From positions 124,001 through 188,000 of the forward strand of contig NZ_FNQZ01000006.1 of the NCBI RefSeq assembly GCF_900107545.1: 64,000 nt of DNA. The letters run 5' to 3'. A program made the translations under genes and the position numbers. The stretch is from Pseudobutyrivibrio sp. ACV-2. GTDB taxonomy: Bacteria; Bacillota; Clostridia; Lachnospirales; Lachnospiraceae. Below the pieces are notes generated by a model that saw only the letters and a program-made list of their open reading frames with translations, did not search any database and was not told where the DNA came from. Below, one piece after another: positions 1 to 64,000 of this stretch; positions within the stretch are counted from its first letter, which is position 1; each line of letters starts with the position of its first letter.

Positions 1-62
1 CTAAGTGTATTTCGGTTTTCCAGGAAATATATGACAGATTGATTTTAAATACTGGAGTTTAA
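1..62 (+). CDS. flgK: C-terminal end of a flagellar hook-associated protein, probably FlgK (partial)
   Basis: An open frame enters from the left edge and stops with TAA at 60-62. The last residues read ...FQEIYDRLILNTGV. FlgK proteins usually end in a helix of the type 'LIN-x-TGV', and flgK normally sits directly before flgL. The identification rests on 19 residues plus context, so it is tentative. The REP-like repeat at 69-100 separates it from flgL. Confidence 0.5.
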   Translation, partial: KCISVFQEIYDRLILNTGV

Positions 63-68
63 TCTATA

Positions 69-100
69 GCCTTCCCCTTGCGGTGGATGAGGTGTCATAT
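69..100. repeat. REP-like repeat, short copy
   Basis: GCCTTCCCCTTGCGG followed by TGGATGAGGTG. It shares the CTTCCCC start and GATGAGG end with copies near 2411, 5819, 10959, 11017 and 63867. It lies between the end of flgK and flgL. Confidence 0.7.
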
Positions 101-115
101 TAGAGAGGTATTACT

Positions 116-1705
116 ATGAGAGTCACAAACAAAATGATAATGAACAACGCATCTTCAAACATCAACAGCGCAAAGGAGTGCGTCAATACCAGAAACAAAC
201 AGATGACCAGTCAGAAAAAAATCGATCGTCCATCTGATGATCCTGTAATTGCTGTGCGTTCTCTTAGATTGTCTACGACTCTCTCTCAGGTTACGCAATA
301 TCACCAGAAGAACATCCCTGATGCTACAAGCTGGATTGAGGTTACAGAAACATCCCTTATCAACATCAGAGCGCTTTTTGACGATTGCAAAGGTCTGGCA
401 AACAAGGGTACCAACGACACCTATAATAAAGAAGACAGAAATACCATGATTACTCAGATGGAAGCTTTGCAGAAGCAGCTTTTTGAAGAGGGCAATGCTG
501 ACTATGCTAATCGTACTGTTTTTACAGGCTACAGGACAAATAGCACTCTTACATTTACAGAGGATGCAAAAGAGACTACATATAGTATTTCACAGCGCCT
601 ATCCATTGAAAAAGACATGGAAGAGCATAGATACTACGATGGCGTTCAGGCAATTCCTACCACTGAAGAGGGGATTTTAGCACCTACAAAAACCCCTGGC
701 ACCGCAGATTACAGGGAAGTTGACTATATTGAGCAGACTACATATTACAGATTGCGCCTGAATTATGACAAAGTAGATTTTGATGCTATAAATGACAATC
801 TTAAGATTATAGGTTCTGATTATCAGGAGATAGGATACGAAGCAGTAGTATTTGATAATGAGTCTGTGTGGAGTGATTATTCGGCTGATAAAGAAAAGGG
901 AACAAAGACTGTTCCTGATGACAAAATTTATATTATAAAAGAGACTGGAGACATCATATTAGGTAAAAATGTGGCTGCTAATCTTAAAGAAAAACAGGCA
1001 GTCATAGATATAAATTACAAAAAAACAGGCTTCAATCAGGGGGAAATCCGTCCTGAATTCTATTACAACTGCACCAAGACTGCAGACCCAAAGGAAAAGG
1101 TTCCTGTAACATATACCAAGTATACTTTTGACGGAACTACAAATAACTATGTTATGAACCGCAATTTTTTTGATATTGAATATACAGTAGCTGCAAATCA
1201 GACAATGAATATCAACACCGAAGCTTGTGATGCCTTCACAAATGATATTCAGCGTGACCTTACAGAGCTTATAGATGCAGTAAAAAAGCAGATTGCAGCC
1301 CATGATAAATATGACCAACTCAAAAAGATGAAGGGTGAAACCCAGTATCAGTCAGAAGCTGTTCAGGAGCAGTTAGGTATTTGGATGGATGCCTTAAAGA
1401 AGGAAAGTGACTACTTTGATGACAATATTCAAAAACTTTTCTCTACAGAAATAGGCAAAATTGACAAATATTATGCTACAATAAGTTTATCTATTACTGA
1501 TTTGGGTTGTAAGAAGGATTCTCTTGATCTTACTGGTAATAGAGTGGGGGACCAGAGAGAGACAGTACAGAGTTTACAATCACAGAATGATGACCTAGAT
1601 TTATCCCAAATCATCATTGACTATACAGCCGCTTACACCGCATATCAGGCATCGCTTACAGCCGCTGGAAAGCTGGGCGATTCGACATTACTTAATTACC
1701 TATAA
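116..1705 (+). CDS. flgL: Flagellar hook-filament junction protein FlgL (HAP3)
   Basis: FlgL is one of two junction proteins joining the hook to the flagellin filament; it is secreted through the flagellar export apparatus. The N-terminus (MRVTNKMIMNNASSNINSAK...) and the later R-P-S-D-D-P motif near residue 39 are the flagellin-like D0/D1 signature of FlgL. The C-terminal ~90 residues (…DLSQIIIDYTAAYTAYQASLTAAGKL…) are the matching coiled C-terminal helix. At 529 residues it is much longer than the common ~300-residue FlgL; residues ~140-390 form a large inserted outer domain. The start has an upstream GAGAGGT ribosome binding site. fliW follows 23 bp downstream, so flgL-fliW-csrA probably form one transcript. 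Confidence 0.93.
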   Translation: MRVTNKMIMNNASSNINSAKECVNTRNKQMTSQKKIDRPSDDPVIAVRSLRLSTTLSQVTQYHQKNIPDATSWIEVTETSLINIRALFDDCKGLANKGTNDTYNKEDRNTMITQMEALQKQLFEEGNADYANRTVFTGYRTNSTLTFTEDAKETTYSISQRLSIEKDMEEHRYYDGVQAIPTTEEGILAPTKTPGTADYREVDYIEQTTYYRLRLNYDKVDFDAINDNLKIIGSDYQEIGYEAVVFDNESVWSDYSADKEKGTKTVPDDKIYIIKETGDIILGKNVAANLKEKQAVIDINYKKTGFNQGEIRPEFYYNCTKTADPKEKVPVTYTKYTFDGTTNNYVMNRNFFDIEYTVAANQTMNINTEACDAFTNDIQRDLTELIDAVKKQIAAHDKYDQLKKMKGETQYQSEAVQEQLGIWMDALKKESDYFDDNIQKLFSTEIGKIDKYYATISLSITDLGCKKDSLDLTGNRVGDQRETVQSLQSQNDDLDLSQIIIDYTAAYTAYQASLTAAGKLGDSTLLNYL

Positions 1706-1728
1706 TAACGCACAAAGGAGAAGGGATA

Positions 1729-2181
1729 ATGCAGGTAAAAACTAGACTGTTCGGTGAAATTGAAATTTCAGATGAAAAAGTCATCAATCTCATTCATGGG
1801 CTTATCGGTTTTCCAGACATGAAGAGATACACCCTTATTTTTGATGAGGAAAAAAGGAACAAAGGTAATATCATGTGGCTACAATCATTAGATGAGACAG
1901 ATTTTGCAATGCCGGTTATGCTTCCACACGTAGTAAAACCAGATTACGCACCAAGCTTTAATACAGATGCGTTGGCGCAGCTGGGGGAGCTTAACAACAA
2001 TAACACCTATATCCTGGTAACAGTTCGAGTTCCAAAAAATCCAAAAGAAGCATCCATAAACTTAAAGGCACCTATCGTCATCAATACAGACTCAAATGTA
2101 GGGGACCAGATTATTATCGATGGCAATGAGCCAGTCAGGTTCCTTATTCATGACGCAATACATGGAAAGGATGGTGAGTAG
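1729..2181 (+). CDS. fliW: Flagellar assembly factor FliW
   Basis: FliW is a small cytoplasmic protein that binds flagellin and also CsrA; when free of flagellin it sequesters CsrA and so relieves repression of flagellin translation (known for Bacillus subtilis). The 150-residue length and the start MQVKTRLFGEIEISDEKVI followed by L-I-H-G-L-I-G-F-P-D are typical of the family. It has a strong AAGGAGAAGGG ribosome binding site. csrA begins 2 bp after its stop codon, the classic fliW-csrA pairing, so the two are probably translationally coupled. Confidence 0.96.
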   Translation: MQVKTRLFGEIEISDEKVINLIHGLIGFPDMKRYTLIFDEEKRNKGNIMWLQSLDETDFAMPVMLPHVVKPDYAPSFNTDALAQLGELNNNNTYILVTVRVPKNPKEASINLKAPIVINTDSNVGDQIIIDGNEPVRFLIHDAIHGKDGE

Positions 2182-2183
2182 CG

Positions 2184-2405
2184 ATGTTGGCATTAACTAG
2201 AAAGACAGGCGACGCAATCATGATCAACAACAACATCGAGATTACAGTCCTTGACGTTCGTGGCGATCAGGTAAAGATTGGTATTTCAGCTCCAAAGGAA
2301 GTGTCAATTTATAGAAAAGAAGTATACTTAGAAATTCAGAAAGAAAATCAGGCAGCTCAACATATCAGCATAGATGATGTTGAAGCACTCAAGAATTTAT
2401 TATAG
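2184..2405 (+). CDS. csrA: Carbon storage regulator CsrA, translational repressor of flagellin
   Basis: CsrA is a small dimeric RNA-binding protein that binds GGA motifs, often in hairpin loops, and blocks ribosome access. The 73-residue sequence opens MLALTRKTGDAIMI and has the G-D-Q-V-K-I-G-I-x-A-P core and the downstream basic strand (I-Y-R-K-E-V-Y) expected of the family. It follows fliW by 2 bp. A strong intrinsic terminator at 2537-2563 closes the operon. A likely target is the flagellin leader at 6577-6742, which has two GGA-loop hairpins. Confidence 0.96.
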   Translation: MLALTRKTGDAIMINNNIEITVLDVRGDQVKIGISAPKEVSIYRKEVYLEIQKENQAAQHISIDDVEALKNLL

Positions 2406-2410
2406 GCAAT

Positions 2411-2505
2411 AGTCTTCCCCCCAGGGGGAAGGTGCCCGAAGGGAAGAGATAATGCTTTAGCGTTATCTGCCAGCCCGGCGAGGGGCGGATGAGGTGTCCT
2501 CAACC
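2411..2505. repeat. REP-like repeat, long composite copy
   Basis: Contains CTTCCCCCCAGGGGGAAGG, an internal hairpin GATAATGCTTTAGCGTTATC, CGGCGAGGGGC and the terminal GGATGAGGTG. The same internal hairpin segment occurs in the copy at 63867-63950, so these two are one subtype. It lies after csrA. Confidence 0.8.
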
Positions 2506-2536
2506 TAAAAAACTTATACTAAACTACGATCTAGCC

Positions 2537-2563
2537 AGCTTCCCGCCCAGGGAAGCTTTTTTT
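2537..2563 (+). terminator. Intrinsic terminator after csrA
   Basis: Stem AGCTTCCC / GGGAAGCT (2537-2544 with 2550-2557), a 5-nt loop and a run of seven T. It separates flgL-fliW-csrA from flaG-fliD-fliS. Confidence 0.85.
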
Positions 2564-2595
2564 AAACATTTTTCCGAAAATATTATTTCTCCCTA

Positions 2596-2623
2596 TAAAC
2601 TTTCCCCACCCACCCGACGATAT
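2596..2623 (+). promoter_or_regulatory. Sigma-D (sigma-28)-type promoter for flaG-fliD-fliS
   Basis: TAAACTTT at 2596-2603, 12 nt, then GACGATAT at 2616-2623. This resembles the flagellar sigma consensus TAAAGTTT-N11-GCCGATAA. It is placed about 60 bp before flaG and directly after the csrA terminator. Confidence 0.6.
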
Positions 2624-2683
2624 AATGAATAGAAAACTATTAAACTCTGACAATAATACAAGGATGTATAGAAGGAGGAAACA

Positions 2684-3091
2684 ATGAAAATAGGCGAAGT
2701 AAGTAGTGCGATAAGCAACTACCAGGGACAGGGAAGTTCAGCAAAAACGGCGCCAACACAAGAGACAAGAAGTAGTTCACCAGTGGATTTCTCAACAGTA
2801 GCAAAAGAAATTCGCGCCAGTGAGACTGAAGATAAAAAAGTTATCCAGAGTGAAGATGAAGAAGTGCATCAGGCTACATCATCTTTGAAGGAAGCGATCA
2901 GCAAAATTAATTCAGCACAGGGTAATGCCGAGGCAGTATTTGGAATACATGAAGGTACAAACCGAGTGATGATTAAAATGGTTGATAAGGAGACAAAGAA
3001 GGTTATCAAGGAATTCCCTGCTGAGGAAACACTAGATTTAATCGCAAAGGCTTGGGAACTTGCAGGAATAATGGTTGACGAAAAACGATAG
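2684..3091 (+). CDS. flaG: FlaG family flagellar protein
   Basis: FlaG proteins are small proteins encoded just upstream of fliD; they influence filament length in some bacteria, but their mechanism is not well known. The first ~75 residues are low-complexity (Ser/Thr/Glu rich). The C-terminal half holds the family core: V-F-G-I-H-E-G-T-N-R-V-M-I-K-M-V-D-K-E-T-K-K-V-I, then E-F-P and the ending helix (EETLDLIAKAWELAG). Ribosome binding site GAAGGAGGAAACA precedes the ATG. fliD starts 19 bp after the stop codon. Confidence 0.88.
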   Translation: MKIGEVSSAISNYQGQGSSAKTAPTQETRSSSPVDFSTVAKEIRASETEDKKVIQSEDEEVHQATSSLKEAISKINSAQGNAEAVFGIHEGTNRVMIKMVDKETKKVIKEFPAEETLDLIAKAWELAGIMVDEKR

Positions 3092-3110
3092 TAAGATAGG
3101 AGGGTTGGTT

Positions 3111-5309
3111 ATGCCTATTAGACTTTCGGGCTTAACATCAGGCTTGGATACAGAGGCTCTTGTAGGAGCTCTGGTGTCAGCCTATAGCTTTAAAAAAGAT
3201 AAATATACCAAAGCGCAAACCAAGCTATCTTGGAAGCAGGACGCTTGGAAGAGCTTAAATAGTAAGGTGTACAGCCTTTATACTGAGGTGGGTAACATGC
3301 GTTACTCTGGTAATTATGCCACCAGAAAAACCACTCTCAGTGACAATACAAAAGCTTCAGTTACTGCAAGTGGTACAGCCATTACCGGTACGCAAACCCT
3401 TGAAGTAAAGCAGCTTGCAAAGACTGCTTATTTAACAGGTGGCGAGCTTGCCAAAACCACTACAGCTAAAACTGCATTAAAGGATTTGGGCCTGAAAACA
3501 GGCACATCTACAGGTGATGCAAGTATAGAGATTAAAACTGCTACATCTACAAAAACCATTACAGTGGATGGCAATACCACAGTGCAGGAATTTGTAGAAA
3601 AGTTAAATGGTGCTGGAGTTCAGGCAAACTATGATGAAAAGCACCACAGAATATATGTCAGTGGAAAATCGTCAGGTAAGGACGGAGACTTTAGCATTTC
3701 CGCAAATAACAATATGGGTCTTACCGCACTACAGAGTGTAGGCTTGCTATCTGATAGTGAAGTAAGGTCATACAATGACACCACAATTCAGGACAAGAAT
3801 CTTATAAGCAAGACTTTTACCTTTGCAGCAGACGGTCAGGACAACAATATTCTTACTAAGGATATTGCTGGATTTAAAGATATGATTGATGTAATCCAGC
3901 AATCAAAAAATGCACTTGCACAAAATCCGAATGATGAAGAGGCAAAAGCTGTTTTAGAGGATACAGCAATCGCCAGATTTGCTGAGTATCTGGACAATAC
4001 ATATCCACCGACCACAAGTGAAGTAACTACTACAGATCCTGATACCGGATTGGCGACCACAACCACTGTGGAGACTCACTGGTGGGAGATTAATTCTTCA
4101 GCGGATAATGAGTCAATTGCCACAGCAATATACAATGCTTCTGAATATGATACCCACGCAGCAGAGGCAACCAATGAAAATATCACCAAGGTTGTCAACG
4201 CCATAAGGGATGCCTATGTAACATTAAATTCGGCTGACCCTTCTGATGCTGCCGTGAGTAAGGCAAATGCAACCCTGGAGCAGTATGCCGATTGGAAGGA
4301 TTATATCGAGTCTACCTTCGGTTCCAAGAATTCAGACTCTGATGAAAGCTACAGCGATTTCTGGATTCAGAGTGACAACAAGGAGCTGGCTGAGAGAATT
4401 CAGTACAGGGTTTCTTTAACAGCGGATAATCTGGCCAAGCCAGAGGAAGAGCGTGTGAAATCCAACGCCAAAAAGATAGATGGCCAGGATGCCGAATTTA
4501 TCATAAACAATGAAAACTATACTTCAAACTCAAATACAATCACAGTAAATGGTTTGACTATAGATGCCCTTGCTACAACTACAGATGCAATAAACATCAC
4601 AGTTTCCAACGATACAGATGCACTGTATGACAAGATTAAAGATTTCTTAACAACCTACAATAATCTCATTAACGAGATGCAAAAGCTTTATAATGCCGAC
4701 TCCGCAAAGGATTATGAGCCATTGACCGACGATGAGAAATCTCAGATGTCAGAGACTGAAGTAGAAAAGTGGGAGCAAAAGATTAAGGATTCACTTCTTC
4801 GTAGAGATACAACCTTAAGCGGCTTGATTTCCAGCATAACCACTGGAATGATGAAATCCTACGAAATAAATGGCAAGATGTATTCTTTGGCTACATTTGG
4901 TATCCAAACCCTTGGAACCCTTAGAGCTGAGAAAAATGAAAACTACGCTTATCACATCAACGGTGATTCAGAGGATACTTACACATCAGGCCTTACAGAT
5001 AAGCTTAGAACTGCAATCGCTGAAGAGCCTGATACTGTAATTGAGTTCATGAAGAACCTTACTTCAGATTTATACAACAATCTGGATAAGCGAATGAAGT
5101 CTACCGCAGTTAAATCCGTATATACGGTTTACAATGACAAAGAAATGGCTTCAGAGTACTCAAATTATAGTGATTTAATTAAGCAGTGGACAGACAGAAT
5201 TAAAGACCAGGAAGATGCATATTACAAGAAGTTCTCAAAGATGGAGGCTGCTTTAGCGAAACTACAGAACAATTCTTCTTCATTAACATCAATGCTTGGT
5301 GGAGGCTGA
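3111..5309 (+). CDS. fliD: Flagellar filament cap protein FliD (HAP2)
   Basis: FliD forms the cap at the growing filament tip and guides flagellin insertion. I chose the ATG at 3111 (MPIRLSGLTSGLDTEALV), which has GGAGG six bases upstream; a frame extension to 3075 has no such site. The first ~100 residues carry the FliD N-terminal domain, with S-G-L-x-S-G-L-D-T at residues 5-13. The C-terminus (~residues 480-732) holds FliD_C with the repeated D-x-L-Y-x-K-I-x-D-F-x-x-x-Y-N segment and the L-G-L/Q-T-L-G pattern. At 732 residues it is longer than the usual ~500; residues ~230-470 are an insertion rich in Asp/Thr/Ala, probably surface exposed. fliS follows after 49 bp. Confidence 0.95.
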   Translation: MPIRLSGLTSGLDTEALVGALVSAYSFKKDKYTKAQTKLSWKQDAWKSLNSKVYSLYTEVGNMRYSGNYATRKTTLSDNTKASVTASGTAITGTQTLEVKQLAKTAYLTGGELAKTTTAKTALKDLGLKTGTSTGDASIEIKTATSTKTITVDGNTTVQEFVEKLNGAGVQANYDEKHHRIYVSGKSSGKDGDFSISANNNMGLTALQSVGLLSDSEVRSYNDTTIQDKNLISKTFTFAADGQDNNILTKDIAGFKDMIDVIQQSKNALAQNPNDEEAKAVLEDTAIARFAEYLDNTYPPTTSEVTTTDPDTGLATTTTVETHWWEINSSADNESIATAIYNASEYDTHAAEATNENITKVVNAIRDAYVTLNSADPSDAAVSKANATLEQYADWKDYIESTFGSKNSDSDESYSDFWIQSDNKELAERIQYRVSLTADNLAKPEEERVKSNAKKIDGQDAEFIINNENYTSNSNTITVNGLTIDALATTTDAINITVSNDTDALYDKIKDFLTTYNNLINEMQKLYNADSAKDYEPLTDDEKSQMSETEVEKWEQKIKDSLLRRDTTLSGLISSITTGMMKSYEINGKMYSLATFGIQTLGTLRAEKNENYAYHINGDSEDTYTSGLTDKLRTAIAEEPDTVIEFMKNLTSDLYNNLDKRMKSTAVKSVYTVYNDKEMASEYSNYSDLIKQWTDRIKDQEDAYYKKFSKMEAALAKLQNNSSSLTSMLGGG

Positions 5310-5358
5310 TTTTAAAGAGATATAGCCGAGATAAAAGTGATTACAGGAGGCGAAATTT

Positions 5359-5772
5359 ATGACACCAATGAATGGATATGATGCTTACGCACGCAATAAA
5401 ATACTGACAGCTAGCCCGGCTGAACTGACATTGATGCTTTATGAAGGAGCTATCAAATTTTGTAACATAGCAATTGTTGCCTGTGAGAACCATGATATTG
5501 AGAAGGCTCACAACAACATCAGAAAGACGGATCGTATCATCGAGGAGTTTGAAATTACCCTTGATGATAAATATCCAGTTGCAAAGGACTTCCATGCAGT
5601 ATATTCTTATCTTAGGAGCTGCCTGAAGCAGGCGATTGTTTCCAAAGATCCGGAAATCTTGCGTGAGGTGCTAAAACATTTACGCACTATGCGAGATGCC
5701 TGGAAGGATGTAATGAAGCTGACAGCCAATGGAAGAAAGCTGGATGGTCAGACCCATATCATCGCAGGATAA
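5359..5772 (+). CDS. fliS: Flagellin export chaperone FliS
   Basis: FliS binds the C-terminal helix of flagellin in the cytoplasm, prevents premature polymerisation and hands it to the export gate. The 137-residue protein has the family start ...NGYDAYARNKILTASPAELTLMLYEGAIKF, with the hallmark A-S-P-A-E-L-T-L-M-L-Y-E-G. The helical remainder contains the usual 'Y-L-R-S-C-L-K-Q-A' segment. Ribosome binding site is AGGAGGCG. It ends the flaG-fliD-fliS operon: an intrinsic terminator follows at 5785. Confidence 0.95.
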   Translation: MTPMNGYDAYARNKILTASPAELTLMLYEGAIKFCNIAIVACENHDIEKAHNNIRKTDRIIEEFEITLDDKYPVAKDFHAVYSYLRSCLKQAIVSKDPEILREVLKHLRTMRDAWKDVMKLTANGRKLDGQTHIIAG

Positions 5773-5784
5773 CTAAAGGATATA

Positions 5785-5814
5785 AAAAGGCTCCTCACAC
5801 GAGGAGCCTTTTTT
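5785..5814 (+). terminator. Intrinsic terminator after fliS
   Basis: Stem AAAAGGCTCCTC / GAGGAGCCTTTT (5785-5796 with 5801-5812), 4-nt loop, run of T. Confidence 0.9.
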
Positions 5815-5818
5815 AATA

Positions 5819-5866
5819 GCCTTCCCCCTCGGGGGGAAGGTGTCAGCGCAGCTGACGGATGAGGGC
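5819..5866. repeat. REP-like repeat
   Basis: CTTCCCCCTCGGGGGGAAGG followed by GTCAGCGCAGCTGAC and GGATGAGGG: two adjacent palindromes and the family 3' end. Confidence 0.8.
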
Positions 5867-5902
5867 TAAGTTACGAGGGCTGAGTTACGAGGGCTAAGTA
5901 CA
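5861..5902. repeat. Short tandem repeat, 14 bp x 3
   Basis: GAGGGCTAAGTTAC, GAGGGCTGAGTTAC and GAGGGCTAAGTACA follow each other without gaps. The first unit overlaps the end of the REP-like repeat. It lies 30-70 bp before the chaperone-like gene at 5935. Confidence 0.8.
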
Positions 5903-5934
5903 GGTGAAGTTACACAAATCGGAGGTCAAAAGCT

Positions 5935-6417
5935 ATGGAAAATATGGACTACGTAATCATGCTACGTGAATCATTGGAAAAGAAAGCTGACATACTGCGT
6001 GTTCTTCAAATACGAAACAAAGAACAGGCCGAAATTCTGCAGAATCCAAACACCACACCTGATGATTTGGAAAAAAACATGAATATGAAGTCTGAGCTCA
6101 TAGACCGCATAATCATGCTGGATGACGGTTTTGAACAGCTTTTCAACAGGGTAAAGGACATCTTGGATGAAGACAGAGAAACTTATGCAGATGAAATCCG
6201 CCTCATGCAGGATCTTATCCGACGTATAGCTGACCTTACAGCCGATGTAGAGGCCTCAGAATATAAAAATAAGGAATATGCCAAAACCCGTTTCGCCAAT
6301 ATCAAAAAGGATATACGAGAAATAAAAAGGTCCGGAGATGTTGTCACATCATATTATAAGAACATGATGGCTCGTACCAGAGCCGGCGACCCAGCCTTTT
6401 TAGACAAAAAGAAGTAA
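5935..6417 (+). CDS. FlgN/FliT-type flagellar chaperone-like protein
   Basis: A 160-residue, highly charged, almost wholly helical protein (predicted coiled coils from the heptad-like Leu/Ile spacing, e.g. residues 75-115). Such proteins in this position next to fliS are usually chaperones of hook-associated proteins or of FliD (FlgN or FliT type); the sequence itself has no diagnostic motif that I can recognise, so the role is inferred from size, helicity and place. Ribosome binding site is GGAGGTC. It is flanked by terminators (5785 and 6454), so it is probably a single-gene unit. Confidence 0.55.
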   Translation: MENMDYVIMLRESLEKKADILRVLQIRNKEQAEILQNPNTTPDDLEKNMNMKSELIDRIIMLDDGFEQLFNRVKDILDEDRETYADEIRLMQDLIRRIADLTADVEASEYKNKEYAKTRFANIKKDIREIKRSGDVVTSYYKNMMARTRAGDPAFLDKKK

Positions 6418-6453
6418 TTATTTTTTATAACATTTTTAACGCATATACGAATT

Positions 6454-6491
6454 CCGCAAACCCAGTAAAATCAAGGGTTTGCGGTTTTTTT
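6454..6491 (+). terminator. Intrinsic terminator before the flagellin gene
   Basis: Stem CCGCAAACCC / GGGTTTGCGG (6454-6463 with 6475-6484) followed by seven T. Confidence 0.9.
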
Positions 6492-6549
6492 GTGGCATTG
6501 ATATTTAAGTGGGTATTATTAGATAATTTAACTTTTTTTCAGGAAAGAC

Positions 6550-6576
6550 TAAAGTTTTGAGGGCTACTTTCGATAA
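6550..6576 (+). promoter_or_regulatory. Sigma-D (sigma-28) promoter of the flagellin gene
   Basis: TAAAGTTT at 6550-6557, 11 nt, then TTCGATAA at 6569-6576. The -35 element and spacing are a perfect match to the flagellar sigma consensus and the -10 element matches six of eight bases. It gives a leader of roughly 160 nt before the flagellin start. Confidence 0.85.
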
Positions 6577-6580
6577 ATAA

Positions 6581-6720
6581 GGTGTAAGGAACAATTGTTA
6601 CACCTAATCACCTTACAAAATCGAATTCGAAATCTTATTAAAATCAATTTAATAACAAGGCCAGACACGGATGTTGGGCTATCAAAAACAAAACGGATTT
6701 AGTTGCTAAAAGGACTTAGC
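6581..6720 (+). promoter_or_regulatory. Flagellin mRNA leader with two GGA-loop hairpins (candidate CsrA sites)
   Basis: Hairpin 1 pairs GGTGTAA (6581-6587) with TTACACC (6598-6604) and opens its loop with GGA. Hairpin 2 pairs GCTAA (6705-6709) with TTAGC (6716-6720) and has the loop AAGGAC. A third GGA lies in the ribosome binding site GGAGG just before the ATG at 6743. GGA in a hairpin loop is the known CsrA recognition feature, and csrA and fliW are encoded 4 kb upstream. This intergenic region (6418-6742) otherwise holds only the terminator and promoter listed. Confidence 0.7.
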
Positions 6721-6742
6721 AAAATCTCATGGAGGAATTATT

Positions 6743-8323
6743 ATGGTAGTACAGCATAACTTGCAGGCAGCAAACTCATCAAGAACTCTGAACATAACAA
6801 CAGACGCACAGTCAAAGAGTACTGAGAAACTTTCTTCAGGATTTAAGATCAACAGAGCAGCTGATGACGCAGCAGGTCTTTCAATTTCTGAAAAGATGAG
6901 AAAGCAGATTCGTGGTCTGACCCAAGCTTCTACAAACGCATCTGACGGTGTATCTTCAGTACAGACAGCTGAAGGTGCCCTCACTGAAGTTCACGACATG
7001 CTCCAGAGAATGAACGAATTGGCAGTTCAGGCAGCCAATGGTACAAACTCAGAGTCAGATCGTGACGATATCCAGAACGAAATCAATCAGCTCACTCAGG
7101 AAATCGATCGTATCGCATCTACAACAAAGTTCAATGAGACCTACCTACTTAAGGGTGATGTTGGACTACGTAAAATGTATATTACAGCACATGATGCAGG
7201 TCTTGACGGAACACTTGTACAGAACACCACAAGAGCAACATTTACAATGGAATCTCTTGAAGCTGGTGAGAAGTACACAATCGGTGGAATCCAGTACACA
7301 ATCGGTGCTGCTTCAAACCTTGAAGTTGCAGAGGCTCTTCATATAACTGCATTTTACAATGTTGCAAACGAAGACTCAGAAGATGGTCCATGGAACTTTA
7401 CAACAGGTGAGACCGTTTCAATCGATGGAAAGACATATACAATCAATGATGCGTCAGTAGGAACTGATATTTCAAACGCTAGAGTAACAAATGGATACCT
7501 TGTAAATCTTATTACACAGGGATCAACTATTAAATATAACGGCAATACAGTTACAAGATTTTCAAAGAGCTATAATCCAAATACTGGTGTAGACGATGCC
7601 AACGTAACACTTGTAAAAGCAACATTCGCATATCAGCAGGTAGCCATCGAGCTTAAGGCCGCTTCTTCAGTAGGAGCTACAGATGGATCCGCAGATGTAG
7701 ATAAATGGTCAAATACAGCAGCAATTAATGCAGCTAAGGCAGCTGGCAAAGATGTATCAGCAATGCATGCAACATCTGCAAATGCACAGCCTTGGGAGAC
7801 AACAGGAAACTATTACTGGAAGACAAGCAACATCAACAAGACAGTTGAAGGCCAGCCAGTACCAACTACAACAATCAGCTTCTCAATCGACAAAGGTTTC
7901 GTCAACATCCAGAACGCACTTACACTTAACCTTCACGTAGGTGCAGATGCAGCCATGACAAACAAGCTGAACATCAAGATGGAAGCCATGAACGCTAAAT
8001 CAATCGGTATCAACGGACTTAACGTTTCAGATGCAACAGGAAAGGCTGCAACATACGCAATCGACGCTATAGCAGATGCAATCCAGAGAGTTTCAGCACA
8101 AAGAGCAGAACTTGGTGCAGTACAGAACAGATTAGAGCACTCTATCAAGAACTTAGACAACGTAGTTGAAAACACAGAGGCAGCTGAATCTCGAATCCGC
8201 GACACAGATATGGCCGACACAATGGTTGAGTACAGCAAGAACAACATCTTACAGCAGGCAGGACAGTCAATGCTGGCTCAGGCAAATCAGGCAACACAGG
8301 GTGTTCTTTCACTCCTTCAGTAG
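6743..8323 (+). CDS. fliC: Flagellin
   Basis: The filament subunit, secreted by the flagellar type III system. Residues 1-~140 are the conserved D0/D1 region (MVVQHNLQAANSSRTLNIT..., then K-I-N-R-A-A-D-D-A-A-G-L-S-I-S-E-K-M). The last ~100 residues are the matching C-terminal coil ending ATQGVLSLLQ. The middle ~290 residues form a large variable outer domain rich in Thr, Ser and Asn, a plausible surface for O-linked sugars. Length 526 residues, above the ~400 of simple flagellins. Controlled by the sigma-D promoter at 6550 and probably by CsrA at the leader. The neighbouring glycosyltransferases and the nonulosonic acid genes fit a glycosylated flagellin. Confidence 0.97.
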   Translation: MVVQHNLQAANSSRTLNITTDAQSKSTEKLSSGFKINRAADDAAGLSISEKMRKQIRGLTQASTNASDGVSSVQTAEGALTEVHDMLQRMNELAVQAANGTNSESDRDDIQNEINQLTQEIDRIASTTKFNETYLLKGDVGLRKMYITAHDAGLDGTLVQNTTRATFTMESLEAGEKYTIGGIQYTIGAASNLEVAEALHITAFYNVANEDSEDGPWNFTTGETVSIDGKTYTINDASVGTDISNARVTNGYLVNLITQGSTIKYNGNTVTRFSKSYNPNTGVDDANVTLVKATFAYQQVAIELKAASSVGATDGSADVDKWSNTAAINAAKAAGKDVSAMHATSANAQPWETTGNYYWKTSNINKTVEGQPVPTTTISFSIDKGFVNIQNALTLNLHVGADAAMTNKLNIKMEAMNAKSIGINGLNVSDATGKAATYAIDAIADAIQRVSAQRAELGAVQNRLEHSIKNLDNVVENTEAAESRIRDTDMADTMVEYSKNNILQQAGQSMLAQANQATQGVLSLLQ

Positions 8324-8363
8324 AGCTGAATAGTTCATCAGAAGTATAAATCAAATAAATAAC

Positions 8364-8389
8364 TCCCCACCTCAATAAGGAGGTGGGGA
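8364..8389 (+). terminator. Hairpin after flagellin, probable terminator without a T run
   Basis: Stem TCCCCACCTC / GAGGTGGGGA with a 6-nt loop. No T run follows, so it may act as an mRNA 3' stabiliser or a weak terminator. Confidence 0.5.
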
Positions 8390-8450
8390 TGTTGAATGAA
8401 AATTACAATTGAATAAAAAATTAACAAAGCCAAAACTCCTTACATCTTTG

Positions 8451-8495
8451 ACTTCCACTGGAGAGAAGAAGTACCGCTTTAGCGGTGGCCAAAAT
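8451..8495. repeat. Degenerate REP-like repeat
   Basis: CTTCCACTGGAGAGAAG followed by the small palindrome ACCGCTTTAGCGGT. The layout mimics the CTTCCCC...GGAAGG plus second hairpin design of the other repeats, but the GATGAGG end is missing. Confidence 0.4.
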
Positions 8496-8530
8496 GCGAG
8501 GTTTTCATATATAGAAAAGAGGTAAAGCGT

Positions 8531-9028
8531 ATGGCATATTTTACAAGAAGCAAGATGTTAACAATGGTATTAGAGCTTTACACAGCCAGCCACAGATTTG
8601 AAGCAGGAGGCACAGGAAACGACGCAGCAGATCTTAGAATCCTGATAGGATGCCAACAGAAAGCTTTAGTATTAGGTGAGTACCTCGAATCAATGGGAAT
8701 GGATTATTCGGAAATCGTTGAAAAGTTTGAAAACTACTGCAATATGATTTACGATATAAGTGAAAACTTAAGTGACACACAGTTAGTAATGGATAGAACA
8801 GAGAGCATCCAATGGAAGCTCAGTGAAATCCTCCAAGACATTGAAAATAAAATAGTAGAAATTAGAAATATTGATATTTACGACTTTAGAGGACTTGTAA
8901 CAGCACCTGGAGAAAAGGCAATAGTCAGCAGAGAGATAAATCGATTGATTGATGATTGCTTAGGCAAGGTCGAAGGACTTATCGAAGGAGAGGAAATCTA
9001 CAGACCACTTATCGTTGGATCATATTAA
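8531..9028 (+). CDS. Uncharacterised small flagellar-locus protein
   Basis: A 165-residue soluble, acidic, mostly helical protein that I cannot assign. It has no signal peptide and no membrane segment. The N-terminal part (residues 7-20, L-T-M-V-L-E-L-Y-T-A-S-H-R-F) and middle helices suggest a compact bundle; residues ~110-135 contain the segment D-I-Y-D-F-R-G-L. It sits alone between flagellin and a glycosyltransferase, with a GAGGTAAAG ribosome binding site and a terminator just after it. A role as a flagellin or glycosylation accessory factor is possible by position only. Confidence 0.6.
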   Translation: MAYFTRSKMLTMVLELYTASHRFEAGGTGNDAADLRILIGCQQKALVLGEYLESMGMDYSEIVEKFENYCNMIYDISENLSDTQLVMDRTESIQWKLSEILQDIENKIVEIRNIDIYDFRGLVTAPGEKAIVSREINRLIDDCLGKVEGLIEGEEIYRPLIVGSY

Positions 9029-9039
9029 AGGAAAAAAAT

Positions 9040-9065
9040 AAGGCTCGTCACCAGACGAGCCTTTT
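9040..9065 (+). terminator. Intrinsic terminator
   Basis: Stem AAGGCTCGTC / GACGAGCCTT (9040-9049 with 9054-9063), loop ACCA, short T run. It closes the small gene at 8531-9028. Confidence 0.85.
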
Positions 9066-9091
9066 AAAATATAAAGGGGAGAGGGCTTACC

Positions 9092-10957
9092 ATGAACACA
9101 AAACCAAAAACCAAACTGCTCACAATCGGTCTTATTTGTTGTGGCAGAGCCGAGACAACCGAGCGATGCCTGAAATCATTGATGCCACTTCGCGAGGCGA
9201 TTGATTCTGAAATCCAAGTAGTGGACACTGGCTGCTCACCTGAGACAAGGGCAATAGTAGAAAAATATGCTGATGAGGTTTTTGATTTTAAATGGATTAA
9301 CGATTTTGCTGCAGCCCGCAATTTCCAACTGGATCAGGCCAATGGCAAGATGTTCATATATCTTGATGACGACGAATTTTTCTTAGACTGCAAATTTGCT
9401 ATAGATTTCTTCAAGCAGCCTGACTGCACGTCTTACAACTTAGGAGGTTACTATCAGCGCAATTATCTCAACTGGGACGCCAGCGAATATCAGGATGTTG
9501 AAGTAACCAGAATGTGTACCGTCACACCGGAAACACATTTTGTGGGAAAGGTTCACGAGTACATCGAGCCGGCATTCGGAAACACGATATTTTTGGATCT
9601 CAGGGCAGGACATTTTGGATATCTTTTTGATAGCTACGAGGATAATGAAGCAAGATCCCTTAGAAACATTCCATTACTTTTGGATATGATGGAGGAGCAG
9701 CCGAAAAACCTCCGCTGGATTTATCAGCTGGTTCAGGAATATAGAAGTATAGATAAATATGATGAGCTCATAAAATATTGTGAATCTGGAATTAAACAGA
9801 CATACGAAAGCACCGATAACGATGCAATAAGATATAGAGGAACCTTTATAGTAGGCCTAGGAATAGGCTACGCTGAGACAAAACAAAATGACAAATTACT
9901 AGAGCTCTACAGAAAGTATAAAGAGTCCAAGGATCTTATGGAGGTGGCAAGAGCAAAACTTGGAATTTACGCCTCCAGAGCCATGTTTATGAGAGAACTT
10001 GATGATGAATGTGTAGAAACCTGCAACTATTACTTAGCCGTAATGAAGCGCTATAAGGATGACAGAGGCATGGTATTCATCCAGGGAGGCATATTCATCA
10101 ATGATATTTTTGAAGACTACAATGTAAATTCCATTTACGCATACCTTATGGCATGCGCCATGAAAAAAGATGATTTCGGTCCGGTAGTTCACTATTACCG
10201 CAGGATTGCCTGGGCATCGCCTGTGGTTCGCATCAATCGTGGTTTTCTGATTATACTTTTAAAAAAGGCAGCCCAGTACGGTGGCAAAAAAGAGATAAGA
10301 GATGTGCTAGGCAAATTTTTTGTGCGCCCAGGTCTTAGAGATGTAATCGAAAATGAGATTAATCTAAGCTGTAGCGCAATGAACAATGAGCAGCTTAAAA
10401 ATATTAAAGCAGGATTCAAGGGAACAAAGGGTGAGAAGGAAATGAATTATTTCCTGGACATCAGAATTCTGGAAAATGACCTTGCTATAAAAGAAGATTA
10501 TGGTAGCTTCAGAGAAATACTAGAGCTGGCCATGAAATATTCCGATTTGACAAAGGCGTGGAGAGAATATCATTTGGAGTGGATGGAGCCAAAGGCTGAC
10601 CCAAACAAGGATTGTATTGAATACATCCTTGGAATATCCTTTAGACGATTTTATGACAGCATTGATACCGATCCAAAACATGCACTGACAATCCTAAAGG
10701 ATTCATTAGGACTTAGAGTGAAAATGGACCAATTTATTCAGCAGCTTTCTACTTTCTATGTGGAATATAGAAAAGTTGTAGATGCAAAAATGGCAAACCC
10801 AGAGAAATTCCAGGAGATGTACAACTTGGAAGAAGCCCTGCTCAAACAAATCGAAAGCCTGGATGCAGCAGGCCAATCCGACCAAGCCCTGGCCACCTAC
10901 CAACAACTGGTAGAAATCCTACGTAACACCTACGGCGTAGACTCCCTACACGTCTAA
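9092..10957 (+). CDS. GT2-type glycosyltransferase fused to a TPR-like helical domain
   Basis: Residues ~10-120 are a GT-A fold family 2 domain: start L-L-T-I-G-L-I-C-C-G-R-A-E, then I-Q-V-V-D-T-G-C-S and the metal/sugar-nucleotide site Y-L-D-D-D-E near residue 90. Residues ~200-600 are a long helical region with TPR-like spacing. This layout (GT2 plus repeats) is seen in glycosyltransferases that modify proteins or cell surface polymers. Its place right after flagellin makes it a candidate flagellin glycosyltransferase; that is inference. Ribosome binding site GGGGAGAGGG. The last ~40 codons switch to C- and A-ending codons (about 22 of 24 pyrimidine-ending codons end in C by my count), unlike the body of the gene. 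Confidence 0.8.
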   Translation: MNTKPKTKLLTIGLICCGRAETTERCLKSLMPLREAIDSEIQVVDTGCSPETRAIVEKYADEVFDFKWINDFAAARNFQLDQANGKMFIYLDDDEFFLDCKFAIDFFKQPDCTSYNLGGYYQRNYLNWDASEYQDVEVTRMCTVTPETHFVGKVHEYIEPAFGNTIFLDLRAGHFGYLFDSYEDNEARSLRNIPLLLDMMEEQPKNLRWIYQLVQEYRSIDKYDELIKYCESGIKQTYESTDNDAIRYRGTFIVGLGIGYAETKQNDKLLELYRKYKESKDLMEVARAKLGIYASRAMFMRELDDECVETCNYYLAVMKRYKDDRGMVFIQGGIFINDIFEDYNVNSIYAYLMACAMKKDDFGPVVHYYRRIAWASPVVRINRGFLIILLKKAAQYGGKKEIRDVLGKFFVRPGLRDVIENEINLSCSAMNNEQLKNIKAGFKGTKGEKEMNYFLDIRILENDLAIKEDYGSFREILELAMKYSDLTKAWREYHLEWMEPKADPNKDCIEYILGISFRRFYDSIDTDPKHALTILKDSLGLRVKMDQFIQQLSTFYVEYRKVVDAKMANPEKFQEMYNLEEALLKQIESLDAAGQSDQALATYQQLVEILRNTYGVDSLHV

Positions 10958-10958
10958 A

Positions 10959-11005
10959 AGGCTTCCCCTCAGTGGGAACCTGTCAGCTTGTTGACTGATG
11001 AGTGG
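10959..11005. repeat. REP-like repeat
   Basis: GGCTTCCCCTCAGTGGGAAC, GTCAGCTTGTTGAC and TGATGAGTGG, in the same order as the other copies but less perfectly paired. Confidence 0.7.
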
Positions 11006-11016
11006 TCAAACCCAAA

Positions 11017-11072
11017 GGCTTCCCCCTGGGGGGAAGCTGTCACCTTCAGGTGACTGATGAGGGGTGTACCTA
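11017..11072. repeat. REP-like repeat, second copy in tandem
   Basis: GGCTTCCCCCTGGGGGGAAG, then GTCACCTTCAGGTGAC and TGATGAGGGG. It follows the copy at 10959 by about 12 bp in the same orientation. The rest of the gap to 11155 is A/C-rich with no other feature that I can see. Confidence 0.8.
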
Positions 11073-11155
11073 AAGTCGACCCTCAAAACAAAAATAATTA
11101 ATCATTGAAGAATACTTACCCACCAACACACCACAGCATACACTAAAAACACCCA

Positions 11156-12319
11156 ATGAAAAAAATCCTAATGTACCGCTGGAAAGCGTACAACTATCTA
11201 GACATAAAGTTCACATTCGAAAAGCTGGGCTACGAAGTAGAGGAAGTCTACCAGGAACTTTTGAATTATGATGTAGATGAAGCCTTCGCCGAGAAATTAA
11301 AGGGCATGATTTTATCTGAAACCTATGACTTTTTATTTACAGTCAACTATTTCCCACTAATATCAAATGTTTGTGAGGAATGTGGTCTTTTGTATGTGTG
11401 TTGGAGCTGCGATAATCCACTGATATCTCTCTATCACAGGTCAGTTTTCAACAGTGTTAACAGGATTTTCCTTTTTGATTTAACAAATGTGGAAGAATTT
11501 AAGGGAATGGGAGCAGACCATATCTACCATCTGCCTTTAGCAGTAGATTGTGATAGGACCATGCATCTATTTTCACATTCAAAGGATTTGGATGACTACA
11601 AAAACGAAATCAGCTTTGTAGGTTCACTCTATGAGAAGAATTCCTACGACAAGATGGAATATACATTACCGGATTATCTAAAGGGCTATTTTGAGGCAAC
11701 CATGGAAGCCCAAAAGGATTTGCAGGGAGTGAACATTGTAGACAGGATGCTTACTCCAGAGATTTTGATGGAGCTTGAAACATATTTTGAGCTGGATAAA
11801 TCAGAGGACTCCCTTTCAGATTTGAATCTGATATTTTCAGTTACAGCCTTAGGCTTTAAAATCGCTCAAAAACAGAGGAGAAGCATACTTATAGAGCTCT
11901 CAAAACATCACAATGTCAGCCTTTATTCAAACAATGAAACCAGAGATTTAATTCGGGTAAATAATAGGGGAAGCGTTGACTACTGGGAAGAAATGCCAAA
12001 GGTTTTTGCTGGTTCAAAAATAAATTTAAACATTACCATACCTAACATAAAAAGCGGGATACCTCTTAGGGTATATGATATTTTAGGAGCCGGTGGTTTT
12101 TGCATCACCAATTTCCAGGCCGAACTTCCAATGTTCTTTGAAAACGGCAAGCACATGGTATGGTACTACAATGAAAGAGATTTATTTGAAAAAGTAGATT
12201 ATTATCTATCACATGACGAAGAAAGAAATAGAATCGCTCAGGCCGGATATGATTATGTAAAGTCACATTGTTCATACGAACAAAGAGTAAATGAAATGCT
12301 TGATATAATCAAAATATAA
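11156..12319 (+). CDS. CgeB/YkvP-like glycosyltransferase
   Basis: A 387-residue cytoplasmic protein. The C-terminal ~140 residues (G-I-P-L-R-V-Y-D-I-L-G-A-G-G-F-C-I-T-N, then H-M-V-W-Y-Y-N and the terminal S-Y-E-Q-R-V-N-E) match the CgeB / 'glycosyl transferase family 1, spore-protein YkvP' family, with the D-x-L-x-x-G nucleotide-sugar site. The N-terminus (MKKILMYRWKAYNY) has a divergent GT-B first domain. Proteins of this family act in flagellin and spore surface glycosylation in clostridia; the flagellar neighbours support a similar role here. No good ribosome binding site is visible, as the leader is A/C-rich. Confidence 0.75.
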   Translation: MKKILMYRWKAYNYLDIKFTFEKLGYEVEEVYQELLNYDVDEAFAEKLKGMILSETYDFLFTVNYFPLISNVCEECGLLYVCWSCDNPLISLYHRSVFNSVNRIFLFDLTNVEEFKGMGADHIYHLPLAVDCDRTMHLFSHSKDLDDYKNEISFVGSLYEKNSYDKMEYTLPDYLKGYFEATMEAQKDLQGVNIVDRMLTPEILMELETYFELDKSEDSLSDLNLIFSVTALGFKIAQKQRRSILIELSKHHNVSLYSNNETRDLIRVNNRGSVDYWEEMPKVFAGSKINLNITIPNIKSGIPLRVYDILGAGGFCITNFQAELPMFFENGKHMVWYYNERDLFEKVDYYLSHDEERNRIAQAGYDYVKSHCSYEQRVNEMLDIIKI

Positions 12320-12380
12320 AGCCATTTCATGGCAACTACATATATGATAATTGTCAGATAACATTACTAAATATAGCGTG

Positions 12381-12409
12381 TTTACAAAATTTATTATATA
12401 TGATATTAT
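12381..12409 (+). promoter_or_regulatory. Sigma-A-type promoter for the FliD-like gene
   Basis: TTTACA at 12381-12386, 17-bp spacer, TATTAT at 12404-12409; about 90 bp before the start codon at 12499. Confidence 0.6.
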
Positions 12410-12498
12410 GATAATAAGTAAAAGTGTAATTTTATGTCCTTGGTATGTTAAGGCATATCGAGGGCTGGGAAAACAAAAAAGAAAGGAGGGGATGTCTT

Positions 12499-13773
12499 AT
12501 GGCACGCATTGATGCAGTATACGATTATTTTATGACGACCTATGGTAGAGACATAGGATCACGTTACGAATCCCATAAGAAAAGCGAGCTTCGAGACACA
12601 TACAACAAAATAGTCAAAACCAATAAAGACTCTCCTCTATACAAGATAAAAGATACTGAAGACATAGGACAGTTCGCAATTGATATCAAAGAACATGCAA
12701 ACTCTATGAGTCTTTCGGTATCTAACCTTTCAGCAGCCGGTGACGATATTGAAGCCATCCTTTCAAAACGCATAGCTTCTTCTTCAGACACAGATTCTGT
12801 AGAAGCTACCTATGTTGGCAATGGTGAAGATGATGCCGATGGTTTCAGCATCGAAGTAGAGTCTTTGGCTACACCACAGATTAATACAGGCAAATTTTTA
12901 GACAAAGATGGCCGTGATTTTGAAGAAGGTCAGTATTCGTTTGATTTGGATATCAGGAATCATTCCTACGAATTCCAGTTCAACGTAAACGACGGAGAGG
13001 ACAACCTTGTCGTTCAAAACAAAATTGTCCGCCTGCTTAATACATCTGATATAGGGCTTGGTGCTCAATTGATTTCAAATAGGGTTGGGCAAAATGCAAT
13101 CCAGATAGTATCAAAGGCAACAGGCGTTTCCGAAGATGAGAATGTTTTATTCAATATCTCATCTAATATTTCGCGCCATGAACTGCAGACACTTGGCATC
13201 GACAGAGTTACCCAGATGCCTAGCAACTCCAACTTCAAGCTAAACGGAACTGCTCACCAGTCACTATCGAACAACTTCACCGTAAACAAAGCCTATGAAC
13301 TTGTACTTAAGGCTCCTTCAAATGGCGAGGTGCAGATTGGCCTTAAAAATGATGCAGAAGCTTTAACCGATGGCGTTCAGCAGCTTTTGGATAGCTACAA
13401 TGGCATGATTAATGTGAGTCTTCGATACAATGGAGTTCACCAGAATCGTACTTTATTTAACGAGATTTCATCGATTGCCAAGGGAATGAGAGAGAGTTTA
13501 GCCTTTGCAGGAATACTCATTGATGGAGTAGGCCATTTAGAATTGGATGAGGATCGTCTTTCAGAAGTGATAAACAGTGAGGACAAAGCTCATGCGTTTA
13601 GCACTCTGAATCAATTAAAGGCCGCCATTAGCAAGGCAGCCACTAAAGCATCTATTAATCCAATGGCCTATGTAGATAAGTCCATTGTAGAATACAAAAA
13701 TCCAGGAAAGACTTTGACAGCACCATATGCCACAAGCCAATATTCCGGAATGATGGTAAACTACGGATTATAA
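12499..13773 (+). CDS. FliD-like protein lacking the canonical N-terminal segment
   Basis: I chose the ATG at 12499 because of the strong AAAGGAGGGG site just upstream; an upstream in-frame start at 12445 lacks one. The 424-residue product resembles the middle and C-terminal part of FliD: a β-rich region near residues 95-135 (F-S-I-E-V-E-S-L-A-T-P-Q), then D-G-V-Q-Q-L-L-D-S-Y-N-G-M-I-N near residue 300, which corresponds to the FliD C-terminal helix pair. The first ~90 residues are different from the FliD start (no S-G-L-x-S-G-L-D). It could be a second cap, a hook or filament accessory, or a secreted FliD relative with another role. It has its own sigma-A-like promoter, unlike the sigma-D-driven fliD. 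A convergent gene starts 9 bp after its stop. Confidence 0.65.
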   Translation: MARIDAVYDYFMTTYGRDIGSRYESHKKSELRDTYNKIVKTNKDSPLYKIKDTEDIGQFAIDIKEHANSMSLSVSNLSAAGDDIEAILSKRIASSSDTDSVEATYVGNGEDDADGFSIEVESLATPQINTGKFLDKDGRDFEEGQYSFDLDIRNHSYEFQFNVNDGEDNLVVQNKIVRLLNTSDIGLGAQLISNRVGQNAIQIVSKATGVSEDENVLFNISSNISRHELQTLGIDRVTQMPSNSNFKLNGTAHQSLSNNFTVNKAYELVLKAPSNGEVQIGLKNDAEALTDGVQQLLDSYNGMINVSLRYNGVHQNRTLFNEISSIAKGMRESLAFAGILIDGVGHLELDEDRLSEVINSEDKAHAFSTLNQLKAAISKAATKASINPMAYVDKSIVEYKNPGKTLTAPYATSQYSGMMVNYGL

Positions 13774-13782
13774 TTAAGACGG

Positions 13783-14814
13783 TTAAATTAAATTTTTATA
13801 GATGCTAAGCATCTGATTACAATATTTATCAAGATTATCAAACTCTGCAGCGCGGTTTCGTGCTGCAGTTGTTTTTTGTCCGTAAATATTTTTATCGGTT
13901 AAAAGTTCTGTGATTGCAGCAGAGTAAGTAGCAGTGTCACTACAGATGTAGCCGCAATCTTCATTAATAATATCTGAAAGCCCCCCCACACCTGAACACA
14001 CAACAGGCTTTCCAAGGGACATAGCCTCCAAAGCAACCAGGCCAAAGCCCTCGAAAATAGAAGGCATGAGGACCAGCTTGGTTGAGTTCATAAAGGTATA
14101 AACATTATCCTTGAAACCTTCGAATACAACATTAAGTCCATGGGTGGCAGCATATTCCTTACATTCCTCCAAAAGCTCCCCGTTACCAATCATCCTGAAG
14201 GTAAGCTGATTGTGGTCAGGTAATGCTTCAAAAATCTTGATGGCACCAAGTGGGTTTTTAGCTGGATTAAATCTGCCTACATAAAGTATATCTGATGAAT
14301 CTGAAACGCCTTCTCTAGCAGCATTTAAGACTTGTTCCACTGAAAATGGATTGCCAAGTGTTGTGATAGGACATTTGATTTTATCACTATATACATATTC
14401 ACGGCTAACGGCATCAGATACAGTGATAATCTCACTGAACCATCTGCTGGCAATATAATATGAAATTGAATTAGGGTGAAAAGAATTCTTTAACCAAAGA
14501 GGATTGCAGTGAATGTGAGAAATAACAGGAACACGCCCCTTTAGAGCATATCCACATAGAACACTGGCTGTAAAATCGTGAGCATGAACCGCAGTTGGTT
14601 TAAGCTCATTAACAGCTTTTTTAATTTCAGAAACAGTGATTTTATCTACACCACGGTAGTTTTCATACAAGCCAATAGAACGAAGCTTGTCTTCGATAGG
14701 ACCGTGAGGAGCCATATAGACAAAATCCTCACGGTCTGAAAGACCTTTGATAATCTGGCACACTACATTTTCAGCACCAGAATAAATGTTAGATTTGATA
14801 ACGTGTAGTATCAT
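13783..14814 (-). CDS. GT4 family glycosyltransferase
   Basis: A 343-residue GT-B glycosyltransferase of family 4 type, transferring a sugar from a nucleotide donor with retention. The start MILHVIKSNIYSGAENVVCQII is nearly the same as that of the gene at 31235, so the two are paralogues. The C-terminal E-G-F-G-L-V-A-L-E-A-M-S-L-G-K-P-V-V carries the E-x7-E donor site typical of GT4. It is read right after the lipoprotein gene (3 bp apart), so both probably form one minus-strand transcript. The acceptor cannot be told from the sequence. Confidence 0.85.
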   Translation of the reverse strand: MILHVIKSNIYSGAENVVCQIIKGLSDREDFVYMAPHGPIEDKLRSIGLYENYRGVDKITVSEIKKAVNELKPTAVHAHDFTASVLCGYALKGRVPVISHIHCNPLWLKNSFHPNSISYYIASRWFSEIITVSDAVSREYVYSDKIKCPITTLGNPFSVEQVLNAAREGVSDSSDILYVGRFNPAKNPLGAIKIFEALPDHNQLTFRMIGNGELLEECKEYAATHGLNVVFEGFKDNVYTFMNSTKLVLMPSIFEGFGLVALEAMSLGKPVVCSGVGGLSDIINEDCGYICSDTATYSAAITELLTDKNIYGQKTTAARNRAAEFDNLDKYCNQMLSIYKNLI

Positions 14815-14817
14815 AGA

Positions 14818-16164
14818 TTATTCTTCCTCGCTTGGAACGTATCTGGTAGTGGTACTTCCGTATTCGTAGGTTTCAAGGAAATTAGAAATCTCGTTGAAAG
14901 ACTTTGGAAACTCCTTGCCTAGCTTTTCTGCGATTTCTCCATTGTAGAGTTTTACAGCATCGTCAGAATCTATACTGCCGATTTTAATGGTTTTAATATC
15001 ATCGCCATTGAATACTTTCACAGCTTTTTTTCCGGCACTGTATCCGCTTATATAAGGGTCAGAAAAAAGTGTAACAAGTGCATTTTCACCGATTGTGGTA
15101 TCACCTGCAACTATTGTAACGGAAGCTTCTGTGGCTATATTTCCGATAGTTTCCATCTGGTCTGTAAGAAGACTTCCAAAAGGAATGTAAATAGCTGAGC
15201 ACTCTGTGCATATTTCCTTCATAAGGTCTTCAAGTGTTACAGTAATATCTTCCTCGGAGTCACTTACTTCTGTAGTAGTTTCATCTTCTGAATCTGATTC
15301 TTCAGGAGTAGTAGGAAGAACCTTGCCACCCTGCCAGAAACTTGAAATCAAAGCAGTGCGGGTAGAGGATGTGGAGTTAAGACCTAAAACTGTATCCTCT
15401 CCCAAAGCAACAACATCGTTATCTACGCCCTGTTTTGCGGAGAAAGCTACGTATTTGCTTGGTGTAAGAGCTGTTGACTTTTCACTTATATCAGCCACTG
15501 TGGAAGTATTTGTGGCTGGAATAGCGTATTCCTTCCATGGAATACCTGCCTGGTCTAGGTAAGCTTCAAATATTTCATTTTGATAAATTGCATCGGTATC
15601 TTCTGGTGAAAATAGAATACCCACAGTCTGTAAATCGTCTGTGGCTTCAATCATAAGGGAAACCTGCTCCACAATGCTTGGCTTAGAGCTGATACCAGTG
15701 ATGTTTCTGCCTGTGGTTTTATCCCAGGATTTACCATTGAGACTGGCGATTCTAAGGGTTCCTTTGAAATCAACTATACCAGTTGCAATGATTGGAATAA
15801 TATCAGTCTGGTCGCTGGCAGATAAAAGTGTAGGTTTGCCGGTAGTGAAAATCATATCTGGAGATTTTGCTATCGCAGAAGATGCTATCATGTCAGCGGA
15901 TTTCTCTTCAGAAACTGTTTTGGTTGTGATGTTGATATGCTCAGCACCCATGTAGTCTTCAAGGGCATCGGAAAATCCTTGAAGAAGAACTTTGTCGTAG
16001 GTATTGTCTTCTGATAAAAGTGCTGTTATATTATAGCGATATGAATCCTCAACGGATTCGTCTTTTACCTCACTAATGGGCTGTTCACTATCTTTTTTGC
16101 CGCAGCTTACCATAGCAAAGGCCATAGATGCAGCCAAAATCAAACTTAAAAATCTTTTTTTCAT
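14818..16164 (-). CDS. ABC-transporter-type substrate-binding lipoprotein
   Basis: The first ~21 residues (MKKRFLSLILAASMAFAMVSC) are a lipoprotein signal with a lipobox A-M-V-S-C; Cys21 would carry the lipid. The rest (to 448) looks like the ABC_sub_bind / TrpX-type periplasmic binding fold: ...D-M-I-F-T-T-G-K-P-T-L and V-G-I-L-F-S-P-E-D. Residues ~290-312 are a very acidic Ser/Asp/Glu/Thr stretch, an insert of a likely flexible type. No permease or ATPase gene is next to it; instead it is paired with a glycosyltransferase, which is unusual. The substrate is unknown. Confidence 0.75.
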   Translation of the reverse strand: MKKRFLSLILAASMAFAMVSCGKKDSEQPISEVKDESVEDSYRYNITALLSEDNTYDKVLLQGFSDALEDYMGAEHINITTKTVSEEKSADMIASSAIAKSPDMIFTTGKPTLLSASDQTDIIPIIATGIVDFKGTLRIASLNGKSWDKTTGRNITGISSKPSIVEQVSLMIEATDDLQTVGILFSPEDTDAIYQNEIFEAYLDQAGIPWKEYAIPATNTSTVADISEKSTALTPSKYVAFSAKQGVDNDVVALGEDTVLGLNSTSSTRTALISSFWQGGKVLPTTPEESDSEDETTTEVSDSEEDITVTLEDLMKEICTECSAIYIPFGSLLTDQMETIGNIATEASVTIVAGDTTIGENALVTLFSDPYISGYSAGKKAVKVFNGDDIKTIKIGSIDSDDAVKLYNGEIAEKLGKEFPKSFNEISNFLETYEYGSTTTRYVPSEEE

Positions 16165-16188
16165 ATTTAAATCCTTTATCTATATCTG

Positions 16189-16220
16189 CTAATAGAAAGG
16201 GCGCACCCTTCGGCTATTAG
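16189..16220. promoter_or_regulatory. Nested palindrome between divergent genes
   Basis: CTAATAG (16189-16195) pairs with CTATTAG (16214-16220), and inside it AAGGG pairs with CCCTT. It lies between the lipoprotein gene (minus) and comFC (plus), so it may be an operator or a leader hairpin. Nothing more specific can be said. Confidence 0.35.
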
Positions 16221-16268
16221 TGACTAAATTTTAAAGAGATTACCCCAATAAGTCAAATAGGAGTACAA

Positions 16269-17000
16269 ATGCATATATATAAAGAAATTATAGACCTAGC
16301 GATAGGAATATTGTATCCAAAACGTTGTGTGGCTTGTGACAAAGTTTTATTGAAAATAGAAAAAGATGTGGGATTTTGCAAGGAATGTCAGCCAAAAATC
16401 AGGCTAGTGGGTGATGGTGTATGTATGAAATGCGGTGCCCCCATAGAAGATACCCGTGTTGAATTCTGTAATACCTGCAAAACCTTCGAGCATTATTATG
16501 ATCAAAACAAGGGCATCTATGTGTATACCGGTGAGATGAAAAATGCCATGTACAGATTCAAATATTCAAATAGAAGATGTTATGGAAAGGTGTTTGCCAG
16601 GCATGCTGCAAGGATGTATGGTGGCTGGCTCAAGAAAAATGGAATAGAAGCTATAGTCCCAGTCCCAATGTATAAAGAAAAGGAAAAGATGCGTGGATAT
16701 AATCAGGCCAAGGTGTTTGGTAAAGCATTGAGCGATGCCACCGGCATTCCACTTGCAGGTGAAATTATCAGACGAGATAGCGACACGACAGTTATGAAAC
16801 AATTAAATAGCCTAAAAAGAAAGAAAAATCTGTTAAATGCTTTTAGTTTACAGAAAAATATTGTACAATTTAGAAAAGTACTTATAGTTGATGATATTTA
16901 TACAACAGGGACAACGATGGACGAAGTTACTAAAGTGCTTAAAGAAGGGGGAATACAAAGGGTATATGGCATAAGTATCTGTATCGGAAAGGTACAGTAA
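16269..17000 (+). CDS. comFC: ComF family phosphoribosyltransferase-like protein
   Basis: ComFC-type proteins are needed for DNA uptake and processing in competent Firmicutes. The N-terminal ~75 residues hold two Cys4-type zinc motifs (C-V-A-C...C-K-E-C and C-M-K-C...C-N-T-C). The C-terminal half is a type I phosphoribosyltransferase fold with the PRPP site V-L-I-V-D-D-I-Y-T-T-G-T-T near residue 206. Length 243 is normal. Ribosome binding site AGGAG. No comFA helicase gene is adjacent here. The flagellar yvyF-like gene follows by 17 bp, the same comF-yvyF order as in Bacillus subtilis. Confidence 0.88.
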   Translation: MHIYKEIIDLAIGILYPKRCVACDKVLLKIEKDVGFCKECQPKIRLVGDGVCMKCGAPIEDTRVEFCNTCKTFEHYYDQNKGIYVYTGEMKNAMYRFKYSNRRCYGKVFARHAARMYGGWLKKNGIEAIVPVPMYKEKEKMRGYNQAKVFGKALSDATGIPLAGEIIRRDSDTTVMKQLNSLKRKKNLLNAFSLQKNIVQFRKVLIVDDIYTTGTTMDEVTKVLKEGGIQRVYGISICIGKVQ

Positions 17001-17017
17001 TTTAGGAGGTATCATCT

Positions 17018-17425
17018 ATGGATGTACGTAATTGTAAGACTTGTGGAAGGTTGTTCAATTATTTAGGAGGACCAAATATTTGCCCATCATGCCGAGACGA
17101 GATGGAGACGAAATTCCAGAATGTAAAGGAATATATTCGCAATAATCCTCGTGCGTCCATGCAGGAGATTTCTGATGAAAATGAGGTTAGTACAAACCAG
17201 CTTCGTCAGTGGATTCGTGAGGAGAGACTGCAATTTACTGATGATTCCCCAATTGGAATTGATTGCGAGATTTGTGGAGCTACAATAAAAACTGGTAAAT
17301 ATTGCGATGCCTGCAAGAATAACACAGCAAATGCTCTCGCTAAATCTATCGAAAAGGAGCAGTTGCCTGAGCCACCAAAGCCAAAACAGAAGAGGGAAAA
17401 TGCAATGAGATTTTTGCAGAAATAA
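17018..17425 (+). CDS. yvyF: Flagellar operon protein, YvyF type
   Basis: A 135-residue protein with an N-terminal zinc ribbon (C-K-T-C at residues 6-9, C-P-S-C at ~24-27), a winged-helix-like middle (S-M-Q-E-I-S-D-E-N-E-V-S-T-N-Q-L-R-Q-W-I-R) and a C-terminal C-E-I-C...C-D-A-C pair. This is the TIGR03826-like 'flagellar operon protein' family found next to comF and flgM in Firmicutes; its function is not established. The helix-turn-helix look suggests a regulatory role. AGGAGG site upstream. An intrinsic terminator follows. Confidence 0.85.
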   Translation: MDVRNCKTCGRLFNYLGGPNICPSCRDEMETKFQNVKEYIRNNPRASMQEISDENEVSTNQLRQWIREERLQFTDDSPIGIDCEICGATIKTGKYCDACKNNTANALAKSIEKEQLPEPPKPKQKRENAMRFLQK

Positions 17426-17432
17426 AAATAGT

Positions 17433-17469
17433 ACACCTACCGGACTAGATTTCGGTAGGTGTTTTTTTT
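17433..17469 (+). terminator. Intrinsic terminator after the yvyF-like gene
   Basis: Stem ACACCTACCG / CGGTAGGTGT (17433-17442 with 17453-17462) followed by eight T. Confidence 0.92.
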
Positions 17470-17542
17470 AGAAACTGTTTATGCTATACTTATTCTGAAT
17501 TATTGTGCGGGGAGTCTATTCTTCGCTAAAAGGGGATAATTT

Positions 17543-17971
17543 ATGATTAATGAAGAAAGAGTCAGGCACATGACTTCCATGGCCATTTTTGAAAAAGAAA
17601 TGGGCCCTGAGTATCAGCCTATGCTCCGCTATTCAAAAAAAGAATATATTGCTCTCCATGGTTGGGGTGGCTTTATCGCGGGAACACTTTTCTTCGGAGC
17701 TATTTATTCAGGAATCGTTGTATACCTGGTCAGTAATGTCATCGAAAATCTTACTACCATGTATCTTTTGATTATAGCTTTGGCAGGATTATTAGCGTAT
17801 GCTGCCTATATCATAATGCACGTTCATGGCGCCAGGGTGCGAGCTGCCAAGCGCTACAGACGCGGCAAACGCCTCATTAAAGAGCTTGCCTCAAAATACC
17901 AAAAGCTAGGTAAAATGTACGATGAGGAAGCTCAGCAGACAAAGCCGTTACTTGCAAGAGAGGATAGTTAA
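17543..17971 (+). CDS. Uncharacterised membrane protein with two transmembrane segments
   Basis: A 142-residue protein with two hydrophobic segments (residues ~42-62 and ~72-92) and a basic, helical C-terminal tail (A-K-R-Y-R-R-G-K-R-L-I-K). I do not recognise the family. It is followed with no gap by another membrane protein gene and then by cdaA-cdaR-glmM, so it may be the first gene of that operon. The preceding terminator supports a transcription start in the 17470-17540 gap. Confidence 0.7.
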   Translation: MINEERVRHMTSMAIFEKEMGPEYQPMLRYSKKEYIALHGWGGFIAGTLFFGAIYSGIVVYLVSNVIENLTTMYLLIIALAGLLAYAAYIIMHVHGARVRAAKRYRRGKRLIKELASKYQKLGKMYDEEAQQTKPLLAREDS

Positions 17972-18883
17972 ATGAACGCATTTATTAGATTTAGAGATGA
18001 TATACGCAGATTTGTTCTGTCGAAAGAAATGCTTTTTTTAAAGCTTTGGAGTGCATTCGTCGCTTTTATTGGATTGCTTTGCATCAGTTCCAATTTTGGT
18101 CATAACAAAACCATCAGCCAGATTTGGGTTTCTATAATCATCTCAATAGTCTGTGCATTTTTTCCAATACAAGGAGTTGCTTTAGTGCTTGCCATAGTTC
18201 TGTTTGTCGATCTTGCATCACTTAGTGCCGAGGTCGCATTCGTTACACTGGGACTTGTCGTGGCAGGCTACCTTGTTTGTGCTTATTTTAGAAGTAAAAA
18301 CTCATTTAACATGGTTATGGTGCCAATCTGTTATTCCATTGGTTCACCTTATGTTATGTCTCTTGGTGCCGGTCTTATGTCCAATCTCAACGAGCTTACA
18401 TCTATAGTATGTGGCTCGGTTATTGCATATTATCTGCACATAATCAAAGATAACACCACTGCAATCGTAGACGAGACTTCAGATGTTTCGGTGTTTTCTC
18501 TCATAAAGGAGCAGATGATAGGAAACCGACTATTCTGGTTTTTTATTATAGCTATGGTGGCCATGTACATGGTGGTTTATTTGCTTAGACAGGCCAGCAT
18601 AAATATGTCTTGGATTATCGCAAATGCAGCCGGGGTAGCAGTTGAGTTCATCATCATGCTTGCAGGATACCTGTTCTCAAGCCAGAAGTCACAAATTCCT
18701 GGACTCATACTGGGAAATATCCTTGTATTTATGGTTGGTGTAATCCTGAATTATTTTGTATTAGATTTAGATTATTCTCGTATTGAAAAGGTTCAGTTCG
18801 AGGATGATGATTACTATTATTACGTTACTGCGGTTCCTAAAATCCGAATCGCTGAAGAAGACAAAGAAGTTAAAAAAATATAA
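17972..18883 (+). CDS. Uncharacterised polytopic membrane protein upstream of cdaA
   Basis: A 303-residue protein with about seven or eight hydrophobic segments from residue 24 to ~265, and an acidic, Tyr-rich cytoplasmic tail (E-D-D-D-Y-Y-Y-Y-V near residue 285). No known motif is visible. Its ATG follows the stop codon of the preceding gene directly, and cdaA starts 30 bp later. A role in the envelope, perhaps linked to c-di-AMP or wall synthesis, is suggested by position only. Confidence 0.7.
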   Translation: MNAFIRFRDDIRRFVLSKEMLFLKLWSAFVAFIGLLCISSNFGHNKTISQIWVSIIISIVCAFFPIQGVALVLAIVLFVDLASLSAEVAFVTLGLVVAGYLVCAYFRSKNSFNMVMVPICYSIGSPYVMSLGAGLMSNLNELTSIVCGSVIAYYLHIIKDNTTAIVDETSDVSVFSLIKEQMIGNRLFWFFIIAMVAMYMVVYLLRQASINMSWIIANAAGVAVEFIIMLAGYLFSSQKSQIPGLILGNILVFMVGVILNYFVLDLDYSRIEKVQFEDDDYYYYVTAVPKIRIAEEDKEVKKI

Positions 18884-18913
18884 TCCCTAACGGGAAAGTG
18901 AGGACGAATTCCA

Positions 18914-19783
18914 TTGGTAGATTTTGTCAATGCTGTTGATGCTTTCATCGATGATTATTTCAATGTAAATATTCCAGATGTTTCCATAACAGATGTAATT
19001 GAAGTTTTTATAATTGCATATTTTATGTATCATCTGCTGGTTTGGGTTAAAAACAGCAGAGTTTGGATGCTTATCAGAGGTGTGCTGATTATAATGCTGT
19101 TCTTTGTACTGGCGGCCATCTTCCAGATGAATACCATTTTATGGTTGGGTGAAAGACTGGTTTCTGTAGCTGTAACAGTGCTTATTGTAGTGTTCCAGCC
19201 AGAGCTGCGCAGAGCTTTAGAGCAGATTGGTCGCAGAAAAATCACCTCTTTATTTTCATGGAATATTTTAAAGACAGCTTCTAAGAGGTTTGATGATTCC
19301 ACAATCGTTGGTCTGGTTACAGCTTGTTATGAAATGGGCGCAGTGAAAACCGGTGCCCTTATTGTCGTGGAAAACGATATGCAGCTTACTGAGTTTGAGC
19401 GTACAGGTATTGGTATAGATGCCTTAGTTACACGTCAACTATTGATTAATATTTTCGAGAAAAACACTCCGCTTCACGATGGAGCTGTCATCATACGCGG
19501 GGACAGAGTTGTATCTGCCACCTGCTATTTGCCACTATCTGACAACATGGCTCTTTCCAAGGACCTTGGTACAAGACATCGTGCAGCAGTTGGAATCAGT
19601 GAGGTTTCAGACTCTCTGACCATTGTTGTATCAGAAGAGACAGGTACAGTTTCCTACGCAAGAGAAGGTCGAATCGTCAGAGATGTTAAGGAAGACGAGC
19701 TTATTGCAGAGCTCAAGAGATTACAAAATTCTGGCAACGAAGGTGGTAACTTTGAGACAGCAGAAAAGGAGGGCACAGTATGA
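18914..19783 (+). CDS. cdaA: Diadenylate cyclase CdaA
   Basis: CdaA makes the second messenger c-di-AMP from two ATP at the membrane; the messenger controls potassium and osmolyte transport and wall balance. Three transmembrane segments lie in residues ~27-100. The DAC domain has the catalytic D-G-A at residues 189-191 and R-H-R at 221-223. The start appears to be TTG (18914), preceded by GTGAGGA; no ATG fits the known N-terminus. The stop overlaps the start of cdaR by 4 bp, so translation is coupled. The cdaA-cdaR-glmM order is conserved in Firmicutes. Confidence 0.95.
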   Translation: MVDFVNAVDAFIDDYFNVNIPDVSITDVIEVFIIAYFMYHLLVWVKNSRVWMLIRGVLIIMLFFVLAAIFQMNTILWLGERLVSVAVTVLIVVFQPELRRALEQIGRRKITSLFSWNILKTASKRFDDSTIVGLVTACYEMGAVKTGALIVVENDMQLTEFERTGIGIDALVTRQLLINIFEKNTPLHDGAVIIRGDRVVSATCYLPLSDNMALSKDLGTRHRAAVGISEVSDSLTIVVSEETGTVSYAREGRIVRDVKEDELIAELKRLQNSGNEGGNFETAEKEGTV

Positions 19784-21063
19784 AACAAAACTTGATTGAT
19801 GCCCTCACGAAAAATGTCGGACTTAAGATACTTGCTATTATATTTTCATTTTTACTTTGGCTTGTGGTGGTCAACATCGACGATCCAAAGCAAACCAGGA
19901 CATTTACATCCGTGGTAACAGTCACCAACGAGGATGTACTGACAAACCGGGGAAAGCTTTACGAGATAAAAGACGGTATTAATACCGTGAGCTTTAGAGT
20001 AACAGCCAAGCGTTCCATTATTGAAAAGCTATCACCATCAGATTTTTCTGCAATTGCAGATATGAACAATCTGGAAAATGAAGAGCGCATCCCGGTCACT
20101 TTGGCTGCTCGCTCATATGCCAACTACATCACTATTTCAAGCAGACAGAATTATCTGTATGTGGTGCTTAAAGATTTAACCACAGAAAGATTCGTAATCA
20201 GTGCTCAGACAACAGGTGAGCTTGCACCAGAGCTTGCTGTGGAGGAAGTAACCTGCAGTCCTACTGTTGTTACAGTGACAGGTCCACAGGAAATAGTAGA
20301 TAAAATAGAATCAGTTGTAGCCACAGCAAATGTGGACGGTGTAAGCACCAATTTCACTGAAAATGTCATTCCAAAATATTATGATAAAAACGGTGATACG
20401 GTAGATATCAAAAAGCTTAGTCTTTCCGTGTCAACAGTTGGTGTTACAGTTAAATTCGTAAATACGAAGACAGTAGATATTGCTGTAAAGACCAGCGGTA
20501 TATTACAGCCGGGACTTACATTGGGAAGCATCAAGACTGACCCACCATCTGTAATGATTATAGGTGAGGCCACAGCCCTTAATAACGTAAGCAATATCAC
20601 TATTCCTGAATCAGTTATTAACCTGTCAAATTTAACAGGTTCATTTACTACTACAGTAGACATAAGCTCATATCTTCCAGAGGGAGTTACACTTGCAGAG
20701 GGTACATCTCCAAAGGTGTCTATTTATGTAACTATGGAAGGCGAGACAGCATCCACTATAAATGTGCCTGCCTCAAACATCGAGCTTAGAAATGTAAATC
20801 ATGGACTTGGTGCAACTCTTGATGTAGAGGAAGTCATGGTAAATGTATTTGGTACGGAATCGGCACTTGCATCGCTTGATGCTGGCTCGGTGCAAGGATA
20901 CATTGACTGTTCAGCACTTGGTGCCGGGGCAAATCAGAATGCAGTATTGCAATTTGACAATCCAGAAGGAATAACTATTCAAAATACATCCGTTACTGTT
21001 AGCGTCATTGAGGACCCAAATGCAAAAGAAGAGTCTACAACAGATGACGATGACCAGGATTAA
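19780..21063 (+). CDS. cdaR: CdaA regulatory protein CdaR (YbbR domains)
   Basis: CdaR is a membrane-anchored extracellular protein that modulates CdaA. One transmembrane helix lies near residues 14-32 ([14 protein letters not shown]), followed by four YbbR-like β-repeats (each with a V-T-V-x-G or V-x-V motif, e.g. near residues 155-180 and 235-260). The C-terminus is acidic ([11 protein letters not shown]). Length 427 is normal. It overlaps cdaA by 4 bp. Confidence 0.93.
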
Positions 21064-21085
21064 CATAGAAAGAGGTTTAATTAAA

Positions 21086-22435
21086 ATGGGAAGATTATTT
21101 GGAACAGATGGAGTCAGAGGAGTAGCAGGCTCAGAGTTGACAATAGATTTAGCGCGTTCACTTGGCCAGGCAGGAGCTTATGTACTCACTAAAGAGGCAA
21201 GCCACCAGCCTACAATCATCGTTGGTTGTGATACTCGTATTTCAGGAACAATGCTTGCTTCTGCTCTTATGAGTGGTATTTGTTCAGTTGGAGCAAACGC
21301 AGTTTATGTAGGAGTTCTTCCAACACCAGCCATTGCTTACCTTACCAGAAAGCATAAGGTAGATGCTGGTGTAGTTATTTCTGCCAGCCACAACCCAATG
21401 GAATTCAACGGAATCAAGTTTTTCAATGGAGAGGGATTCAAGCTTTCTGATGAGCTAGAGGATGAAATCCAGAGATTAATCGAATCAAACTTACAGGGAG
21501 TCAACCTTCCTACAGGTGCAGAAATCGGAAAGATTGATTACAGATTTGACCTTGGCCGTGAGTATGTGGATTTCTTAAAGCACACAGTTCCACTTAATTT
21601 GTCAGGAGTTAAAATCGTTATTGACTGTGCTGAGGGCGCATCATATCGTACAAGTGTTGCTTGTTTATCAGAACTTGGTGCAGAGCTTATCACAATCCAC
21701 AACAATCCTGATGGAACCAATATCAACAGCAACTGCGGAAGTACTCACATGGATGAGCTAAGAGCCAGAGTTGTTGCTGAAAACGCCCAGGTCGGCCTTG
21801 CATTTGATGGTGATGCAGATAGAATGCTTGCCGTAGATGAAAAGGGACATCTTATTGATGGTGACCAGATTATGGCTATCTGTGCTAAGCACATGAAGGA
21901 CAAGGGAACACTAAAGAAAAATACCTGCGTAGTTACTGTAATGACAAACCTTGGTTTCACATTAATGGCTAAAGAACAGGGCATCAATGTTGAAGCTACT
22001 AAGGTCGGCGATAGATATGTATTAGAGAACATGCTTGCAAATGGCTACAACATCGGTGGTGAGCAGAGCGGACATGTTATTTTCTTAGATGATAATACTA
22101 CTGGAGATGGATTGCTTTCAGCCCTTCACCTACTTCGTGTAATGGTAGAAACTGGCAAATCTCTTTCAGCACTTGCATCAATTATGACAGTCCTTCCACA
22201 GGCGCTTGTAAATGCAAAGGTGCCAAACCACAAGAAGGAAAGCTACATGGAGTATCCTGAAATCGCTTCAGCTATTGAAAAGCTGGAGGAGAAGTTTGCA
22301 GGAGAGGGAAGAGTACTCATCCGCCCATCAGGTACAGAGCCACTTGTTCGTGTTATGATAGAGGGCAAAAATCAGGAAGAAATCGAAGCCGATGCAAAGG
22401 CATTAGCAGAGTTAATTACAAAAACAATTCTTTAG
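21086..22435 (+). CDS. glmM: Phosphoglucosamine mutase GlmM
   Basis: GlmM converts glucosamine-6-phosphate to glucosamine-1-phosphate, the entry to UDP-GlcNAc and also the likely substrate of the PtmE-type enzyme at 37380. The ATG at 21086 ([15 protein letters not shown]) is the standard start, with AGAGG 10 bases upstream. The phosphoserine motif S-A-S-H-N-P has its catalytic Ser at residue 101; the metal loop is D-G-D-A-D-R, and the C-terminal phosphate site is [11 protein letters not shown]. Length 449, normal. Confidence 0.97.
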
Positions 22436-22456
22436 AAATAAGGATATAGATATAAT

Positions 22457-22723
22457 ATGGTTTCGCAAAAAGTAATAATTAAAAACGCCATTGGACTGCA
22501 CTTGCGTCCAGCTGGTTTATTGTGTGAGGTTGCTATGAAATATCAAAGCAAAATCACTTTTTGTACAGATAACAATTACGAGGCAAATGCCAAATCAGTG
22601 CTTAGCGTACTTGGTGCCTGCGTAAAGTCTGGAGATGAAATTGAACTATTCTGCGAGGGCGCCGATGAGGTCGAGGCGCTAGCCGAAATCACTACTGCAA
22701 TAGAATCTGGTCTCGGAGAATAA
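22457..22723 (+). CDS. ptsH: HPr phosphocarrier protein
   Basis: An 88-residue HPr fold protein. The phosphorylation histidine is His15 in G-L-H-L-R-P-A-G, and the regulatory serine site is at Ser47 (A-K-S-V-L-S-V-L-G). The presence of both suggests a genuine PTS and/or catabolite control role, although with no other pts gene nearby it could be a second HPr. It follows glmM by 21 bp. Confidence 0.9.
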   Translation: MVSQKVIIKNAIGLHLRPAGLLCEVAMKYQSKITFCTDNNYEANAKSVLSVLGACVKSGDEIELFCEGADEVEALAEITTAIESGLGE

Positions 22724-22815
22724 AACAGCGGATACCCCTCTCAACAGGGTCATTCATACACAAATCGTACTTGTGAAACATGTGTTAGTCAGAGCTTGCT
22801 AAAAAAGTGAAAATA

Positions 22816-22901
22816 GCTTGTAGTCTACAATGTATCATGCCTCTAAAGCGAGGCATTCCTAGCCGAGTGTAGAGGTATGATACATTGTAGACGTAACAAG
22901 C
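22816..22901 (+). promoter_or_regulatory. Long imperfect hairpin in the leuA leader, related to the conserved-loop hairpins
   Basis: The 5' arm (22816-22845, starts GCTTGTAGTCTACAAT) pairs with the 3' arm (22870-22901, ends ATTGTAGACGTAACAAGC). About 29 pairs, with one G-U wobble and a 1x3 internal loop (A against GTA read 5'-3'). The apical loop of 24 nt (starts AAGCGAGGC, ends CGAGTG) differs from the other three hairpins. The basal sequence and internal loop are like the copy at 59032. No T-box hallmark (AGGGTGGNACCGCG) is present. The rest of the 22724-22992 gap is A/C-rich with no gene. Confidence 0.75.
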
Positions 22902-22992
22902 GAGCCACAACCCAAATTACAAACACAAAAATAAAGCAAGCCAAAACTTAAAGTGATAATTCACAAGTAAGCTATATTAAGGAGGAAGAACA

Positions 22993-24681
22993 ATGTTGAA
23001 CTACAAGCGTTACAAAGCCAACCCAGTATTACAGTTCCCAGAGCGTACATGGCCTGAGAAGCAAATCACCAAAGCTCCAATTTGGTGCTCAGTAGACCTA
23101 CGTGACGGTAACCAAGCCCTCGTCGAGCCAATGAACGTCGACGAAAAAATGGAACTATTCGACCTCCTACTAAAGCTAGGCTTCAAAGAAATAGAAATTG
23201 GCTTCCCAGCAGCCAGCCAGATTGAATTTGATTTCTTAAGACAGTTAGTAAAAGAAAATAAAATCCCTTCAGATGTAAAGGTGCAGGTGCTTTCTCAGTG
23301 TAGAGAAGAGCTTATCGACCGTACATTTGAGGCAATTCAGGGCATTCCAAATGTCATTTTCCATATTTACAATTCCACATCTACATTACAGCGTGATGTA
23401 GTGTTTAATGCTGAAAAAGACGAAATTATCGAGATTGCAAAGAAGGGCACTCAGATGGTTAAGGACAGACTTGATCGCTACAATGGTAACCTTCAGCTTG
23501 AATACTCACCAGAGTCCTTCACAGGAACTGAGGTAGAGTTTGCACTCGATATTTGTACTGCTGTTCAGGACACATGGAATCATGCTACAGATGCTCCTAT
23601 TATTTTCAATCTTCCTGCAACAGTTGAAATGAACACACCAAATGTTTACGCAGATCAAATTGAATGGATGAGCACTCACTTTAAGGATAGAGAAAATATC
23701 ATCCTTTCTATTCATCCACATAACGACCGTGGTACAGGTGTTGCCATTACAGAGCTTGGTCTTTTAGCAGGTGCTGACCGTGTTGAGGGAACACTTCTTG
23801 GAAACGGTGAGCGTACAGGAAATGTGGATATTCTTACAATCGCATACAACATGTTCTCACAGGGCGTAAACCCTGAGCTTGAGCTTGACGACATCAAAGA
23901 AATTGTCGAAGTATGCGAGAGAGTTACCAAAATGCCAACAGACGCAAGACACCCATATGCAGGTGAGCTTGTGTTTACAGCATTCTCTGGTTCACACCAG
24001 GATGCAATAAATAAGGGCGTAACTGCAATGCACAATCGCCAGAATATGTATTGGGAGGTTCCATATCTTCCAATCGACCCTGCTGATATCGGCCGTAAGT
24101 ACGAGCCAGTAGTTCGTATCAACAGCCAGTCTGGCAAGGGCGGTGTCGCTTTTGTTATGGACACAGTTTATGGCTACAAGCTTCCAAAGAAGATGCAGCG
24201 TGAATTCGCAGATGTTGTTCAGTACATCTCTGAGAAACAGGGTGGCGAAGTTACACCACAGCGCATCATGGAGGCATTCAAGTCACAGTACTTGGAGAAC
24301 AAAGAGCCACTTACACTTGAGTACGTGGTTATCAAGGATGACAAGGATACAGACGACACAGTTGCTGTTCTTGACTTCAGCTATCATGGAGAAAAATTCC
24401 ATTCAGAAGCAGAAGGAAATGGTCCTATTGATGCAGTTAAGCTTGCTATCAAGCAGTGCATACCAGAGCTTGATTTTACACTTATCGATTACACCGAGCA
24501 TACACTTGCTCAGTCGCAGGGCTCAGGTGCAAAGGCTGCAGCCTATATCGAAATGCGCGATGAGCGTCACGGCAACACAACCTTTGGTGTTGGCGTAAGC
24601 TCAAACATCACACGAGCATCTATCCGCAGTTTATTCTCTGCGTATAATAGATTAATTGCGAAAGCAAAAGATTATGTTTAA
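22993..24681 (+). CDS. leuA: 2-isopropylmalate synthase, long (type 2) form
   Basis: LeuA condenses 2-oxoisovalerate with acetyl-CoA, the first step of leucine synthesis. The catalytic domain starts ...W-C-S-V-D-L-R-D-G-N-Q-A-L near residue 35, with the metal ligand H-P-H-N-D-R-G near residue 240. The C-terminal ~150 residues (from ~430) are the LeuA dimer/leucine feedback domain. The 562-residue length matches the type 2 form found in actinobacteria and many Lachnospiraceae. AAGGAGGAAGA is the ribosome binding site. The first ~65 codons are rich in C- and A-ending codons, unlike the rest. No other leu gene is adjacent. Confidence 0.95.
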   Translation: MLNYKRYKANPVLQFPERTWPEKQITKAPIWCSVDLRDGNQALVEPMNVDEKMELFDLLLKLGFKEIEIGFPAASQIEFDFLRQLVKENKIPSDVKVQVLSQCREELIDRTFEAIQGIPNVIFHIYNSTSTLQRDVVFNAEKDEIIEIAKKGTQMVKDRLDRYNGNLQLEYSPESFTGTEVEFALDICTAVQDTWNHATDAPIIFNLPATVEMNTPNVYADQIEWMSTHFKDRENIILSIHPHNDRGTGVAITELGLLAGADRVEGTLLGNGERTGNVDILTIAYNMFSQGVNPELELDDIKEIVEVCERVTKMPTDARHPYAGELVFTAFSGSHQDAINKGVTAMHNRQNMYWEVPYLPIDPADIGRKYEPVVRINSQSGKGGVAFVMDTVYGYKLPKKMQREFADVVQYISEKQGGEVTPQRIMEAFKSQYLENKEPLTLEYVVIKDDKDTDDTVAVLDFSYHGEKFHSEAEGNGPIDAVKLAIKQCIPELDFTLIDYTEHTLAQSQGSGAKAAAYIEMRDERHGNTTFGVGVSSNITRASIRSLFSAYNRLIAKAKDYV

Positions 24682-24696
24682 TTTAAGGAGAAAAAA

Positions 24697-25782
24697 ATGA
24701 GAACTTATTTAGTAACAGGTGGAGCAGGTTTCATCGGTTCAAACTACATTCACTACATGTTTAAGAAATATGACAACGAAATCAGAATTATCAATGTTGA
24801 TAAGCTTACATACGCTGGTAACCTTGAGAACCTTAAGGATATCGAGAACCGCGACAACTACACATTTGTAAAGGCTGACATTTGTGATAAGGAAGCAATC
24901 AGCAAGATTTTCGCTGAAAATGATATCGACAGAGTAGTTCACTTTGCTGCAGAGTCACACGTAGACCGTTCAATCAAGAACCCAGAAGTATTCGTACAGA
25001 CAAACGTACTTGGTACTGCTGTAATGCTTAACTGTGCAAAGGCTGCATGGGAGCTCCCTGACGGCACATTCAAGGAAGGCAAGAAGTTCCTTCACGTATC
25101 TACAGACGAAGTTTACGGATCACTTCCAGATGATGACAACGCATTCTTCTATGAGACATCACCATACGATCCACACTCACCATACTCAGCATCAAAGGCT
25201 TCATCTGACATGCTTGTAAAGGCTTACATGGATACATATAAGTTCCCAGCAAACATTACAAACTGCTCAAATAACTACGGCCCTTACCAGTTCCCAGAAA
25301 AGCTCATTCCACTTATCATCAACAATGCTCTTCAGGGCAAAGACCTTCCAGTTTATGGTGATGGTAAGAATGTCCGTGATTGGTTATTCGTAGAAGACCA
25401 CGCTAAGGGAATCGATATGGTTCAGGAGCAGGGTAAGCTCTTCGAGACTTACAACATCGGTGGACACAACGAAAAGCAGAACATCCAGATTATCCACATC
25501 ATCCTTGATACACTTCAGGAGATGCTTCCAGACGGTGATCCACGTAAGGAACTTGTTTCAGAGAACCTTATCAAATACGTTACAGACCGTAAGGGTCATG
25601 ACAGACGTTACGCTATTGCCCCAGACAAAATCAAGGCTGAGGTAGGCTGGTATCCAGAGACATGCTTCGAGGAAGGCATCAAGAAGACAATCGCTTGGTT
25701 CTTCGAGCACGAAGATTGGATGAAGAATGTAACATCTGGTGATTATCAGAAGTATTACACAGATATGTATTCTAATAAGTAG
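24697..25782 (+). CDS. rfbB: dTDP-glucose 4,6-dehydratase
   Basis: RfbB makes dTDP-4-keto-6-deoxyglucose, precursor of dTDP-rhamnose and other deoxysugars. Rossmann start V-T-G-G-A-G-F-I-G-S-N-Y near residue 6; D-K-L-T-Y-A-G-N-L cofactor strand; T-D-E-V-Y-G catalytic loop; Y-S-A-S-K-A with the Tyr/Lys pair; and the family mark N-N-Y-G-P-Y-Q-F-P-E-K. Length 361 is slightly longer than usual. Ribosome binding site TAAGGAG. rfbA, rfbC and rfbD are not in this window, so they must be elsewhere or the 4-keto sugar goes to another product. Confidence 0.95.
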   Translation: MRTYLVTGGAGFIGSNYIHYMFKKYDNEIRIINVDKLTYAGNLENLKDIENRDNYTFVKADICDKEAISKIFAENDIDRVVHFAAESHVDRSIKNPEVFVQTNVLGTAVMLNCAKAAWELPDGTFKEGKKFLHVSTDEVYGSLPDDDNAFFYETSPYDPHSPYSASKASSDMLVKAYMDTYKFPANITNCSNNYGPYQFPEKLIPLIINNALQGKDLPVYGDGKNVRDWLFVEDHAKGIDMVQEQGKLFETYNIGGHNEKQNIQIIHIILDTLQEMLPDGDPRKELVSENLIKYVTDRKGHDRRYAIAPDKIKAEVGWYPETCFEEGIKKTIAWFFEHEDWMKNVTSGDYQKYYTDMYSNK

Positions 25783-25824
25783 AATACATAATTAAGAGAC
25801 TAGAAGTTTTGGGAGATGATGAAA

Positions 25825-28578
25825 ATGAAAGGAATTTTTGGTGGCCTTAAGTTTTTTATAGGCACCCATAAGGCGGTAAGCATTGCCACAGCAAGTGTGG
25901 TGGGCGTTGCTGCCCTGGGAGCAGGAGGCTATGGCATTTACAATGCACTTCAGCCAAAAGATGAGCCACAAGAAGAGGAAATAATTCAGGAAGCGGAGGT
26001 AGTGGAAGAAGTTGCCGCTGTCGAAGATGTATATATTCCTGAGTTTAAAAAAGTAGATATAACCAGCGAATCACTTGAAAAAGATTTGACTATTTATATA
26101 TCAGATGCTGACGATAATGCAGTGACAGGTGTGCCATTTCAGGTAAAGCTTATGGAGCCAAAGAAGGCTGAGGCGCTCTCAAGCTACATCGAGGCCATTG
26201 ATGATATTAATACTCAAATCGCTGATTTGACTGCGTCATATGATAATCAGGACGTCATCTCCATTCTTAGAGATAGAAACGTTGATGTTGAGATTACAGA
26301 TGAAAATGGTGAAGTAGTTGAAACACAACGCGGTGATGTAAAAAGTGATCCACTATACAATCTTTATTTAGACAAAGAGACTGCTATTCAGTCCTTTGCG
26401 ATGGCTCTTAAGGATGTAGAGGGTACAGTTTACACAGATGAGGACGAGGATGGTGTTATTGCCGAAAAGGATTTAAATCCTGGCGATTATGTGGCATGTA
26501 TGTTGTACGATTTAGACGACGGTCCTCTCTACGATCCTCAGAGCTACCTTACAAAAGTAAACGTAAAGGATAAGGTAGAGTTCAAGGTTCAAAAAGAAAT
26601 CACAAAGCAGATTAAAAAGGACGTTGCTTCAGAAGATCAGCAGCCAAAAGCTGCAGCTCCAGTAGAGGAAGTTCCTAAGGATACAGTTGAGTGGGTTGAC
26701 TCACGTAAAGAGGAAAACGGCGGCTCAGCTAAAGGAATCACAGGAGCAGAAATTGTTGCACCAAAGAGCACTGCAAAGGCCAGCAAGGCTACTAAAAAAG
26801 ATGGCGGCAAAACATCTGTAAGCCATGAGGTAAAGGTTGCAGCTAAGGAGCATACCATTACTGTAAAGGATGTTTATTGTAATGCTGACGGAACAGTAGA
26901 TGAAAAGGTAGAAACCAGAGCTACTGAGAAAAAAGCTGTAGGTGCAGCATATGAATATGCTGGCAAGACTGGTTTAGATGGATATGAGCTTATAACTTTA
27001 AGCCCTGTCAAAGGAACAGTAGCTGATAAGGACATTGAGGTAGTATTCAAGTATAAGAAGACTCAGACCGCTGCAGAGAAGAAGGTCGAAGAAGAAAAGA
27101 AGGCTAAAGAAGAGGCAGAGAAAAAGGCCAAGGAAGAAGCAGACAAGAAAGCAAAAGAAGAAGCTGATAAGAAGGCCCAAGAAGAGACAGACAAGAAAGC
27201 AAAAGAAGAGGCTGACAAAAAGGCTCAGGAAGAAGCAGATAAAAAAGCAAAAGAAGATGCAAAAAATGAGTCAAAAGAAGAGAGTAAGCCTCAGGAAGAA
27301 AATAAACCTCAAGAAGAAAAAACTGCAGAGCCACAACCTCAAACAGATGAGCCTCAAGCAGCACCTTCTGAAGAAAAAACTAATGATAGTTCTAAAGCGC
27401 GTGTAAACGGTTCGCGCCCACTTGCGATTGCACTTAACACACCTAACAGATTTTTTGCTTCAAAAATCCGCAAGGTAGCTGCAGTTGCAACAAATAATTC
27501 AAAAGTAGAAACAGCTACTCTTGATATGACTTTTTCAGCAGGGACATTTACAGTTAAAGCTTCAGCTAATGTAGGTTCAGTAAAGATCAACGGAACTGAT
27601 ATTGCCATGACAAACGGCAAGGGAACCTGCACAATACCACAGGATGGTGACTATACTTTGACAGGTATAGCAACATTCTCAGATGGAGCTACAGATAATA
27701 GCTTAACTGTTACATATACTGTTACTGGTATGGGTTCAAGCTCGACAGAGAGATTAAAAGACAAGGAAGGTCATGAACTATTTCTTGATGAAGGCTTAAC
27801 AAAGCCTGCAACAGTAGCCGATTATGCCAAGGACAAAACTTTCTACTACAAGAGTGCGTCATACAGATATTTTGGATGGCAGTCAATCGATGGTGCAACA
27901 TATTTCTTCGATAAAAATGGAAATAAGATTACAGGCACTCAGACAATCCAGGGTGTTAAGTATGATTTCGGTCCAGACGGAGCTCTTTTAGTAAAGGGTA
28001 ACGGTATCGATGTTTCAAAATATCAGGGTAACATAGATTGGAACCAGGCTAAATCAGCAGTTAGCTTTGCTATCATTCGTTGTGGATATAGAGGACAGAA
28101 TGATGGACAGCTTCACGAAGACCCATATTTCTACCAGAATATGAAGGGTGCCAAGGCTGCAGGTGTTGCAACTGGTGTATATATCTTCTCAAGAGCCCTA
28201 AATGAAGCAGAGGCAGTTCAGGAAGCGTCGATGGCAGTAGCCATGGCTCAAAAAGCCGGAGGTTGTGCATATCCTATCTATATTGATATGGAGGATACAA
28301 CAAGAGGTCAAAGTAAGCTTACTAATGCTGAGCGTACAGCTATCGTAAATGCTTTTGTTGCTACAGTACAATCATCTGGATATAAGGCAGGTCTATACTG
28401 CAGCAAGAATTGGATGACATCAAAGATGGATGCAGGTTCAATTTCTTGCCACGTATGGATTGCTCAATACAATACAAAATGTACATATGGTGGAAAATAT
28501 ACTATGTGGCAGTATTCAAGTACAGGTTCTGTTCCTGGAATTAAGGGCCGCGTAGATATGAACAGATCATATTTCTAA
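25825..28578 (+). CDS. Membrane-anchored GH25 lysozyme with stalk and wall-binding repeats
   Basis: A GH25 muramidase cuts the N-acetylmuramic acid-N-acetylglucosamine bond of peptidoglycan. I prefer the ATG at 25825, nine bases after GGGAG; ATGs at 25816 and 25819 are closer. One transmembrane segment lies near residues 16-38. Then come a β-rich region with SpaA/MucBP-like features (~50-400), a charged repeat of K-K-A-K-E-E-A-D units (~residues 420-482), a Pro/Gln/Glu stretch, a Cys-free β-domain (~535-640), two choline-binding-like repeats (F-G-W-Q-S-I-D-G-A-T-Y-F-F, ~680-715) and the GH25 domain (~725-918; G-I-D-V-S-K-Y-Q-G, then Y-I-D-M-E-D). It may remodel wall to allow polysaccharide attachment or flagellar passage; the role is inferred. 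Confidence 0.88.
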   Translation: MKGIFGGLKFFIGTHKAVSIATASVVGVAALGAGGYGIYNALQPKDEPQEEEIIQEAEVVEEVAAVEDVYIPEFKKVDITSESLEKDLTIYISDADDNAVTGVPFQVKLMEPKKAEALSSYIEAIDDINTQIADLTASYDNQDVISILRDRNVDVEITDENGEVVETQRGDVKSDPLYNLYLDKETAIQSFAMALKDVEGTVYTDEDEDGVIAEKDLNPGDYVACMLYDLDDGPLYDPQSYLTKVNVKDKVEFKVQKEITKQIKKDVASEDQQPKAAAPVEEVPKDTVEWVDSRKEENGGSAKGITGAEIVAPKSTAKASKATKKDGGKTSVSHEVKVAAKEHTITVKDVYCNADGTVDEKVETRATEKKAVGAAYEYAGKTGLDGYELITLSPVKGTVADKDIEVVFKYKKTQTAAEKKVEEEKKAKEEAEKKAKEEADKKAKEEADKKAQEETDKKAKEEADKKAQEEADKKAKEDAKNESKEESKPQEENKPQEEKTAEPQPQTDEPQAAPSEEKTNDSSKARVNGSRPLAIALNTPNRFFASKIRKVAAVATNNSKVETATLDMTFSAGTFTVKASANVGSVKINGTDIAMTNGKGTCTIPQDGDYTLTGIATFSDGATDNSLTVTYTVTGMGSSSTERLKDKEGHELFLDEGLTKPATVADYAKDKTFYYKSASYRYFGWQSIDGATYFFDKNGNKITGTQTIQGVKYDFGPDGALLVKGNGIDVSKYQGNIDWNQAKSAVSFAIIRCGYRGQNDGQLHEDPYFYQNMKGAKAAGVATGVYIFSRALNEAEAVQEASMAVAMAQKAGGCAYPIYIDMEDTTRGQSKLTNAERTAIVNAFVATVQSSGYKAGLYCSKNWMTSKMDAGSISCHVWIAQYNTKCTYGGKYTMWQYSSTGSVPGIKGRVDMNRSYF
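27089..27270 (+). repeat. Coding repeat: KKAKEEAD-type units
   Basis: About eight near-identical 24-bp units in the lysozyme gene encode a Lys/Glu/Ala-rich helix. Such repeats commonly vary in number by slippage and give a rigid stalk. Confidence 0.75.
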
Positions 28579-28597
28579 ATAATTAATATAGGTTGCT

Positions 28598-29983
28598 ATG
28601 AATAATTCAAGAAGTAATAACGTTGAAACTGAAAAGAAGATATTTCGTTTTGTAAGCTGCGCAGTGCTGGTTGCTGTTTTGACCGCACTGTTCGCAGTTA
28701 TGTGGTACTTTAGACTGCAGATGCTTATGGAAAGAAGATTCCTTGGCCTTGGTAACTATCTGATGGTGGGACTTTATGCAGTTCTTACGATTTTGGTCAT
28801 CAATACCTTTAAAGGCTTTAGTATCGGAAGTGGTCGTATTTCCATACTTACCATGTCCCAGGCTATCGCTATGGGAATCGTAAATGCTTTGGAATATGTA
28901 ATTGTTATATTGATGGCACGTATCAAAGTGCTTATGTGGATTACATTAGCCTACATCATAGTTCTTATTTTAGTGGACTGTGTTGCAGTACTTGCAGTTA
29001 CATATATCTGTACAAAGGTTTATCGAATGGTATTCCCACCATTTACTATTTTAAATATTTATGGTGAATACCAAAATGATTTGGTTGTCAAGATGAACAG
29101 GCGTGCAGACAAATATAGTATCACAGGCGAAATGAGCTGCAATGAACCTCTTGAAAAAATCACAAAAGAACTGGAAAACTACGATGCAGTTCTGATAAAT
29201 GATGTTCCGGCAGAAATCAGAAACGATATTGTAAAGGCTTGTTTTGCCACAGGTAAGCGAGTTTATTTCACACCAAAAATTTCGGATATTATTATAAAGG
29301 GTTCTGAAGAGGTCAATCTTTTTGACACACCTTTGTATTTGTGTAAGAATGTTGGAATGGATGCCATTTCAGCAGCAATTAAGAGAGTTGGAGATATTTT
29401 GATTTCTGGTATTGGTATCATTCTTACATCTCCAATTATGCTTGTTACAGCTATACTTATCCACAGTTATGACGGTGGCCCTGTATTTTATAAACAGACC
29501 CGTTGTACTATCGGTGGAAAAGAGTACAAAATCATGAAATTCAGGTCAATGATTACTGATGCGGAAAAGGATGGTAAAGCCAGACTTGCCAGCGTCAATG
29601 ATGACAGAATTACACCTATTGGACATTTTATTAGAGCTACCAGAATCGACGAGATTCCTCAGTTCTTCAATATTTTCAAGGGTGAAATGTCAGTAGTTGG
29701 CCCTCGTCCAGAGCGCCCGGAAATCATTGCTGAATATATAAAAGAGGTTCCAGAGTTTGCTTTCCGTACCCATGTAAAGGCAGGGCTTACAGGCTATGCC
29801 CAGGTTTATGGAAAATACAACACAACCTCATATGACAAGCTGAAGCTTGACATGATTTATTGTGAAAAATGTTCAGTACTACTTGATATTCAATTAATAT
29901 TGATGACTCTGAGAGTCATCTTTACAAAAGATGCCACAGAGGGTGTGGCTGAGGGAGAGACTAACGCTAATGTCGGCAAGTAA
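28598..29983 (+). CDS. Initiating sugar-phosphate transferase (polyprenyl glycosylphosphotransferase)
   Basis: This enzyme moves a sugar-1-phosphate to undecaprenyl phosphate to start a surface polysaccharide. Four N-terminal transmembrane helices (to ~residue 140), a soluble middle, one more hydrophobic helix (~residues 265-290) and the catalytic Bac_transf domain: D-G-G-P-V-F-Y-K-Q-T-R near residue 295, K-I-M-K-F-R-S-M, then the R-P-E-R-P-E active region and G-L-T-G-Y-A-Q-V-Y-G. It is a paralogue of the gene at 56285. Both are of the long WcaJ/EpsL-like type. The following glycosyltransferase overlaps its 3' end. Confidence 0.9.
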   Translation: MNNSRSNNVETEKKIFRFVSCAVLVAVLTALFAVMWYFRLQMLMERRFLGLGNYLMVGLYAVLTILVINTFKGFSIGSGRISILTMSQAIAMGIVNALEYVIVILMARIKVLMWITLAYIIVLILVDCVAVLAVTYICTKVYRMVFPPFTILNIYGEYQNDLVVKMNRRADKYSITGEMSCNEPLEKITKELENYDAVLINDVPAEIRNDIVKACFATGKRVYFTPKISDIIIKGSEEVNLFDTPLYLCKNVGMDAISAAIKRVGDILISGIGIILTSPIMLVTAILIHSYDGGPVFYKQTRCTIGGKEYKIMKFRSMITDAEKDGKARLASVNDDRITPIGHFIRATRIDEIPQFFNIFKGEMSVVGPRPERPEIIAEYIKEVPEFAFRTHVKAGLTGYAQVYGKYNTTSYDKLKLDMIYCEKCSVLLDIQLILMTLRVIFTKDATEGVAEGETNANVGK

Positions 29984-31181
29984 AAAGGCACTCATGCACG
30001 CCCATACCGCGTACATGGTAACTCAATTTAATATCGACAACATTAAAATACTTCAAGACTTAGGATATGCAGTAGACGTTGCCTGCTGTTGGCAGGACGA
30101 TGACAGTGCGGTGAGCCCGGAAGCTCTAGCCGCACGAAGAAAAAAATTAGATGATTTAGGATGCCGGGTAATTGAGACATCCAGTCTCCGAAAGATATTT
30201 CATTTTGGAGAGCTTTCAAAAGCATATAAACTTCTTAAAACAGAGGTAGAGAAAAATAAGTATGAAATAGTTCATACCCAATCCCCTATTGGAGGAGTTG
30301 TTTGTCGATTGGCCTGCAGAAGGGCTAGAAAACTTTATGGGACAAAGGTTATTTACGCAGCTCATGGATTTCACTTTTTCAAGGGAGCCAGTCTTATAAA
30401 CACTATAATTTTCAAAAATGTGGAAAAGTGGTGCAGCAAATACACCGATTTGTTGATAACAATCAATAAAGAGGATTACGCCAACGCTCAAAAAATGAAA
30501 GCAAAACAGGTGGCATATGTTCCTGGCGCAGGTGTAGATACACACAAATTTGTTGCAAGCGAAGGTGCAAGACAAAAAATCCGAAAAGAACTTGGAATTG
30601 ATGATGAAACCATAATTATTTTATCGGTTGGAGAGCTGATTCCAAGAAAGAATCATACAGAGGTTCTTAGAGCTCTAAAGATGATGAAGGATAATGGCAC
30701 GCTTCTTGCTGAGGGCAGCGATGAACGTGTTCAGCCTAAATACAAAATAAAATATTTAATAGCAGGAAGAGGTAAAATTCAAGCCGAGCTTGAAGAAAAC
30801 ATAGCCCGACTTGGACTTTCTGACTATGTTCAGATGCTGGGATTTCGTTCAGATGTTGCTGATATTTTTGCAGCTAGCGACATATACGTATTTCCATCAC
30901 ATCAGGAGGGACTTCCAGTTGCATTGATGGAGGCTATGTCTGTTGGCATGCCGGTGGTTTGCTCAAAGATTCGTGGCAACACTGACCTGATCGAAGAGGG
31001 AATTGGAGGATATTTCTTTGATTCTCACGATGCGGCAACACTGGTAACAGCGCTTAATAAAGCCCTTTCTGACAATTTAACAAAACGCGAACAAATGGGA
31101 CAGGCTAACATTGAAGTTATGAAACAGTTTGACAAAGAAACTGTTAATAAAGTAATGCGAGAACTCTACAGTAAACTTTAG
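29970..31181 (+). CDS. GT4 family glycosyltransferase
   Basis: GT-B glycosyltransferase of about 403 residues. I choose the ATG at 29970 (M-S-A-S-K-K-A-L-M-H-A-H-T-A-Y), overlapping the previous gene by 14 bp; an upstream start at 29931 would lie well inside that gene. The EpsD/CapM-like start H-A-H-T-A-Y-M-V-T-Q-F-N, V-H-T-Q-S-P-I-G-G and the C-terminal P-S-H-Q-E-G-L-P-V-A-L-M-E-A-M donor site identify it. It probably adds the second sugar of the lipid-linked unit begun by the gene at 28598. Confidence 0.87.
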   Translation: MSASKKALMHAHTAYMVTQFNIDNIKILQDLGYAVDVACCWQDDDSAVSPEALAARRKKLDDLGCRVIETSSLRKIFHFGELSKAYKLLKTEVEKNKYEIVHTQSPIGGVVCRLACRRARKLYGTKVIYAAHGFHFFKGASLINTIIFKNVEKWCSKYTDLLITINKEDYANAQKMKAKQVAYVPGAGVDTHKFVASEGARQKIRKELGIDDETIIILSVGELIPRKNHTEVLRALKMMKDNGTLLAEGSDERVQPKYKIKYLIAGRGKIQAELEENIARLGLSDYVQMLGFRSDVADIFAASDIYVFPSHQEGLPVALMEAMSVGMPVVCSKIRGNTDLIEEGIGGYFFDSHDAATLVTALNKALSDNLTKREQMGQANIEVMKQFDKETVNKVMRELYSKL

Positions 31182-31234
31182 TTTTAAAGGACAGAATTTG
31201 GCAAAAGCTATATTCTGTAGACTAGGAGTTAATA

Positions 31235-32329
31235 ATGACAGTCTTACATGTATCCAAATCAAACACCTATTCTGGCATGGAAAATGTAGCTATCAACATT
31301 ATTAAAGCCATGCCTGAGGAAATACGCTGTGTATATCTCACAGCTACAGGTTCGATAGAAACCAAACTATTGGAGCAAAACATCGAGTATATCGGTGTGG
31401 AAAAGGTGGATGAGAAAGTCATTAAAGGAGTTATTGATGAAATTCATCCTGATATTATCCATGCCTATGAATATGACTGCAGTGTTATGTGCACAAAGGT
31501 CACAGATACCATTCCTATTGTGAGCCATTTATATTCAATGCCTAAATGGGCACAAAAGATTGGTCCAAAATCCATCATTTATGGTGGAGCATGCAAGTCT
31601 TTCGCCAGGATTATCCTTCCAGACAAAAAGGTGGCAGAAGACGCATGGTTCAAAGATAAGATGGAAGGTAAGACTAACGTCCTTGGTATCCCATACAATG
31701 CAGTAAAGACATACGAAAAGGGATACGTAGCAGGAACTGAAATGAAAAAAGAGAAGTTAGAGGCTACAAAATCTGATCTTCTCTTTGTTGGTTATCTTAC
31801 AGATGACAAAAACCCATATGAATTTGTAAGGATTGTGGGTGAGATTAAGAAAACTCATCCAAAAGTCAAAGCAATTATGGTAGGCGGAGGCTATTTAGGA
31901 AGTGAATGCCTGAGCCTGATAGGCAAGATGGGATTGATGGACAATATCAAGATGGTAGGGATGCAGCACAATCCTTATGTCTACATGAATCAGACTAAGA
32001 TTTTAGTGGTACCATCCAAATTTGAGGGCTTCGGAATGGCAGCCCTTGAAGCTATGACATTTGGTAAACCTGTCGTAGCCAGTAAAGTGGGCGGTCTTAA
32101 TGTGACCGTCGATGATAGCTGCGGAAAAATATGTGGAACTGATAAAAAGCCTACAGACAGAGAGGCTTTTATATCAAATATAAACGAACTTTTGGACAAC
32201 AGCGAGATTTATCGCATGAAATCTGAGGGGGCAAGAAGACGCGTCAAAGAGCTAAACAACTTTGACACATACATGGAAGAAGTAATCAAAATTTATGAGG
32301 ATATTTACAACACTGCTAAAAAAGCTTAA
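31235..32329 (+). CDS. GT4 family glycosyltransferase
   Basis: A 364-residue GT-B enzyme. The start M-T-V-L-H-V-S-K-S-N-T-Y-S-G-M-E-N-V parallels the minus-strand gene at 13783, a paralogue. The donor site is V-P-S-K-F-E-G-F-G-M-A-A-L-E-A-M. The ribosome binding site is TAGGAG. Its 3' end overlaps the flippase gene by 35 bp. The acceptor is unknown. Confidence 0.87.
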   Translation: MTVLHVSKSNTYSGMENVAINIIKAMPEEIRCVYLTATGSIETKLLEQNIEYIGVEKVDEKVIKGVIDEIHPDIIHAYEYDCSVMCTKVTDTIPIVSHLYSMPKWAQKIGPKSIIYGGACKSFARIILPDKKVAEDAWFKDKMEGKTNVLGIPYNAVKTYEKGYVAGTEMKKEKLEATKSDLLFVGYLTDDKNPYEFVRIVGEIKKTHPKVKAIMVGGGYLGSECLSLIGKMGLMDNIKMVGMQHNPYVYMNQTKILVVPSKFEGFGMAALEAMTFGKPVVASKVGGLNVTVDDSCGKICGTDKKPTDREAFISNINELLDNSEIYRMKSEGARRRVKELNNFDTYMEEVIKIYEDIYNTAKKA

Positions 32330-33752
32330 GAGTGCAGATTTTATATTAGTAACTTTATCAACAGTAATTTGTTCAGGCTTATCATTCGTACTGAACGTTT
32401 ATTCAAAGCACGAAGTAGACTCGCGTCCAATGGGTATTTACAGTGCCTGTCTAATCGTAATGACTTACATGAATTACGCACAGTTTGGAGTGCTTAACGC
32501 ATACAACAGGGATTATCCACAGGCACTTGGACGTAAGGATTTTAACGAAGCAAACAAACAAAGAAATATTACTGTAACTTTCATGTTACTGGTTTATACT
32601 TTAATATTTATCCTCTTTGAAGCATGGGTTTTTTTTAATTACAGAGGTCAGATTGGTATAGATGAAAAGAACACATTTTATGCTTTTGGTTATGCAATGT
32701 GTCCTATTATGATTCTTCTGAAGAGTTTTGACGATATGGCAAACTCTACAGTGAGAATGCAGGGAAAATACAATAAATCAGCTCTGCTTGGATTTATACG
32801 TACGGTTCTGGCGTTTGGAATCGGTGTAGTTTTCATTAAGATTTTTGGCTACTATGGTCTGTATGCCATGTCCATTTCATCAGCTCTCATAGGAATCATT
32901 TTCTTTTACAAGGATTCCTTTAAAGGGACCAGACTTGATTTAGATTTTAACTATATGAAGTTGATGGTAGTGGGTGGTCTTCCACTTCTAATAAACAGCC
33001 TGATATGGACAATAGTTCAAAATGTGGATAAACACGTAATTCAGCTGTTCTTTGAGGACTCGGACAATGCACTGGGTGTTTACTCAGTACCAACAATGGG
33101 ATTCACAACAATGGTCCTTGTACCACAGACAATTTCCCAAGTATTCTATATTAAGATTTCACATTTATATGGAGCTAATCACGACGAGAAGGAACTGCTT
33201 GATAAGGCAGGCTACTTTACCTGCATTACATCGGCTATCTCAGGCATTGCATGTGTATTAGTATTCTATATAATGCCTATATTCGTAGGTATATTTATGC
33301 CAAGATACACAGATGGAAATGTGGCGACGCAAATTCTTATCATAGGTGTTGCTATATATTCAACCACAATGCTTTTTGGAAATATTTTCAGCGTGGTAAA
33401 GCTTAACAAATCTTTAATTGCAAACTCAGTAGCACTTTGTATCTTTAACATGATTTTCTCCAGTGCATTAGTGTTATTGGTAGAAAGAAGCATTAACATG
33501 GTGGCTATCGGTACAGGTTTGTCATATGCTCTGTATTCGCTGCTATTAATGATAAAACTTACGAAGCAATTTAATTACCCATTTTTAAAGCTGGTGGCCA
33601 ACAGCTGGCTTCCAGTGCTATCCATGGTAATACCGGGCGTGCTGTTTTATTTGATTATTCCAAACATCTATATTGCAGCGGGATTCACTTTGTTTACCAT
33701 ATTAGTGGTTTGTGCTATACTTCTTAAGTTAAGAATAAGAGAACGAGGATAA
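32295..33752 (+). CDS. Lipopolysaccharide/exopolysaccharide flippase, Wzx/MATE-like
   Basis: A 485-residue integral membrane protein with about 12 to 14 transmembrane segments. The pattern (MATE/MVF fold; Q-F-G-V-L-N-A-Y-N-R-D-Y in the first loop, the central V-G-G-L-P-L-L-I-N-S-L) is that of polysaccharide flippases that move undecaprenyl-linked repeat units outward. Its start codon lies within the preceding gene and has no strong ribosome binding site, so translation is probably coupled. Wzy-type polymerases are candidates at 52967. Confidence 0.85.
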   Translation: MRIFTTLLKKLKSADFILVTLSTVICSGLSFVLNVYSKHEVDSRPMGIYSACLIVMTYMNYAQFGVLNAYNRDYPQALGRKDFNEANKQRNITVTFMLLVYTLIFILFEAWVFFNYRGQIGIDEKNTFYAFGYAMCPIMILLKSFDDMANSTVRMQGKYNKSALLGFIRTVLAFGIGVVFIKIFGYYGLYAMSISSALIGIIFFYKDSFKGTRLDLDFNYMKLMVVGGLPLLINSLIWTIVQNVDKHVIQLFFEDSDNALGVYSVPTMGFTTMVLVPQTISQVFYIKISHLYGANHDEKELLDKAGYFTCITSAISGIACVLVFYIMPIFVGIFMPRYTDGNVATQILIIGVAIYSTTMLFGNIFSVVKLNKSLIANSVALCIFNMIFSSALVLLVERSINMVAIGTGLSYALYSLLLMIKLTKQFNYPFLKLVANSWLPVLSMVIPGVLFYLIIPNIYIAAGFTLFTILVVCAILLKLRIRERG

Positions 33753-33756
33753 AACT

Positions 33757-35190
33757 GTGCTTAATTTATGCTTTATGGCTAGACGTCCATTTGATGATTT
33801 GTCGCCAGCCATATATAAAGACATCAGAAAAAATCATGATCCTGAAGCCAGAGGTATTTTCATAACCTGTGACTGTAAGGAGTCAAAATACATCAGAGAT
33901 AAATTCGAACCAAATGATGAAAAAGTCATTATCTGTGAAATGTCAGAGTTTATGAATGCTCATTGGGACGAATTTACCCTTGAAAAATTGGTAGAATACG
34001 AAAAGAAATATGACGCTTCACCAATTTGGAAATATATATACGCAGATAGATTTTTAGTATATAGGGGTTATGAGTACTGTGTTCAGACCGCTTGTGGCTT
34101 GTTTGCATTCTGGGAGCACGTATTTACCACCTATGACGTAGACTTCTACTATGACGAAGTTATAGCTACATTACTCACCTACATAGCATACCTGGTAGGC
34201 AAAAAGGTGGGCACACATTATTATTCAGCATTATTGATGCGTTCCGTAGGAATGGATTTAACACATCATTACATGTTAAATGATCCTTTTGAGATGATGT
34301 ATGACATGCCACAGGATTATTTAACAAAAGAATATACTGACGAGCAGCTGAAAAAGGCAGAAGATTTCCTTTCTGGTTTTGAAGAAAAGCACTCAAAACC
34401 AGCATTCATGCAGTTCTCAGGAAAGAAGCCAAAGTGGAAAGCAAAGTTTTTTATACTTCCGCTGTTCTGGGTTAGACAGAGATTTTTCAATCCTCACACC
34501 AGAGACAAGGGCTCATATCTTTACTACAAGGCTTATGAGCGTACAATGGAGCAGATTTTATTCTACTTCAGATACAAGGCTAGTATGAAATATTACAAAA
34601 AGCCTGATATGACCAAGAAATTCGTTTATTATCCTTTGCATCTGCAGCCGGAGGCATCCACACTGGTATGTGCTCAGAAATATGAAAAGCAGTTGTTCTT
34701 CCTGGACAATCTGGCAAAATCAATTCCGGCAGACACAGTTATTTATGCAAAGGAACATTATTCTTTCCTTGGTTGCAGAGACAACAATTTCTACAAGGCA
34801 TTAGCAGAATATCCAAACATTGTTTTAATAAATCCATGGGAGGATAGTTTTGAACTAATAGAAAAAAGCCAGTGCGTTGCGACCTTAACAGGTACCGCAG
34901 GAATAGAGGCGATGCTTCTTCGTCACCCGGTTATCATGGGTGGAAATGCATTGTACCAGGATGCGCCAGGTGTAATGCACATAGAAGATATTTATGAAAA
35001 TTATGAATCTGCTATGGCATCTTGGAAAAAGCCAGAGCGAGAAGATATTATAAAGTATTTGGCAGCCTATATGAGCTGTGCTCGCCCGGGAAATACTTAT
35101 GCAATGAGCGATGCTCGTTTGGAGCCTGATAATGTTGCATTGGTTGCAAAATCAATGTACGACTATTTTAAGGAGATGAAACATGAGTAA
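33757..35190 (+). CDS. Uncharacterised capsule-type glycosyltransferase-like protein
   Basis: A 477-residue soluble protein, with a GTG start at 33757 (CGAGG eight bases upstream). I cannot name a family with certainty. The C-terminal half (Y-Y-P-L-H-L-Q-P-E-A-S-T near residue 300, then I-Y-A-K-E-H-Y-S-F and the T-L-T-G-T-A-G-I-E-A-M-L segment near 385) resembles the capsule polysaccharide synthesis (KpsC/KpsS, 'Capsule_synth') GT-B fold. It would then be a cytoplasmic sugar transferase, perhaps of the Kdo-like acid type. It overlaps legB by 8 bp, linking it to the nonulosonic acid genes. Confidence 0.6.
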   Translation: MLNLCFMARRPFDDLSPAIYKDIRKNHDPEARGIFITCDCKESKYIRDKFEPNDEKVIICEMSEFMNAHWDEFTLEKLVEYEKKYDASPIWKYIYADRFLVYRGYEYCVQTACGLFAFWEHVFTTYDVDFYYDEVIATLLTYIAYLVGKKVGTHYYSALLMRSVGMDLTHHYMLNDPFEMMYDMPQDYLTKEYTDEQLKKAEDFLSGFEEKHSKPAFMQFSGKKPKWKAKFFILPLFWVRQRFFNPHTRDKGSYLYYKAYERTMEQILFYFRYKASMKYYKKPDMTKKFVYYPLHLQPEASTLVCAQKYEKQLFFLDNLAKSIPADTVIYAKEHYSFLGCRDNNFYKALAEYPNIVLINPWEDSFELIEKSQCVATLTGTAGIEAMLLRHPVIMGGNALYQDAPGVMHIEDIYENYESAMASWKKPEREDIIKYLAAYMSCARPGNTYAMSDARLEPDNVALVAKSMYDYFKEMKHE

Positions 35191-36163
35191 AGTATTAGTT
35201 ACTGGATCAGATGGATTTATAGGTTCTCACTTGGTTGAGGAATTAGTTAAAAAGGGATATGAGGTAAAAGCTTTTGTTTACTATAATTCCTTCAATAACT
35301 GGGGATGGCTTGACACATTAGATAAAAGCATTATGGACCATGTAGAGGTATTTGCAGGTGATGTCAGAGACCCTAACGGTGTTCGTGAAGCTATGAAGGG
35401 CTGCGATGCAGTGTTCCATTTAGCTGCACTTATCGCTATTCCATTTTCATACCACAGCCCTGATGCTTACGTAGACACCAACATCAAGGGTACACTTAAT
35501 ATCCTTCAGGCAGCGAGGGATTTAGGAACAAAGCGTGTGCTTGTTACTTCTACATCTGAAGTATACGGTACAGCTCAGTATGTTCCAATCGATGAGAAGC
35601 ACCCATATCAGGGTCAGTCTCCATATTCTGCTACCAAAATCGGAGCAGACAGACTTGCAGAGTCATTCTATCGCTCATTTGATTTGCCTGTTACAATCGT
35701 GCGTCCATTTAACACATTTGGACCACGTCAGTCAGCTCGTGCAGTTATTCCTACTATCATCACACAGCTTCTTGCAGGCAAAGAGGAAATCAAGCTTGGT
35801 TCTCTTACACCTACCCGCGATTTCAACTATGTTAAGGATACAGCCCATGGCTTCATCGCAATGTATGAAAGCGACAAGACCATCGGTCAGGAAATAAATA
35901 TTGCAACTCAAAAGGAGATTTCTATCGGTCAGCTTGCAGAAGAGCTTATCCATCAGATTAATCCAAACGCAAGAATTATCTGTGACGAGGATCGCCTCCG
36001 TCCAGAAAAATCAGAGGTTAACCGCCTCCTTGGCTCTAATGCTAAAATCTTAGAGCTTACAGATTGGAAGCCTCAGTTCACATTCGAGCAGGGACTTGCC
36101 GAGACAATCGAATTTTTACGTCACAACTTAGATAAATATAAAGTTGATATTTATAACATTTAA
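35183..36163 (+). CDS. legB: Nucleotide-GlcNAc 4,6-dehydratase, LegB type
   Basis: In legionaminic acid synthesis, LegB removes water from GDP- or UDP-GlcNAc to give the 4-keto-6-deoxy sugar. The extended SDR start V-T-G-S-D-G-F-I-G-S-H-L, the S-T-S-E-V-Y-G loop, the Y-S-A-T-K-I pair and N-T-F-G-P-R-Q-S-A-R-A-V-I-P-T are diagnostic. The family contains the F-V-Y-Y-N-S-F-N-N-W-G-W-L motif near residue 34. Length 326. AAGGAGATGAA is the ribosome binding site and legC follows 41 bp later. Confidence 0.92.
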   Translation: MSKVLVTGSDGFIGSHLVEELVKKGYEVKAFVYYNSFNNWGWLDTLDKSIMDHVEVFAGDVRDPNGVREAMKGCDAVFHLAALIAIPFSYHSPDAYVDTNIKGTLNILQAARDLGTKRVLVTSTSEVYGTAQYVPIDEKHPYQGQSPYSATKIGADRLAESFYRSFDLPVTIVRPFNTFGPRQSARAVIPTIITQLLAGKEEIKLGSLTPTRDFNYVKDTAHGFIAMYESDKTIGQEINIATQKEISIGQLAEELIHQINPNARIICDEDRLRPEKSEVNRLLGSNAKILELTDWKPQFTFEQGLAETIEFLRHNLDKYKVDIYNI

Positions 36164-36204
36164 TTTTTTCAACCAGGGGACTAGAAGATTAGAGGTAAAT
36201 AATT

Positions 36205-37368
36205 ATGTCAGATGAATTTATAGCTTTATCAGTTCCAAATTTAAAAGGAAACGAACTAAAATACGTTACAGATGCAGTAGAGACAGAGTGGGTTTCTACA
36301 GCAGGACCTTATGTAAGTGACTTTGAAAAAAAGCTTGCAGAATATGTAAAGGCTCCAGCGGCAGTCAGCACACAGAATGGTACATCAGCCCTTCACATAA
36401 GCTTGCTACTTAGCGGCGTTACCAGAGAAGATGCGGTTATTGTACCTACTCTTACATTTATTGCTGCAGTCAATCCTACAAAATACATCGGCGCAGAGCC
36501 AATCTTCATGGACTGTGACGATAGTCTGTGCATGGATCCAGTAAAGCTTAAAAAATTCTGCGAGACAGAGTGTGATTTCACAGATGGAAAGCTTATTGAT
36601 AAACAGACAGGTCGTCATATTAAAGCCATGGTAGTTGTTCATGTATTTGGCAACATGGCTGATATGGAGTCTATTTTACCAATAGCTGAAAAATACAATA
36701 TCAGAGTTGTTGAAGATGCTACAGAGGCTCTTGGCACATACTACACAGAGGGTAAATACGCAGGAAAGTATGCCGGAACAATGGGTGATTTCGGCTGCTA
36801 TTCCTTCAACGGCAACAAAATCATCACCACAGGTGGTGGCGGTATGATTGTGGCTAAAGATCCTGAGGAGCTTGCCCATGCAAAGCACCTTACCACACAG
36901 GCCAAGGCAGATCAGGCTAACTTTATCCATGATGAAATCGGATTTAACTATAGAATGACCAATCTTCAGGCAGCACTTGGCCTTGCTCAGTTAGAGCAGC
37001 TTGAAGATTTCATCAAAACAAAAGAAGCAAACTATTTGCGCTACAAAGATGCTGTGGATAAAATGGAAGGCCTTCATGTTCAGGATTTCCGCGAAGGTAT
37101 TCGCAGCAACTACTGGTTCTATTCGGTAGTATTTGAAAACGATGAGACAGGTCGTGACAGACTTATTGAGGAACTCAAGGAAAATCACATCCAGTCGCGT
37201 CCAATCTGGGGACTTATTTCAGATCAGCTCCCATACGAAGGTTCTCGTACCTACGAGCTTGAGAAAGCACCTTGGTATTGGAAGAGAGTAGTAAACGTAC
37301 CTTGTTCAACGAATCTTACCTCAGAAGGTGTAGATAGAGTTTTGGATGTAATCAGAAATTTTAAATAG
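36205..37368 (+). CDS. legC: LegC-type aminotransferase
   Basis: LegC puts an amino group on C4 of the 4-keto-6-deoxy sugar with PLP and glutamate. The DegT/DnrJ/EryC1 fold shows: start F-I-A-L-S-V-P-N-L-K-G-N-E, T-N/Q-N-G-T-S-A-L-H near residue 55, and the PLP lysine in Y-S-F-N-G-N-K-I-I-T-T-G-G-G. The inserted D-G-K-L-I-D-K-Q-T-G-R-H segment is typical of LegC rather than PseC. Length 387. Ribosome binding site AGAGGTAAAT. It lies between legB and ptmE-like, the standard set. Confidence 0.93.
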   Translation: MSDEFIALSVPNLKGNELKYVTDAVETEWVSTAGPYVSDFEKKLAEYVKAPAAVSTQNGTSALHISLLLSGVTREDAVIVPTLTFIAAVNPTKYIGAEPIFMDCDDSLCMDPVKLKKFCETECDFTDGKLIDKQTGRHIKAMVVVHVFGNMADMESILPIAEKYNIRVVEDATEALGTYYTEGKYAGKYAGTMGDFGCYSFNGNKIITTGGGGMIVAKDPEELAHAKHLTTQAKADQANFIHDEIGFNYRMTNLQAALGLAQLEQLEDFIKTKEANYLRYKDAVDKMEGLHVQDFREGIRSNYWFYSVVFENDETGRDRLIEELKENHIQSRPIWGLISDQLPYEGSRTYELEKAPWYWKRVVNVPCSTNLTSEGVDRVLDVIRNFK

Positions 37369-37379
37369 AGAATTTAAGT

Positions 37380-38420
37380 ATGCTAAATGTTTTAATACAC
37401 GAAGAAGATACAATTTTACAGGCAATGCGAACCTTTGATGCCAGCGGACGAAAAACAGCATTTATTGTTGATGAAGACAATAAATTGCTTGCTGCTGTAT
37501 CAGAGGGTGATGTTAGACGTTTTATTTTGTCAGGCGGCGATTTAAATGAGCCTGTTAGCAAAATTGCCAATTATAAGCCTCGTAGTCTCAAGGAAGATGA
37601 GCGTGATGACGCCAGAGATTTCCTTCGCCGTCATAATATTCAGGGACTTCCAATTGTGGATGATGAAGGCAGAGTTATCGACACCATATTCTGGAGCGAA
37701 AATAATCTTACAAAGCAGAGCAATATTTCAGCTCCAGTTGTAATGATGGCAGGCGGTAAGGGCACACGTCTATATCCTTATACACGCATCCTTCCAAAGC
37801 CACTTATTCCAGTTGGAGACAAACCTATATCAGAGCTTATCATGGATAGCTTTGCAGAATATGGCATCAATAAGATGTTCATGATTGTAAATCATAAAAA
37901 GGGCATGATTAAGTCCTACTACGGTGAAACTCCAAAGCCTTATGATATCGAATTTGTTGATGAAGATGCTCCACTTGGTACAGGAGGTGGATTGTCCTTA
38001 CTTCGTGGCAAGGTTAATGAAACCTTTATCCTTACCAATTGTGATATCCTAATCGAGGAGGATTACTCCAAGATATACGAGCATCACAAAAAAGAAGGCA
38101 ATATGATTACGATGGTCTGTTCCCTTCGCAACTTCCAGATTGCTTATGGTGTGGTTGAGTTTGGCGAACATGGCAATATCATTGACATGAAAGAAAAGCC
38201 GGAATTCAGCTTCTTTACAAATACAGGCATCTATATTGTAGAGCCAGAGGTTATAGATTACATCAAAGATGGAGAAGTTATTGGATTCCCAGATATTATC
38301 AACAGACTAAAGGATGATGATAAAAAGGTAGGGGTTTATCCAATTAACGAAAATACATGGATGGACATGGGACAGCTTGATGAATTAAGCAAGATGGAAA
38401 GCCGTCTCCGCGGTAAATAG
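37380..38420 (+). CDS. ptmE: CBS-domain nucleotidyltransferase, PtmE-like
   Basis: PtmE in Campylobacter jejuni makes GDP-glucosamine from GlcN-1-phosphate, the GDP-linked start of legionaminic acid. Residues 1-~115 hold two CBS motifs (A-F-I-V-D-E-D-N-K and G-L-P-I-V-D-D-E-G). Residues ~120-346 are the sugar nucleotidyltransferase: M-A-G-G-K-G-T-R-L-Y-P-Y-T, L-P-K-P-L-I-P-V-G-D-K-P, then T-N-C-D. Length 346. The CBS fusion is the mark of the family. GlmM (21086) could supply GlcN-1-P. It is followed by a TTG-start membrane gene. Confidence 0.88.
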   Translation: MLNVLIHEEDTILQAMRTFDASGRKTAFIVDEDNKLLAAVSEGDVRRFILSGGDLNEPVSKIANYKPRSLKEDERDDARDFLRRHNIQGLPIVDDEGRVIDTIFWSENNLTKQSNISAPVVMMAGGKGTRLYPYTRILPKPLIPVGDKPISELIMDSFAEYGINKMFMIVNHKKGMIKSYYGETPKPYDIEFVDEDAPLGTGGGLSLLRGKVNETFILTNCDILIEEDYSKIYEHHKKEGNMITMVCSLRNFQIAYGVVEFGEHGNIIDMKEKPEFSFFTNTGIYIVEPEVIDYIKDGEVIGFPDIINRLKDDDKKVGVYPINENTWMDMGQLDELSKMESRLRGK

Positions 38421-38454
38421 TACGCTAGGTACTAGAGTTAGAGAGGATAATTAT

Positions 38455-40137
38455 TTGGAAAAAATTAAGAGTTTATTTTATCCAATGGATAGAAATAAAG
38501 CTGCAAGTATAGGCGCTGTACTAATAGCAGCTGTAGGTATTATCTATTCTATAGTTTTCTTTTTAATTAATTGCTTCAACAGAACCAAATCCCGTCATTA
38601 CAATATGTATTTTGGTCTTATTCTTGTTGTAATGATTGCTATGGTGCTATACCTGCTGTGGCTGTTTTTCAGAAAGAAAGAGTGGAGCTATTCCAGAGTT
38701 TATGTGATTCTCACGTTGGGCTGGAGTATAGTGATGCAGTTTGTGATGCCTCCTATTTCTGGGGCTGATGAAGTTCATCATTTCTATAGTGCGTATCATT
38801 GCTCTGATGTATACATGGGTATCAAAGACCATGATTATGACACTACGCCAGGCAGTGAGCCAAACTGGATTGAAGGCACCACATATTCAATGATGCGAGC
38901 AGAGGAATACATCAAGCTTCCATTTGTTGATGTTACATTTCCTTATCAGTATCAGGTCCTTGCAGATTTTAACTGGTTTAGTACATCAGACGAATTAAAA
39001 GCTCTGGTTCCTTGTTATATCAAGCCTACACAGGCGCGCAGATATCTGTTGTCAGGACTGGGAATAGCAATAGCCAGATGGCTTGGCCTTGGGTTTTCAG
39101 GGCTGCTATTCATGGGCAGATTTGTCAACAGTCTTACACTCATAGTGGCAGGCTGGTTTTGCATAAAGCTTCTTCCAGTGGGAAAGCTACAGCTGCTGAC
39201 ATTTTCATTATTCCCAACTATATTACAGCTGTGCGGGTCATACTCTTATGACAACATGAGCATACTGTTTTCCATGATATTACTTGCTATGTGTCTCTAC
39301 TTCAGCAAGGAAAATGTTCGACTACATGCATGGTACGTATATTTTATTGGAATAGCGTTACTTGTGCTTGTACCTAACAAAATGGTTTACACATTGTTTG
39401 GAATCTGGTTCTTTGTTATTCCTTTGAAAAAATGGTGGACAGATGTATGCTTGAGCAAAAAATGGTATGAATACATTTTTGGTGGAGCATTTGTAGTAGG
39501 AGTTATTGGTGTTGTAGCAAAAATGTATCCAAAATATTCCTACATTTTGTATGACCAGTTCGTGCTTACTCAAAATCATGCAACCATCGAAACAGACACC
39601 AGCAGAGCGGCATACACTTTATTCGATGTTGTAGCAGATCCTGCAGGAACAGCCAAATTCGTTTGGGAAGGAATCAAGGTAGATTTCTGGTACAACATAC
39701 ATCATGTTATCGGTAGTGAGCTTGGTAACGTAAACCTAAACGCCAAGGCGCCGATGGCAGCCATTGTGACAATGTTAATTGTCTTGATAGCAGGAGTCGT
39801 AATTAGCAGAGGTAACAGACTTAAGAATTGGCAGAAAATAATTATCTGCGTTGGACTATTTGTTTGTGTAGTGGCTATATTCGTGGGTTGTCTTGTTAGA
39901 TTTACACCTCTTGAAGGAAGCCAGCGAGTACAAATTTCCTATAGATATTTGATACCTATATACATGGCACTGGCTATCTGTTTTGGTACAGATGAAAAGG
40001 AAAACAAAAGAGCATTATCACTTATATTAATCCAAAATGTGGCTCTTATGTTTGCAATGTGTGGAGTATTATATTTCTTATTCCATTTAAGAGATGGAAT
40101 GCCAGTTCCAGAGATTTTACATCAGATTGGTTATTAA
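38455..40137 (+). CDS. DUF2142-like polytopic membrane protein, possible GT-C glycosyltransferase
   Basis: A 560-residue protein with about 11-12 transmembrane helices. The first large outside loop holds M-P-P-I-S-G-A-D-E-V-H-H-F near residue 98, the acidic motif of DUF2142 proteins (P-P-x-x-x-x-D-E-x-x-H). GT-C enzymes use such Asp/Glu in the first loop to transfer sugars from polyprenyl-phosphate donors at the outer face. So it may decorate a wall polymer or protein. The start is TTG (38455) with GAGAGGAT upstream. It lies between nonulosonic genes and the acyl module. Confidence 0.75.
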   Translation: MEKIKSLFYPMDRNKAASIGAVLIAAVGIIYSIVFFLINCFNRTKSRHYNMYFGLILVVMIAMVLYLLWLFFRKKEWSYSRVYVILTLGWSIVMQFVMPPISGADEVHHFYSAYHCSDVYMGIKDHDYDTTPGSEPNWIEGTTYSMMRAEEYIKLPFVDVTFPYQYQVLADFNWFSTSDELKALVPCYIKPTQARRYLLSGLGIAIARWLGLGFSGLLFMGRFVNSLTLIVAGWFCIKLLPVGKLQLLTFSLFPTILQLCGSYSYDNMSILFSMILLAMCLYFSKENVRLHAWYVYFIGIALLVLVPNKMVYTLFGIWFFVIPLKKWWTDVCLSKKWYEYIFGGAFVVGVIGVVAKMYPKYSYILYDQFVLTQNHATIETDTSRAAYTLFDVVADPAGTAKFVWEGIKVDFWYNIHHVIGSELGNVNLNAKAPMAAIVTMLIVLIAGVVISRGNRLKNWQKIIICVGLFVCVVAIFVGCLVRFTPLEGSQRVQISYRYLIPIYMALAICFGTDEKENKRALSLILIQNVALMFAMCGVLYFLFHLRDGMPVPEILHQIGY

Positions 40138-40152
40138 ACGGAGGTTTATGAT

Positions 40153-40395
40153 ATGACAAGAGAAGAAGTACTTGAGATTTTGACAGAGATTTTCCAGGAC
40201 GTATTCGATGACGATGAAATAGAGCTTACAGATGCTACAACAGCTGACGATATTGAGGATTGGGACTCATTAGAGCAAATCAATCTTGTAGTTGCCTGTG
40301 AGAAAAAGTTCAATGTTAAGTTTGATATGAAGGAAATCCAGGCTCTTAAAAACGTAGGTGAAATGGTTGATACAATTCTTTCAAAGGTGCAGTAA
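40153..40395 (+). CDS. Acyl carrier protein
   Basis: An 80-residue acidic protein of the ACP fold, with the phosphopantetheine serine at Ser39 in D-S-L-E-Q. It is more divergent than the fatty acid ACP (usually D-S-L-D/E-x-V), and it is encoded inside a sugar cluster with a MaoC-like hydratase, an SDR and an acyltransferase. It probably carries a special short acyl group. CGGAGG ribosome binding site; the stop codon overlaps the start of the next gene by one base. Confidence 0.92.
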   Translation: MTREEVLEILTEIFQDVFDDDEIELTDATTADDIEDWDSLEQINLVVACEKKFNVKFDMKEIQALKNVGEMVDTILSKVQ

Positions 40396-40808
40396 TGAAC
40401 AATTACAAATTTGAAGATTTAAGCGTGGGCATGAGTGAGTCCTTCAAGGTGACCATTACTCAGGAAATGTTGGACAGCTTCAAAGGAATTACTGGTGATA
40501 TCAACCCACTACATAACGATGAGGCTTTTGCCATATCAAAAGGACATCCAGGTAGGGTGGCCTATGGCATGCTTACAGCCAGCTTTCTTTCTACTTTGGC
40601 AGGTGTTTATATACCTGGCGAGCGCAGCCTTATTCAACAGGTGGAAACGAAATTCTCAAGTCCTGTTTATATTGGTGATGAACTGACTGTAAAGGGCGAA
40701 ATCGTAGAACTGGTTGAAAGTGTTCAGCGCCTTGAGTTAAAGGTTACCATCACAAACCAGAGCGGCAAAAAGGTTCTTAGAGGGAAAATGCAAATTTTAG
40801 TGGTATAG
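40395..40808 (+). CDS. MaoC-like (R)-specific enoyl hydratase/dehydratase
   Basis: A 137-residue single hot-dog domain. The hydratase motif is D-I-N-P-L-H at residues 35-40, with Asp35 and His40 as the expected catalytic pair, within the common G-D-x-N-P-x-H. Such enzymes add water to trans-2-enoyl thioesters to give (R)-3-hydroxyacyl groups. The gene is coupled to the ACP gene (TAATG), so an ACP-bound substrate is likely. Length is normal for a single-domain form. Confidence 0.9.
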   Translation: MNNYKFEDLSVGMSESFKVTITQEMLDSFKGITGDINPLHNDEAFAISKGHPGRVAYGMLTASFLSTLAGVYIPGERSLIQQVETKFSSPVYIGDELTVKGEIVELVESVQRLELKVTITNQSGKKVLRGKMQILVV

Positions 40809-40810
40809 AA

Positions 40811-40835
40811 TTAAGAGGTCATCGCGACCTCTTAA
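40811..40835 (+). promoter_or_regulatory. Perfect 10-bp hairpin between the MaoC and SDR genes
   Basis: TTAAGAGGTC (40811-40820) pairs with GACCTCTTAA (40826-40835), loop ATCGC. There is no T run, so a processing site or attenuating hairpin is more likely than a terminator. Confidence 0.5.
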
Positions 40836-40860
40836 AGCTATGTTTACGGAGAAATAATTA

Positions 40861-41595
40861 ATGAGAGAAAAAAAGACTTTATTTGTTACAGGTGCTTCAT
40901 CAGAGCTTGGCTGTTCATTAATTGAAAATGTAGCAGACAATTATGATATAGTGGTGGCTCATTACCGCAGCAGTGTTGAAAGGCTCTTACCTCTTGAGGA
41001 AAAGCTTGGAGCCAAATTGATGCTTGTACAGGCGGATTTTTCTGATTCTGTATCAGTCAGAAAAATGCTGGATTTTCTTAGTGAGCGTGAAATAAAGCCA
41101 GACCATATCGTTCATATGGCAGCATTGCCAATGGAAAATAAACATTTCAAAAAGCAAAGCTGGTGCAACTTTGCAGAAAATATAGAGACAGACCTTAGAC
41201 CGATAGTAGAGATACTAGGTGAGTTTCTGCCTGCCATGAGCAAGCAGAAATATGGCAAAGTAATATTTATGCTTACCTCATGTACGGTGGGAATGCCACC
41301 TAAATACACTACGGTTTATACCACAGCTAAATACGCTTTACTTGGACTGCTGAAATCATTGGCTGCTGAGTACGCTGAAAAGGGCATAACAGTAAACGGG
41401 GTTAGTCCTGAGATGATAGATACACGCTTTTTAAAGGATTTACCGGATCTTATAAAAGAAATGAATGCCCAAAATATGCCTCAGAAAGAAAATCTCAAAG
41501 TAGAACAGGTAGTGCCAACTCTTGCATTTTTACTTTCAGACGGGGCAGATATGATTAGTGGGCAGAATATTGCGATAACTGATGCAAAAGCATAA
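40861..41595 (+). CDS. Short-chain dehydrogenase/reductase (FabG/PtmA-like)
   Basis: A 244-residue SDR with the cofactor motif T-G-A-S-S-E-L-G near residue 9 and catalytic Tyr/Lys in Y-T-T-A-K (near residue 155), preceded by the Ser of T-S-C. The C-terminal S-D-G-A-D-M-I-S-G-Q-N-I shows the FabG-like end. Two roles fit: reduction of a 3-ketoacyl-ACP for the acyl module, or a PtmA-like function in the legionaminic route. The ACP and MaoC neighbours favour the first. Ribosome binding site is ACGGAGAAA. Confidence 0.85.
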   Translation: MREKKTLFVTGASSELGCSLIENVADNYDIVVAHYRSSVERLLPLEEKLGAKLMLVQADFSDSVSVRKMLDFLSEREIKPDHIVHMAALPMENKHFKKQSWCNFAENIETDLRPIVEILGEFLPAMSKQKYGKVIFMLTSCTVGMPPKYTTVYTTAKYALLGLLKSLAAEYAEKGITVNGVSPEMIDTRFLKDLPDLIKEMNAQNMPQKENLKVEQVVPTLAFLLSDGADMISGQNIAITDAKA

Positions 41596-41617
41596 TAGTG
41601 TATTTTAAGGAGTTAAT

Positions 41618-42238
41618 ATGCGAAACATAGTTATAGTAGGTACAGGCGGCGCAGGCAAAGAGACCAGATGGTTGATTGAGCGTATAAATGTAGTAACACC
41701 TACATGGAACATATTAGGATATATAGATGTTGAACCAGGTGAAGATGTCATTGGTGATGATAGTTTCATTACAGAAACTACAGAGGACTTAGACGTAGTT
41801 ATTGCCATGGGCTCAATGGAAAGACGCAAGTTTTTATATGAGCTTTATGGCAAAAATCCTAGGGTTCATTTTCCAAATCTTATTGATCCTTCAGCAACCA
41901 TTTCAGATAAAGTTACTATGGGTGAAGGAAATATAATCTGTGCTGGTGCTATACTCACAGTTGATGTGAAAATAGGTAATCAGAACCTTATCAACTTTAA
42001 TTGCACAGTTGCGCACGATAGCGTTTTAGGAGATTTCAATACACTAAATCCTAACGCAAATATTTCAGGTTCCTGCACATTAGGTAACCTAATCGAAGTA
42101 GGTACCGGTGCACAAATTGTTCAGGGGAAGAAAATTGGAGACGAAACCCATATTTGGGCCGGCTCTTGCGTAATTAAAAACACAAAAGGGAGATGTGAGG
42201 TTGTTGGTGTTCCAGCCAAAACCGTACTTAAATTTTAA
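41618..42238 (+). CDS. NeuD/PglD-like sugar O/N-acyltransferase (LegH candidate)
   Basis: A 206-residue protein. An N-terminal Rossmann-like domain (I-V-I-V-G-T-G-G-A-G-K-E-T-R) binds the sugar nucleotide; the C-terminal ~120 residues are a left-handed β-helix with hexapeptide repeats (…I-S-D-K-V-T-M-G-E-G-N-I-I…), with catalytic His in C-T-V-A-H-D-S near residue 132. PglD/LegH-type members transfer acetyl from acetyl-CoA to the C4 amino group. Being next to ACP, MaoC and SDR genes, it might use an acyl-ACP. It overlaps the next gene by one base. Confidence 0.88.
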   Translation: MRNIVIVGTGGAGKETRWLIERINVVTPTWNILGYIDVEPGEDVIGDDSFITETTEDLDVVIAMGSMERRKFLYELYGKNPRVHFPNLIDPSATISDKVTMGEGNIICAGAILTVDVKIGNQNLINFNCTVAHDSVLGDFNTLNPNANISGSCTLGNLIEVGTGAQIVQGKKIGDETHIWAGSCVIKNTKGRCEVVGVPAKTVLKF

Positions 42239-43431
42239 TGAAGCATATATTAATAATTTGTCAGTACTTTTATCCTGAGCAGTTTAGGATAAATGATATG
42301 GCTTTTGAGTGGGTTAAAAGAGGATATAAAGTTACTGTAGTTACAGGAATACCTAATTATCCTGAGGGGAAATTTTATCCAGGTTACGGGTGGTTTAAAA
42401 ATACAGAAGAAACTGTAAATGGGGTGGAGATTCACAGAATTCCATTGATTGCAAGAGGAAATGGAAAGCTTGGTCTTATCATGAACTATTTCAGTTTTCC
42501 ATTTTTCGGCTTTTGGTGGAGCCTGTTTACAAGGATAAAAGCTGATGAAGTTTTCATGTTTGAAACCTCACCTATGAATCAATGCAAGGTAGGTGTACGT
42601 TATGCCAGAAAGCACAAGATTCCATGCTACCTTTATGTACAGGATTTGTGGCCAGAAAATGTGGAGATGATAACTGGTATACATTCACCAATTGTAGTTA
42701 AGCCTATTGAGAGAATGGTGAGAAAAATCTACAAGGGATGTACACATATTTGGGGTACAAGCCCAAGTTTTGTAGATGGAATTCGTAAATACGTAGATGA
42801 TAAGGAAAAGGACAAAGTAAGTTTTTGGCCACAGTATGCAGAGGAGTTTTACCAGCCACTTCCAAAGGTTGAGCATAAAGGCTTTAATGTGATTTTCACA
42901 GGTAATATTGGTCAGGCTCAGGGACTGGAGATTTTACCTTTTGCTGCGAAAATTATTCGTGAACAGGGAATCAAGAACATCCGATTTACTATTGTTGGAG
43001 ATGGTCGTGCCAGAAAGTCCTTTGAAGAATCAATCACTAAAAATGGTGTTTGGGATATGTTTGAGTTTGCAGGACGAGTTCAGCCAAAAGAAGTTCCAGG
43101 CCTTCTTGCCAAAGGCGATGCTGCTTTCATTTCATTTGCAGATGATGAACTCTTTGCAAAAACCATCCCTGCCAAATTGCAGTCATACATGGCATGTGCT
43201 ATGCCAATCATCGCATCAGCAAAAGGTGAAACAGCCAGAATCATCAAAGAAGCCGATTGCGGCATGTGCTCTAGTATCGGTGATGCCGAGGAGTTGGCTT
43301 TTAGCATAATAACAATGAGCAAGATGGCCCAGGAGCGAATCGCAGAAATGGGACAGAATGCTTTGAGCTACAATAAGAGTCACTTCGACAAAAAGACACT
43401 CATGGATGAGATGGATAAATATTTAAAATAA
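42238..43431 (+). CDS. WcaI/WbuB-like GT4 glycosyltransferase
   Basis: A 397-residue GT-B enzyme with the start I-L-I-I-C-Q-Y-F-Y-P-E-Q-F-R-I-N-D, typical of the WcaI/WbuB group (often N-acetylfucosamine or fucose transferases). The Y-V-Q-D-L-W-P-E-N motif is near residue 139 and the donor end (I-P-A-K-L-Q-S-Y-M-A-C-A-M-P-I-I) near 310. Translation is coupled to the acyltransferase (TAATG). A bidirectional terminator follows. Confidence 0.88.
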   Translation: MKHILIICQYFYPEQFRINDMAFEWVKRGYKVTVVTGIPNYPEGKFYPGYGWFKNTEETVNGVEIHRIPLIARGNGKLGLIMNYFSFPFFGFWWSLFTRIKADEVFMFETSPMNQCKVGVRYARKHKIPCYLYVQDLWPENVEMITGIHSPIVVKPIERMVRKIYKGCTHIWGTSPSFVDGIRKYVDDKEKDKVSFWPQYAEEFYQPLPKVEHKGFNVIFTGNIGQAQGLEILPFAAKIIREQGIKNIRFTIVGDGRARKSFEESITKNGVWDMFEFAGRVQPKEVPGLLAKGDAAFISFADDELFAKTIPAKLQSYMACAMPIIASAKGETARIIKEADCGMCSSIGDAEELAFSIITMSKMAQERIAEMGQNALSYNKSHFDKKTLMDEMDKYLK

Positions 43432-43479
43432 AAAATGCTTCTTCCATAGCTACAATACAGCATTGGAAGAAGCATTTTT
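43431..43479. terminator. Bidirectional terminator between convergent genes
   Basis: AAAAATGCTTCTTCCA (43431-43446) pairs with TGGAAGAAGCATTTTT (43464-43479). Flanking T and A runs let it act on both strands, ending the long plus operon and the minus CotH gene. Confidence 0.9.
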
Positions 43480-43481
43480 AT

Positions 43482-45164
43482 TTATAAAGATTCAATATAA
43501 AAATCCATGTATTTCATTCGCTCTATTACATAGTATCTAAAATCATCTAGCTTTACAGTAGAGTCGTAGTAGTTGCCATCAGGCCAGCGAGCCATGGTGC
43601 GGTCAAAAGCACCGGAATCATATATATCTGATTCATACTGATCAATCATGGAAACGAGGTTTTGATCAGATAATACAGATTCTCTTAAAACTACGTATCT
43701 GGCTTTGACTTGATTGATGATTTCTGTGTCACCACAGTTGATTAAAAATGGTACAGCCCCCCAATCGATAGTCAGGTCGTAGTCGATAGGATTGTAGTAG
43801 GAGCTTATCCCGTGATGACCTTCCCCGTCAACATATCTGTTCCCCCAGGTTTGATCCATATCCCATGGGGAAAAAAGGAGTTTGTATCCTTCGTACCCGG
43901 TTTCAGATAGTTTGGTGGCGGCATACAGGTTTTTTACTCCCGAACCATAAATGTTGTCAACCGCCTGAGTAAGCTTGTAGAATATCCATAAATCAATGGA
44001 ATTATCAGTATCCACGCTTTCACGAATGGTGTAAGGGTCGTTGGAATAGGCCATATTGTAATACAGCTGATGCAAAATACTGTAGCTTAATTCAGAACCG
44101 CTTTTAACAGTATATCCAGGCAGCCATAAAAGGTCGGGATTATCATCCATAGGCTCCAGGTCCAGGGCAAATTCGGTTTCAGACCAGTCGGATTTTTTGA
44201 ATAAAGCTTCTCCGGTGGAGATATTAAAAGATTTATTATCAATAGGGTAAGTCAACGCATACAGGCCGTGATATCTTCCATTAAAGAACAACTCCACATA
44301 TTTATACTGGTTTGATGCAGTCGCGCCCCATTCGTTGTTTTCCGATGACATCTGTCGCCACAAATTCATGGAAAACACAGTTCTGATTTTTTCATAATCC
44401 GAATATGCGGAATATAATATCCAATCGTCGTCGGTTCTAAGGCCCAATAGATTCATATTTTTAGAGTCACCGAAGTTGTTGGTTGAGTCTAAAAGAGTTA
44501 TGCGATAACTTTTTTGTGGAAAATCAACAGTGGTGCCGCCACGACGATGAATCTTGAGCGCTGTGTTTGTTGTTCTTTTGCTGGAATCGAAATCGTCACG
44601 GTTATCATACAAGGTCATATATCCCGGAGCGTAATCCAATATATCGTAGGTCTCGTCTAGATCTAATTCTAGAGCAGTATCCACTGAAATGGAAATATTC
44701 ATAAGCGGAAGATTAGTGACAACAAAATTTGAAACACTTATGGAATCTTTATTGTAAAGTATTAGCTTTGGTGCGTCGTTATTTAAAATGGCGGCGTGGA
44801 TGAAATTGCCCTTTAATGCTTCATCATAAGGATAGGTATCATTTTCGATGTGAAGAGTTTCCTTGCCAAAGTCGTTGCCATCAATGTGAGAATAGTAAAA
44901 GCTATTATCGATTACATCATATATAAGTTTTTCATCACCAATATATATTTCAGTAGTCAGGGGCGTTTCAGAAGGAATATTATATTTGGTCAGGGAATCA
45001 AAACGTCTTTGCGTAATGAAAATCTTGGAAATGGTATATTCCGGGGAAACTCTTGAAGAAGTCACAACGATAACCCAGGCGCAAATGGCCATAACAATAA
45101 TAAAAATTATGGAAAGGATGCGGTGAGTTAGGTTGATAGTAATGAGGTCTTTTATTCGTTCCAT
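43482..45164 (-). CDS. CotH-like kinase family protein
   Basis: CotH-family proteins are secretory-pathway kinases, known for phosphorylating spore coat proteins in Bacillus. One transmembrane helix lies at residues ~15-37, so the domain would be outside the membrane. The CotH core starts near residue 200 (L-K-I-H-R-R-G-G-T-T, P-Q-K-S-Y-R-I, then Y-H-G-L-Y-A-L near 305). The M-D-Q-T-W-G-N motif near 445 is the metal site (M-D-x-x-W). In clostridia it is often found, as here, beside VTC and DUF4956 genes. No spore genes lie near. Confidence 0.88.
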   Translation of the reverse strand: MERIKDLITINLTHRILSIIFIIVMAICAWVIVVTSSRVSPEYTISKIFITQRRFDSLTKYNIPSETPLTTEIYIGDEKLIYDVIDNSFYYSHIDGNDFGKETLHIENDTYPYDEALKGNFIHAAILNNDAPKLILYNKDSISVSNFVVTNLPLMNISISVDTALELDLDETYDILDYAPGYMTLYDNRDDFDSSKRTTNTALKIHRRGGTTVDFPQKSYRITLLDSTNNFGDSKNMNLLGLRTDDDWILYSAYSDYEKIRTVFSMNLWRQMSSENNEWGATASNQYKYVELFFNGRYHGLYALTYPIDNKSFNISTGEALFKKSDWSETEFALDLEPMDDNPDLLWLPGYTVKSGSELSYSILHQLYYNMAYSNDPYTIRESVDTDNSIDLWIFYKLTQAVDNIYGSGVKNLYAATKLSETGYEGYKLLFSPWDMDQTWGNRYVDGEGHHGISSYYNPIDYDLTIDWGAVPFLINCGDTEIINQVKARYVVLRESVLSDQNLVSMIDQYESDIYDSGAFDRTMARWPDGNYYDSTVKLDDFRYYVIERMKYMDFYIESL

Positions 45165-45224
45165 AAAATCGAAAAGGTTTGCCTTTCTAATTAAAGATTA
45201 TTATGATGTAATAGTGTAAATTCC

Positions 45225-45255
45225 TTGATATCATTATATCGATATGGTTTATAAT
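45225..45255 (+). promoter_or_regulatory. Candidate sigma-A promoter for the VTC gene
   Basis: TTGATA at 45225-45230 and a perfect TATAAT at 45250-45255; the spacer of 19 bp is longer than ideal. It lies 25 bp before the GTG start at 45281, in the divergent region. Confidence 0.45.
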
Positions 45256-45280
45256 TACAATTATTTATGTGAGGTGAACA

Positions 45281-45958
45281 GTGGAATATCGCCACGAACT
45301 GAAATTTCTGGTACCAGATATCACTTTGGAAAAAATCAAATACAGATTAAGTCCGTTTATGGAAACTGATGAGCACCATGACTCAGAGTACTATACCATA
45401 CGCAGTCTGTATTTTGACGATTATTTTGATAAATGTTTAAATGAAAACAGAGCCGGCACAGACAACAGATTCAAGTACCGCATACGCTACTATTTGGACA
45501 ATCCAGAATATATTAATCTTGAAAAGAAATACAAGCTGCGAGGCATGACAAAAAAGGATTCAGAAACTATTACAGCCTCTCAAGTGAATGGCTTTTTACA
45601 GGAAACTGCTGACGTGACAGACGGTAAACTTGCCACAGAATTATTTGCGGCAAATCTAAAATCAGGTATGCAACCAAAATGCATTGTGGAATATGACAGA
45701 TGTGCATTTGTGGAGCCGGCGGGCAACGTGCGAATTACTTTTGACAAAAATTTAAGGGGCAGTACGGAAGTTGAACGTTTTTTTGATACATCCGAAGAAT
45801 TTCCTATCCCTGTCATGGAACCGGGGTGGCACATTTTAGAGGTTAAATACGACGAATTTTTGCCGAGACATTTGCTGCAGCTGGTGGATATCAACAATCT
45901 CCACAGACAGTCATTTTCAAAATATGCAATGGTTAGAGAGGAACTAAAAATAAGATGA
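45281..45958 (+). CDS. VTC-domain polyphosphate polymerase-like protein
   Basis: The VTC domain forms polyphosphate from ATP in yeast; the bacterial enzymes are less known. Here the 225-residue protein starts at GTG (45281; GTGAGGTGA upstream) and shows the basic tunnel motifs: Y-R-H-E-L-K-F near residue 3, S-L-Y-F-D-D near 45, F-K-Y-R-I-R-Y, and L-E-K-K-Y-K. The C-terminal H-I-L-E-V-K-Y-D-E carries the metal Glu. It overlaps the DUF4956 gene by 4 bp (ATGA). Confidence 0.9.
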   Translation: MEYRHELKFLVPDITLEKIKYRLSPFMETDEHHDSEYYTIRSLYFDDYFDKCLNENRAGTDNRFKYRIRYYLDNPEYINLEKKYKLRGMTKKDSETITASQVNGFLQETADVTDGKLATELFAANLKSGMQPKCIVEYDRCAFVEPAGNVRITFDKNLRGSTEVERFFDTSEEFPIPVMEPGWHILEVKYDEFLPRHLLQLVDINNLHRQSFSKYAMVREELKIR

Positions 45959-46629
45959 GCTTTTCAGATATTATCAAAAAATCAGTATTAGAGGGCTTTG
46001 CAGCAGCGGATATGTCCGCAACCTATATATCAGCTGTAATGCTTGAGACATTTCTTATAGCACTATATATATTCTTTGTTTACAGATTCTTTACCAGAAG
46101 TACTTTTTACAACAGAAATTATGCCGTATCCATGTCAGTTATTTCTCTTGTAACTGCAGGAATTATTCTTGCCATGCAGTCTAATCTGGTTATCTCGTTA
46201 GGTATGGTTGGTGCGCTTTCTATCGTCAGATTCAGAACTGCCATCAAGGAGCCTATGGATTTATTATTTTTATTTTGGTCCATCGGAATAGGTATTGTAA
46301 CAGGCGCAGGACTTTTCAAGCTGGCAGTTATCATGTCGATTTTTATCACAATAGGAATCGTTGCCTTTAATATGATTCCAGCCATTTCATCACCGGAACT
46401 TCTGGTGTTAAAGGTGGAAAATCCAGAGACTCAGCAGAGTGCAATGGAGATAGTAAAAAAATATACCACAGCCCATAAGGTTGATTCAAAAAGCTCCACA
46501 AAGGGTTCAATCACTATGGTTATAGAGATAAAAACAAAGGAAGGCAGCAAGCTTGTAGACGAGATCACAGGAGTGACAGGGGTGATTTCAGCCACTCTAA
46601 TGAAGCATGAGGGAGAGGTTAAATTCTAA
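45955..46629 (+). CDS. DUF4956 membrane protein
   Basis: A 224-residue protein with four transmembrane segments in the first ~145 residues and a soluble C-terminal domain. The conserved S-L-G-M-V-G-A-L-S-I-V-R-F-R-T-A-I-K-E-P stretch (residues ~82-101) marks DUF4956. It always seems to travel with VTC and CotH genes; the trio may form a membrane system for polyphosphate or surface phosphorylation. The function is unknown. Confidence 0.88.
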   Translation: MSFSDIIKKSVLEGFAAADMSATYISAVMLETFLIALYIFFVYRFFTRSTFYNRNYAVSMSVISLVTAGIILAMQSNLVISLGMVGALSIVRFRTAIKEPMDLLFLFWSIGIGIVTGAGLFKLAVIMSIFITIGIVAFNMIPAISSPELLVLKVENPETQQSAMEIVKKYTTAHKVDSKSSTKGSITMVIEIKTKEGSKLVDEITGVTGVISATLMKHEGEVKF

Positions 46630-46744
46630 ACTCTTATTGATAAAAAGTTGAAATTAACTCTATTGACTTTTGGTGGGATAAAAGCTAAGGTCAATAATAA
46701 AATGATAGATTTATTTGAGCTTCTATTTATTAAGGAGGAAGACT

Positions 46745-47386
46745 ATGAACAATATATTAGTTATTGGCGCTCATTTTGATGACGCAGAACTTGGAGCAGG
46801 TGGAACAATGGCAAAGTACATTGCCATGGGTAAAAATGTATATAAAATCACATTGACAGATACAGAAGTAAAGTCAGACCTTATGGATTTGGACATCAAG
46901 ACTGAAACAGGTCGCGAAAACAGTGCGAATGCCTGCAAGGCCCTTGGTGTTAAGGAATTGGAGTTCCCAGCAGCCAAATATGGCAATCTTGAATATTCAC
47001 AGGAAACAATGCAGAATCTTGAGAAAATCATCTCTGAGTATGACATTGATACATGTATTTTCCATTTCAAAGAGGATTACAACACAGACCACCTTGCAGC
47101 TCATCAGATTTGCTACACAGCTGCAAGACATTGCGACAATCTTTTGATGTTCCAATCAAATCCATACATCATTGGTGAGTCATTCTATCCAAATGTATTC
47201 GTAGACGTATCTGATTTTGTTGAAAAGAAGCGTGCAGCACTCCAATGCTATGAGGCTGCCCACAACAGACAGGGAAACCTTTTTGAGACAAATATCGAGC
47301 GCAACAAAATCTGGGGCTATGGTAACCACTGCCAGTACGCTGAAGGCTTCGTAGCTGTAAAGCTAAAGCTTGAAGAGCACAAATAA
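46745..47386 (+). CDS. PIG-L/LmbE family N-deacetylase
   Basis: Zinc enzymes of this family remove N-acetyl groups from GlcNAc-type substrates. The ATG at 46745 follows AAGGAGG. The zinc motif A-H-F-D-D-A-E-L-G is at residues ~9-17, and the second histidine site N-T-D-H-L-A-A-H near residue 111. In this place it may deacetylate a sugar so that another acyl or amidino group can be added; in C. jejuni and Legionella similar steps occur in nonulosonic modification. Length 213. A terminator follows. Confidence 0.9.
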   Translation: MNNILVIGAHFDDAELGAGGTMAKYIAMGKNVYKITLTDTEVKSDLMDLDIKTETGRENSANACKALGVKELEFPAAKYGNLEYSQETMQNLEKIISEYDIDTCIFHFKEDYNTDHLAAHQICYTAARHCDNLLMFQSNPYIIGESFYPNVFVDVSDFVEKKRAALQCYEAAHNRQGNLFETNIERNKIWGYGNHCQYAEGFVAVKLKLEEHK

Positions 47387-47403
47387 ATATTTCTACAATA
47401 TGG

Positions 47404-47435
47404 AGACGGGCTATAGCTCGTCTTCTTTTATTTTT
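47404..47435 (+). terminator. Intrinsic terminator after the deacetylase
   Basis: AGACGGGC (47404-47411) pairs with GCTCGTCT (47416-47423), loop TATA, one G-U pair, followed by a T-rich run. Confidence 0.75.
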
Positions 47436-47503
47436 GTGTATTAGTGGATTTGTAATTATGGTAGAATTGTTACGAAATAGTGAATGAATTATGGAGCCAG
47501 TGA

Positions 47504-48322
47504 ATGAAAGTAGCATTTGGAACAGTAATATACAAGCAGGCAAAGCACTTTTTTAAAGATCTGATGACCTGCGTAGCTAATCAAACTGATATAGATTTTG
47601 ATGTTTTAATAGTAAATGACAACTATTCTAAAGTTGAACTTGAAGATTTAAATATTACTGCAGATATATTTTTAGACCTTGAGCCAAAGCATTGTTCTGT
47701 AGCACAGACCAGAATAGAGATGATAAAGGCGGCCAAGGCGGCAGGTTATGACCTACTTGTGGTGGCAGATGCAGATGATACCTTTGTCAATGCCAGAATT
47801 GAAGAGTATAAAAAAGCGTACGAATTAGACAAATCCTATGCTTTCTACTATAATGAATTGGTTACGGAGAATGGCAGTACTGTACTGGAAAGTATGCCTG
47901 AATTCGTGACAAGCGTTAAAGCTATCTCCCAAAGCAATTTTATTGGCATGGGAACAACAGCGATAAATCTTGCTTTACTTAGTGAGGAATATATTGATTC
48001 CCTAAGTGAAGGCGATTGCCCTGTGTTTGACTGGTATGTTTTCAGCAGACTTCTTATGGATGTGGGTGCAGGAAAGCTGGTTAGAAATGCCGCAACCATA
48101 TATCGCATTCACGATAACAACACAGTCGGCACCAGCCACAATGTGCAGCAGGAGTATCAGGTTAAGCTTACACATTATTTCAATTTAGCTAAACGTTATC
48201 CATACTTTAAGTATCTTTATGACGAATTAAAGGATTTGGATATTAATAAAATAGACACAAGCCAAAGTCACAACGGCTATTGGTGGAGCAACATAATTAT
48301 GGAGGATTCCTATGAGATTTAA
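47504..48322 (+). CDS. GT2-like glycosyltransferase
   Basis: A 272-residue GT-A-type protein. It starts K-V-A-F-G-T-V-I-Y-K-Q-A, with the A-D-A-D-D-T-F metal site near residue 90 and a later R-I-H-D-N-N-T-V-G motif near residue 205 (usual 'R-x-H-x-x-N' end of GT2). The stop overlaps the start of legI by 11 bp, so this may be the transferase of the nonulosonic acid or a partner. Its small size fits a cytoplasmic enzyme with one domain. Confidence 0.75.
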   Translation: MKVAFGTVIYKQAKHFFKDLMTCVANQTDIDFDVLIVNDNYSKVELEDLNITADIFLDLEPKHCSVAQTRIEMIKAAKAAGYDLLVVADADDTFVNARIEEYKKAYELDKSYAFYYNELVTENGSTVLESMPEFVTSVKAISQSNFIGMGTTAINLALLSEEYIDSLSEGDCPVFDWYVFSRLLMDVGAGKLVRNAATIYRIHDNNTVGTSHNVQQEYQVKLTHYFNLAKRYPYFKYLYDELKDLDINKIDTSQSHNGYWWSNIIMEDSYEI

Positions 48323-49361
48323 TTATCAGGATATGGTATCAGGTGGCAAAAAGCCATACGTTATTGCAGAGCTTGGAGCTAATCACAATGGTGATATGGA
48401 GCTTGCCAAGACAATGATCAAGACAGCAAAGGAGTGTGGTGCTGACTGCATCAAGCTTCAGTCTTTCACAAAGAGCAATGTATTTTCAAAGAAGAATTAT
48501 GAGGACAACTTCTTCCTTGGAGATGATTATAGAAACAGAACAGACTACACATTAGAGTCTATCGTAGAGGCTTACGCTCTTTCAAAGGAGCAGCATCACG
48601 AGCTCAAGGCATATTGTGATGAGCTTGATATCGATTTTACATCTACACCATTTGATAAAGCTGGTGTTGATTTACTTGTTGATGAGCTTCACGTGCCATT
48701 CATCAAGGTTGCATCTATGGACGTTGAAAACGTACCATTCCTTAAGTATATCGGAAGCAAGGGTGTGCCTGTAGTTATTTCTACTGGTCTTACAGGAATG
48801 GATGATGTAGTAAATGCTATCGCAGCAATCGAGGCAGGCGGCTGCAAGGAAATCTGCGTACTTCACTGTGTATCTATCTACCCACCAGCAGACGAGCAGG
48901 TTAACCTTAACAATATCGATATGTATCGCATGGCTTTTGGCTATCCTACAGGATATTCTGATCACACATTTGGCGTGGTTGCACCTATCATGTCTATTGC
49001 TAAAAATGTATGCATCATCGAGAAGCATTTCACAATGGACAAGAACATGAAGGGTTGGGATCACAAGATTTCAGCAAACCCAGAGGAAATGAAAATCATC
49101 TGCGATGCAGCAGAGCAAGGCTACAAGATGATGGGAAGCTTCCGTAAGGTAGTAAACGAGAGCAAGCATCAGCGTGAAGAATACAAGCGTTCAATCGTAG
49201 CAGCTCGTGACCTCAAAAAAGGCCACATCCTTACCGAGGACGACCTCGACTACAAACGCCCAGGCACAGCCATCTCACCAAAATTCTATGAGATGCTCAT
49301 CGGAAAAGAATTAAAGCGCGACATCACCGAAGACGAATTATTCCAGTGGGGCGATTTCTAA
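48312..49361 (+). CDS. legI: Nonulosonic acid synthase (LegI/NeuB type)
   Basis: It condenses PEP with a 6-carbon hexosamine (2,4-diacetamido-2,4,6-trideoxymannose for LegI, ManNAc for NeuB) to form the nonulosonic acid. NeuB domain: V-I-A-E-L-G-A-N-H-N-G-D near residue 17; D-C-I-K-L-Q-S-F; G-Y-S-D-H-T near 218; E-K-H-F-T. C-terminal SAF domain from ~285 (R-S-I-V-A-A-R-D-L-K-K-G). Length 349. GGAGG ribosome binding site. The last ~55 codons are strongly C-ending (about 26 of 31 pyrimidine-ending), next to the hairpin at 49420. Confidence 0.92.
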   Translation: MRFNYQDMVSGGKKPYVIAELGANHNGDMELAKTMIKTAKECGADCIKLQSFTKSNVFSKKNYEDNFFLGDDYRNRTDYTLESIVEAYALSKEQHHELKAYCDELDIDFTSTPFDKAGVDLLVDELHVPFIKVASMDVENVPFLKYIGSKGVPVVISTGLTGMDDVVNAIAAIEAGGCKEICVLHCVSIYPPADEQVNLNNIDMYRMAFGYPTGYSDHTFGVVAPIMSIAKNVCIIEKHFTMDKNMKGWDHKISANPEEMKIICDAAEQGYKMMGSFRKVVNESKHQREEYKRSIVAARDLKKGHILTEDDLDYKRPGTAISPKFYEMLIGKELKRDITEDELFQWGDF

Positions 49362-49419
49362 ATCGTAGCGTGTAGCGTATAAATAAATTTCTATTTCGCG
49401 TAGATATTCACACAACCTA

Positions 49420-49511
49420 GCTGGCAGGTGGCAATTGCTATACCCACTATTTTTGAGAGTATAGTGAAAACGATGAAAAAATAGTGGGTATAGCAATTGT
49501 CGCCTGCCAGC
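49420..49511 (+). promoter_or_regulatory. Long hairpin with conserved 21-nt loop, copy 1 (upstream of legF)
   Basis: The 5' arm 49420-49454 (GCTGGCAGGTGGCAATTGC...) pairs with the 3' arm 49476-49511 over ~35 bp. Two departures, both G-U wobbles on the plus strand. The 21-nt loop (49455-49475) starts GAGAGTATAGTG and ends AACGATG, flanked by T5 and A6. The legF start codon is 24 bases after the stem. Confidence 0.9.
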
Positions 49512-49534
49512 GGAGGATTGAGAAAGAGTAAATT

Positions 49535-50236
49535 ATGATTGCATTTATTCCAGCTAGAGGTGGCTCCAAAGGAGTCCCAGGAAAAAACATAAAAGAAATA
49601 TGTGGCAAGCCTTTGATTGCATGGACTATAGAGGCCGCCAAAAAAGCAAAATGTATAGATAGAGTAATCGTCACCACTGATGATGAAACCATTGCAGCAG
49701 TAGCAAAAGAATATGGTGCAGAGGTCCCATTTATGAGACCAGCGGAGCTTTCAAGCGATACCGCATCAGCTATCGATGTTTATCTTCATGCTACAGAGTT
49801 CGTCATGAATGAAACAGGCGAAAAAATTGATAAGTTCATGGTACTTCTTCCTACAGTTCCTCTTAGAACTGAAAAGCACATAGAAGAAGCTATTGCCCAG
49901 TTTAAAGCGGATGATGCCACTACTCTTATTTCATTTGCAGAAGCCGAGGTCCCAGCCAGCTGGTACCACGTAACAGACGAAAATGGCAGAGTTCATAATG
50001 CAGGCTTTGGCACAGGGGTAACCATGAGCAACCGCCAGAATAATGAGACTTACATAGTCCCAAATGGTGCAATTTACATTTTGGATTATGACCTTTTGAA
50101 AAATAACAGAACCTATTATTGTGATAACACAGTGGCATATATCATGAGTCGTGAGGATTCAATAGACATTGATTATCCTATCGATTTTGAGTTTGCAAAA
50201 TGCCTGATGGAAAAGAGAGTTAATGACACTATTTAG
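49535..50236 (+). CDS. legF: CMP-nonulosonic acid cytidylyltransferase (LegF/NeuA type)
   Basis: It activates the nonulosonic acid with CTP to give the CMP donor. The signature I-P-A-R-G-G-S-K-G-V-P-G-K-N-I is at residues 5-19; T-D-D-E near residue 50; the L-L-P-T-V-P-L-R segment near 108. Length 233, normal. The leader holds a long hairpin (49420-49511); only a weak AAAGAG site is near the start. The next gene overlaps by 14 bp. Confidence 0.92.
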   Translation: MIAFIPARGGSKGVPGKNIKEICGKPLIAWTIEAAKKAKCIDRVIVTTDDETIAAVAKEYGAEVPFMRPAELSSDTASAIDVYLHATEFVMNETGEKIDKFMVLLPTVPLRTEKHIEEAIAQFKADDATTLISFAEAEVPASWYHVTDENGRVHNAGFGTGVTMSNRQNNETYIVPNGAIYILDYDLLKNNRTYYCDNTVAYIMSREDSIDIDYPIDFEFAKCLMEKRVNDTI

Positions 50237-51425
50237 AGCCATAGCCTTTTTGCTGCATTTCACCATAATACCGGTAGCAATAGGCAGACTAATTACATAT
50301 ACTAAAAAAAATCCTGCCGGTAAGAAGCCGGTAGTTACATATTTTGTTGGATGGTTTTCGTCGCTGGGAATTTTTTATGTTTTATGCTCAGTGCTTGAGT
50401 GGCATCAATATTGGAATACTTTTGACAAACCATTTACAGGTTCTTTTTCAGCATTATGTATTTCCTATTCATTTATAACTATGTGTATGTGTCTTGGTTG
50501 GGTGAAAAAGGATTTTGCCCAAATAAAATTGGCACTAAGCAAGCTTAAAAATGTACCAAGTTGGATAGGTCAAAAATTAAATCGTGGTATAAAGGATAAA
50601 ATATATAAAATCTTATATACCGCAGTATTTGCAGTTATATTAGGTGTTCAGTTATATTTTGCCTATGGATACCAAGTGGGAGAATGGTCATATGACGATT
50701 ATGACTATGTAGTAAATAGTCAGGATACTATAACTACAGATACGATAGCATACGTAAATTATATTACTGGCGAAATGCCATTTACTGCAGATAAAAGAGC
50801 TGTTGTAGCATGGCCTACTTACATTGCATATTTGGCTAAAATATCAGGATTTGAAGTTGCCACTATATGCCATACTATAATGCCTGTTATATTGCTTTTG
50901 GTAGCGTATTTTGCATTATATTATATGGCTATGTTCCTGTTTGAAGAATTTGAAAATCGTATGATTTTCATGAGTTTGTTGGCTTTTACTTTTATGTTTG
51001 GTTTTTATTCGCACAGTTCATTGACATTTAGATTGCTAGGTACTCTATGGCAGGGTAAGGCGGTTCTTGGAGCTATAGCATTGCCTTTCTTTATGATTTA
51101 TTTATTTGATGAATATAAGAGTGACATTAAAAATACAAACGCTGTTCAGATTGCGCTAGTTTCGCTAGGAATTAGCTCGTTAAGCAGTATGGGATTGATT
51201 CTCTTACCATGTCTTGATATGAGTGTCTGGTTTGTTATGTGCATTTACCATAGACGTATTTACGGATTGAGATATTTAGTTGCCAGCCTATTTGGTGTTA
51301 TCTATTTATACGTATTTTACATACTTATGAGTATGCTGATTCAGGATATGGCGGGAGTTACTAGAATTTTTCATCGTGGGAAAGATATTAACTGGTGGTA
51401 TAGATGGTTTGGAACGAATTTCTAA
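50223..51425 (+). CDS. Polytopic membrane protein, probably N-terminal part of a split gene
   Basis: A 400-residue protein with about ten transmembrane helices and D-D-Y-D-Y in the first large loop (residue ~158), like GT-C or DUF6077-type proteins. It ends abruptly after W-W-Y-R-W-F-G-T-N-F, and the next frame (51404) continues with more helices and the expected soluble end. So either one gene is split by a frameshift at about 51404-51425, or the two are coupled genes. A sequencing error could do the same. It overlaps legF by 14 bp. Confidence 0.6.
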   Translation: MTLFRAIAFLLHFTIIPVAIGRLITYTKKNPAGKKPVVTYFVGWFSSLGIFYVLCSVLEWHQYWNTFDKPFTGSFSALCISYSFITMCMCLGWVKKDFAQIKLALSKLKNVPSWIGQKLNRGIKDKIYKILYTAVFAVILGVQLYFAYGYQVGEWSYDDYDYVVNSQDTITTDTIAYVNYITGEMPFTADKRAVVAWPTYIAYLAKISGFEVATICHTIMPVILLLVAYFALYYMAMFLFEEFENRMIFMSLLAFTFMFGFYSHSSLTFRLLGTLWQGKAVLGAIALPFFMIYLFDEYKSDIKNTNAVQIALVSLGISSLSSMGLILLPCLDMSVWFVMCIYHRRIYGLRYLVASLFGVIYLYVFYILMSMLIQDMAGVTRIFHRGKDINWWYRWFGTNF

Positions 51426-52951
51426 TTTATATTTCCAATGAATATTGGGGAAATTATATTTTTGCAGCACTGTTTGGTATCGCTCTCATTGGTATATTTT
51501 TTATAGAAAAAGAAAAAATCAAAAGATATGGATTTTTATGGTATCCACTTTTAATTCTAATATTTATCTATAATCCTTTAACAGTTTATCTCAGTGGAAA
51601 AATATATGAGGCTAGTACATTCGATCAGTATTTCAGACGTTTTTTTAATTTGATACCTGTTATCGGTATAATTGCGTATGGATTAGTCTTGAGTTTAACA
51701 AAACTGCATGGCAAGAAGAAATTTATCGCTTTCATTGGCATGTTACTAACAATCAGTATAATAGGACATTCAATTTACTCAGAAGAATGGTTTGCGAAGG
51801 CTGAAAACAGAATGAAGGTACCGCAGGATGTGGTAACCATTTCAGATTTGTTTGCGGATTATGATAGTGATAAAATACGAATAATGGCGCCAAAGGATTT
51901 GGCAGTTTACCTTAGGCAGATTGACTCAAGGTTTTCAATGCCTTACGCCAGAGATATTCCAGATGAGGCTTATGAGCTTACCAATCCTATACCAAAGCCT
52001 CAGATAATAGTGGATTATTGCAAAGAGGAAAATATAGATTTTGTAGTTGTGTCGGCAGTAGATACTGTACTTAATACTTACCTGAATTATGGATTTAAGT
52101 TATATGGCAGAACTACCTACTATGCTGTGCTTGAGCCAAACGACCCTGATTGGATTTTGACTGAGTATGAGGATGAATCCGGTGACCAGGGCATGGCGTA
52201 TATCATGAAAAATATAAACGATGGCACTGTCATCGTTATAGATGGTGGCAACGCAGGCAATGAAGAGCAGATGCGAAAGGCCATCAAGAAAAACGGTGGA
52301 GTGGTTGATGCCTGGATTTTATCCCATTATCACAAGGATCACATAGATACCTTCAATGCTATCTACGAAAATCCTAAGGGTATCAAGATTAAAAATATTT
52401 ATGCCACACCACTTGATGCTGAAACATTCCATAGCCTTCCATTGGAAGAGTGGGATGATGTGGATACATTCGAGACATTTCAGCAGATAACAACAGGTGC
52501 AGACAACATCAACTATATCGATAGAAATGATGTTTTGACATTTTCAGATGGGCTTAAGATTACATTTTTCAACAGCTGTGATGATGTTGTTATTGAAGGG
52601 CGAGAGGACGTACCAAATAATGTCTCACTGGTTTTCAAGATGGAAACAGAGGACAGAAGTATTCTGATTTGTGCAGACGCTCATAGCAAATATCTTGCAG
52701 AGTATCTGGTAGATACCTACGGCGAGGATTTACATGCAGATATCCTCCAGTGTGGACATCATGGCAACAACAGTATGCCAGCAGAAACACATTTTTATGA
52801 GGTGGTAGCACCAGAGATTGCAATATTTGACGCACCTGAGTGGGTTATGACTGGTGCAGAATACACAGCCGGAGCACTGGCTGCATATCTGCAAGACCTT
52901 GGCGCAAGAATAGTGTGGTTTGAAACAGCACCTAATATATTTGGATTTTAG
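51404..52951 (+). CDS. Membrane segment fused to a metallo-β-lactamase-fold hydrolase
   Basis: 515 residues. Residues ~15-125 form about four transmembrane helices, likely the end of the membrane domain of the preceding frame. Residues ~140-245 are a soluble end typical of such GT-C-like proteins. Residues ~265-515 are an MBL domain of the ComEC/Rec2 hydrolase type: V-I-D-G-G-N, then L-S-H-Y-H-K-D-H-I-D with His308, His310, Asp312 and His313; D-A-H near 422 and H-H-G-N-N near 448. The active site seems whole. I know no family with this membrane plus MBL order. Confidence 0.7.
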   Translation: MVWNEFLIYISNEYWGNYIFAALFGIALIGIFFIEKEKIKRYGFLWYPLLILIFIYNPLTVYLSGKIYEASTFDQYFRRFFNLIPVIGIIAYGLVLSLTKLHGKKKFIAFIGMLLTISIIGHSIYSEEWFAKAENRMKVPQDVVTISDLFADYDSDKIRIMAPKDLAVYLRQIDSRFSMPYARDIPDEAYELTNPIPKPQIIVDYCKEENIDFVVVSAVDTVLNTYLNYGFKLYGRTTYYAVLEPNDPDWILTEYEDESGDQGMAYIMKNINDGTVIVIDGGNAGNEEQMRKAIKKNGGVVDAWILSHYHKDHIDTFNAIYENPKGIKIKNIYATPLDAETFHSLPLEEWDDVDTFETFQQITTGADNINYIDRNDVLTFSDGLKITFFNSCDDVVIEGREDVPNNVSLVFKMETEDRSILICADAHSKYLAEYLVDTYGEDLHADILQCGHHGNNSMPAETHFYEVVAPEIAIFDAPEWVMTGAEYTAGALAAYLQDLGARIVWFETAPNIFGF

Positions 52952-52966
52952 TTGTGGAGATTTAAA

Positions 52967-54226
52967 ATGAAACAAATACTTGAGAATAAAAAGTGGATAT
53001 CTATTATTATAATCTCATTAGTAGTATATATACGATGCTCTTATGGTGTTGTCAGAAATTATGCTGTAGTAATGAATGTTATAGTAGTAGGAATTGGCTT
53101 TCTATATTGTTGCATATTAACTGCTAATGATTATAAAGCAACAAAGAATAGCATTATTAATCCAGCAATACTATGGTTGGTGGTATTTGTTTTTTTTGAA
53201 TTTATATATGGACATTTTAAGCTATTTATAAATACAGACGAATATAGTATGCAGTATACATTGTTAACAATTGTACCTGCATTATTGTGTTATGAAATAT
53301 TATGGCACAATAAAGATGATATATTAGATATTCTTACCAGTGTTGGAAGTTTCGTAATTATCGTGGTCTTTATAACAAATATTCTTTATGATTCATTATG
53401 GGATGAAGTCCGTGCAGGTGTTTTGGTAAGGGTTGGTGAATTGCCAGGTGCATCAGTTATTGACACCGGTAACCTTTACTTATTAATGTTGATTCCAATC
53501 TTATACGCAATCATAGTTGAACGGAAGAGGCTAATACTTCTTATTCCTACAGTAGTAGGAATAAGTGGAATTTTATTGTCAGGCTCAAAGTCGTCACTTA
53601 TTCCAATAGTTTTTGTGTTTGCCATATTATTTATTGGTTCATCTAATGATCAGATTACACTAAAGAAAAATATATGTATTTTTTTAGCAGTTATATGTTT
53701 CTTAGGTATTCTTTGTTATTTTGTACCTCTATTAAATGATATTGTTATAGGCAGAATAGTAGAGTTGTTAGAGGAAGCGAACGCCACAGAATATAACTTT
53801 AAGACAAGTACTGGTCAAAGAAAAGCAATATGGGATGCATTTAAGGCTCATTTTTTTGAAAAACCAATACTAGGGCATGGATTTTATGCATTTAAAGAAA
53901 TGCCATATTCAGCATGTACTTTGGTAAAAATATCAGAAGGAGTTTATGAGTTAGAAAACTCACAAACTCATATGAATTATACGGAGATTCTTTTCTCGTT
54001 CGGAATTGTTGGATTTATATTGTATTATTGGCTACCTGTATTATTATTAGTTAAGTCATTCTTATCAAAGAATAGGGTTGGAAAAATGATAGGGCTGTCA
54101 ATGTTGGTATCTTTTATCTTTATTGATATGGGACTGGATATGTTCTATAAGTACATGACACCATATTATGTATATTTATTGGTATATATATTAGTTGGAG
54201 CAAAAGATGCTCAGGAGGAGAGATAA
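52967..54226 (+). CDS. O-antigen ligase/polymerase-like membrane protein (Wzy type)
   Basis: About 419 residues and ten to twelve transmembrane helices. The ATG at 52967 has GTGGAGA six bases upstream. A Wzy_C-like large loop lies around residues 265-335 (T-G-Q-R-K-A-I-W-D-A-F, G-H-G-F-Y-A, and N-S-Q-T-H-M-N-Y-T-E-I-L near 320). Such proteins join lipid-linked units into polymer or ligate them. Which of the two initiating transferases it serves is not clear. The coding sequence is A/T-rich relative to its neighbours. Confidence 0.82.
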   Translation: MKQILENKKWISIIIISLVVYIRCSYGVVRNYAVVMNVIVVGIGFLYCCILTANDYKATKNSIINPAILWLVVFVFFEFIYGHFKLFINTDEYSMQYTLLTIVPALLCYEILWHNKDDILDILTSVGSFVIIVVFITNILYDSLWDEVRAGVLVRVGELPGASVIDTGNLYLLMLIPILYAIIVERKRLILLIPTVVGISGILLSGSKSSLIPIVFVFAILFIGSSNDQITLKKNICIFLAVICFLGILCYFVPLLNDIVIGRIVELLEEANATEYNFKTSTGQRKAIWDAFKAHFFEKPILGHGFYAFKEMPYSACTLVKISEGVYELENSQTHMNYTEILFSFGIVGFILYYWLPVLLLVKSFLSKNRVGKMIGLSMLVSFIFIDMGLDMFYKYMTPYYVYLLVYILVGAKDAQEER

Positions 54227-54230
54227 TATT

Positions 54231-55310
54231 ATGAAATATGCAATTATCGGATGCGGACGTATTTCACCAAACCACGTTGTTGCATCACAGAAAACAGGAT
54301 TAGATTTAGTAGCACTTTGTGACCTTGACCTTAAAAATACTGAGGACAAAATCAGAAAATTTGATTTGGATGCTAACTATGTAAAGCAGTACACAGACTA
54401 CAAGGAGATGCTTGCAAATGAAAAGCCAGAACTTGTAGCTATCGCCACAGAGTCAGGAAAGCATGCTCAGATTGCTCTCGACTGCATCGAAGCAGGATGC
54501 CATGTTATCATTGAAAAGCCAATCGCACTTTCACTTGCAGATGCTGATGCAATTATCGAGGCTGGTCACAGAAAGGGTGTTAAGGTATGTGCCTGCCACC
54601 AGAACAGATTTAACAAGTCTATCCAGATGATTAGAGAAGCTCTTGAAAAGGGAAGATTTGGTCGTCTTTTATATGGAACAGCTCACATCCGCTGGGCACG
54701 TGACCACGAGTACTATGACCGCGCTTCATGGAGAGGCACATGGGAGCAGGATGGTGGAGCACTTATGAATCAGTGTATCCATGACATCGACCTTCTCCGT
54801 TGGATGATGGGTGATGACGTTGTTAGAGTAGTTGGTATGACAGACAGATTAAAGCACGACTATATACAGGCAGAGGATTTAGGTATTGCATTAGTTCAGT
54901 TTGCCAACGGAAGCTATGGTATCATCGAAGGTACTACAAATGTATTCCCTAAGAACCTTGAAGAGACACTTTATATCTTCGGTGACAAGGGAACTGTAAA
55001 GGCTGGCGGTGACGCTGTAAACCTTCTTGAGGAGTGGAACTTCTCTGATTACATCGATGAGCCAGAGCAGGTAAAGAAGGAGTGTTCAGAGCTCCCTCCA
55101 AACGTATATGGTTTTGGTCACTCAAAGCTATATCGCGATGTAATTGATGCTATAGAAAATGATAGAGAGCCATATGTAAATGGTGAGGCAGGACGCCGCG
55201 CCCTTGAGATGGTTCTTGCAATTTATAAATCGGCTGCAACAGGCGAGAGCGTAGAGTTCCCACTTAAGGACTGCAGCACAATGGATTTTGTAGGAAGATT
55301 TGATAAATAA
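54231..55310 (+). CDS. Gfo/Idh/MocA family sugar oxidoreductase (WbpB/WlbA-like)
   Basis: An NAD(P)-dependent dehydrogenase of 359 residues. The ATG at 54231 follows AGGAGGAGAG. Rossmann motif I-I-G-C-G-R-I-S-P-N-H near residue 5; the catalytic E-K-P near 97; and G-G-A-L-M-N-Q-C-I-H-D-I-D-L-L near 176, which is common in WbpB/WlbA UDP-GlcNAcA 3-dehydrogenases. In the wbp route this acts before the amidinotransfer trio, which is present here at 57817-60525. But no 6-dehydrogenase (WbpA) is here, so a PtmF-like or another role is open. Confidence 0.85.
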   Translation: MKYAIIGCGRISPNHVVASQKTGLDLVALCDLDLKNTEDKIRKFDLDANYVKQYTDYKEMLANEKPELVAIATESGKHAQIALDCIEAGCHVIIEKPIALSLADADAIIEAGHRKGVKVCACHQNRFNKSIQMIREALEKGRFGRLLYGTAHIRWARDHEYYDRASWRGTWEQDGGALMNQCIHDIDLLRWMMGDDVVRVVGMTDRLKHDYIQAEDLGIALVQFANGSYGIIEGTTNVFPKNLEETLYIFGDKGTVKAGGDAVNLLEEWNFSDYIDEPEQVKKECSELPPNVYGFGHSKLYRDVIDAIENDREPYVNGEAGRRALEMVLAIYKSAATGESVEFPLKDCSTMDFVGRFDK

Positions 55311-55311
55311 A

Positions 55312-56277
55312 ATGAAAGAATATGGCGGCCCATTGCCACTTGAACTAAAGAAAATAAACAAATCCTTCTTCCCAGGGTTTCAGCATGTAGCTCTAAACTC
55401 TGGAAGAAGTGCTATTGCATATGCAGCTCTTGCAGGAGACTTTGAGAAGGTATACATACCTTACTACACCTGCAAGACAGTAGAAGCTGGTTTGCTTGAA
55501 GCTGGTATAGAGGTTTTATATTACAACATTGACAATCAGTTTATGCCAGTTGAGCCCGAAGGCGGTTTTGATAATACTGCATTATTCGTATATACGAATT
55601 ATTTTGGTATAATGACACATGTGCAGCAGATGGATATTATTGCTGAACATAGTCACGTATTATTCGATAATACTCAGGGATTTTTCACAAAACCTGTCCG
55701 TGGTTCGTATAGTGCCTATAGCTGCAGAAAGTTTTTTGGAGTTCCAGATGGTGCATTTCTTGTAGCTGATAGATTAAAAGGCTTAGACATTCCAAAAGGA
55801 AACAGTGCAGAAACAGCTGGATTTTTATTTAAGTCTCTTGAGGCAGGGCCAGATTCATCTTATGAAATGTCAAAAGAAAATGAAGAGCATATTAACTCTG
55901 AGGGAATGTGTTACATGTCATCCCTCACCAAAGCTCTGATGGAAAGCATAGATATAGAATCAGTAAATGACAAAAGAATAGCAAACTTTAATGCTATTCA
56001 TAATAGATTGAAGCATATCAATCAGTTGTCACCTGTGTTGGAAAACGGGGCTCCTATGGTTTATCCTCTTTTAGTAGAAAAAGAAGGTGTCAGAGAGCAT
56101 TTGGTTGCCAACAAAATATTCGTCCCACGTTGGTGGAGATGGATTGCAGAATCTGATAAGACTAATGATTTTGAAAAGCATTTGTCTAAATATCTGGTTC
56201 CAGTACCGATTACACAGATTTATGATATAGAGGATATGGAATACATATCTAAAATAATATTAGAGTATGTAAACTGA
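55312..56277 (+). CDS. DegT-like PLP-dependent aminotransferase relative
   Basis: 321 residues from the ATG at 55312 (a TTG at 55300 is also possible). N-S-G-R-S-A-I-A-Y-A-A near residue 29 corresponds to the DegT phosphate loop; I-P-Y-Y-T-C follows. The lysine site is A-Y-S-C-R-K-F-F-G-V-P-D-G-A near residue 145, a variant of the usual S-F-x-x-x-K-x-x-x-x-G-x-G. It is a divergent branch, also shorter than LegC. Next to the WbpB-like gene it may provide the matching aminotransfer. Confidence 0.7.
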   Translation: MKEYGGPLPLELKKINKSFFPGFQHVALNSGRSAIAYAALAGDFEKVYIPYYTCKTVEAGLLEAGIEVLYYNIDNQFMPVEPEGGFDNTALFVYTNYFGIMTHVQQMDIIAEHSHVLFDNTQGFFTKPVRGSYSAYSCRKFFGVPDGAFLVADRLKGLDIPKGNSAETAGFLFKSLEAGPDSSYEMSKENEEHINSEGMCYMSSLTKALMESIDIESVNDKRIANFNAIHNRLKHINQLSPVLENGAPMVYPLLVEKEGVREHLVANKIFVPRWWRWIAESDKTNDFEKHLSKYLVPVPITQIYDIEDMEYISKIILEYVN

Positions 56278-56284
56278 GGGCAGA

Positions 56285-57649
56285 ATGAAGAATAAAAATA
56301 CCGTTAGAAAAATCGAAAGTATAATTGAATTGCTTATTATGGCCGTGGCTTATTATTTCATGTGGAAATATAAGATTTTTGACAGGGCATATTTTTATCC
56401 ATTCCTGGGTCGAGGCAAATACGTATTGATGGGCATATATTTTCTTATGATGCTTGTCATCATCCATTTGTGTGAAGGCTTTAAGTATGGATACCTTAGA
56501 ATAGCAGATGTACTGTTTTCTCAGTGGATAGGTATTTTTATAGTAAACTTTATCACCTATTTGCAGTTGAGTCTGATGGCCAATTTGCTTATTCCGGCAG
56601 GGCCACTTGTGATACTTACTCTTATTGATTTTGCATTTTCTTTTGTTTGTGTATATATATTCTTTGCAATATATGATAGATATGCCAGAGCAAGCAAGCT
56701 TTTGATGGTATATGGCAAAAAGGAATCAGTTGGTCTTAAGCTTAAGATGGACACCCGTTCAGATAGCTACAATGTCAGCAAAATTGTAAGCATCACTGAG
56801 GGCATGGATAAAATCATCGAGTTGATGAAGGATTATGACGGTATCGTCATTTCGGATGTAGGTGCAAAAAAACGTAATGACTTATTGAAATATTGCTACA
56901 TGCATAACATCCAGACTTACATTACACCAAAGATTTCCGATGTTATCATTTCAGGCGGCGAAAAGATTCATCAGTTTGATACACCACTTGTACATATCAA
57001 TACAACAGGTCTCACACCCGAGCAGGAGTTTGTAAAGCGCTTTTTTGATATAGTATTATGCACAGTGGCATCTGTGGTATTGTCACCACTTATGATAATC
57101 ATTGCCATTGCTATAAAGCTAGAGGATCATGGTCCTGTATTTTACAAGCAGGCCCGTGTGACAAAGGATGGCAAAGTATTTGATATTTTGAAATTTAGAA
57201 GTATGGTAGAAAACGCAGATCAGCGTCCAGCCGATGATGATGACGACAGAATCACAAAGGTAGGACATGTAATTCGTGCTACTCGTGTAGACGAGCTACC
57301 ACAGCTTTTCAACATAATAAAGGGCGACATGTCAATCGTAGGCCCACGTCCAGAACGCACAGAACACGTGGAAAAATACACTGAGGCTATCCCAGAATTC
57401 GAGCTTCGTAGCAAAGTAAAGGGCGGTCTTACAGGATATGCACAGATTTACGGAAAGTATAATACCTCCGCATACGACAAACTCAAGCTAGACTTGATGT
57501 ACATTGAAAAATATAGCTTTTTATTAGACATCAAACTCGTCCTAATGACAGTGCGCATCCTATTCAAAAAAGAGAGCACCGAAGGCTTCGACAAAATCGT
57601 CAACCCCGACGAAATCCTAAAAGACCTCGAAGCCGATTCAAACGATTAA
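56285..57649 (+). CDS. Second initiating sugar-phosphate transferase
   Basis: A 454-residue paralogue of the gene at 28598. N-terminal four transmembrane helices, then the Bac_transf domain: D-H-G-P-V-F-Y-K-Q-A-R near residue 280, L-K-F-R-S-M, R-P-E-R-T-E, and G-L-T-G-Y-A-Q-I-Y-G-K-Y. It would start a second polyprenyl-linked glycan. The last ~40 codons are almost entirely C- or A-ending (22 of 24 pyrimidine-ending codons end in C by my count), unlike the middle (about half). This patch abuts the hairpin at 57695. Confidence 0.9.
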   Translation: MKNKNTVRKIESIIELLIMAVAYYFMWKYKIFDRAYFYPFLGRGKYVLMGIYFLMMLVIIHLCEGFKYGYLRIADVLFSQWIGIFIVNFITYLQLSLMANLLIPAGPLVILTLIDFAFSFVCVYIFFAIYDRYARASKLLMVYGKKESVGLKLKMDTRSDSYNVSKIVSITEGMDKIIELMKDYDGIVISDVGAKKRNDLLKYCYMHNIQTYITPKISDVIISGGEKIHQFDTPLVHINTTGLTPEQEFVKRFFDIVLCTVASVVLSPLMIIIAIAIKLEDHGPVFYKQARVTKDGKVFDILKFRSMVENADQRPADDDDDRITKVGHVIRATRVDELPQLFNIIKGDMSIVGPRPERTEHVEKYTEAIPEFELRSKVKGGLTGYAQIYGKYNTSAYDKLKLDLMYIEKYSFLLDIKLVLMTVRILFKKESTEGFDKIVNPDEILKDLEADSND

Positions 57650-57694
57650 TCGTTGTATTTCGTTATTAATAAATTACAATGTTTTTTAAAGTAA

Positions 57695-57788
57695 GCTTGT
57701 GTGCTGCTGTTTGGATTTATGAGCATTTTTGAGAGTATAGTGACAACGATGAAAAAATGTTCATAAATCCAAACAGCAGCCTGCAAGC
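57695..57788 (+). promoter_or_regulatory. Long hairpin with conserved 21-nt loop, copy 2 (upstream of the amidotransferase)
   Basis: The 5' arm 57695-57730 (GCTTGTGTGCTGCTGTTTGG...) pairs with the 3' arm 57752-57788. There are three G-U wobbles and one U-C mismatch. The loop (57731-57751) is the same as copies 1 and 3 but for one A to C change (GTGACAACG). The start of the amidotransferase is 28 bases after the stem. Confidence 0.9.
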
Positions 57789-57816
57789 GGGGTTCTTAGA
57801 AAGAGTAAAGAAAACT

Positions 57817-58974
57817 ATGCCAATATACGTACCTAAAATTAAAAGAGAATTTCAACGCTGCACTCAATGTGTTATGGACACTACAGACTCCATGATTGTC
57901 TTTGACGAAGAAGGTGTCTGTGATCACTGCCGCAACTTCGAAAAAAATATAAAACCATATTGGGATCCTACAAAGGAAAATCGTGAAGAGCTGGAAAAAG
58001 TAGCAGCTCAGATTCGAAAAGATGGAGAGGGCAAGGATTACGATTGCATCCTTGGAATGTCAGGAGGAGCAGATAGCTCTTATCTGGCATATATTGCCAA
58101 GGAGGTAATGCATCTTCGTCCTCTTATTTACGTTGTAGACACCGGTTGGAATCTTAACGTAGCTGTTGAAAACATTGAAAAGATTGTCAAGGGAATGGAC
58201 CTTGATATGTATACAGACGTTATCAACTGGAAAGAAATGAGTGATTTTCAGCTTTCAATGTTTAAGTCTGGCATTAGTAGTTGTGATGCCCCACAGGATC
58301 ACGCTATTTTCTCATCGCTTTACAATTATGCAGTAAAGCATAAGATTAAATGGGTCCTTACAGGTTCTAACAACAGTACAGAATTCGTTCGACCACCTGT
58401 TGAATGGATTTACATGAATGACCTGAGAATGTATAAGGATATCCATAAGAAATTTGGTAAGCGTCCACTGAAGACCTATCCTACCTGTGGCATCCTAAAA
58501 TATCGTCTACTCTATAAATATGTTTATGGAATGAAACGCTTTTATCCACTTGACTATGTTGTTTATGACAAGGCTAAGGCTGAAGAATTCCTTCACGAAA
58601 AATACGGATGGACAAAATACGAAAATAAGCACTATGAAAACGTATTCACCAGATTTTTCGAAGGCTATTATTTGCCATATAAATTTGGTTTTGATACACG
58701 TAAAAATGTATTCTCAACCCAGATTCTTGCTGGAACAATGACCCGTGAAGAAGCATTGGAGAAACTTAAGACCAATCCATACGACGTGGATCAAATGGAG
58801 CAGGACAAGGAATACATAGCTAAAAAGCTAGGCGTAACAACAGAGGAATTTGACGAAATCATAAACGCTCCAGCCCACGTTCCGGATGACTACAAAAACT
58901 CCATGTGGATGATTCGTTTGGGCGTAAAAATAAGTCAGCTGTTAGGCATCGAAAAACGTAATATGCGTTTCTAG
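57817..58974 (+). CDS. N-acetyl sugar amidotransferase (WbpG/PseA-like)
   Basis: It converts an acetamido group on a sugar to an acetamidino group with ammonia from the HisH-HisF pair. I choose ATG 57817 (M-P-I-Y-V-P-K-I-K-R-E-F); upstream in-frame ATG at 57757 would start inside the hairpin. Zinc cysteines C-T-Q-C (residues ~15-18) and C-D-H-C (~37-40); PP-loop ATPase motif S-G-G-A-D-S-S near residue 83; T-G-S-N-N-S-T-E near 185. Length 385. It lies between two of the long hairpins. Confidence 0.9.
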   Translation: MPIYVPKIKREFQRCTQCVMDTTDSMIVFDEEGVCDHCRNFEKNIKPYWDPTKENREELEKVAAQIRKDGEGKDYDCILGMSGGADSSYLAYIAKEVMHLRPLIYVVDTGWNLNVAVENIEKIVKGMDLDMYTDVINWKEMSDFQLSMFKSGISSCDAPQDHAIFSSLYNYAVKHKIKWVLTGSNNSTEFVRPPVEWIYMNDLRMYKDIHKKFGKRPLKTYPTCGILKYRLLYKYVYGMKRFYPLDYVVYDKAKAEEFLHEKYGWTKYENKHYENVFTRFFEGYYLPYKFGFDTRKNVFSTQILAGTMTREEALEKLKTNPYDVDQMEQDKEYIAKKLGVTTEEFDEIINAPAHVPDDYKNSMWMIRLGVKISQLLGIEKRNMRF

Positions 58975-59031
58975 CGTATATTTCGTTTTTACCTAATACA
59001 TTCTGATAGTAAATTTTAAGAGAAAGAGTAA

Positions 59032-59121
59032 GCCGGTAGGCTGCAATCTGCATGGGGATTTTTTGAGAGTATAGTGAAAACGATGAAAAAAATCCCCATG
59101 CAGATTGTAGCCGTAACCGGC
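59032..59121 (+). promoter_or_regulatory. Long hairpin with conserved 21-nt loop, copy 3 (upstream of hisH)
   Basis: The 5' arm 59032-59064 (GCCGGTAGGCTGCAATC...) pairs with the 3' arm 59086-59121, with one G-U wobble and a 1x3 internal loop like the one in the leuA leader. The loop (59065-59085) is identical to copy 1. hisH starts 18 bases after the stem; a GTG in the loop is in frame with hisH. Confidence 0.9.
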
Positions 59122-59139
59122 GTAGGCATTAGAAAAACT

Positions 59140-59745
59140 ATGGTAGCAATAATAAACTATGGCCTGGGTAATCTAGGCAGTATAGCAAATATGCTTAAGG
59201 TAATTGGCGAAAAAAGCGTAATTACTTCAGACCCGGAGAAAATAAAAAACGCAGATCGAATCATCCTCCCAGGCGTAGGTGCATTCGATGCAGGCATGAG
59301 CAAACTAAACGAGGGCGGCCTGGTGGATCTGATTAAAGAAGAAGCAAAAAATGGCAAGCCAATCCTTGGTATCTGCCTCGGAATGCAGCTTTTAGGAAAT
59401 GCTTCAGAGGAAGGTGAACTTCCAGGACTTGGACTCATAGATTTTGAATGTAAAAAGTTTAATATCCCGGCAGAAATGAATCTTAAAGTACCTCACATGG
59501 GATGGGATATTGTAGAGTTTAAAAAGGATGTGCCACTTCTTAGAGGGATTGAAGGCCGACAGAGATATTACTTTGTACATACATATCATGCGGTCTGCAA
59601 GAATCCAGAGGATGTTATGATGACATGCGATTATGGTTATGAATTTGCATGTGCCGTAAATAAAGGCAATGTGTATGGTGTACAGTTCCATCCGGAAAAG
59701 AGCCATGACTTTGGCATGAGACTACTCGAGAATTTCGTCAAATAA
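59140..59745 (+). CDS. hisH: HisH-like glutamine amidotransferase for sugar amidination
   Basis: It frees ammonia from glutamine for its HisF-like partner. 201 residues from ATG 59140 (M-V-A-I-I-N-Y-G-L-G-N-L), the usual start; a longer frame from 59074 begins within the hairpin. Nucleophile Cys79 in G-I-C-L-G-M-Q, with His184 and Glu186 in H-P-E-K. No other his gene is around, and it is between the amidotransferase and hisF genes, so it most likely serves sugar amidination and not histidine synthesis. Confidence 0.9.
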   Translation: MVAIINYGLGNLGSIANMLKVIGEKSVITSDPEKIKNADRIILPGVGAFDAGMSKLNEGGLVDLIKEEAKNGKPILGICLGMQLLGNASEEGELPGLGLIDFECKKFNIPAEMNLKVPHMGWDIVEFKKDVPLLRGIEGRQRYYFVHTYHAVCKNPEDVMMTCDYGYEFACAVNKGNVYGVQFHPEKSHDFGMRLLENFVK

Positions 59746-59754
59746 GAGGTAATT

Positions 59755-60525
59755 ATGTTTAATAGACCAAGAATTATCCCAGTTCTCTTGATTGATGACA
59801 GAGACCTGATTAAAACAATAAATTTTAAAAAGCCAACCTATTTGGGCGACCCTGTAAATGCCTTGAAAATTTTTAATCGTAAGGGTATTGATGAGATGGC
59901 AGTACTTGATATATCTGCCAGTAAAAAGGGTATAGAACCAGATTTTGAGCTTCTTACAGATATGGCGTCAGAAGCATTTATGCCACTTTCCTATGGCGGC
60001 GGCATCAAGACTTTAGAACAGGTGAGAAAGCTTCTTGCAATCGGCTATGAAAAGGTTGTGCTTAACACAAGCCTTGTAGAAGATGAACAGCTTGTAAAGG
60101 ATGCAGTAGCACTGGCAGGCTCTCAGTCTGTTGTTGCATCTATCGATGCTAAGCTGGTAAAGGGTGAATATAAATGTGTTATTTGCGATGGCACAAAGGT
60201 TATCAATATGTCTCCTGTTGAGCTGGCAAAACATGCCGAAGCTCTTGGTGTGGGAGAAATATTCTTAAACAGCATCGATCGTGATGGAATGATGACAGGT
60301 TATGACACAAAGCTGATAAATGCTGTTGTAAATGCTGTCAACATACCTGTGACAGCATGCGGTGGCGCTGGTGGCATAGATGACCTTAAGGATGCACTCC
60401 AAAATGGTCATGCACATGCTGCAGCAGGCGGTAGTATGTTTGTTTACTATGGTCGCCTTAAGGCAGTCTTAATCACCGCACCTACAGAAGAAGAACTTAC
60501 AGAAGCTGGAATATACACAGAATAA
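59755..60525 (+). CDS. hisF: HisF-like cyclase subunit for sugar amidination (WbuZ type)
   Basis: A TIM barrel of 256 residues which channels ammonia from HisH. Start R-I-I-P-V-L-L-I-D-D-R-D; in true HisF the first strand is 'C-L-D-V-x-x-G-R-V-V-K-G', and this L-I-D-D-R-D-L-I-K-T variant is that of the WbuZ branch. S-I-D-A-K near residue 129 and S-I-D-R-D-G near 177 keep the two phosphate/Asp sites. Ribosome binding site AAGAGGT. It overlaps the next gene by one base. Confidence 0.9.
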   Translation: MFNRPRIIPVLLIDDRDLIKTINFKKPTYLGDPVNALKIFNRKGIDEMAVLDISASKKGIEPDFELLTDMASEAFMPLSYGGGIKTLEQVRKLLAIGYEKVVLNTSLVEDEQLVKDAVALAGSQSVVASIDAKLVKGEYKCVICDGTKVINMSPVELAKHAEALGVGEIFLNSIDRDGMMTGYDTKLINAVVNAVNIPVTACGGAGGIDDLKDALQNGHAHAAAGGSMFVYYGRLKAVLITAPTEEELTEAGIYTE

Positions 60526-61748
60526 TGAAAATACTTCTAATCGATGTAAACTGCAAATACAGCTCCACAGGCAAAATAGTCTACGACCTTTATCGACGTC
60601 TGAACGAAGACGGACATGAAGCTCGCGTAGCCTATGGTCGCGGAGATGTCATAGATGAACCGGGTATTTATAAGTTTGGTTTAGACTGGGAGACAAAAAA
60701 GCATGCTCTTTTAGCCCGTATTACAGGGAAAAATGGCTACTATTCACCTAAATCTACCGAAAACCTTATTCGATATATCAAAGAGTTTAAGCCGGATTTG
60801 ATTCATATACATGAGCTTCATGCATATTTTGTAAATCTAGGTGAATTGCTTGGGTTTCTAAAACAGGAGCAGATTCCTGTAGTATGGACATTTCACTGTG
60901 AATACATGTATACAGGTAAGTGTGGATTTGCCTATGAGTGCGAAGGGTACAAAAGTGGCTGTGGCAACTGCCCATATCTTAGAGAATACGTAAGCTCATT
61001 CATGATTGACAAAACTGCTCAGATGCTTGCTGACAAAAAGCAAAGCATGGAAGGTCTTAATTTAAAAGCAATAGTCACACCATCAAAATGGCTTGCAGAT
61101 AAGACAAGAGAAACATATTTGTATCAGAATAATATTCAGGTTATCCATAATGGAATTGACACTGATGGCATTTTTTATCCTAGAAAAAAGGACAATGCCC
61201 TTAGAGCAGAATACTGTATAAAACCTGAAGATAAGCTAATCCTTGCAGTGGCTCCAAACATAATGGATGTTCGCAAGGGTGGACAAATGGTACTTGATTT
61301 AGCAGAAACTATGCCAGATACACAGTTTGTGATGGTTGGAGCGGATGAAACAAAACGCCACAGTGCCAATGTCCAGCTGATTGCCCGTACCAAAAACCAG
61401 GATGAACTGGCCAGGTGGTATTCTGAGGCGGATTTGTTTATAATATGCTCTAAAGCAGAAAATTTCCCAACCACTTGTATCGAGGCATTGTGTTGCGGAA
61501 CACCGGTGGTAGGGCTAGATGAATGTGGCACGAAAGAAACTGCACCTGCACCTTTCGGGACTTTCGTAAAGGTAGACATTGCAGGGGATGCAGATGTGAA
61601 ATATGCCGCAACACTTGAAGCTTTAAAAAAGGCAACAGCAACTCAGATGAACAGAAATCTCACTTCAGATGAGATTAGAGGCTATGCTGTTGAACATTAC
61701 GATAATTCAGTAATGTATAAATCATACTTGGAGATATATAACACATGA
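60525..61748 (+). CDS. GT4 family glycosyltransferase
   Basis: A 407-residue GT-B enzyme with I-L-L-I-D-V-N-C-K-Y-S-S-T-G-K-I at the start, H-I-H-E-L-H-A-Y near residue 96, and a four-cysteine loop (C-G-F-A-Y-E-C...C-G-N-C) near residues 132-149, which could bind a metal and is often seen in WcaC/WcaL-like enzymes. Donor site E-N-F-P-T-T-C-I-E-A-L near 315. Start overlaps the stop of hisF (TAATG). Confidence 0.87.
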   Translation: MKILLIDVNCKYSSTGKIVYDLYRRLNEDGHEARVAYGRGDVIDEPGIYKFGLDWETKKHALLARITGKNGYYSPKSTENLIRYIKEFKPDLIHIHELHAYFVNLGELLGFLKQEQIPVVWTFHCEYMYTGKCGFAYECEGYKSGCGNCPYLREYVSSFMIDKTAQMLADKKQSMEGLNLKAIVTPSKWLADKTRETYLYQNNIQVIHNGIDTDGIFYPRKKDNALRAEYCIKPEDKLILAVAPNIMDVRKGGQMVLDLAETMPDTQFVMVGADETKRHSANVQLIARTKNQDELARWYSEADLFIICSKAENFPTTCIEALCCGTPVVGLDECGTKETAPAPFGTFVKVDIAGDADVKYAATLEALKKATATQMNRNLTSDEIRGYAVEHYDNSVMYKSYLEIYNT

Positions 61749-62902
61749 AAGTTTTACATATAGGTATGCCGTCCCATTTTACGGAGGGCATGCTATATCA
61801 GGAAAATGTTTTAATAGATATGAACATGAAGGATGGTCATGATACCACCATTATCACTGATGTCTATCATTATGAAGGAAGTGAGCTTGTGGAAGGCCCA
61901 GAGGAAGACAGAATCATGGCAAACGGTGCTAGACTTATCCGTTTGAAATATGACAGAATCCTTTGGAGTGATTTGTGGACAGAGAAAATCCAAAAGTGTC
62001 ACAAGCTAAAGAAATACTTAAATGAAATACAGCCAGATACAATTCTCTATCATGGAGTTTGTGGATACGAAATGATGGATGTGGCTGATTATTGTAAGCA
62101 TCATCCAGAGTGCCTGTTCTATATGGATAGCCACGAGGATTACACTAATTCTGCAATGACACCAGCCAGCAAGGCATTTTACCAGATTGTACATGGATAT
62201 TTCGTTCACAAGGCATTGCCTCAAGTGGACAAGGTGCTTTATCTGGGCGTTCAGATGCGTGACTGGCTTAAGGATATTTACGGTATCCCAGATGATAAAA
62301 TGGAGTTTATGGCCATCGGAGGAATCATTTATTCTCCAGAGCAGCAGCGTCAGGCTCGTCAGGAAATCATTAACAGATATGCCCTCCCAGGTGATGCTAT
62401 TATCATGGCTCATTCGGGAAAGCTTTCTGCAGGCAAGCGTACTGCAGAGCTTTTAGAGGCATTTTCAAAGGTTAATGATCCTCGTCTTGCAATGTTTGTG
62501 TTTGGCTCCATTCCATCAGAAATGGAAAGCGTTATTCGCCCGCTGTTAGAGGCTGATAGCAGAGTGCATTTTATGGGCTGGAAGGTTAATAAGGAGATCG
62601 AGCAATTCCTTGCCGGAGTTGATTTGTATTGCCAGCCAGGTGGACAGTCATCTACCTTTGAGACCGCCATGTGTTGCGGCTGTGCCAACATGACCTACCC
62701 ACACGAGACTTACAAGGATGCCACTTACAGTGATTGTAATGGAGAAAACTATTTCTTTGTAGAAACAGTGGATGACATGGTAAAGGTCTTTGAAAGAATC
62801 ACAGAGGAGCCAATGATTTTAGAGCAGACAAAGGCTAAATCATTTGCCTTCGCAAAACTCCAATTTGATTACGAAGTAATCGCAAGAAGGATATATAAAT
62901 AG
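61745..62902 (+). CDS. Glycosyltransferase, GT-B (GT4-like)
   Basis: A 385-residue protein. It starts V-L-H-I-G-M-P-S-H-F-T-E-G-M-L-Y-Q-E-N. The Y-M-D-S-H-E-D-Y motif is near residue 123; G-K-L-S-A-G-K-R-T-A-E-L near 223; and the donor end P-G-G-Q-S-S-T-F-E-T-A-M near 298. This end differs from the usual E-x7-E of GT4 but has the same layout. It overlaps the previous gene by 4 bp. Confidence 0.82.
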   Translation: MKVLHIGMPSHFTEGMLYQENVLIDMNMKDGHDTTIITDVYHYEGSELVEGPEEDRIMANGARLIRLKYDRILWSDLWTEKIQKCHKLKKYLNEIQPDTILYHGVCGYEMMDVADYCKHHPECLFYMDSHEDYTNSAMTPASKAFYQIVHGYFVHKALPQVDKVLYLGVQMRDWLKDIYGIPDDKMEFMAIGGIIYSPEQQRQARQEIINRYALPGDAIIMAHSGKLSAGKRTAELLEAFSKVNDPRLAMFVFGSIPSEMESVIRPLLEADSRVHFMGWKVNKEIEQFLAGVDLYCQPGGQSSTFETAMCCGCANMTYPHETYKDATYSDCNGENYFFVETVDDMVKVFERITEEPMILEQTKAKSFAFAKLQFDYEVIARRIYK

Positions 62903-62903
62903 C

Positions 62904-63866
62904 ATGAATAACAAAGAACTATTCAACAAATTTTGCGCCGACAACTACGTCTGCATTTATTCGCAGCCATGGTGGCTCGACGCCATTGTAGGCCCTGAGA
63001 ACTGGGATGTGTGGATCTATGAAAAGGGAGGCCGTATATGGGCAGCAATGCCATATTATCTTGAGGATAAAAATGGTGTAAAGCGTATCACCAAGCCACC
63101 ACTCACACAGACAAACGGTTTGGTGGTTAGCTATCCAAAGGATCCACAATCTTTAGCAAAACGCGCCAGCTACGAGGAAGAAATCTGCGATGCAGCTATA
63201 GAATTTATCGAAAGCATGGGGCTTGATATTTACGAGCAGCAATTCCAGTACAAATATCAAAACTTCCTTCCATTTTTCTGGCACAGATATAGCTGCATTC
63301 CTAGATATACTTATGTTATTGAGGATACCAGCGATATGGAAAAGGTTGACGCTGGAATCAGCAGTAAATATAAAAACATGATTCGAAAAGGCGAAAAGAA
63401 CGTTCATCATTTCGGAACAATCGATGCTGATACATTCTACACAGAGCACGAAAAGATTTTTGCCAGACAGAATCTTCCAGTTCCATTTACACGTGAACAA
63501 TGGATTCGTATATACGAAGCGGCTTATGCACATAACGCAGGTGAAGTATTTGCAGCACTTGGAGAAAATGACGAAGTATTATCCCTTAGCTTTTTAGTGT
63601 GGGATGATGAGAGCTTATATCTTGATGCAGGTGGTCCTGTTCCAGAGCATTCAAGACTTCAGACTTACGATGCATTAGTACACAAGTCAATCGAGAAAGC
63701 CCATGAAAAGGGCCTTAAATTCGACTTTGAAGGCAGTGTAGTAAAGCAAATCAACCACAGCTTCCGCGAATACGGTGGTCGCCCGGTAGAGTACTATCGC
63801 TTCCGCAAAGTATTCAACCCAGAAATCATACGTAAAGAAGCTGAGGAGGCTATTAATCACCTTTAA
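62904..63866 (+). CDS. GNAT/FemAB-like aminoacyl- or acyltransferase
   Basis: A 320-residue protein of the FemAB or Acetyltransf_6 double-GNAT type. N-terminal Q-P-W-W-L-D-A-I-V-G near residue 21, the central S-S-K-Y-K-N-M-I-R-K-G-E-K near residue 155 and the C-terminal F-D-F-E-G-S near residue 275 (the F-D-x-x-G-S pattern is common in the family). Relatives add amino acids to peptidoglycan or acyl groups to sugars; in this cluster, N-acylation of an amino sugar is as likely. Starts 2 bp after the previous gene. Confidence 0.78.
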   Translation: MNNKELFNKFCADNYVCIYSQPWWLDAIVGPENWDVWIYEKGGRIWAAMPYYLEDKNGVKRITKPPLTQTNGLVVSYPKDPQSLAKRASYEEEICDAAIEFIESMGLDIYEQQFQYKYQNFLPFFWHRYSCIPRYTYVIEDTSDMEKVDAGISSKYKNMIRKGEKNVHHFGTIDADTFYTEHEKIFARQNLPVPFTREQWIRIYEAAYAHNAGEVFAALGENDEVLSLSFLVWDDESLYLDAGGPVPEHSRLQTYDALVHKSIEKAHEKGLKFDFEGSVVKQINHSFREYGGRPVEYYRFRKVFNPEIIRKEAEEAINHL

Positions 63867-63950
63867 GCCTTCCCCTTGAGGGATGAGATAATGCTTTAGC
63901 GTTATCTGCCACCCCGGCGAGGGGGAAGGTGCCCGGAGGGCGGATGAGGT
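63867..63950. repeat. REP-like repeat, long composite copy
   Basis: Starts GCCTTCCCCTTGAGGGATGAG, then the GATAATGCTTTAGCGTTATC hairpin, CGGCGAGGGGGAAGG, and ends CGGATGAGGTG. It is the same subtype as the copy at 2411-2505. Confidence 0.8.
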
Positions 63951-63966
63951 GTTACTAGAGGTTACC

Positions 63967-64000
63967 ATGAACTTTAAGCAAAAAAATATTCTAATCATAA
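63967..64000 (+). CDS. Start of a further gene (partial)
   Basis: ATG at 63967 opens M-N-F-K-Q-K-N-I-L-I-I up to the window edge. A basic start followed by a hydrophobic strand fits another Rossmann or GT-B protein. Too short to identify, and the ribosome binding site (AGAGGT) is moderate. Confidence 0.4.
   Translation, partial: MNFKQKNILII

What the first reader, a model, noticed from the sequence alone, without database searches (positions are those of the whole stretch)
49420..59121. Three long RNA-type hairpins with an invariant 21-nt loop and unrelated stems
Seen directly: hairpins at 49420-49511, 57695-57788 and 59032-59121 have stems of about 33-36 bp. The middle of the stem differs entirely between copies while pairing is kept, and the loop (starts GAGAGTATAGTG, ends AACGATG, closed by T5-6 / A6-7) is identical but for one base in copy 2. 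Of the non-Watson-Crick positions I count in these three stems and the leuA one, seven are G-U on the plus strand, one is U-C and none is A-C. This directional bias is what selection for a plus-strand RNA fold leaves. I know no such class. It could be an RNase III substrate, a protein-binding leader or a mobile hairpin.
Basis: seen in the sequence. Interest (0 to 1): 0.9.

Follow-up and report, generated by a model that had tools for sequence, protein, structure and literature searches.

The report
Genus-wide RNA hairpins with swappable heads
The three long hairpins belong to a family of RNA hairpins, absent from the Rfam catalogue, scattered between genes in the bacterial genus Pseudobutyrivibrio, whose tips are conserved while their stems change sequence but stay paired, which points to an unknown job at the RNA level.

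Summary
Hairpins at 49420-49511, 57695-57788 and 59032-59121 share one loop on unrelated, paired stems. A covariance model of this "alpha" type finds 38 copies in the window's own genome and matches in 17 of 29 genomes of its genus (Pseudobutyrivibrio), but in none of 297 other Lachnospiraceae genomes. All 26 modelled stem pairs covary; G-U outnumbers A-C 70 to 9 on the loop strand.

Alpha is a variant of a larger family. A beta model matches 28 of 29 genus genomes, with 18-132 matches in 26 of them (some are alpha copies). Both heads sit on one base and stalk and replace each other before rlmB. Rfam 15 has neither.

Copies avoid genes (0 of 13 in ORFs covering 86% of an evenly spaced sample) and follow co-directional neighbours 35 to 5, which suggests function in mRNA. 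Occupancy changes quickly, and antisense copies keep the G-U bias, which suits a mobile element. Seven copy-rich genomes have neither IS200-type transposase nor reverse transcriptase.

Best reading: a genus-specific BOX/REP-like structured repeat acting as an mRNA element. The mechanism is inferred.

The parts
49420..49511 (+). alpha hairpin 1, between a NeuB-family gene (48312-49361) and a PseF-like cytidylyltransferase gene (49535-50236)
   Evidence: (R1 84 bits, E 2.5e-17)
49455..49476 (+). alpha head GAGAGUAUAGUGAAAACGAUGA
57695..57788 (+). alpha hairpin 2, between an EPS sugar transferase gene (56285-57649) and a WbuX-family N-acetyl sugar amidotransferase gene (57817-58974)
   Evidence: (R1 82.5 bits, E 5.4e-17)
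57731..57752 (+). alpha head GAGAGUAUAGUGACAACGAUGA
59032..59121 (+). alpha hairpin 3, between WbuX (57817-58974) and a HisH gene (59140-59745); keeps the shared base (GUAG / CGUAAC) and also matches the beta model
   Evidence: R2 E 3.7e-8; R1 86.5 bits, E 6.2e-18
59065..59086 (+). alpha head GAGAGUAUAGUGAAAACGAUGA
   Evidence: (R2 73.3 bits, E 2.5e-18)
22848..22868 (+). beta head GCGAGGCAUUCCUAGCCGAGU (2-bp stem, GA/GA, 3-bp stem, loop)
   Evidence: the 2-bp stem is read by eye

Best explanation
The hairpins are members of a Pseudobutyrivibrio family of modular structured intergenic repeats that work as RNA inside mRNAs. SHOWN by sequence comparison: an element can have a conserved base (GUA/GUAA internal loop; clear in most beta matches read and in 24 of 76 alpha copies), a long stalk whose sequence is free so long as it pairs, and a conserved head (alpha: 4-nt bulge GARU plus AUAGY-GNNA-RCGAU; beta: GA/GA flanked by short stems). 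Heads differ between species on the same base at the same locus. Copies are intergenic, mostly sense-oriented, and turn over between species. INFERRED: head and base are docking sites for a trans-acting RNA-binding protein or RNase, with the stem as spacer. The element acts where it is co-transcribed, most likely as an intercistronic processing, decay-blocking or insulating hairpin upstream of the next gene's ordinary ribosome-binding site. How it spreads is unknown.
For: Covariation: 26 of 26 alpha stem pairs have changes on both sides, score 0.885 against 0.221 shuffled and at most 0.224 when partners are slid. Beta: 98.3% of cells paired, 23 of 26 pairs with changes on both sides, 0.587 against 0.157 (fitted to the model, three of 65 rows are alpha). 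G-U over A-C: 70:9, 111:15 alpha, 24:4 beta. Head pairs covary: Y-R inside the alpha head and GA/GA to Watson-Crick; the middle pair of the beta 3-bp stem has four pair types and no unpaired sequence. Intergenic: 0 of 13 copies in a 600-kb sample lie in ORFs of 150 aa or more that cover 86% of it. Sense: 35 of 40 copies with co-directional neighbours in two genomes; 42 against 3 among 63 beta-model matches; 51 against 10 among 76 alpha copies. The leading strand does not explain this: 32:3 with it in co-directional gaps but 2:4 in convergent ones, Fisher p 0.0045, 7 ambiguous copies dropped. Head exchange before rlmB: 29 genomes, at least 13 changes of state.
Against: No expression or binding data were available. 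12 of 29 genomes have no element before rlmB, so that copy is dispensable. 10 of 76 alpha copies lie antisense to both neighbours yet still favour G-U on the head strand (19:5), which a function purely in the neighbours' mRNA does not predict. Divergent gaps hold 1 of 51 copies in two genomes but 8 of 76 in the alpha set, although six of those 8 rest on small ORFs that overlap the hairpin. Genes after hairpins have ordinary Shine-Dalgarno sites (46 against 529 controls, p 0.056), so no direct role in initiation is indicated.
Confidence: 0.53

Rival explanations
1. A non-autonomous mobile DNA hairpin (REP or MITE type): the head strand folds as single-stranded DNA and is moved by a transposase; conservation of head, base and pairing reflects selfish mobility, not host function.
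For: High and lineage-dependent copy number, rapid gain, loss and head change at one site, tandem arrays and nested modules, G-U bias kept in antisense copies (19:5), one gap (niaR-ung, names recalled) occupied in opposite orientations in two species.
Against: Sense bias 35:5 and 1 of 51 copies in divergent gaps. Y1 transposase in 10 of 29 genomes and RT in 15 of 29; G002, G003, G004, G008, G012, G013 and G016 have neither but 31-72 beta-model matches each. The most similar alpha copies are mostly orthologous or tandem. No target-site duplication was established. Other transposase families were not searched.
Confidence: 0.27
2. An RNase III (or other double-strand RNase) processing site that separates cistrons, like transcribed Correia elements; the head only caps a long duplex.
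For: Near-perfect duplexes of 26-36 bp within operons; Correia elements are reported to bind RNase III and be cut or protected (start of the abstract of PMC2649163).
Against: A plain duplex needs no invariant head or base and should not care about orientation. It is partly a sub-case of the best explanation.
Confidence: 0.12
3. Neutral palindromes perfected by template switching during replication, no RNA role.
For: Could produce well-matched arms of unrelated sequence; some changes between close copies are double transversions.
Against: Predicts equal G-U and A-C and no conserved head; observed 111:15, a near-invariant core and orientation bias.
Confidence: 0.04
4. A cis-regulatory leader or riboswitch for specific genes.
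For: Several gene junctions are occupied in more than one species.
Against: Many unrelated neighbours, convergent 3' locations, repeated absence at the same gene; no Rfam hit at gathering level in the window.
Confidence: 0.04

Closest known systems
BOX elements of Streptococcus pneumoniae (also RUP, SPRITE)
   Same: Many copies, modular (boxA, variable number of boxB, boxC), predicted to fold when transcribed, may affect co-transcribed genes (passages of PMC3049150).
   Different: BOX modules are modelled there by sequence HMMs; here the long stem is free in sequence and held by pairing, and alternative heads share one base. No BOX sequence was compared here.
REP/BIME with RAYT (Y1) transposases
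   Same: Extragenic imperfect palindromes in high copy; REPs have a GT(A/G)G head (passages of PMC2817692), and the base here contains GUAG.
   Different: In that paper REP number tracks the rayt gene; here 16 of the 26 copy-rich genomes have no Y1 gene, and GUAG lies inside the stem above a further helix of about 5 bp.
Correia repeat enclosed elements (CREE) of Neisseria
   Same: Intergenic repeats that can bind RNase III and be cut or protected (start of the abstract of PMC2649163).
   Different: CREE arms are inverted repeats of common sequence (recalled); here arms differ between copies. No CREE sequence was compared.
ERIC elements
   Same: Reported to destabilise upstream transcript in one orientation within operons (passage of PMC3049150).
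   Different: A conserved sequence element of enterobacteria (recalled); no modular heads known to me.

Membership tests
REP/RAYT | copy number linked to a Y1 (PF01797) transposase in the genome | tested here: not met
   10 of 29 genomes have Y1; G003 (71 beta-model matches), G012 (72) and G022 (98) have none
REP/RAYT | GT(A/G)G head at the 5' foot of the palindrome | tested here: inconclusive
   GUAG is present but inside the helix in most beta matches; both base motifs in 24 of 76 alpha copies, 0.43 expected from shuffles
REP/RAYT | rayt gene flanked by two inverted REPs | not tested
   not searched for
MITE | target-site duplication and terminal inverted repeats shared with an insertion sequence | tested here: inconclusive
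   by-eye comparison of filled and empty rlmB and tal sites gave no clean duplication; no insertion sequence was compared
BOX | modular structured intergenic repeat in many copies | tested here: met
BOX | boxA/boxB/boxC sequences | not tested
   no BOX sequence was compared
any Rfam 15 family | match at gathering score | tested here: not met
   (window, gathering): none; (24 loci, relaxed threshold): 9 microRNA-type hits in all, each below gathering score
intrinsic terminator | hairpin followed by a U-run | tested here: not met
   no U-run follows the three stems (by eye); the scan lists no site there, but its loop limit of 8 nt excludes these hairpins

The most novel reading that the evidence does not exclude
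A bacterial family of RNA modules that spreads at the RNA level: heads and stalks are inserted into the loops of existing hairpins in mRNA and become DNA later. This would give sense orientation, hairpin-in-hairpin nesting, head exchange on one base, and head-strand G-U preference together. The heads would be the ligands of an undescribed RNA-binding machinery of Pseudobutyrivibrio.
Probability: 0.07. Interest if true: 0.9.

Novelty: new variant of a known kind. Interest (0 to 1): 0.65.

Why it matters
Small interspersed repeats are usually recognised by sequence. In the alpha type identity lies in the head (and partly the base), while the long stem is constrained mainly to pair, so sequence-based repeat searches would miss many copies. 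The family offers dozens of natural compensatory experiments per genome. It makes testable the question whether such repeats are host mRNA elements or selfish, because heads, orientation and occupancy vary at one locus among related species.

Tried and rejected
Rfam at gathering and relaxed thresholds: nothing above gathering score. Viral contigs, exact patterns only: the alpha core with a GAAA loop gave one IMG/VR hit with no stem; the beta stalk gave 4 stretches, none matching model R2 at E up to 1, and the beta head none. An earlier alpha pattern was badly written, as its last letter excluded class I, and was replaced. Other genera: R1 and R2 each matched only the 2 genomes of the window's genus among 299 family genomes, with 16 and 14 candidates scored per genome under stricter filters, so weak matches may be missed. 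The core pattern hit 3 further genomes of 397, all without flanking stems. The Acidobacteria hit (L058) was dropped from A1 as chance, by eye. Translation-start role: not supported. RT or Y1 partner: not supported. Replication-strand origin of the orientation bias: disfavoured on small numbers. Stem identity of alpha copies (median 0.375 over 2850 pairs) gave no sign of recent alpha dispersal; beta copies look more alike, so recent beta spread is not excluded. In 11 close pairs, changed stem pairs were 21 double changes with a transversion, 10 double transitions, 15 wobble, 19 single breaks and 7 double unpaired, some inflated by ungapped comparison.

Papers: full-text searches listed no report that I recognised as these hairpins; listings show only the top entries, and only openly licensed PubMed Central papers are held. 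For PMC3049150 and PMC2817692 I saw passages, for PMC2649163 the start of the abstract in the listing. PMC2267715 (stem-loop families in bacterial genomes) was seen only in a listing and could hold relevant material.
Full report
WHAT IS THERE. They sit in short gaps of a polysaccharide/nonulosonate gene cluster: between a NeuB-family gene and a PseF-like gene (its NCBIfam score is below the PseF cut-off), between an EPS sugar transferase gene and WbuX, and between WbuX and HisH. The loop with its T/A runs is found three times in the window and not in 100 shuffles. Gene names outside the window (rlmB, tal, araA, nadB, niaR, ung and others) are recalled from protein sequences and were not tested with family models.

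THE ALPHA FAMILY. The core occurs with up to one mismatch in 11 of 29 genomes of the genus. MAFFT aligned 39 copies of 74 nt without gaps (A1). Eight of the 47 copies had been left out: the Acidobacteria hit, one near-duplicate (L022), a decayed neighbour (L034:1358), and L017, L020, L023, L031 and L043. Several of these pair less well without gaps, so A1 is somewhat favourable. In A1 all 26 stem pairs show changes on both sides, 91.6% of cells pair, and the covariation score is 0.885 against 0.221 in shuffles and at most 0.224 in slid controls. Non-Watson-Crick stem cells are 70 G-U, 9 A-C and 82 other. Model R1 built from A1 finds 38 matches in the window's genome, 37 of them with E below 1e-7, and matches at E up to 0.1 in 17 of 29 genus genomes. 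It matched none of 297 other Lachnospiraceae genomes, with 16 candidates per genome scored.

STRUCTURE OF THE HEAD. GUGAAAAC and GCGAAAGC alternate, so G-C and Y-R pairs close a GNNA tetraloop. A second subclass has NNN-GAGUAUAGCGAAAGCGAU-NNN with Watson-Crick pairs where class I has GA/GA. The constant core is therefore a four-nucleotide stretch GARU followed by AUAGY-GNNA-RCGAU; pairing of its A-U and U-A positions is assumed, as they hardly vary.

A SECOND HEAD ON THE SAME STALK. Reading upstream of rlmB in 29 genomes, I classed by eye 4 alpha, 1 decayed alpha, 8 beta (core GAGACAUGUAGUCGA), 2 of a related head (AAUC...GAU), 2 with the base only, and 12 with none; four of the 12 keep a short leader motif. 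Most filled sites share the base AGAAAGAGUAAGC..GUAG / CGUAAC..GCGUAGG. Between close relatives G006 and G011/G014 the difference is a single block of about 97 nt inside a base hairpin. On an rlmB+tal tree these states need at least 13 changes (shuffled mean 15.1; as low in 18 of 200, so barely clustered by descent), and alpha needs 3, forced by well-supported branches. At tal, 27 loci were readable: five carry alpha-type heads, and in G008 the element lies between arms that form a small hairpin by themselves in unfilled relatives such as G001 (by eye).

BETA IS THE MAIN FAMILY. Model R2, built from nine rlmB copies, matches 28 of 29 genus genomes at E up to 0.001: 0, 1 and 5 matches in G015, G017 and G018, and 18-132 in the other 26, 53 of them in the window's genome; at most 150 candidates per genome were scored. 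R2 also picks up alpha copies that keep the base, so these are not pure beta counts; of 65 matches read, three are alpha. It matched none of 297 other Lachnospiraceae genomes, 14 candidates scored each. The window holds one beta copy at 22814-22903 before leuA, and two of its three alpha hairpins also match R2 (E 3.7e-8 and 1.3e-4). In the 65 aligned matches 98.3% of cells pair and 23 of 26 pairs have changes on both sides (fitted to the model).

WHERE COPIES LIE. In 600 kb taken at even spacing from G028 and G003, 13 copies were found, none in ORFs of at least 150 aa that cover 86% of that DNA. Of 51 places examined in those genomes, a mixture of best model hits and sampled copies, 40 have co-directional neighbours (35 sense, 5 antisense), 8 are convergent, 1 divergent and 2 unclear. 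Leading-strand agreement is 32:3 in co-directional but 2:4 in convergent gaps (p 0.0045; 7 ambiguous dropped), so direction follows genes rather than replication, on small numbers. The alpha set has 51 sense, 10 antisense, 8 divergent, 5 convergent and 2 unclear of 76; six of the 8 divergent calls rest on small ORFs overlapping the hairpin. The beta-model set has 42 sense, 3 antisense, 8 convergent, 4 divergent and 6 unclear of 63. All these use simple ORF calls, and some copies are orthologous.

RESULTS AGAINST A SIMPLE mRNA READING. The 10 antisense alpha copies keep G-U over A-C on the head strand (19:5). At niaR-ung the element lies in opposite orientation in G021 and in the window's genome. 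Occupancy is unstable. These fit a mobile element, or independent transcription of some copies.

PARTNERS. Y1 transposase is in 10 of 29 and reverse transcriptase in 15 of 29 genomes; seven copy-rich genomes have neither. Exact-pattern scans of viral contigs found no member. Genes after hairpins have normal Shine-Dalgarno sites.

INTERPRETATION. Covariation, G-U preference, sense orientation and avoidance of coding DNA point to a function of the folded RNA in mRNAs. A conserved head, with a conserved base in many copies, suggests a bound protein. Turnover and head exchange place the family beside BOX, REP and Correia repeats, but with alpha stems held by pairing rather than sequence. Which protein binds, and whether processing, stability or spread is the selected effect, cannot be told from sequence. 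After checking I lowered the main confidence slightly (0.55 to 0.53) and raised the mobile-DNA rival, because the avoidance of divergent gaps is clear only in the two-genome set.

Noticed in passing
L090 (own genome) and L265:233-380; free copy in L097, minus strand, near 3028: A further module (AAAGUGAU-hairpin-AUCAGGAG-short hairpin-CGAC) is inserted in the tetraloop of two alpha heads and occurs once on its own.
   Followed up: partly
L067 (own genome, before a nadB-like gene): Four alpha hairpins in tandem about 102 bp apart; two neighbours have stems 86% alike and differ mostly by compensated pairs.
   Followed up: partly
L122:2528 and L050:4602 (niaR-ung gap, names recalled): The same gap holds the element in opposite orientations in two species, as if the centre of the palindrome had flipped.
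   Followed up: partly
L128, L138, L154, L156, L141, L155, L092, L102: A third alpha subclass (head usually GAAUAUAG) before tal-, purF- and carA-like genes, with a shared U-U mismatch in the stem, seen by eye.
   Followed up: no
window 43418-43492: Inverted repeat of 34 nt with a 7-nt spacer where two convergent ORFs end, not of this family; perhaps a bidirectional terminator.
   Followed up: no
G000:C37:88330-93998 (hits): Broken Y1 transposase and reverse-transcriptase pieces lie close together in the window's genome.
   Followed up: no
window 49521-49531, 57798-57808, 59021-59031; rlmB leaders of many species: A short motif AGAAAGAGUAA recurs beside the hairpins and, in part, before rlmB even where no hairpin is present.
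   Followed up: no
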